A model generated the notes under the pieces. The model searched no databases and was not told the origin of the DNA. It was given only the letters and a program-made list of their open reading frames with translations. 25,287 bases of DNA from a virus. Positions 1-25,287 of the stretch are shown piece after piece. The number at the start of each line of letters is the position of its first letter. Position 1 is the stretch's first letter. The position numbers and the translations under genes were made by a program. The DNA lies in the IMG/VR virus record IMGVR_UViG_3300017969_005356, positions 1 to 25,287 of that record. One strand, given 5' to 3'.

Positions 1-3000
1 ATAAAGTCAACAATAGTATTTTTTGCAGAAAATTCATACAAATATCCGCCAATACCAATGTTGACATTGCCAGTATTATATGGAGTAATATTTCCAACTG
101 TTAATTTTGAAATTGTAGGATCCCAAGAAACAACTACCCCAGTAACACCAGAGATTGCTCCTGTAACAACTTCATTGACAGTATAATTTTGACCATTTGA
201 ATTATTGGCATCCAAATAGATATCAAGCAATGCGGTGTGTTCAACACCTTCACTGAGTCCACCTGCAGAAACAATGGTTGCAAACTTAAAGGGAATATCA
301 CCGTCTTTAATATTATCTCCAATTTGGAACAAGGTTGTATTTTGTCCACCTTGGGTCTCTTCAATACCATAAAGTGAACTATAAATTCCACCATCGAGAT
401 TAATTTGATTTGCAAAATCGGTTCCAGTATTAATCAAGTCAGCAATTCCATCACCTTGACCATCTTGTTCATCATCATCTTCAAATGCTCTATCTTGAAG
501 AGTTGATAGAGGAACAGTTAACAAAGAAATAGTAGAACCGACTTCAGTAACAACCGTATGAGGCAATATACCCGTGCCACTACTAGAAGCAACACCAGCA
601 TCAAATTGAACAATTGCATCTTCTGTAGATGGAATACCACCATCAATAAATGCCAATTCATCAACTTCAAAAGTAACCAAAAGTTCTCTAGTTGCTGGAT
701 CCCAGTCATAAACCTTTGCTACTTTATTATTCGCATTTTCAATTCTACGAATAACACGGTCACCAACATTAAATTTGTAAGTAGAAATTCCTTGAGGATC
801 GTTTTGACCTGGGTCTAAAATAACTCTTTGATCGTAGTTGAAATTTACACCTCTTGTTAATCCAGAGAATTTACCTGCACTCTTGTTAGTGTAAGTAATT
901 GTTTCTGTATTAATAATAATTTCACCAGAACCAGGATATGCATCTGTAGAATCAACATAAATCTCGGTGTCATTGGCAGTAACATTTTTGACAAGACCAG
1001 TGAGATAAATTTCCCCAGAGTTAAATGCCTGCCTTGCTCTAGTTTTTCTCTTGAGATTTACAAGTTTAGTAAAGATGATATTTGGTGGATTTGTGTAACC
1101 ATTACCAGGGTCAGTAATATCGATTCCTACAATAGAACCTTGCTCAATTCTAGCAATTGCTTTAGCACCTTGTCCTCCACCACCAGTGATTAAGATATAA
1201 GGAGGTTCTTGATAGAATTCACCAGCATCAACGATAGAAATGGATGTAAGTTTACCCAATGTGTCAATTTCCGCTGCACCTTGGGCTCCACCGCCACCAC
1301 CACCTTCAAAAATTAGAGTTGGTGGTGTGGCATAATTTCTACCAGAATTAAGCAGAGACAAACCAGTAACGGTTTGTACAATAGGACTTACAAGTGCTCC
1401 CGAACCTTCGCCACCAAGAATCTCTGCTCTAGCAGGACCAAAGTAGTTATCTCCCTTCTTGGTCATCTTGATATACGAGATGCTTCCATTGTCATTCAAG
1501 ACAACATCACCCGCAGATTCTGTTGGGAATAAAGACGTTAGTTCAGGAACAGTGTCACCTTCAAATAAAGGCGTTCCATAATACTTTGGTCCAATTCCAT
1601 ATGGGTAGGTTGGATTTCCACTACCATCTTCTGTTAAGAAGTATGCGTAAGTTCCGTTTGGATAATCTGGAGTTCTGGTAAACTTCCCATTAAATTCATC
1701 CAACGATCCCACCGCAGAATCGTAAATATAATCTTCTACTAAATCTCCAAGTAAATAACCATCTTGAACCAGTCTAAATCCTGTACTCGCTGTTAAATAT
1801 GAGAACGTGTATAAAATTCTTGGGGCGTCGGATCGCACTTCAATAGAGATTTTTCTATTGATAGCATTTTCGTACCCATTAATATACGTAACATAATCTA
1901 CAGCAACATTTTCAAGATAATATGTAACACCATCTTGATATAAAAGTTCGGTATTACCAACAACGGACGATGAATGCCACCCATCTTCTGTTTCACTAAA
2001 CAGAAGAATATTTAATGCATCGTTACTAGAATCATCTTGTACAAAGTTATATGTGTTACCTCTGTTTAAATTCAAAAACGTAGAAAGAGAACCATTAATA
2101 TAGAACTTTCCATTTGATACCGTGACTGTGTAATTAGTTGTTCCACCGTCAGAAACAATTGGACGACTTCCAGGAAGTTCGTCATTAGTTCTTAGTCTAT
2201 AAGAGGATGATTCTCTAGCAACTACTCCAGATGTATTATATCCCCAAGGACCGTAAATTGGATATCCATCAAAGGACATACCAAGAATTTTAGAGTGACC
2301 ATCTGGATGTCTTGATTGGTCACCAACGAAAGAAAATCTATTTTGATAGTATGTGTTTACATTTGGTATAGGGTCAACATTTACAGTATCAAGAATCATG
2401 TAACCTTCATCACCTTCAAATCCAGACATATGTCTGTGATACGGACAATAATAATAGATGCGATTGGTTTCATCCGCATTCATCAAGAATAGAGGTGAAA
2501 ACACATTCTCATAGTCTGCAGCAGGTGCTGCAGAAGGACCTGTGCTGTTGTAATACAGAGTTCCTGGGTTTTGATTTAGAACACCATCCCTAGTGGTGCT
2601 AAATTGCATTGGATGCCCATTAACATGAAGGGTAGATGGTTGATTACTGGCATCTGCTTGATTCCAACGAATTAAATAATTTTGCTGAACTCTAATATTT
2701 TCTGGAGCAAAATAATACTGACCAGGAACAAAAGGACCAAATTCCTCTGCTTCTGGTCCAAAATCGATATAGAAAATACCGTTCGGGAATGTAACGATAT
2801 CATCAGATACTCTAAACTGGAAACCATTAGAACCAAGAACTAAGTCATCTTCAGAAAATGGATCTCCTGTAACGTTTCGTGCATATATTCTGACTACTCT
2901 ATTTAAATTATCTCTAACGACTTTAGAAATTTCTGCTCTAGCAGTTCCACCAATTTCGTCGATAACTCTACCAACTTCCACCGAACCGAGATTTTCGTCA

Positions 3001-3833
3001 ACATCAGCAACAGGAATCATCACATTGTTATATTCGACCTTGACATTCCAAGTAAATGTTCTTATTGCACCCCAATCAAATACACCGTTAAGAAGTGAAA
3101 ATTCATCTACAACTTTACTAGTTTGATAGTAATATGTACCATTATCAATTACAGCATCGTATATATTTTTATTCTTGATATACGAATATTTTACTGCATC
3201 TAAATGATATCCCGCTGGAGCTCCAGCTGCAGTACCCCAATCTGGAGTATGCAACAAACCACCATTTGCTAAAATGCCTAAAGATTTATTTAATTGAACT
3301 ATTCTAGTTTCTGGAGTAGGAACATCTTTTCCTCCCCTATAAACAAAAACTTGGTCAAAACTTCTATCTAATACTGTGTCAGAACCTCCTGGTTCTCTCT
3401 CTGATAGAATGACTTGAGATGGTTTAGGATGATTATCCGATGTAATACGAATTCTATCGGTTACGTCATTGCCTTGAACTTGAAAACTACCAGTAGTAGA
3501 AGAATTTGGATGAGATTGCCAAATTCTATTAATATCAAAAGAATTGATAATATTTGGAGTTTCTTGTTGAGGTGTAATTTTTAACCTCAGTGGGTTATAT
3601 CCTCTTCCCCTTTCTAAAACACGAACATGAATAATTTTTCCTGAATCTTCATCAATAATTGGATACAGCAATGCCTCAGTTTCAGGAGTTCCGCAACCAG
3701 AAATGGTTAATCTAGGTGGGTCTGCAGGATCGTATCCGCTACCTCCATTGACTATTCTAACTGCGCGAACACCAAAAACCTCGTCAAAGATTGGTTCGAT
3801 TGAAGCGCCAGATCCAGGAACATTTCTTGCCAT
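1..3833 (-). CDS. Large virion structural protein with cupredoxin, YHYH and GxGY modules (3'-truncated by window edge)
   Basis: Starts at ATG 3833, three bases after the TGA of the preceding gene; the frame stays open for 1,277 codons to the window edge, so the C-terminus is missing. No strong Shine-Dalgarno is present and coupling is likely. Approximate residues: 20-95, two GxGY-type repeats (NGGSGYDPADPP and RGRGYNP); 375-480, a cupredoxin-like domain with H407 in GHPMQF and C463-x2-H466-x2-M469 in YYYCPYHRHM; 495-760, a YHYH-like domain with HPDGH (509-513) and SFDGYPIYGPWGY (520-532), interrupted at about 560-680 by a second, degenerate cupredoxin; 821-915, three GxGY-type repeats with poly-glycine turns; 940-995, a 'GSGEIIINTETITYT' module also found twice in the giant protein; 1119-1132, an Asp-rich loop (DDDEQDGQGDGIAD). 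The module set is shared with the 6,166-residue neighbour, so a similar outer baseplate or fibre role is likely. No enzymatic activity is evident. Confidence 0.83.
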   Translation of the reverse strand, partial: MARNVPGSGASIEPIFDEVFGVRAVRIVNGGSGYDPADPPRLTISGCGTPETEALLYPIIDEDSGKIIHVRVLERGRGYNPLRLKITPQQETPNIINSFDINRIWQSHPNSSTTGSFQVQGNDVTDRIRITSDNHPKPSQVILSEREPGGSDTVLDRSFDQVFVYRGGKDVPTPETRIVQLNKSLGILANGGLLHTPDWGTAAGAPAGYHLDAVKYSYIKNKNIYDAVIDNGTYYYQTSKVVDEFSLLNGVFDWGAIRTFTWNVKVEYNNVMIPVADVDENLGSVEVGRVIDEIGGTARAEISKVVRDNLNRVVRIYARNVTGDPFSEDDLVLGSNGFQFRVSDDIVTFPNGIFYIDFGPEAEEFGPFVPGQYYFAPENIRVQQNYLIRWNQADASNQPSTLHVNGHPMQFSTTRDGVLNQNPGTLYYNSTGPSAAPAADYENVFSPLFLMNADETNRIYYYCPYHRHMSGFEGDEGYMILDTVNVDPIPNVNTYYQNRFSFVGDQSRHPDGHSKILGMSFDGYPIYGPWGYNTSGVVARESSSYRLRTNDELPGSRPIVSDGGTTNYTVTVSNGKFYINGSLSTFLNLNRGNTYNFVQDDSSNDALNILLFSETEDGWHSSSVVGNTELLYQDGVTYYLENVAVDYVTYINGYENAINRKISIEVRSDAPRILYTFSYLTASTGFRLVQDGYLLGDLVEDYIYDSAVGSLDEFNGKFTRTPDYPNGTYAYFLTEDGSGNPTYPYGIGPKYYGTPLFEGDTVPELTSLFPTESAGDVVLNDNGSISYIKMTKKGDNYFGPARAEILGGEGSGALVSPIVQTVTGLSLLNSGRNYATPPTLIFEGGGGGGAQGAAEIDTLGKLTSISIVDAGEFYQEPPYILITGGGGQGAKAIARIEQGSIVGIDITDPGNGYTNPPNIIFTKLVNLKRKTRARQAFNSGEIYLTGLVKNVTANDTEIYVDSTDAYPGSGEIIINTETITYTNKSAGKFSGLTRGVNFNYDQRVILDPGQNDPQGISTYKFNVGDRVIRRIENANNKVAKVYDWDPATRELLVTFEVDELAFIDGGIPSTEDAIVQFDAGVASSSGTGILPHTVVTEVGSTISLLTVPLSTLQDRAFEDDDEQDGQGDGIADLINTGTDFANQINLDGGIYSSLYGIEETQGGQNTTLFQIGDNIKDGDIPFKFATIVSAGGLSEGVEHTALLDIYLDANNSNGQNYTVNEVVTGAISGVTGVVVSWDPTISKLTVGNITPYNTGNVNIGIGGYLYEFSAKNTIVDF
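1085..1375 (-). repeat. GxGY-type repeats in the left-edge virion gene
   Basis: Residues about 821-915 of the 1-3833 gene carry three units: GRNYATPPTLIF followed by a run of six glycines, GEFYQEPPYILITGGGGQGA, and GNGYTNPPNIIF. They match block B of the giant protein in pattern and in the glycine-rich turns. Confidence 0.7.
1575..2350 (-). other. YHYH-like domain split by a degenerate cupredoxin
   Basis: The YHYH hallmark SFDGYPIYGPWGY (residues 520-532) with HPDGH before it and SSYRLR after it corresponds to the giant protein's copy. The closing part (TRTPDYPNGTYAYF...YPYGIGPKY) comes only after an inserted segment at about residues 560-680. The insert starts NYTVTVSNGKFYING, a common cupredoxin opening. 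Where a ligand histidine would stand it has N608, and its last strand reads ILYTFSY with no Cys, His or Met, so it cannot form a type 1 copper site. Confidence 0.62.
2394..2711 (-). other. Cupredoxin-like domain with complete ligands (left-edge virion gene)
   Basis: Residues about 375-480 of the 1-3833 gene. H407 in NGHPMQFST and C463, H466, M469 in YYYCPYHRHMSG repeat the His-Cys-His-Met set and the same short loop seen in the 406-residue neighbour, with a longer insertion between the first His and the Cys. It leads directly into the YHYH domain. Confidence 0.66.
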
Positions 3834-3836
3834 TTA

Positions 3837-5057
3837 TCAACTTACGACGTTAATTGTGCCTTGCATTGCTGCGTGAATTGTACACTGATAGTACAGTACC
3901 GATGGTGCATCCATAGGAACAGTCCAATATAAAACAGAGGTTCCACTTCCAGTTTGACCTGTAGTATATGGAGTGCCAGTCAATCCTTGAGTGCTTTGAA
4001 TTCTAAATGGATGTGCTCCACCAGAAATAGAATTGTCAAAAGCATACGACATCCCTCTTTGAACATAGAGAGTTGGGTCATTTGTAGCAGCAGAAAATCC
4101 AGGACCGTTGAAGGTAAAATCCGTTGATCCGTTTGCTCCTAATTCCCACCAAGTAATTGGACTACGAGTAACAATCCAACTAGTTCCATTCCAATATAAC
4201 GAATCGCCTTGAGTAATACCAGAAACATTAGTATCCGTTAAGGCAGCAAATGTAGTAGTTAAAGTTCCATCAAAATCAATTGTTAATGTATCCCCAACTA
4301 TGCTGGTAGCAATATTTGTGCCTCCAGTAACAGTCAAAGTATCACTAGTGCTGTTTGCGGTTGTAGTTCCAGTATCAGCAACAAATGATGCAAACAAATT
4401 TTGTGCAGATGCGCCAGCGGCATCATCACCAGGAATCCAATTAGTTCCATCCCACTTCAGAATTTGATTTGTTGTTGGTGCATTAGTAGTCAAATCAACA
4501 TTATCTAAGTCACCAAGACCACTGTACTGGGTTAATAAAGAAACTCTAGTATCACCAATACCACCAGCAGTGATATTCATGTTTACATATGGATTATCAT
4601 CGCCGTCTACAGTGAAGAAATATCCAGGATATGTAGCAGCCGCAGGGGCGGCGCCAACAGAACCATATTCGTTCTTGTACGAAATTTTAGTTGGAAAATC
4701 AATGTCTCCAGTAGCACCATCAAATGTTGAAGTTACACTGCCAGCAGAAAGAGTGATATCTCCAGTTCCATTTGGAGCAACTGCAATATTTCCATTAGAA
4801 CTGGAAATAATAGAATTGCCATTAACATCTAAAGCAGATGTCAATAAACTATAATCTGAAGGTGCAAATGAACTACCATTATAACGAAGAACATGACCTA
4901 CAGCGGGATTGGTAACACTAACTTGTAGTGTAGAACCATTCCCGATTGCACTATAGAGTTCATTAAAATTATCATTAATCTTGTCGCCGCCAGTACGAAG
5001 AGTATCACCTGTATTATCATTTGCGGCAGCGCCAAGACCTAGTGTTTGTTTAGCCAT
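3837..5057 (-). CDS. Virion/tail-fibre-like structural protein with C-terminal cupredoxin domain, 406 aa
   Basis: The start ATG at 5057 lies 36 nt after the giant gene's stop, preceded by GCGAGTA, a weak ribosome site. The N-terminus (LGLGAAANDNTGDTLRTGGD then INDNFNELYSAIG) is a module seen at the start of many cyanophage virion proteins, probably an attachment or assembly element. The middle is low-charge, Thr/Ser/Gly-rich beta sequence with three tail-fibre-type motifs: LRYNGSSF (57-64), LKWDGTNW (200-207) and LYWNGTSW (287-294). Residues about 318-406 look like a cupredoxin: a HPFRIQS strand containing H349, then YYQCTIHAAMQG near the end giving C392, H395 and M398. That is a complete His-Cys-His-Met type 1 copper set with the short C-x2-H-x2-M loop found in amicyanin. 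Copper binding is inferred; a surface-adhesion fold that merely keeps these residues is the alternative. The TGA stop is followed by TAA and then the next ATG, giving a 3 nt spacer. Confidence 0.82.
   Translation of the reverse strand: MAKQTLGLGAAANDNTGDTLRTGGDKINDNFNELYSAIGNGSTLQVSVTNPAVGHVLRYNGSSFAPSDYSLLTSALDVNGNSIISSSNGNIAVAPNGTGDITLSAGSVTSTFDGATGDIDFPTKISYKNEYGSVGAAPAAATYPGYFFTVDGDDNPYVNMNITAGGIGDTRVSLLTQYSGLGDLDNVDLTTNAPTTNQILKWDGTNWIPGDDAAGASAQNLFASFVADTGTTTANSTSDTLTVTGGTNIATSIVGDTLTIDFDGTLTTTFAALTDTNVSGITQGDSLYWNGTSWIVTRSPITWWELGANGSTDFTFNGPGFSAATNDPTLYVQRGMSYAFDNSISGGAHPFRIQSTQGLTGTPYTTGQTGSGTSVLYWTVPMDAPSVLYYQCTIHAAMQGTINVVS
3840..4106 (-). other. Cupredoxin-like domain with complete type 1 copper ligands (406-aa virion protein)
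   Basis: Residues about 318-406. H349 lies in GAHPFRIQS, and C392, H395 and M398 lie in YYQCTIHAAMQGTINV on the last strand. The order and the C-x2-H-x2-M spacing match the ligand loop of amicyanin (His53, Cys92, His95, Met98). Fold and ligands are read from the sequence; bound metal is inferred. Confidence 0.7.
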
Positions 5058-5077
5058 TACTCGCTACAATTTTTAGT

Positions 5078-5085
5078 TATTTATT
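5078..5085 (-). promoter_or_regulatory. Possible T4-type late promoter -10 element
   Basis: The minus strand reads AATAAATA inside the only spacer longer than a few bases (5058-5093), one mismatch from the T4 late promoter consensus TATAAATA. It ends 20 nt before the ATG of the 406-residue virion gene, a plausible distance for a short late leader. In an AT-rich genome such an octamer can occur by chance, so this is only a candidate. It could let the fibre-like genes be transcribed apart from the 18.5 kb gene upstream. Confidence 0.3.
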
Positions 5086-5093
5086 CGATTAGT

Positions 5094-8000
5094 TTACGAA
5101 ACTATTTCTGGGTCTACCAATTCTTCGCCATAATCAGCAAGATTTGGAGCAGTCCAATCATCAGGAACAGATGTTTCAATCTCAATGTTTGGATTTACAT
5201 ATCCGCTACCCGCGTTAGAGATTTCAATACCAGCAACACCAACCAGTGCTTTGATATTACCATCAAAACCAGAAATAGAGTCAATTCTAACATTTGGTCT
5301 GGATGTATATCCAGAACCACCCGAAGTTACCTGAACATTATCAATGAAACCGCTTGTGAGAACTGCAGTTGCGTTAGCATCCTGACCAAAGACAGAACCA
5401 AGATAATCGAAGGTGATGAGTGAGTTAGAAGACTCAATAACCGCAACCTCACGATCCTCGGTTTCACCTTGAATTGCAATAAAGTCACCTGGTTCAATTG
5501 GAGGAATAACTTCAGCAGCATCAACGTCTGCCTCAGAACCAACGTAAGAGAACGCAACAAATGTGGAACCTACGCGGGGAATTTCAGAGAAGATGATTCT
5601 AGAACCAACAATCTCAAAGGCAACTCCAGGTTCTTGAATGACGCCATTAAGAGAAACAATAATATTATTTTCAGGTCTAATTGTGCTCGACTGTACACCA
5701 TCTGTGAGCGTGAGCGAATAGAAAACATCGTTACGCTTAAGGTTGAATGATTGACGCAGAGAGTCAAACTCAAAGGAGATATCATCAAGTTGTCTCAGTT
5801 TACCAACATAGAATCCAGTGAAGGATGCACCAAGTTCTGGTGGTTCGGTGAACTGAATTTGGTTGGAGAATGCTGTAAATGCATTTGTTGCTCCAGGAGG
5901 TTGAAGAATGCCATTGACAAATACCAGCAGGTGACCTGCAGGATCGGGCAGGTATGAAGTGCCATTATCAGTTGTGAGGTTAAATGTCGTTTGAGTTCCA
6001 TCAAATCCTCTGAAAGCACGCTTAACACGAGCCTTCAATTCATCTTTAGCGACAATTACTGCTTCATAGTTATCTGGACCAATAATGGAATCTTTGATAT
6101 CAAATGTTCCATCAATTTCAGAAATATACAGTCTGGTATTTAAACCAGCGGCGCGGATATCCTGAACTCTGGCAGCACCTGCTCCTGCTACAGTAAACTT
6201 AGTAGAAATCGAAGCATATCCAACAGGGAAACTTTCACCAATTCCATAATCACCAACTACGTCACCATTTTGGAACGTTCCTTGATATTCCTGAATGTAA
6301 ATGTAATTATTAGGAATATCGACCGCAGTAATAAGTGCATAAGTGTTGGTGTCTTGAACACCACCAGAAACTTTATAGAGGCGGTTTCCAACAGTGAAGT
6401 TTTCAAGGCTGTTAATGACAGTAACACCGAGTCTAATATATCCATTAGAAGCAATTCTATCACCGATGTTAACATCAAGACCCGCAAACTTAGAAACTTC
6501 CAGATACTGTCTCGATGTTTCTGGATATACAACACTGGTTGTCTCAAATGTTCCTTGAAGAGACTCAGTATCGACGGTAAGAGTTCCACCGACGTTACTA
6601 GTTACTGCCGCTTGAGTATTTAAGAATCCTGTTGGTGTAGCAGTTTCCGTAGAAGTATATCCCTTGAAGGGAATATCTTCAGTGAAGGTGCCAATCAGGT
6701 CAATAACATGCAAACGATTTTCAATTGCACTAATCTGAGCGGTAGTACTATTTTCCGCACCAACAATTGTATCAGTAATTGCCCAAGGACCAGCAGTTAC
6801 TTCAACATCAAGATATTTGTAGTTCTCATCTTCATAGAATCCATAAACAACACCAGTTACAGTTGGAGCACCCTGTTTAGAAACGGTTTCATTCATAGTG
6901 AATGGACCATCGGTGATATCACCATCAATACGGAATCTCTTGTAAACTTTCACTACCTGACCTTCATTAAGGGCAAGTCTTTCAACTTCACCCGATGCGT
7001 CACTTTGAAGTCCATAGAAGTATTCAGAACCAAAGATACCGCCACCGATTCCTACAGGAATTGTACGTGTGCCGTAAGTCTTAGAAGGAACCGTGATAGC
7101 GTTGTTAGATTCAATATCAACATAGTAATTACTATTATTCAACTGATTTCTGATAATATTCAGTTGATATCTAATAAAGGCATCAATGGTTTCTTTAGTA
7201 TAAGAAGACGAAATGGTGGAATCAAAATACTTGTAGGAACCAGCATTTGTTGATGGGGAAGTCAAAGAGTTATTGAGTGCTTGACTCATAAACTCCTGAA
7301 GAGAATCCATGATGTAATTCTTAATGTTATAATCAGTATCCGAGTAGAAGATTCTTCCAGAAACTGCTGTATATGGGTCAAGGAGTCCAATATTTAACTT
7401 AGTACCCCAGGCATAAAGTCCGTCATTACCATTACCAGTATATGTGAAGGCACCAGTAGAACTTCTAACCCAGAATCTTGTTCTAAGAACAGAAATACCA
7501 TATCCAAAGGTTACGCTAACATAAACTCTGTACCATCCATCACCATAAGGAATAATACCAGCAGCAGGAGAACTAATATTACCAGCAACAAATGTACTTC
7601 CCACTGTTCCTGTTGCTAAATTAGCATCAACGAATACAATTTTACCACCAACAGCAGGGTCAAGTTCAATTTGCAGTCTCATTTGACTGGATTCACCTGC
7701 CTTAACGAAGGACGAGAAGGTATATGTACGGTTCTCATCATTTGCATTAGTACCAGCATCAAAGGTAACAGTGCCAGAGTCAAAGCGTGCCGCAGTATCA
7801 TCGAAGGTTGTAAATGAATCAACCGTAAAGTCCTTATAATGCAGTTTAAATCCACCAAAACCATTAGTAGCTACTAATTTATCTGCTGTTGTTGTATTAT
7901 CTGGAGCATCGATATTATCAGTAATAACAGTAATAGCGTTACTTGTCCAACCGCTAGAAGTTAAATCTTCTGGTGATGGGAAGAGGTTAGTAGTCGAGGT

Positions 8001-11000
8001 AAGACCTTCAATAGGAGAAACAATATTTCTAGCAGTATTAAGGACTTTAATATTGCCAGGATTATTATACCAATCGTAAGAAGAACTTACACCACCAGAT
8101 GAAGCAAATGGGCTGGGAGTTGTTCCCCCAACAACATTACCCTGTGGATTGATTGTATGGTTATAAGTACTAGCATCTGTGAATGCAGCACCCTGACAAG
8201 TAAGAAGGGCAGTTCCAGAAATAACACTTAATGGTGTTGTGGGAACTTGGAATCCAGAACCAGAGTACAATGCAACGCCTCTGAGAACTCTAACATTGGA
8301 CAGATAACCATCCAACTCATTACCACCACTAAGATTAGGACGACCGAGCAGCAGTTCAATTGCACCATAGTTTGTTTGCCAGGTGCCAAAACCAATCCTA
8401 TTTCCATTGAAGTAGAATTGAGTTTGATTAAAACCAGTGCCTGTTCTAACAATTGCCACATGGTGCCATGTGTTTACAGTAACATTAGCACCAAAATTCA
8501 TGAATGTTCCAGAACCGCCCCAGAAACCGATATTTCCAGTTCCATAGAAAATATTGAAGTTATCAGAAGTAGATCCAGTAATATGTCCACCTCCTGTAGT
8601 GGTTGGTCTAAACCAGCACTCGAAAGTAATCGCACCAGTACCAAAAGCAAACGAAGAGTTGACAGAAGGAATTCTCAAGTAATCATTAGAACCATCAAAG
8701 AATACAGAACCAGTTCCACCACCAGAAATAGTTGCAGTTGCACCAGAATCTCCACCAGTCAAGGTATCACCAGCAGCCCAAGCAGTTCCAGTGAAAGCAC
8801 CAACGTATAGTTTACCGCCATCTTCATCGTATTCAAGAACATCTGCAGTTCCAGTACCACTAGAAGTTACAGTTTCACCAACAGTAAAGACATCACTAGC
8901 ACTTTCAACATCAATTGTGTATGCTGTAATAGTATCAGAAGTATCAGTAATAATTAAGTCATGAACCATGTCATCAACAATGGTTCCAACAAAATCGTCA
9001 TAAGTCCAAGAACCAGAACCAAATTGACTGTCAACAATTGACTCTAACTCATCCTTATAGTAATTTTCATTGTATTGAATTTGTTTTGCAGCATGAACGG
9101 ATTCATTTCCACCAGGAGAAATGACACCCTTTAATGCATCGACAAGAACACCAAATCTTGCATATGGGTTTGCAATCGTTACTGGACTTTCAGTATCTCT
9201 ATATGCGGTTTGAGTTGCATGTACAGCAGAATATTGACCAGCAGGAACAGTAGTTCCCCTATCATAAAGGTTATTGTTGATGGCATATTCACCAAGTTCC
9301 TTAAGTTTTTCCAGTGCAAAAATTGCTGCGGGAAGAACATTGTCGATTGTAGTCAAATTGAGTGCAGCAGTTAAATACTTCTCAATTTCAGCAACACTGC
9401 TATTATTACCGCCAGTTTGAAGGTCGGAAATAATAGCAATAATTAAATCTTCAATATTCAACTCACTAGCATAAGTAAATGCAGTGAAGTTAACATTGTT
9501 CAAAGTATATGTAAGGTAATCATTGATAAGACCGAAGATTTCATCTTTGATATAGTCTCTATTGAAATAAAGTCTATCTGCAGCGATTGCATAATCATTA
9601 TCCGTTGGAGCAATGATATCATTAAGAGTATTAATTAAGGTATCAATTGCGGTTTGAACATCAGCACAACCACCTGGGTCATTAGTGATGCCCCAATCAC
9701 CAACAATAATGTTGGTTGTATTTGTACTATCTAAATCACCATTAATTGCTTGTTTTGCGTAATATCCAAGGCGATTGTGAGCATAGACGGATTGCCATAC
9801 TTGCAAACGAATATGAAGAAGAATATCATTAGTACCAAGATAGAATTTAGCGGCACCAACGGTATTAATATTACCACCATACTGAATATCATCTGCAATC
9901 TCGTCTAAAATGAGACCCAAATCAGTTTTACAACGCAAGGTTCCATCACCAGTTCCTCCAGCATTTCTAGGCATATCCAAAGCAAGGTCTGGATATCTGT
10001 TGATAAGGTCTGCAGATGCTTTATCAATGATAACAGCACGATTCTTGCGAATCAGATTTGCAGCATCATAGAATCTATGTCTAGAATCAGTATCTACTTG
10101 ATTTGTATAGATTGTGTCACTAGTACCATTGTGATAATCAACATTAAATGGTACTTCATAGAATGCATCAACCGTTCCACCAACAAATTCAAATGCAGGT
10201 TCAACCTTGGTAATAGTGCCGAGGTGGTCACCGTCAAGAGTTGCACTAGGAGTATCTGCTTCAGAAAGAGTATCCGTCAGGATATCAATCAGGTTATTAA
10301 TTGTGGTATAAACGTCAGCACAGTTGTTAAGGTTTGCAGAACCAGTCTCATAAATGTTGGTTGCGTCAGTATTGAGAGTCTGAGTCAATCCATGATTACC
10401 CTGAACTGTCCAAGCAACGTTGTTGATGATATACTGAAGCATTTCATCAACCTTGTTATATGCCCAGATAGTTTCAGTAATCTCAGTCTCAACATGGTTG
10501 AGTGTTACAGGATTCTGAGTTCTATCAACGTAAAGTGCAGCAGCATCCCACATGTGGCTGTTGGATCCATTCTTAAGGTCTTCGATAAGTTCTTCTAAGA
10601 CATCACGAATATCATCTTCGCAATTTACGTTACCGCCAGGAATGACCAAAGAAGGATATTGCTGAGTCAGCAGATAAACGGTTTCCTTAGCAATGAAGTC
10701 TAAGTTGAGTCGAATAGACTCTGCTGCATTATAAACTCTGTGGGAGTTGCCTGTGAATCCAACAGGAGCACCAGCAAGTCTAGAAGTTGCTAAGATTGCA
10801 TCATTGTGGAATTCTTCACCATTGGTAAGAGATTCGCCACCAGACCAATCTTGGTCATATACCTGACCATCTTCACCATCTAAGTGAAGAAGAAGTTTGG
10901 TGTTGCTGTCACCTTGGAAGATACCGTTGCGTGGTGTAAACTCTGCGCTATAGCGACCAGTGTTAGAAACCCTGAACTCATCAATATGACCAGAGAAAGG

Positions 11001-14000
11001 ATTAGAACCAGCGAAGTTTGCTCCAATAAAGAGACGTTTTGTGGAACCTAAATCGGTACTGTTAGTGGTGCTTCCAACTTCGGAACCATCGACAAATAAC
11101 TTCAAATTAGTACCACTTCTAGTGATAGCAATGTGATACCAAGTATCTGCAGAAAGAGTTGTTGCGCCAGATGTAACAACGTCACTGCCACCGATATTAA
11201 AGCGTACTTGATTTGTGGCAATATAAAGTCTACCAGCATTTGCATCAGCACCACTATCTCTCGTATCAAAGATATGTCTATCACCAGCAGAGACATCATC
11301 TGGACGAATCCAGCACTCAACAGTAAATGCTCCTGTTCCAAAACCAAATTCAGTAGAAGTTGGAATGGAGAGATAATCAGTAGTAGCATCATCCAATAAT
11401 AAGGAAGAATCACCAAATTTCTTCTGAGCAGTATCTAACTGAGCACTATTGTTGAAAGTTGCTGTATGATAATCCTGACCAGAGTTAAGGATTCTACCAA
11501 CCTTACCAAGATAAATTGTGGAACGTGCTTGGTTATATCCAATAACTTCTGCCTTAGTATCTCTGGTCTTAATAATTTGACCAGGCGAGAAGAATCCTTC
11601 ACCTTGTTTAGAGGTAAATGTTACTTTTCTAATTGTTATCTCTTCAGAAGCAGTAAATTCTCCGTTGTTATTTCCATATTCAATTTTATAGTTTCGGATG
11701 AATTCATCTTCACTGAAAGCACCAGATTCGTTATCATATGGAATGATATAATTGTTGATAGATTCATTTGCAGGGAATGAAATATCAAAGGCAGTAGAAT
11801 TATCATCAAAGTCAACAATATTAACTTGAGACTGTGAAATATCATCAAGAACAACGTTTGGATATGTTGTGGAAGTAATTCTGTTGAACAGCAGTCCAAA
11901 GAACGAAGAACCTTCAGAAATATCAACCTGAGAAATAAATTCTTCAGTTACGGGGTCTTGATAAACTGTAGTGGAGGTGACACGAGCAACAACAGCGGAC
12001 TGAGAACCAATGATAATATCGTTAAGTTCAATATCAAAAAGACCAGGGGTAGACTGATAGGTTCCTGTTGTCTTACTTAAAGTAAGGTCTCCTGTAACCT
12101 CAACTTGAGTTCCGTAGATAGGAGTTCCTTCTAACTTAGATGCAGCAGCAGTTCCCGATTGTCCTCTTAGAACTTCAAGAGTTGTAGACTCATTATTTTG
12201 AGTAATAGAATTAACAACAAAGATTTCAGAACCAAACTGATAACTCTCACCAACTTCAAATACATCACTTGCAACAGGAGTATTTGGTGTGTCCGAAGCA
12301 ATTACTTCAAAGGTATCTGTTGCAGCACCAATAGTATATCTTAACTCTGCAATAGGAGTTTCCTGTCCTGTTTGTAAGTTGATTTGTTCAACAACAGCAG
12401 TATTTCCAGTAAGGTTTGTTATTTGCTCACCAAAGATAAACAGTCCAAGATTATCAACGTCAGTGATTGTATTCAAGTTAGATGCAAATCCAGTCGTACT
12501 TACAATACAAAGTTCTCCAAGTTGGAAAGTACCCTCAGAAACATATCCAAAAATACTATTACCAATAACATTGGTAACAATAAGTTTTGCATTAGACGCT
12601 GTACCACTTAAAGTATTACCAATGTTAGGGAAGATTCCACTAATATTGGTGAAAGTCATTTCAATCGTATCGATTTGCTCAACTGTTACGTTGACGTACT
12701 TAACGCTTGCAGGGGGAGATGGTGGTTCACTAAAGACAATGGAATCATTTTGAATTTCAAAAGCAGTATCTGGGGTTTGTACAACGCCATTCAACACAAT
12801 CATTAACTGGTTTGCGTTAGCAACAACAGTTTCACCATTAACAGTTAATGGGAATGCGATTCTTTCACCATCAAAGAAGCTAGAAATATCATCCAATCTC
12901 TGAACAACAGAGGTTAAAATATTCTCCGAGGACGTAAGTCTCTTTTGACGGAAGAGAACTTCAGTATTATTAAACTCAGAATAAATTGGTTCAACAAGAG
13001 CAAAGTTTTGAATATTAGGAACAATTGCCTCTCTAGCAAGTTCAACCGATTTGACTAATTCGAAATCGGTTTCCTTATTTGGAATAGACCCATACTCGTT
13101 AACACTAAGTTCACCAAAAACCTTAAAGGATGCTGGGTGAACATTTCTAATTAAAATGTCTTTCCACTCACCAATAGATACAGCAGACTTAATTGCATAA
13201 GAGAAGTCTTGATAGTAGTAAGAGTCCTGAATCTTTTGAATAATTTCAGAAGGCTTACCTACATCATCAATGAACTGACCAGTTGTCTTAGTAATAGAAC
13301 CAATTTCAAGAACACCTTTAGCAACTTTAAGATCGCTAATTACACCAGAAGACTTGGAAATAGCGCCTGTTACTGATTGCCCTTCTGAAAAATCACCATC
13401 ATAATCAACAATCTTTAAAATTCTTGGTCCAACTTGCCAACCAGAGTTAGTAGAGACATATCCAGTTGCAGTAGCATTTTCAAGAGAATCACCTTGATAG
13501 ACCAATTCTCCTTCTAAGAATGTAGATGTAATGACATTTGCTTCTGCAGCACCACCGAAGGACGACGTTAATACTTGTTGACGACCCGTTCCAGCATTTA
13601 CAAAAGTAATCGCATCACCAAGTTCTGCGTTAGTAGGTGTAATTGCGAGTTTTAATTGGTCATCCTCAAGAGAGTTTGCAGTTCCAGAAATTGCATAATA
13701 AGTTGTAGTGCCATTAAGACGACCCAAAGCACCCGCAGAAAGTGGGAATTCTGCACCATCTCCAGTATCAATTACATTAAGAGTAACTTCAGACCCGTTT
13801 GGAATTCCATGAGGGAATGCAAATTGCAGTAATCCCAAATCAACGTTAATAACATAGTTGAAAGAAGACTTAAGTTCTACAGTTGGGGTAGAAGAATATC
13901 CAGCACCAGGGTCTTTAACGATGATTTGGTCGAGTCTTCCATTTTTAATGCTTGCTTCTGCAATAGCTCCAGAACCGCCGCCACCAGTAATAACAACAGC

Positions 14001-17000
14001 TGGAGCTTGTGAGTATCCAGAACCAGGGTCAGTTACAGTAATACTATCAAGAATACTTGTAGATGTAAGTTGTAAGTTTAGTGGGAACGTAATTTCAGGA
14101 CGTAAGGTATAGTCATGGGGATAATCGTAACCGAAGTTATTATTCTTCAGTTTCTTAATTTTACCTACGTTAGTACCGACAGTAAAGATTGAAGCACCAG
14201 TTCCAAATGGAGGAATAACAACTTCTAACTCAGCACCAGAACCAGTTAATCCAGGTCCAAGTATGCCATCAATTGCCTCAACATCAATACTTGCTGTAGT
14301 ATAACCTTTACCAGGAGAAGTAACAATAACCTCTTGAATCTGACCAGGAATAGTGATTCCTTCATCATCCTCACCATCTGCAACAGTGATTCTGACTAAA
14401 CCACCTTCACCATCACCTTGAATTGGCACTCCACTGTAAGTTCCAACTGCGTATTCTGTTCCAGGTTCATTAATTTGAACTCTTTCAATATTTCTAGTAC
14501 TTTGAATTCCAGAAATAATTGGAAGTTTTTGATAGAATCCACCACCATTAACAATTCTGATATCACTAATAGAACCAACTGCTTTTACAGAACTTGTACT
14601 ATAAGATGCTGTAGAGACATTAGCTGCTCCTTCGGGTTCATTTACTAGAGGGAATTTAATAACATCTGCACCTCTTGTAATTGTTGCGCCATCAATTCCA
14701 GAAACTAAGAAAGTACCCAAATATGGAGAATCGACAACATCAAGATAACTATCCTTAATTACAGGACTTGTATCATCATCTGGTCTAGATGGATCGAAAT
14801 AGTAAGAAATATTGGTAACAATATTTCTATCAACTTTTAGTTTAACTGTTGGTGTTGGTTGTCCTTCTCCAGTAACCCCAGGAGTTCCGATTCTTTCAAT
14901 AGAGTTAAAGGAATATTCAAGTTTATACAAATTATCTTTAGAGAAAGATAAATTGCCATTAGCCATAGAAGAATGACTGAGGTCAAACAAATATTGATGA
15001 CCATAGTACATTTTAAGGACTGGAGATTTGACAAAGATATCAACATTTCCAGGAGTTGTAGATGGATTTGTTATCGCAGCAGATTCTAACTTGTAAGTAA
15101 ATTCTAAAGGACTTACAACTGTTTCAACTGGGAAAGAACCATCATATTCATCATAAACGACATTATTAACAGTTTGTTCTGGATTACCATCAACAAAAAT
15201 CATTTCCCCTTCAGAGAGATAATGAGCAGTTGAGGTAATTACATATACTTCATCACTATTCTCAACAGCAGTTACTTGCAATCTCTTAGTGAGATTAGCA
15301 ATCAGTGTAATTGTCAGAACACCAGTTAAGTTAACAATTGTTGCCTCACTATAATCGGAATTAAAGGAGATATCTCCAGAGTTAATAGTAACTACAGAAC
15401 CAACAACATAAGGAGAACCGCCAGAAACTTCATCAATTCTAATAAGATAATCTTCATCGGTATATGGTTTGAATCTAGCAAACTCATTTAAGTTATTAGT
15501 TCCCCCACTTGGAGAATCATAGTTTGCCAACTCAATGAAAAATGTTCCTGGTGTTTGATTTGGAACTTGAATGAAGTTAAATCCAGAAATTTCATTAATA
15601 TCATTGGGAATTGGTCCAACAATTCCATAGGTGCTCTGCTCATTAAACTGAGTTGTTGAAAGAGAACCAAGGTCTAAGTCATTTGACCAATCATTATTGT
15701 TAACTGCTAAGTAAACTTTATTGTTAATATTGTCAATTTTAACAATGTATCCACTGTTAACAAAACTAGAACTATCATCATACAATTCAAGTTTTGTTTT
15801 TTCTGTAAGTTTGAAGTCCTGATTGATTGTGAGAACCTGAACATTATCAATCTTTGCAGTATCAGTAACTTTAAAATAATATCTGTCTTTTACAACAGCT
15901 TCTACTTTAAGTTTCTGAGAACCTGGGGAAGGAATCGTAGCTGTTCTAGAACTCCAAACATCATTACTATAAGTCAATGCCTCAGTATCCTGAGTCATCG
16001 TGGTCACAGCATCGTCAAAGTCTAAAGACTGGAATCCCGACTCTGCAAGTCCAAGACCTACAGAGTTTAGAATCAATGGCAATCCTGTAACTGGTGTAAC
16101 TGCAGTTCTGGTAAATCCAATACCAGTATTTGTCTGTTCTCCTTTATTACCAAGTCTTACAGAATCTGCATTTTTATCTGATTTTAAACCAAATCCAACA
16201 TAGTCAATATAATCATACTTATTGAGATTTGTAGTGAACCATGCATCGTCAACCCAATCAAATGCAAGGGCAAACGACGCTGTTGGAGGAATTGTAGTGA
16301 CATCAGAAGGAACAGTTGGTGTAATTGCTCTATTTCTAAGTCTCAAATTATCAAGATAATACTGTCCCTGGTATGCCGATGCAAATTCACCAGTAGTTCC
16401 ATTTTTACCAGGAATATTACCGAAGTGAAGGTCTTTATTGGAAAGGGCAGTATTTGAAACTGTTCCTGTAAAGATTTGAATGCCATTCACATAAGCAGTA
16501 AATGCATCGCCATCTTTCTTAAGACCAATAAATTGCCAAGAATCGTCCGCATACATTGTAGTTTGCGAAGAACTGAGACCAGTAGATGCACTATTGATTG
16601 TGGTGGAGTTATTGGTAACTACAAGTTCCAACTGACCACTACTAATGTCATAATACATCCAGAGACCTCCAGTAGCGTCTGTAGCGTCTCCAATTGCAAC
16701 TAAGGTCTGTTGGGTCTGAGAATGTGTTTGAGAGTTTGTAGCGTCCTTATAGAGCATGAACTCAATGGTCCAATCCTCTCCCAGTTTTGTTCCAAGGTCA
16801 TCTGCAGCAAACTTGATTGCAGCATTTTCCCAATTTGCAGGAGTTGCAACATCTTTACCGAATAGTTTTGCTACACCATCACCAACAAGAGCAAGAGCAT
16901 CGGTTGCATCATTACCAATCAGAGTTGGCGTGTAATGACCTGTAGTGTCGGTTGCATCATCAGTTTCATCAAATTCGAAGATAAATTCATTACGATTCCA

Positions 17001-20000
17001 AGATGTCTGTCCAAAAACGTGAACATCGCCTGAAGTATCGACATCAAGAGAATGTGCTGTGATACCTTCAATATTATTCAAATTGAACTCATTTTCAGTA
17101 TGATTGATAATATTACCCTTATAATCAATTTTGACTGTATCTACCGTCTTTAAAGAATTATTAATGTCTGTTCTTGTGTATGCGATATTGAGTTCACCAA
17201 AAATATCAATAGCAGATTTTGTAGAAAGTTGAATATCTCTACCTTCTGCCGAATAAGAATAATTCCAGATAATATCTCCAGATGTGTTAAATTTACCGAC
17301 CCAAAAACTATTTTTAGTTACATCATCTGACTTAAGTCTGAGAGTACATGGAACATAAAATTCATTGAACTCATCAACAACTAAACTGCTATCAAAGAAA
17401 GAATACAATGTATTGCTAAGTTCTTTAATCCAAGAAACTTGAATTACAGAAGTGCCAACGGTTACTTTACCAAAGGAAATATTAACATCATCACTAGAAC
17501 TAGTTGCCGCAGTTTCCATAGTGAAATATACATCACCATTAAGAGTAACTAAATCGGTAACTTTTTCAGAACCATTAGTAGAAGCAATTTTTCTCTTTAC
17601 AGAGAACGCGCCTGTGGTGTCTACAGTAGCAATAAATCCATCATAAGGATTTGCCGAATTTGTATTAGTGTATCCACCAATTACAAAACGAGTATCACTC
17701 AATTTTGCAATTGAAGTAATATTGTCAGAACGAGTAGCTCCAGAAATACCAGCATATGCTTTTTGGAAACTCAATGTTGCACTGAGACCATTATCTGCCT
17801 CAACATATTTTGCCAGAATAATATCTGGATTATATGCAGTTAAGATAGCACTATTTGGTCTATTGTTACCAACTACCCAGATATCAGTACCATCAACATA
17901 TAACTTTTGGAATTCTGTATATGTTTCTCCACTAGTAAGTTCGAGATTCTTTTCCCACTCTTTAACACCAGTTGCAGAAAGTTTGGCAACAAATCCTACA
18001 GTATTTCCATTAATATCTAAAGTTTTACCACAAATATAAATCTCTTTGCTATCATTAACAAATACATCATTAACTTTAACATACTCATTATTTTCAATCA
18101 GAGAGACATAATAGTCTGCCTTTTTGAAGACTTGAGGGTGAGATAAGATGACTCTTGGATTTTCAGTATATTCAGAACCAGAATTTACAATCTTAACGGA
18201 ATCAATAGCACCGACAGAAGTAACGGATGCCTCAAGTTTTCCAGATTCGCCGTCACCATCAATGGTAATTACTGGTGGAATATCTTCATTATATCCAGAA
18301 CCAGTTTGCAAAATATTAATTTGCTCGATACCCTTATATTGACGAACAACAAACTGTTTGTTCGTATTGTCCATGATTGGAGTATAATCGACAAAAATCG
18401 TATCTCCTGCAATAATATTATGAGGCTCTTCTGTAGTAAGAACACCAAAGTTTTGCCCACTACGAGTTTCAAAGGTGTAAGAAGAAATGCTTTCACCTTT
18501 AATTCTAGATACACGAGCAGAAACACCCGTTCCACCAGTACCAGTATTATTAAACAGAAGTCTGTCATTTACCTGATAATTCTGACCAGGGTTTTCAACA
18601 ATAAAGTCTGTAACAGATGCTTCTTCAAATTTAGTAGTGGTTTCAACCTCAATATCAACCTTCGAATCAAATCTTACTGTTGGGAAGTAATCAAAAAGTT
18701 GGAGAGGGGATTCTTCAAAAATTTCATCTGGGTCATCAATTTCATCTTGGCTAATGATACCATCTCTGTTTTCATCCTCAACTTCAAACAACAAGACATC
18801 ACCGTCTTCAGTTGTGAGAGAATTAGTAGAAGCATTAGGAGCCCTCTCTACATCAATATCAACATTTTCATATGGGTCTCTAAAACGAACAACACCTGTA
18901 GGAATATTTTGCTGAATTGCAGTAGAACTCAAATTCCAAGTATCAACAACAGAGTTAAAACTTGGACCAAGTACATATGGGAATACTGGGTTTCCATCTT
19001 CAGTATTATCAATGGTAACAAAGTAGCAATAACGACCATCTGGATATTCTGGAGTCTTACAAAAACGACCGTTATATTGGTCTAAGTCACCAAGATTACA
19101 TACGTATTCATAATCTTCAACAAATCTTCCTGCCTCTTCATCATTTAGAGATGGTCCAGCAATTCTGGAAGGATATGGATTAGTAATATCATTAAAAACA
19201 AGATTTGCCTTCAAACGATACGAACTTGCTAATCTAGTAATTTCCGAGGTTTGATCGGTTGGGTCTTCATATCCATATGGACCGTAGATTGGATTGCCAT
19301 CAAACGCCCATCCAATAATAGGAGAGTGTTCTAAGGAGTCGTTCAGTTCTGTTATGTTTTCATTGATTTCACTTAAATTATCACCAAGAATATATCTCAA
19401 TCTTTGAGGATTTGAAACGTGTGCATATTCACCACCATACTGGTTATTATATCCAGTGAATACAGAACCTTGAGCGGAATCAAATGAAGTTGTCTCTTGG
19501 AGATTGTATGTCCATTTGAATACTTCAGCGGAAAAAGTAGCTCCTTGACCAACAGAATCTAGGTTAATGATGGTTTGTCCTTGAGTATATCCAATACCCC
19601 TATTAATAATCTCAATACTAGTTACTCTACCAGCATTTTCTCCATCTCTATCAATATTTGCACGAGCAATGGCACCAAATCCATCACCTTGAATTGTAAC
19701 AATAGGTGGAGTGGTATATCCCTGTCCAGCAGAAATAATAGCAATAGAAATGATTCTACCATCACTAACAATGGCTTGTGCTACAGCACCGCTACCAGAA
19801 CTTAGAGATACAGATGGGGGGCTTGTATAAGACTCACCACCACTGTCAATGGAGATAGATTTAATTGGACCACGTACAGAGGCACTCGCTGTAGCACCTT
19901 GTCCTTCTCCACCAACAATAGAAATGGATGGTTGTGAGGTATATCCAGTACCACCATCTACAATAAGAATACGAGAGACAACTCCTTTTGTGATAATTGC

Positions 20001-23000
20001 TGTAGCAGAAGCACCAGAACCGCCGCCTCCAACAATAGAAACCAGGGGAGAAGATGTGTATCCACTACCACCATCTAATACAGTAATTTCACTAATAGAA
20101 CCATTGACAACTACAGATGCAGCAGCACCAGTACCGCCGCCACCTGCAATTGTGATATTTGGCGGGAATGCAGCGTCATAAGATTCGCCAGCATTCTCAA
20201 TTTCAATATTGGTGACAGAACCAAACGTTTTTGACAGTTCTGACTTATAAGACCAAACAGAAACTCCATTAATCCAAGTTCCAATTGGACCTGGGTTAAT
20301 AGCATTTTTATTTGAAATTGTTGTAGATACTAGAGGGAATCTGTTTAACTTTCTTTGGTTGCCTGGCAACAAAGCAGACCCTGGGAAAGGTCCAATTTTA
20401 TAGTTGGGAATGCCAGTGGATGCAACATAAACATAGTCATCATTAAAGAAAGAGTTTTGTACGTTGGTCGTATATGGACCAATTGCATTCAATACAGCAC
20501 TATTATCAGACTTACCTTTGTTTAAGTCAATAGAAACAAGAATATTGCCCTGAGGAGTTACAAGAGCAGGTTGTGGTAACTGATACTGGAATACGGTCTC
20601 GCTGTCCCTAGATGTGACCAAGAATGTTCCATTATAAAGAATTGGATTAGCACCATAAACTGTAACTTGGTCACCTACCAACAAACCATGAGGATTATTG
20701 CAGGTAACGGTTGCAGATTGATCGTTAATTCCACCAAAAGTAATACTTGCTACCTCAATTAACTTCTTAACATTGTATAACCAAGTATTCAATTCAGGTG
20801 CTTCAGATGTTCCACCCAACTTAGAAATATTGAGTTTATCTCCTGGAAGATAGTAAGAACCCGTATCTGTTAAAATTGTCTGTTGAGCATCAACAATACC
20901 AACAATATTCATTACAACTTCTTGAGTAGTTCCTTTATTCAGAACAACTGTAAAGTTGGAAGATACTTCAGTAGCAGAATCCCAATCTTCAACAACACCG
21001 TTTACCGAACGTGTACACTCAATAAACTGATTAAGAGACTTTTCTTTATATCGGATTAATTCTGTACCACCAATAAGAAACTCGCCGTTTCTTTCTGGCC
21101 AACCAATAGTAGAGTCAACAGTAATAATACTATCAGTGGTATTGAGAGGTTCTGCAAGTTTTGTTTTGTAAGGTACAACAAATTTACCTTCAATAGTTTC
21201 CTCAGAAAGAACTAATTCAAAAATCTCAACATTAGATGTTTTAATTGAAATATAATTTTCAACCAATGCACTTGCTGCCTTAATATTTGGGTCAGCAATA
21301 TCCTCTTCTTGTTCAATAAGAGCATCTTTAATATTTGTTGGGTCACCACTTACAAGAGTTGCTCTTAAAATAGTATCAATAGACCAAGTTGCTGCAGAGG
21401 GTTTAATAATTTGGTCTTTAGGATAAGAAATGCTTACAGTTTCTCCGTAGAGAAGTTTAAACAGGTATGCAATACTAAAAGAAGTTCCTTTTGAAGAATA
21501 AAAATCTTTAATTGTTTTAATTGATGTTCTTACATCAATCGACTTATAGTCTAAACTAGGAACATCTGGTAAGAATTGCTCGGTATACTTATCAAGCAAT
21601 CTCTTAATGAACAATGCATCCAGACACTTTACTTGTGCATCAATAGAAATATCAGATGCTAAAGTATTGTTAGAAAATACTGCATTACCATCCTCAGTGT
21701 AAGAAACAATTCCACTAGAAGCTCTTGCACATCCAGTGAAAGATGCTTTCTGATATCCAGAACCAGTTTGATTGACATCAAAACCAGTAATTTCATTTAA
21801 ACCAATTTCTACAGATGCTTTAGCAGAAGGTGGAGATTGAATGATTACCTTTGGTGGATTATCTGCACTGTATCCAGTTCCAAAAGTATCAATATTAATA
21901 TCAGTAATTCTTCCATTGAAGATAGAAGCAACAGCAGTTGCTCCACTTCCTCCAATGTATACACCACGAGCATCAACTCTATCGTCTACAATATAAACTG
22001 AAGGAACGTCCTCATATCCGCTACCACCGCTAAGCAGTTCAATTTCAATTACACGACCATCTCCATCAACACGAGTCTCAAGAACTTGAGCACCTACTGG
22101 ATCGATAATTGCCATTCTGGGAACAGTTTCATACCCCTGACCAGCATTTACAACATTAACAGCAATCAATTCTCCATCAGAAGAAATTTCTGTGGTAAAT
22201 GCTGCTTTAATGCCATTAGTGCCTGTTGGTTCATCAATATAAACTAAAGGTGGGGTAGAATAACCAAAACCAGAATTAGTAATCTCAATGGAAGCAGATA
22301 CTTGACCATTTACAATGGTTGGGGGAGCAATCTGCGCCCCTCCAGGTTGCCTAAAGGTTACTCTAGGTACAAATGTATATCCGCTACCAGAATTAACGAT
22401 TTCAAGGGTATCTACGCTACCATTAGAAACCGTTGCTTTTAATACGGAAATTTTAGATCCATCTTTTGTTGGACTCTCAATTTGAACGATTGGAGGATTA
22501 GTTTCACTATATCCTCTGCCACCAGAGAGAAGAGTTACATTTTTTATACCATCAACAAGAGAAGAAACAGAAGCACCAGAACCAGTGGGAGAACTAACTG
22601 TGACTTGAGGGGGATATTCAAAACGATATCCAGAACCAAACTCACTTGCAAAGACTTTAGTTAATTCTCCTTCATTGTTAACACGAGAATAACCAATAGC
22701 ACCACTACCAAAAGAAGGAATTGGTGCTTCAATAGAATAAATGGAGAGGAAACGTCCATTAAGAGGAGCGTTTAAGAAAATAAATTTGTCCTTATCAATA
22801 AAGAAATCGACTTTTGGCGTTAAAAGTCTATTATCGTATACAGCAATTACATATTCATCTACAATTGGTTCATATGGGGAACCATCAACAGTCATTGTAA
22901 ATTGTCTTACCCCACCACCAAAAGAATTTGACAGATTATCAATACCAATGATAGGATTTTCTAAGAAACCATTCAAATAGAAAATAAACGTTGCCGTGTT

Positions 23001-23594
23001 GTCGTCAGATGGAATTCTTTCTCTAGGCGCATTTGTAAAGATAATATCCGAACCATCGACAATATAATCAATGTTTGGTATTAATACATCTCCATAGAGA
23101 TTTACAACAAGATGCTGAGCAGAAGGTGGTGCAACAGGGATATCTTGAGAAATGAGAGGGAATCTAGTTTGCTGTCCATCAAAAGAGTCAATAGGACTTA
23201 ATAAAGATGTCCACTTTACCCTAACCTGCTCATATGAAATGCCAGGACTTAACGCAATATTTGGAGAAGAAGTAGTCTTTTCATAGTAAATTACTTCGTC
23301 ACCAATTAAAACACTACCGTTTTCTTCTAAAAACTGGTCAACACTTTCAACAACAATAACATCATCAGTAGAAGATACTGGTTCTACAACTTTGGTCAGA
23401 CCATCCAGAATGCCAATATCTAACTTATCAATATCTAGATATTGAAGAAAATTATTGATAATATTTTGACCCAATCCAGTCTTCTCTTGAGACCTATAAT
23501 AGTACTCAATAAACTTGTTAAAAAGAGGATACTCGCTTCCGATAAAATCGGGGGAATTCGCCCTGATAGACTGAGAGACTTTATTGATATTCAT
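5094..23594 (-). CDS. Giant multidomain baseplate-associated/host-contact virion protein, 6,166 aa
   Basis: One continuous frame runs from ATG at 23594 to a stop at 5096-5094. The start lies 4 nt after the gp6 stop, with no strong Shine-Dalgarno, which suggests coupling. Approximate residues: 1-60 conserved N-terminus (YPLFNKFIEYYYRSQEK); 70-125 and 805-870 'G-x-LIG-E-I-Y' modules; 130-190 FDG/NGV-like module; 306-624 GxGY block A; 652-745 core segment with DFYSSKGTSFSIAYLFKLLYG; 1126-1361 block B; 1380-1548 YHYH; 1607-1618 EF-hand loop; 1758-1819 block C; 1830-2205 beta-propeller-like; 2202-2435 LamG-1; 3006-3247 block D; 3427-3497 core segment with YYYQDFSY and NVHPASFKVFGEL; 3568-3638 FDG/NGV module; 4042-4248 LamG-2; 4287-4887 helical repeats; 4959-5152 LamG-3; 5194-5416 carbohydrate-binding-like jellyroll; 5565-5860 short beta repeats; 5862-6007 two FDG/NGV modules; 6080-6140 last GxGY pair. 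The gene occupies the position of T4 gene 7 (1,032 aa) after gene 6, but I see no clear gp7 sequence, so only positional analogy is claimed. A host-contact role is inferred. Confidence 0.85.
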   Translation of the reverse strand: MNINKVSQSIRANSPDFIGSEYPLFNKFIEYYYRSQEKTGLGQNIINNFLQYLDIDKLDIGILDGLTKVVEPVSSTDDVIVVESVDQFLEENGSVLIGDEVIYYEKTTSSPNIALSPGISYEQVRVKWTSLLSPIDSFDGQQTRFPLISQDIPVAPPSAQHLVVNLYGDVLIPNIDYIVDGSDIIFTNAPRERIPSDDNTATFIFYLNGFLENPIIGIDNLSNSFGGGVRQFTMTVDGSPYEPIVDEYVIAVYDNRLLTPKVDFFIDKDKFIFLNAPLNGRFLSIYSIEAPIPSFGSGAIGYSRVNNEGELTKVFASEFGSGYRFEYPPQVTVSSPTGSGASVSSLVDGIKNVTLLSGGRGYSETNPPIVQIESPTKDGSKISVLKATVSNGSVDTLEIVNSGSGYTFVPRVTFRQPGGAQIAPPTIVNGQVSASIEITNSGFGYSTPPLVYIDEPTGTNGIKAAFTTEISSDGELIAVNVVNAGQGYETVPRMAIIDPVGAQVLETRVDGDGRVIEIELLSGGSGYEDVPSVYIVDDRVDARGVYIGGSGATAVASIFNGRITDINIDTFGTGYSADNPPKVIIQSPPSAKASVEIGLNEITGFDVNQTGSGYQKASFTGCARASSGIVSYTEDGNAVFSNNTLASDISIDAQVKCLDALFIKRLLDKYTEQFLPDVPSLDYKSIDVRTSIKTIKDFYSSKGTSFSIAYLFKLLYGETVSISYPKDQIIKPSAATWSIDTILRATLVSGDPTNIKDALIEQEEDIADPNIKAASALVENYISIKTSNVEIFELVLSEETIEGKFVVPYKTKLAEPLNTTDSIITVDSTIGWPERNGEFLIGGTELIRYKEKSLNQFIECTRSVNGVVEDWDSATEVSSNFTVVLNKGTTQEVVMNIVGIVDAQQTILTDTGSYYLPGDKLNISKLGGTSEAPELNTWLYNVKKLIEVASITFGGINDQSATVTCNNPHGLLVGDQVTVYGANPILYNGTFLVTSRDSETVFQYQLPQPALVTPQGNILVSIDLNKGKSDNSAVLNAIGPYTTNVQNSFFNDDYVYVASTGIPNYKIGPFPGSALLPGNQRKLNRFPLVSTTISNKNAINPGPIGTWINGVSVWSYKSELSKTFGSVTNIEIENAGESYDAAFPPNITIAGGGGTGAAASVVVNGSISEITVLDGGSGYTSSPLVSIVGGGGSGASATAIITKGVVSRILIVDGGTGYTSQPSISIVGGEGQGATASASVRGPIKSISIDSGGESYTSPPSVSLSSGSGAVAQAIVSDGRIISIAIISAGQGYTTPPIVTIQGDGFGAIARANIDRDGENAGRVTSIEIINRGIGYTQGQTIINLDSVGQGATFSAEVFKWTYNLQETTSFDSAQGSVFTGYNNQYGGEYAHVSNPQRLRYILGDNLSEINENITELNDSLEHSPIIGWAFDGNPIYGPYGYEDPTDQTSEITRLASSYRLKANLVFNDITNPYPSRIAGPSLNDEEAGRFVEDYEYVCNLGDLDQYNGRFCKTPEYPDGRYCYFVTIDNTEDGNPVFPYVLGPSFNSVVDTWNLSSTAIQQNIPTGVVRFRDPYENVDIDVERAPNASTNSLTTEDGDVLLFEVEDENRDGIISQDEIDDPDEIFEESPLQLFDYFPTVRFDSKVDIEVETTTKFEEASVTDFIVENPGQNYQVNDRLLFNNTGTGGTGVSARVSRIKGESISSYTFETRSGQNFGVLTTEEPHNIIAGDTIFVDYTPIMDNTNKQFVVRQYKGIEQINILQTGSGYNEDIPPVITIDGDGESGKLEASVTSVGAIDSVKIVNSGSEYTENPRVILSHPQVFKKADYYVSLIENNEYVKVNDVFVNDSKEIYICGKTLDINGNTVGFVAKLSATGVKEWEKNLELTSGETYTEFQKLYVDGTDIWVVGNNRPNSAILTAYNPDIILAKYVEADNGLSATLSFQKAYAGISGATRSDNITSIAKLSDTRFVIGGYTNTNSANPYDGFIATVDTTGAFSVKRKIASTNGSEKVTDLVTLNGDVYFTMETAATSSSDDVNISFGKVTVGTSVIQVSWIKELSNTLYSFFDSSLVVDEFNEFYVPCTLRLKSDDVTKNSFWVGKFNTSGDIIWNYSYSAEGRDIQLSTKSAIDIFGELNIAYTRTDINNSLKTVDTVKIDYKGNIINHTENEFNLNNIEGITAHSLDVDTSGDVHVFGQTSWNRNEFIFEFDETDDATDTTGHYTPTLIGNDATDALALVGDGVAKLFGKDVATPANWENAAIKFAADDLGTKLGEDWTIEFMLYKDATNSQTHSQTQQTLVAIGDATDATGGLWMYYDISSGQLELVVTNNSTTINSASTGLSSSQTTMYADDSWQFIGLKKDGDAFTAYVNGIQIFTGTVSNTALSNKDLHFGNIPGKNGTTGEFASAYQGQYYLDNLRLRNRAITPTVPSDVTTIPPTASFALAFDWVDDAWFTTNLNKYDYIDYVGFGLKSDKNADSVRLGNKGEQTNTGIGFTRTAVTPVTGLPLILNSVGLGLAESGFQSLDFDDAVTTMTQDTEALTYSNDVWSSRTATIPSPGSQKLKVEAVVKDRYYFKVTDTAKIDNVQVLTINQDFKLTEKTKLELYDDSSSFVNSGYIVKIDNINNKVYLAVNNNDWSNDLDLGSLSTTQFNEQSTYGIVGPIPNDINEISGFNFIQVPNQTPGTFFIELANYDSPSGGTNNLNEFARFKPYTDEDYLIRIDEVSGGSPYVVGSVVTINSGDISFNSDYSEATIVNLTGVLTITLIANLTKRLQVTAVENSDEVYVITSTAHYLSEGEMIFVDGNPEQTVNNVVYDEYDGSFPVETVVSPLEFTYKLESAAITNPSTTPGNVDIFVKSPVLKMYYGHQYLFDLSHSSMANGNLSFSKDNLYKLEYSFNSIERIGTPGVTGEGQPTPTVKLKVDRNIVTNISYYFDPSRPDDDTSPVIKDSYLDVVDSPYLGTFLVSGIDGATITRGADVIKFPLVNEPEGAANVSTASYSTSSVKAVGSISDIRIVNGGGFYQKLPIISGIQSTRNIERVQINEPGTEYAVGTYSGVPIQGDGEGGLVRITVADGEDDEGITIPGQIQEVIVTSPGKGYTTASIDVEAIDGILGPGLTGSGAELEVVIPPFGTGASIFTVGTNVGKIKKLKNNNFGYDYPHDYTLRPEITFPLNLQLTSTSILDSITVTDPGSGYSQAPAVVITGGGGSGAIAEASIKNGRLDQIIVKDPGAGYSSTPTVELKSSFNYVINVDLGLLQFAFPHGIPNGSEVTLNVIDTGDGAEFPLSAGALGRLNGTTTYYAISGTANSLEDDQLKLAITPTNAELGDAITFVNAGTGRQQVLTSSFGGAAEANVITSTFLEGELVYQGDSLENATATGYVSTNSGWQVGPRILKIVDYDGDFSEGQSVTGAISKSSGVISDLKVAKGVLEIGSITKTTGQFIDDVGKPSEIIQKIQDSYYYQDFSYAIKSAVSIGEWKDILIRNVHPASFKVFGELSVNEYGSIPNKETDFELVKSVELAREAIVPNIQNFALVEPIYSEFNNTEVLFRQKRLTSSENILTSVVQRLDDISSFFDGERIAFPLTVNGETVVANANQLMIVLNGVVQTPDTAFEIQNDSIVFSEPPSPPASVKYVNVTVEQIDTIEMTFTNISGIFPNIGNTLSGTASNAKLIVTNVIGNSIFGYVSEGTFQLGELCIVSTTGFASNLNTITDVDNLGLFIFGEQITNLTGNTAVVEQINLQTGQETPIAELRYTIGAATDTFEVIASDTPNTPVASDVFEVGESYQFGSEIFVVNSITQNNESTTLEVLRGQSGTAAASKLEGTPIYGTQVEVTGDLTLSKTTGTYQSTPGLFDIELNDIIIGSQSAVVARVTSTTVYQDPVTEEFISQVDISEGSSFFGLLFNRITSTTYPNVVLDDISQSQVNIVDFDDNSTAFDISFPANESINNYIIPYDNESGAFSEDEFIRNYKIEYGNNNGEFTASEEITIRKVTFTSKQGEGFFSPGQIIKTRDTKAEVIGYNQARSTIYLGKVGRILNSGQDYHTATFNNSAQLDTAQKKFGDSSLLLDDATTDYLSIPTSTEFGFGTGAFTVECWIRPDDVSAGDRHIFDTRDSGADANAGRLYIATNQVRFNIGGSDVVTSGATTLSADTWYHIAITRSGTNLKLFVDGSEVGSTTNSTDLGSTKRLFIGANFAGSNPFSGHIDEFRVSNTGRYSAEFTPRNGIFQGDSNTKLLLHLDGEDGQVYDQDWSGGESLTNGEEFHNDAILATSRLAGAPVGFTGNSHRVYNAAESIRLNLDFIAKETVYLLTQQYPSLVIPGGNVNCEDDIRDVLEELIEDLKNGSNSHMWDAAALYVDRTQNPVTLNHVETEITETIWAYNKVDEMLQYIINNVAWTVQGNHGLTQTLNTDATNIYETGSANLNNCADVYTTINNLIDILTDTLSEADTPSATLDGDHLGTITKVEPAFEFVGGTVDAFYEVPFNVDYHNGTSDTIYTNQVDTDSRHRFYDAANLIRKNRAVIIDKASADLINRYPDLALDMPRNAGGTGDGTLRCKTDLGLILDEIADDIQYGGNINTVGAAKFYLGTNDILLHIRLQVWQSVYAHNRLGYYAKQAINGDLDSTNTTNIIVGDWGITNDPGGCADVQTAIDTLINTLNDIIAPTDNDYAIAADRLYFNRDYIKDEIFGLINDYLTYTLNNVNFTAFTYASELNIEDLIIAIISDLQTGGNNSSVAEIEKYLTAALNLTTIDNVLPAAIFALEKLKELGEYAINNNLYDRGTTVPAGQYSAVHATQTAYRDTESPVTIANPYARFGVLVDALKGVISPGGNESVHAAKQIQYNENYYKDELESIVDSQFGSGSWTYDDFVGTIVDDMVHDLIITDTSDTITAYTIDVESASDVFTVGETVTSSGTGTADVLEYDEDGGKLYVGAFTGTAWAAGDTLTGGDSGATATISGGGTGSVFFDGSNDYLRIPSVNSSFAFGTGAITFECWFRPTTTGGGHITGSTSDNFNIFYGTGNIGFWGGSGTFMNFGANVTVNTWHHVAIVRTGTGFNQTQFYFNGNRIGFGTWQTNYGAIELLLGRPNLSGGNELDGYLSNVRVLRGVALYSGSGFQVPTTPLSVISGTALLTCQGAAFTDASTYNHTINPQGNVVGGTTPSPFASSGGVSSSYDWYNNPGNIKVLNTARNIVSPIEGLTSTTNLFPSPEDLTSSGWTSNAITVITDNIDAPDNTTTADKLVATNGFGGFKLHYKDFTVDSFTTFDDTAARFDSGTVTFDAGTNANDENRTYTFSSFVKAGESSQMRLQIELDPAVGGKIVFVDANLATGTVGSTFVAGNISSPAAGIIPYGDGWYRVYVSVTFGYGISVLRTRFWVRSSTGAFTYTGNGNDGLYAWGTKLNIGLLDPYTAVSGRIFYSDTDYNIKNYIMDSLQEFMSQALNNSLTSPSTNAGSYKYFDSTISSSYTKETIDAFIRYQLNIIRNQLNNSNYYVDIESNNAITVPSKTYGTRTIPVGIGGGIFGSEYFYGLQSDASGEVERLALNEGQVVKVYKRFRIDGDITDGPFTMNETVSKQGAPTVTGVVYGFYEDENYKYLDVEVTAGPWAITDTIVGAENSTTAQISAIENRLHVIDLIGTFTEDIPFKGYTSTETATPTGFLNTQAAVTSNVGGTLTVDTESLQGTFETTSVVYPETSRQYLEVSKFAGLDVNIGDRIASNGYIRLGVTVINSLENFTVGNRLYKVSGGVQDTNTYALITAVDIPNNYIYIQEYQGTFQNGDVVGDYGIGESFPVGYASISTKFTVAGAGAARVQDIRAAGLNTRLYISEIDGTFDIKDSIIGPDNYEAVIVAKDELKARVKRAFRGFDGTQTTFNLTTDNGTSYLPDPAGHLLVFVNGILQPPGATNAFTAFSNQIQFTEPPELGASFTGFYVGKLRQLDDISFEFDSLRQSFNLKRNDVFYSLTLTDGVQSSTIRPENNIIVSLNGVIQEPGVAFEIVGSRIIFSEIPRVGSTFVAFSYVGSEADVDAAEVIPPIEPGDFIAIQGETEDREVAVIESSNSLITFDYLGSVFGQDANATAVLTSGFIDNVQVTSGGSGYTSRPNVRIDSISGFDGNIKALVGVAGIEISNAGSGYVNPNIEIETSVPDDWTAPNLADYGEELVDPEIVS
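5175..5355 (-). repeat. C-terminal GxGY repeat pair of the giant protein
   Basis: Residues about 6080-6140 contain GGSGYTSRPNVRI and GSGYVNPNIEIE, followed by about 20 acidic residues to the stop. Ending on the same unit that occurs in all the internal blocks and also near the start of the partial gene at the left edge points to module exchange. Confidence 0.65.
5575..6010 (-). repeat. Two C-terminal FDG/NGV modules of the giant protein
   Basis: Residues about 5862-6007 hold two tandem copies of a module of about 70 residues: GFDGTQTTFNL...LLVFVNGILQPPG...NQIQFTEPP and FDSLRQSFNL...IIVSLNGVIQEPG...SRIIFSEIP. A further copy is at about 3568-3638 (FFDGERIAFPL...IVLNGVVQTPD...SIVFSEPP) and a diverged one at about 130-190 (SFDGQQTRFPL...IIFTNAP). 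This is a widespread phage tail beta module. Confidence 0.7.
7345..8013 (-). other. Carbohydrate-binding-like jellyroll in the giant protein
   Basis: Residues about 5194-5416. The pattern NLFPSPEDLTSSGW, TTADKLV, YTFSSFVKAGESSQMRLQI, GDGWYRVYVSV, GLYAWGTKLNIG is the recurrent phage tail-fibre/CBM-like jellyroll that ends in an 'aWGaqle' strand. It directly follows LamG domain 3, giving two adjacent putative glycan-binding folds. Confidence 0.65.
8140..8720 (-). other. LamG-like jellyroll domain 3
   Basis: Residues about 4959-5152: GSVFFDGSNDYLRIP, FGTGAITFECWFRPT, NTWHHVAIVRTGTGFNQTQF then YFNGNRIG, LDGYLSNVRVLRGVALY and TALLTCQG. It aligns motif for motif with domain 2 and is separated from it by the helical repeat region. 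Confidence 0.82.
8935..10735 (-). repeat. Helical repeat region of the giant protein
   Basis: Residues about 4287-4887 switch from beta to alpha composition. Four diverged repeats begin with an A/N-x-I/L-x-x-N-x-x-x-I-x-x-E-type helix: AESIRLNLDFIAKETVYLL, ANLIRKNRAVIIDKASADLI, ADRLYFNRDYIKDEIFGLI and AKQIQYNENYYKDELESIV. The first two repeats also share C-x-x-D...DLxxGxN and NNCADVYTTINNLI / GGCADVQTAIDTLI segments. Similar repeats occur in other cyanophage large tail proteins. A rod or oligomerisation role is possible. Confidence 0.65.
10850..11470 (-). other. LamG-like jellyroll domain 2
   Basis: Residues about 4042-4248: FGDSSLLLDDATTDYLSIP, FGTGAFTVECWIRPDD, TWYHIAITRSGTNLKLFVDG, RLFIGANFAGSNPFSGHIDE and FRVSNTGRY, ending in LLLHLDG. 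This is a textbook LamG_3-type pattern and the clearest of the three copies. Confidence 0.82.
13105..13315 (-). other. Baseplate-type core segment, part 2
   Basis: Residues about 3427-3497: ITKTTGQFIDDVGKPSEIIQ, KIQDSYYYQDFSYAIKSAVS and EWKDILIRNVHPASFKVFGE. The 'IQDSYYYQdFSY...EW...vHPAgfk.fGE' pattern usually follows closely after the segment found here at residues 652-745, so the two parts probably belong to one ancestral domain. Confidence 0.58.
13855..14580 (-). repeat. GxGY-type repeats, block D
   Basis: Residues about 3006-3247 hold diverged units (GGGFYQKLP, GTEYAVGTY, GKGYTTASI) followed by two canonical ones (GSGYSQAPAVVITGGGGSGA and GAGYSSTPTVEL). The block lies just before the second baseplate-core segment, as block A lies just before the first. 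Confidence 0.65.
16290..16990 (-). other. LamG-like jellyroll domain 1
   Basis: Residues about 2202-2435. Features typical of LamG/concanavalin-like folds are AAIKFAADD, EDWTIEFMLYKD, GLWMYYDISSGQLELVV, DDSWQFIGLKKDGDAFTAYV then NGIQIFTG, and YYLDNLRLRNRAI. Such domains often bind carbohydrates; binding here is inferred. Confidence 0.65.
16980..18110 (-). other. Beta-propeller-like region of the giant protein
   Basis: Residues about 1830-2205 contain repeated strands of the form 'IYICGKT...GFVAKLSATGVKEWEK', 'IWVVGNN...DIILAKY', 'FVIGGYT...DGFIATVDTTGAF', 'FWVGKFNTSGDIIWNY' and 'VHVFGQT'. The units are about 55-65 residues long, suggesting six or so blades resembling SBBP/quinoprotein-type propellers. 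Function is unknown; the position between repeat block C and a LamG domain fits ligand binding or a rigid spacer. Confidence 0.55.
18140..18325 (-). repeat. GxGY repeat pair, block C
   Basis: Two units at residues about 1758-1819, GSGYNEDIPPVITIDGDGESG and GSEYTENPRVIL, separate the YHYH/EF-hand part from the beta-propeller-like part of the giant protein. They probably act as a linker or spacer of the same fold as blocks A and B. Confidence 0.65.
18741..18776 (-). other. EF-hand-like calcium-binding loop in the giant protein
   Basis: Residues 1607-1618 read DENRDGIISQDE, which fits the 12-residue EF-hand consensus D-x-N-x-D-G-x-I-x-x-x-E at every key position. The flanking sequence is acidic (DDPDEIFEE). 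Only one loop is visible, as in single-loop calcium sites of extracellular and phage adhesins. Calcium binding is inferred. Confidence 0.6.
18950..19450 (-). other. YHYH-family domain within the giant protein
   Basis: Residues about 1380-1548. The hallmark HSPIIGWAFDGNPIYGPYGY spans residues 1423-1442 and is followed by SSYRLK and by FCKTPEYPDGRYCYF...FPYVLGPSF, which close the domain. The literal YHYH motif that names the family is not apparent upstream, so the site may be altered. The biochemical role of the family is unclear; in cyanophage virions it appears as a structural module. Confidence 0.75.
19515..20220 (-). repeat. GxGY beta-repeat block B (most regular copy set)
   Basis: Residues about 1126-1361 contain six units close to 40 residues long: GESYDAAFPP, GSGYTSSP, GTGYTSQP, GESYTSPP, GQGYTTPP and GIGYTQGQ. 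The first three units are followed by VxIxGGGGxGAxAxA-type runs and an NG/KG/RG turn. The DNA is repetitive too: minus-strand runs encoding GGGGTGAA and GGGGSGAS recur at about 20118-20140 and 20009-20031. This regularity suggests recent duplication compared with block A. Confidence 0.8.
21360..21640 (-). other. Baseplate-type core segment, part 1
   Basis: Residues about 652-745: FIKRLLDKYTEQFLPDVP, IKTIKDFYSSKGTSFSIAYL, FKLLYGETVSISYPKD and IIKPSAATW. It is mainly helical and unlike the repeats around it. I recognise the pattern 'iKdFY.sKGt..S..yLF.llyge...i.YP.d.i..pS' from T4-like marine phage tail/baseplate proteins. Confidence 0.6.
21720..22680 (-). repeat. GxGY beta-repeat block A of the giant protein
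   Basis: Residues about 306-624 contain eight units of roughly 35-45 residues, each with a G-x-G-Y turn followed by (x)PP-x-V-x-I, for example GSGYRFEYPPQV, GRGYSETNPPIV, GFGYSTPPLV and GTGYSADNPPKV. Between turns are alternating short strands and G/A-rich loops, suggesting a repetitive beta structure such as a solenoid or hairpin stack. Such units are common in cyanophage virion proteins; their function is not established from sequence. Confidence 0.8.
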
Positions 23595-23598
23595 CTAA

Positions 23599-25287
23599 TT
23601 AAAAACAACTAGAAGTGTTAAGTGAACCAGCATTATCGATGGTATCGATTTCAACTAAAGTAGGTGTTTGGTTGAAAACGCTTGGTGTCAAACTATTTAG
23701 AGGGATTGTTGGAGGAGGAGTTGTTCCAATCGGACTAACTGTAACTTCTGGAGATACTACATTGATGATAGTACCAGGAGTAGTAGCTGGAATGGATGTA
23801 TTGTTTGCTGGAATGAACAGAACAGGAATCGTAATGTCGGTGGGAAGTAAATCATTATCAATTACCGAACCTACTCCACTGACAGCATCAACAATATCCA
23901 AATTAATTTCTGCGGTAAGGTTAATTCCAGCACCAATTATATTAATTGGTCCAAAACAAATTTCACCAGTATCATAATTTACTGTCCCAGCAGAGTTATT
24001 TGTATAAACTTTTTTGATACCAGTATTATAGAAAGTTCTTAGGTTGCCAAATCCGTCATCTTCAAATTGTTGGTCAATACCTGGTCTATCAGCGGTTCTG
24101 AATGTTCCTGATAAAATAACTGGTTCTTTTTTACATCCATCGGAACCATCGGAACCAGGAGCACTATCATATAAACCAGAACCAGTTGATATACAATAAG
24201 TGTTTGTCTGATTGGTGATTGGATTAATATACTTTAGGATGGATGTTTGTAAGGAAATATCATTAATACAACTATTAGACAGTGTAATTGCCTTTTCAAG
24301 TTCTTGAGCTCTGAACGTTGAATTGAAATTATTGATTTGTGTTTGAGATGCCCACTGAGAAATAGCAGACTGAATATCTGTAGAAATTTCGGTGGTATTT
24401 GAACCGCATCCAGTATCATACAAAGCAAAAACCTTTGTGAAGATATAGATGTTATCAGGATCGACAATAACTGGGTCGATAGATGCCATAGCATACCTTC
24501 TCAGACTTTGAGAAAGTTCTTTTTTAGTTGCATCATTCAAAAGAGAACCAGTTTTTGTTTTGATTGCAACGTAAACTTTACCATAAATCGGTGGAGTTAA
24601 TACATCACCACCATATGCAACTACAGACTGAGCATTGTCGTAAATATTTTTTGTAATGATAGCGTAATCTTGAGCAGTTACTGCTCTATACTGTGCAGAA
24701 TAGTATCTTGGAGCATTATACTTAATGGACTCAATCGTTTCTGCAACATCTCCAAGTTGTGATTTCTCTTTAACAGTAACATTTACAGCGTTTACAGCAT
24801 AATTAACTGAATTACTATCAACCAATCTACCGATAAAAGCAAATGCTTGTACATTGTTTGCTTCTTGTCCAGATGTAACTAAGTACTCGAAATTAATAAC
24901 TTCACCATCCTTTAATTTTCTACCTACGCTATCATCACCAAATTTAACTTCATAGCGCATGTCTTCACCTTCTGACAAGAAGAATACTCGTGAAGTTTCT
25001 GTTAATCCAGTGACTGTTTCTACTAAGTTATATGCATCTGAAGTTGTAGAAGATTCATTTGCTTTTACCTTAACTTTTAAAGTAGAAATATCAGCATTTT
25101 CGGAAGGAATTGTATAAACTTGATTTCCAAAAGTATTTACGATATAAGAATATGTTACAATAGATCCTTCATAAATGAGAAGGTTATCAAATGCAGCGAC
25201 ACCTGTTGTTGCATTTACTGTTACAGTAACATCTTCTAAGACGTTCCAAATATAATTACCTCCAGTAAAAGAAGCACCTTTTCTAAG
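23599..25287 (-). CDS. gp6: Baseplate wedge protein gp6, T4-like (5'-truncated by window edge)
   Basis: The reading frame is open from the window edge to a TAA at 23601-23599, so 562 C-terminal residues are visible and the true start lies outside. A TTG at 24978 could be taken as a start, but the frame continues upstream of it with protein-like sequence, so it is not one. T4 gp6 is about 660 residues; two gp6 proteins per wedge form the inner baseplate ring and clamp the wedge together. Recognisable family elements are the YEVKFGDD...GRKLKDGEVINFEYL segment around visible residues 112-138 and the TAQDYAIITKNIYDNAQSV segment at about 201-219, followed by a KVYVAIKTKTG strand. The last ~150 residues (CKKEPVILSGTFRTADRPG onward) form a tail of the kind seen in cyanophage gp6. 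The next gene starts after a 4 nt spacer, so the two are probably translationally coupled. The family call is from recognition of the sequence, not a search. Confidence 0.86.
   Translation of the reverse strand, partial: LRKGASFTGGNYIWNVLEDVTVTVNATTGVAAFDNLLIYEGSIVTYSYIVNTFGNQVYTIPSENADISTLKVKVKANESSTTSDAYNLVETVTGLTETSRVFFLSEGEDMRYEVKFGDDSVGRKLKDGEVINFEYLVTSGQEANNVQAFAFIGRLVDSNSVNYAVNAVNVTVKEKSQLGDVAETIESIKYNAPRYYSAQYRAVTAQDYAIITKNIYDNAQSVVAYGGDVLTPPIYGKVYVAIKTKTGSLLNDATKKELSQSLRRYAMASIDPVIVDPDNIYIFTKVFALYDTGCGSNTTEISTDIQSAISQWASQTQINNFNSTFRAQELEKAITLSNSCINDISLQTSILKYINPITNQTNTYCISTGSGLYDSAPGSDGSDGCKKEPVILSGTFRTADRPGIDQQFEDDGFGNLRTFYNTGIKKVYTNNSAGTVNYDTGEICFGPINIIGAGINLTAEINLDIVDAVSGVGSVIDNDLLPTDITIPVLFIPANNTSIPATTPGTIINVVSPEVTVSPIGTTPPPTIPLNSLTPSVFNQTPTLVEIDTIDNAGSLNTSSCF

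Follow-up and report, generated by a model that had tools for sequence, protein, structure and literature searches.

A cupredoxin-like domain with a complete type 1 copper ligand set in the gp9 baseplate connector of marine cyanophages, a probable metal site in the phage tail

The C-terminal domain of the gp9 baseplate protein encoded in the window (i.e., the whole 25,287-nt stretch of viral DNA analyzed here) is, in our assessment, likely a true, divergent cupredoxin that possesses a complete set of type 1 copper ligands, most likely binds a single metal ion with copper preferred, and serves as a structural or adhesive module. Since the four ligands are invariant among relatives of this domain, the tails of ocean virus particles probably contain metal, with copper the most likely one, as far as can be judged from sequence conservation.

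Genomic context and identity of gp9

The window covers part of a structural gene cluster from a T4-like cyanophage, with the genes on the minus strand, and is organized as follows:

23599-25287, minus strand: gp6-like baseplate wedge protein
5094-23594, minus strand: giant 6166-aa protein
3837-5057, minus strand: gp9 homologue, baseplate wedge/tail-fibre connector, 406 aa (PHROG 677; T4-GC398 in S-SSM5)
4656-5051, minus strand: T4 gp9/10-like N-terminal attachment region of gp9, aa 3-134 (Pfam T4_gp9_10_N, PF07880, E 2.9e-10)
3-3833, minus strand: further baseplate wedge protein (PHROG 708), incomplete

The annotation of Synechococcus phage S-SSM5 shows the same succession of giant protein, gp9, and wedge protein. 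The identity of the gp9 gene is well supported, as its product matches phrog_677 ("baseplate wedge tail fiber protein connector", E 4.1e-193) over residues 1-405, i.e., at full length, and carries the Pfam T4_gp9_10_N domain at its N-terminus. The initial annotation had placed the putative copper site at the tip of a "tail-fibre-like protein"; the assignment to a virion protein stands, while the fibre tip gives way to a connector between baseplate and fibre because of these two matches.

The giant protein, whose S-SSM5 counterpart is annotated T4-GC969, contains a YHYH domain (PF14240; window 19005-19514, minus strand, E 1.6e-32), Laminin_G_3/ConA-like domains (e.g., 10959-11390, minus strand), and numerous Gly-rich repeats; a Pfam Phycobilisome match within it (9981-10079, minus strand, E 9e-4) falls below the cut-off and is probably due to chance. 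T4-GC969 has been reported from the virion proteome of S-SM1 (PMC3037559).

A cupredoxin-like fold with type 1 copper ligands

The interval initially given for the domain, 3840-4106, covers aa 318-406, whereas the domain begins upstream at about aa 299 (nt 4163). Its extent and putative ligands are:

3840-4163, minus strand: C-terminal cupredoxin-like domain of gp9, aa 299-406 (AlphaFold2, Foldseek against the PDB, profile against the PDB)
4011-4013, minus strand: H349, putative Cu ligand in the loop preceding the strand of domain residues 53-56 (invariant among 67 diverse domains and 54 distinct N-terminus-retrieved tails)
3882-3884, minus strand: C392, putative Cu thiolate ligand (conservation)
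3873-3875, minus strand: H395, putative Cu ligand (conservation)
3864-3866, minus strand: M398, putative axial Cu ligand (conservation; Gln replaces Met in a second domain of some 645-aa gp9s)

Translation of the frame at 3837-5057 (minus strand) bears out the four residues H349, C392, H395, and M398 with the C-x2-H-x2-M spacing that had been noted at the outset, and two His, one Cys, and one axial Met/Gln thus stand at the sequence positions expected of a type 1 copper site. C392 is the sole Cys among the 406 residues of gp9. By chance, C-x2-H-x2-M appears in 5e-5 of shuffled versions of gp9; a chance motif was considered as its origin and is rejected on conservation.

The fold class is well supported by both structure prediction and profile comparison. 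An AlphaFold2 model of the domain built from 58 window and IMG/VR sequences reached a mean pLDDT of 96.8 and places (in domain numbering) C94 at the end of a strand, H97 and M100 in the loop that follows, and H51 in a loop that leads into another strand; as modelled, this placement of Cys, His, and Met on strands and loops is the cupredoxin arrangement. When the model was searched against the PDB with Foldseek, the first 19 matches were each a nitrite reductase, rusticyanin, amicyanin, pseudoazurin, AcoP, or laccase, all at probability 1.00, with copper nitrite reductase at 2e-5 and CueO also among the matches. The sole non-copper protein by name within the top 50 was coagulation factor Va at rank 20, which likewise has cupredoxin-like domains. 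TM-scores against solved cupredoxins were moderate (0.45-0.58 for the best small ones, with an rmsd of about 5 Å, and 0.39-0.58 across the top 50), as would be predicted for a divergent member of the family.

At the profile level, 13 divergent domain sequences reached amicyanin in the PDB at 1e-3, and a 67-sequence domain profile reached plastocyanin (1e-5), nitrite reductase (1.5e-5), and amicyanin (4e-5), with cupredoxins making up 49 of its 50 matches at E<=0.1; the ligand motif itself contributes to such profile matches. The Greek-key beta-sandwich and the profile-level similarity that mark the cupredoxin fold are hence both found in this domain, and the cupredoxin fold and amicyanin-type loop that were originally proposed for it hold up on the model confidence together with the Foldseek and profile matches. 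A single-sequence search of solved structures returned none that contains the gp9 domain. Pfam Copper-bind (PF00127) was reached by 28/67 relatives at E<=0.1 and was missed by the window domain alone at E 0.1; because of this miss, recent capture of a phage plastocyanin, the cyanophage cupredoxin with which the initial annotation had drawn its comparison, is not evident.

The residue following the first His is Pro in 65/67 domains, in place of the Asn that follows it in amicyanin and one nitrite reductase, where it provides a second-shell hydrogen bond, and that is common, not universal, at this position. The second shell therefore differs, and the Pro suggests a non-classical second shell whose spectra may differ from those of classic blue copper.

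Joint conservation of the ligands

Ligand counts were made on gp9 genes retrieved by N-terminal queries only and are therefore unbiased. All four ligands were present in 91/91 complete gp9 ORFs obtained in this way, with a loop spacing of C-x2-H-x2-M in 79, C-x2-H-x3-M in six, and C-x4-H-x2-M in six, such that 12/91 retained the ligands despite an altered loop length. Loss of single ligands, sought among these gp9 homologues as the outcome that would speak against the proposed joint conservation, was not seen. Compared with the window domain, 54 distinct gp9 tails were 32-73% identical (median 46%), and 15 of 108 positions were invariant among them, all four ligands included. Judged from these alignments, a ligand set that stays intact while the loop changes in length has the appearance of a metal site maintained by selection.

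In a broader set of 67 divergent domains from all sources, the four ligands and Tyr390 were the only invariant columns, which holds for those 67 rows because they were hand-picked from 76 cluster representatives (omitting Gln-for-Met copies, two altered-loop copies, one truncated copy, one degenerate copy, and a number of intact but redundant ones), and the N-terminus-retrieved set is the fair test. Loci from a scan with a Cys/His/Met-containing pattern, which is biased, were kept out of the loss test and included in the wider alignments. Exactly one Cys was found in 138/185 complete gp9 proteins. Degenerate copies of the domain that lack ligands occurred in other proteins, alongside an intact copy within the same protein, and had lost the Cys and both His together.

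Some 645-aa cyanophage gp9s (L327-L333) possess two cupredoxin-like domains, one with C-x2-H-x2-Q (stellacyanin-like) and the other with Met.

A candidate second domain pair in the neighbouring wedge protein

The PHROG 708 wedge protein encoded next to gp9 has, within 1554-2801 (minus strand), a YHYH motif and two regions of related appearance:

2358-2780, minus strand: candidate cupredoxin-like domain 1, aa about 352-492, with H407, C463, H466, and M469 intact (homologue counts; AlphaFold2)
1758-2150, minus strand: cupredoxin-like domain 2, aa about 562-692, ligand-less in the window clade (homologue counts)

C-x2-H-x2-M was kept in 62/63 distinct PHROG 708 homologues that have domain 1. Domain 2, in which the strand pattern is present and which adjoins the YHYH motif, was without C-x2-H-x2-M in 57/57 covered homologues having a motif-bearing domain 1, and the S-SSM4/ACG-2014d/S-RIM14 clades lack domain 1 and have the motif in domain 2 instead, in 14/14 covered homologues. 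Going by these counts, the wedge protein retains one motif-bearing copy, domain 1 or domain 2, in a reciprocal manner; one homologue (L037) has neither domain with a complete ligand set. As the pattern splits by clade, it may reflect one or two events rather than many.

The cupredoxin assignment of domain 1 is weaker than that of the gp9 domain and is kept at candidate level, since the weak matches of a masked profile on the PHROG 708 protein fell in domain 2 and none in domain 1, since the model is good only locally (pLDDT about 80-89 across most of domain 1 and 66.6 for the model, too weak outside the two domains for detail), and since a joint PHROG 708 sequence profile matched no cupredoxin in the PDB. 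Foldseek returned mostly laccases and other cupredoxins for this model, with poor whole-chain TM.

Distribution of the domain

A tblastn search with the gp9 domain at E<=1e-4 matched 327 records of phages, whose names run under Synechococcus, Prochlorococcus, Cyanophage, or Marine. Relatives were found in a long tail fibre protein of S-SCSM1, in one podovirus tail fibre, in many IMG/VR contigs, and within a subtilisin-like virion protein of ACG-2014i, and BFVD holds close models from S-SCSM1, S-H34, S-RIM14, and P-SSM2. Fusions of the domain to subtilisin-like (S8) or related cyanophage proteins were observed at L094:2495-2830, L093:2387-2686, and L091:4609-4926. Three further BFVD matches (A0A481Z6J5, A0A481YWX9, and A0A481YVH3), which are Pithovirus/Marseillevirus "beta-sandwich proteins", showed structural likeness to the gp9 domain at TM 0.63-0.71. 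A scan of genome contigs for a cellular relative of one phage domain copy found none.

A metal site in the virion and its alternatives

The window protein resembles T4 gp9/gp10 chains in sequence only up to about residue 62, and the C-terminal domain is without a sequence-detectable counterpart in T4 gp9 structures, so its position in the virion is one that we infer. A search of solved structures turned up no cyanophage homologue of gp9. In the arrangement that we favor, gp9 would be anchored to the baseplate via its T4-like N-terminus with the cupredoxin domain facing outward, and one metal ion per domain, preferably copper, would be held at the exposed gp9 C-terminus in the assembled or released virion, drawn either from the envelope of the host or, once the cell has lysed, from seawater. 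The metal would cross-link the C-terminal ligand loop with the first-His loop, protect the sole thiol against oxidation, and give a fixed shape to a surface that interacts with the long tail fibre or with the surface of the host. We likewise infer metal binding itself, the identity, occupancy, and loading time of the metal, and the structural or adhesive role of the domain. A further-reaching and rather doubtful version, which we offer tentatively, would have two kinds of cupredoxin-type copper site in adjacent baseplate proteins, virion copper needed for adsorption or baseplate triggering, and phages forming a distinct particulate copper pool whose infection is copper-dependent.

The possibility that zinc is the native metal must be taken seriously, and a purely structural pin of zinc or another cytoplasm-loaded metal in the same gp9 site, with copper not native, is in our view unlikely. 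Free copper in the cytoplasm, where virions assemble, is thought negligible, which counts against copper loading. In favor of such a pin, virion assembly is cytoplasmic, cupredoxin Cys-His2-Met sites accept Zn, T4 gp12 short fibres carry Zn, and the ligand-less neighbouring copy indicates that fold and ligands are separable. However, a full set with Met (or Gln, cf. stellacyanin) is more like copper than structural Zn sites, and the C-x2-H-x2-M, C-x2-H-x3-M, and C-x4-H-x2-M loop series is likewise more copper-like. A role as redox or copper sensor, in which oxidation, reduction, or uptake of Cu at the host envelope would alter the connector and help to trigger fibre deployment or baseplate switching, appears quite improbable to us. 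A complete type 1 ligand set is normally retained for electron transfer, T4 gp9 is located between fibres and baseplate, and such domains lie in two adjacent baseplate genes, but neither a redox partner nor a path for electrons is evident, which makes electron transfer less likely, and the domain also occurs elsewhere, for instance in tail fibres of podoviruses and in subtilisin-like virion proteins, as would be expected of a module in general use.

Very improbable, finally, is an inherited beta-sandwich that acts only as a rigid, metal-free adhesin, with the ligands being a relic or a matter of side-chain packing. Ligand-less degenerate copies, including PHROG 708 domain 2, do exist, as this explanation would have it; yet where the fold persists without function the whole ligand motif is lost, whereas every N-terminus-retrieved gp9 has kept its four ligands through loop-length change and rapid change elsewhere, and most gp9 proteins are without Cys beyond the ligand. 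The initial suggestion of a fold retained for rigidity is disfavored for the gp9 copy, because the adjacent gene encodes a copy in which the fold is kept and the ligand motif is gone.

Relation to known systems and implications

The gp9 domain shares with cupredoxins (amicyanin, plastocyanin, and rusticyanin; PF00127 and PF13473) a beta-sandwich, a His in a loop just ahead of a strand, and an F-x-N preceding this first His, and with amicyanin the C-x2-H-x2-M loop before the last strand; it differs in its fusion to a phage baseplate protein, in the Pro rather than Asn after the first His, and in its moderate TM-scores. The window gp9 and T4 gp9 have the T4_gp9_10_N domain and the annotated connector role in common, and the window protein adds the C-terminal cupredoxin-like domain. 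Among phage-borne metal proteins, the cyanophage plastocyanin petE is an auxiliary metabolic gene, small and separate, whose product is thought to be active in host photosynthesis (PMC3037559); it is also a cyanophage-encoded cupredoxin, whereas the gp9 domain belongs to a protein of the virion and shows no evident close kinship with it. In iron-binding HxH tail fibres (e.g., T4 gp37 and Alteromonas phage R22Y), for which the Ferrojan horse hypothesis was put forward, the presence of iron was proposed and has in part been demonstrated (PMC11705849). These fibres resemble the gp9 domain as a proposal of tail-borne metal in marine phages, while they hold octahedral iron in trimers and the gp9 domain has a predicted His2-Cys-Met site within a single domain, where copper is expected.

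Cupredoxins, phage petE, and iron in tail fibres are already known. A search of the open-access literature returned no paper joining a cupredoxin with a tail fibre, a phage virion, or cyanophage virions, and hence no earlier open-access report of a cupredoxin in a virion protein was found.

Should metal occupy these sites, viruses of great abundance in the sea would bear a redox-active metal in the baseplate, and the iron-based "Ferrojan horse" idea would extend to copper. Cyanophage infectivity would then be tied to a metal that is both scarce and toxic for picocyanobacteria, and annotators would gain a function for a widespread unnamed domain in marine phage tail proteins.
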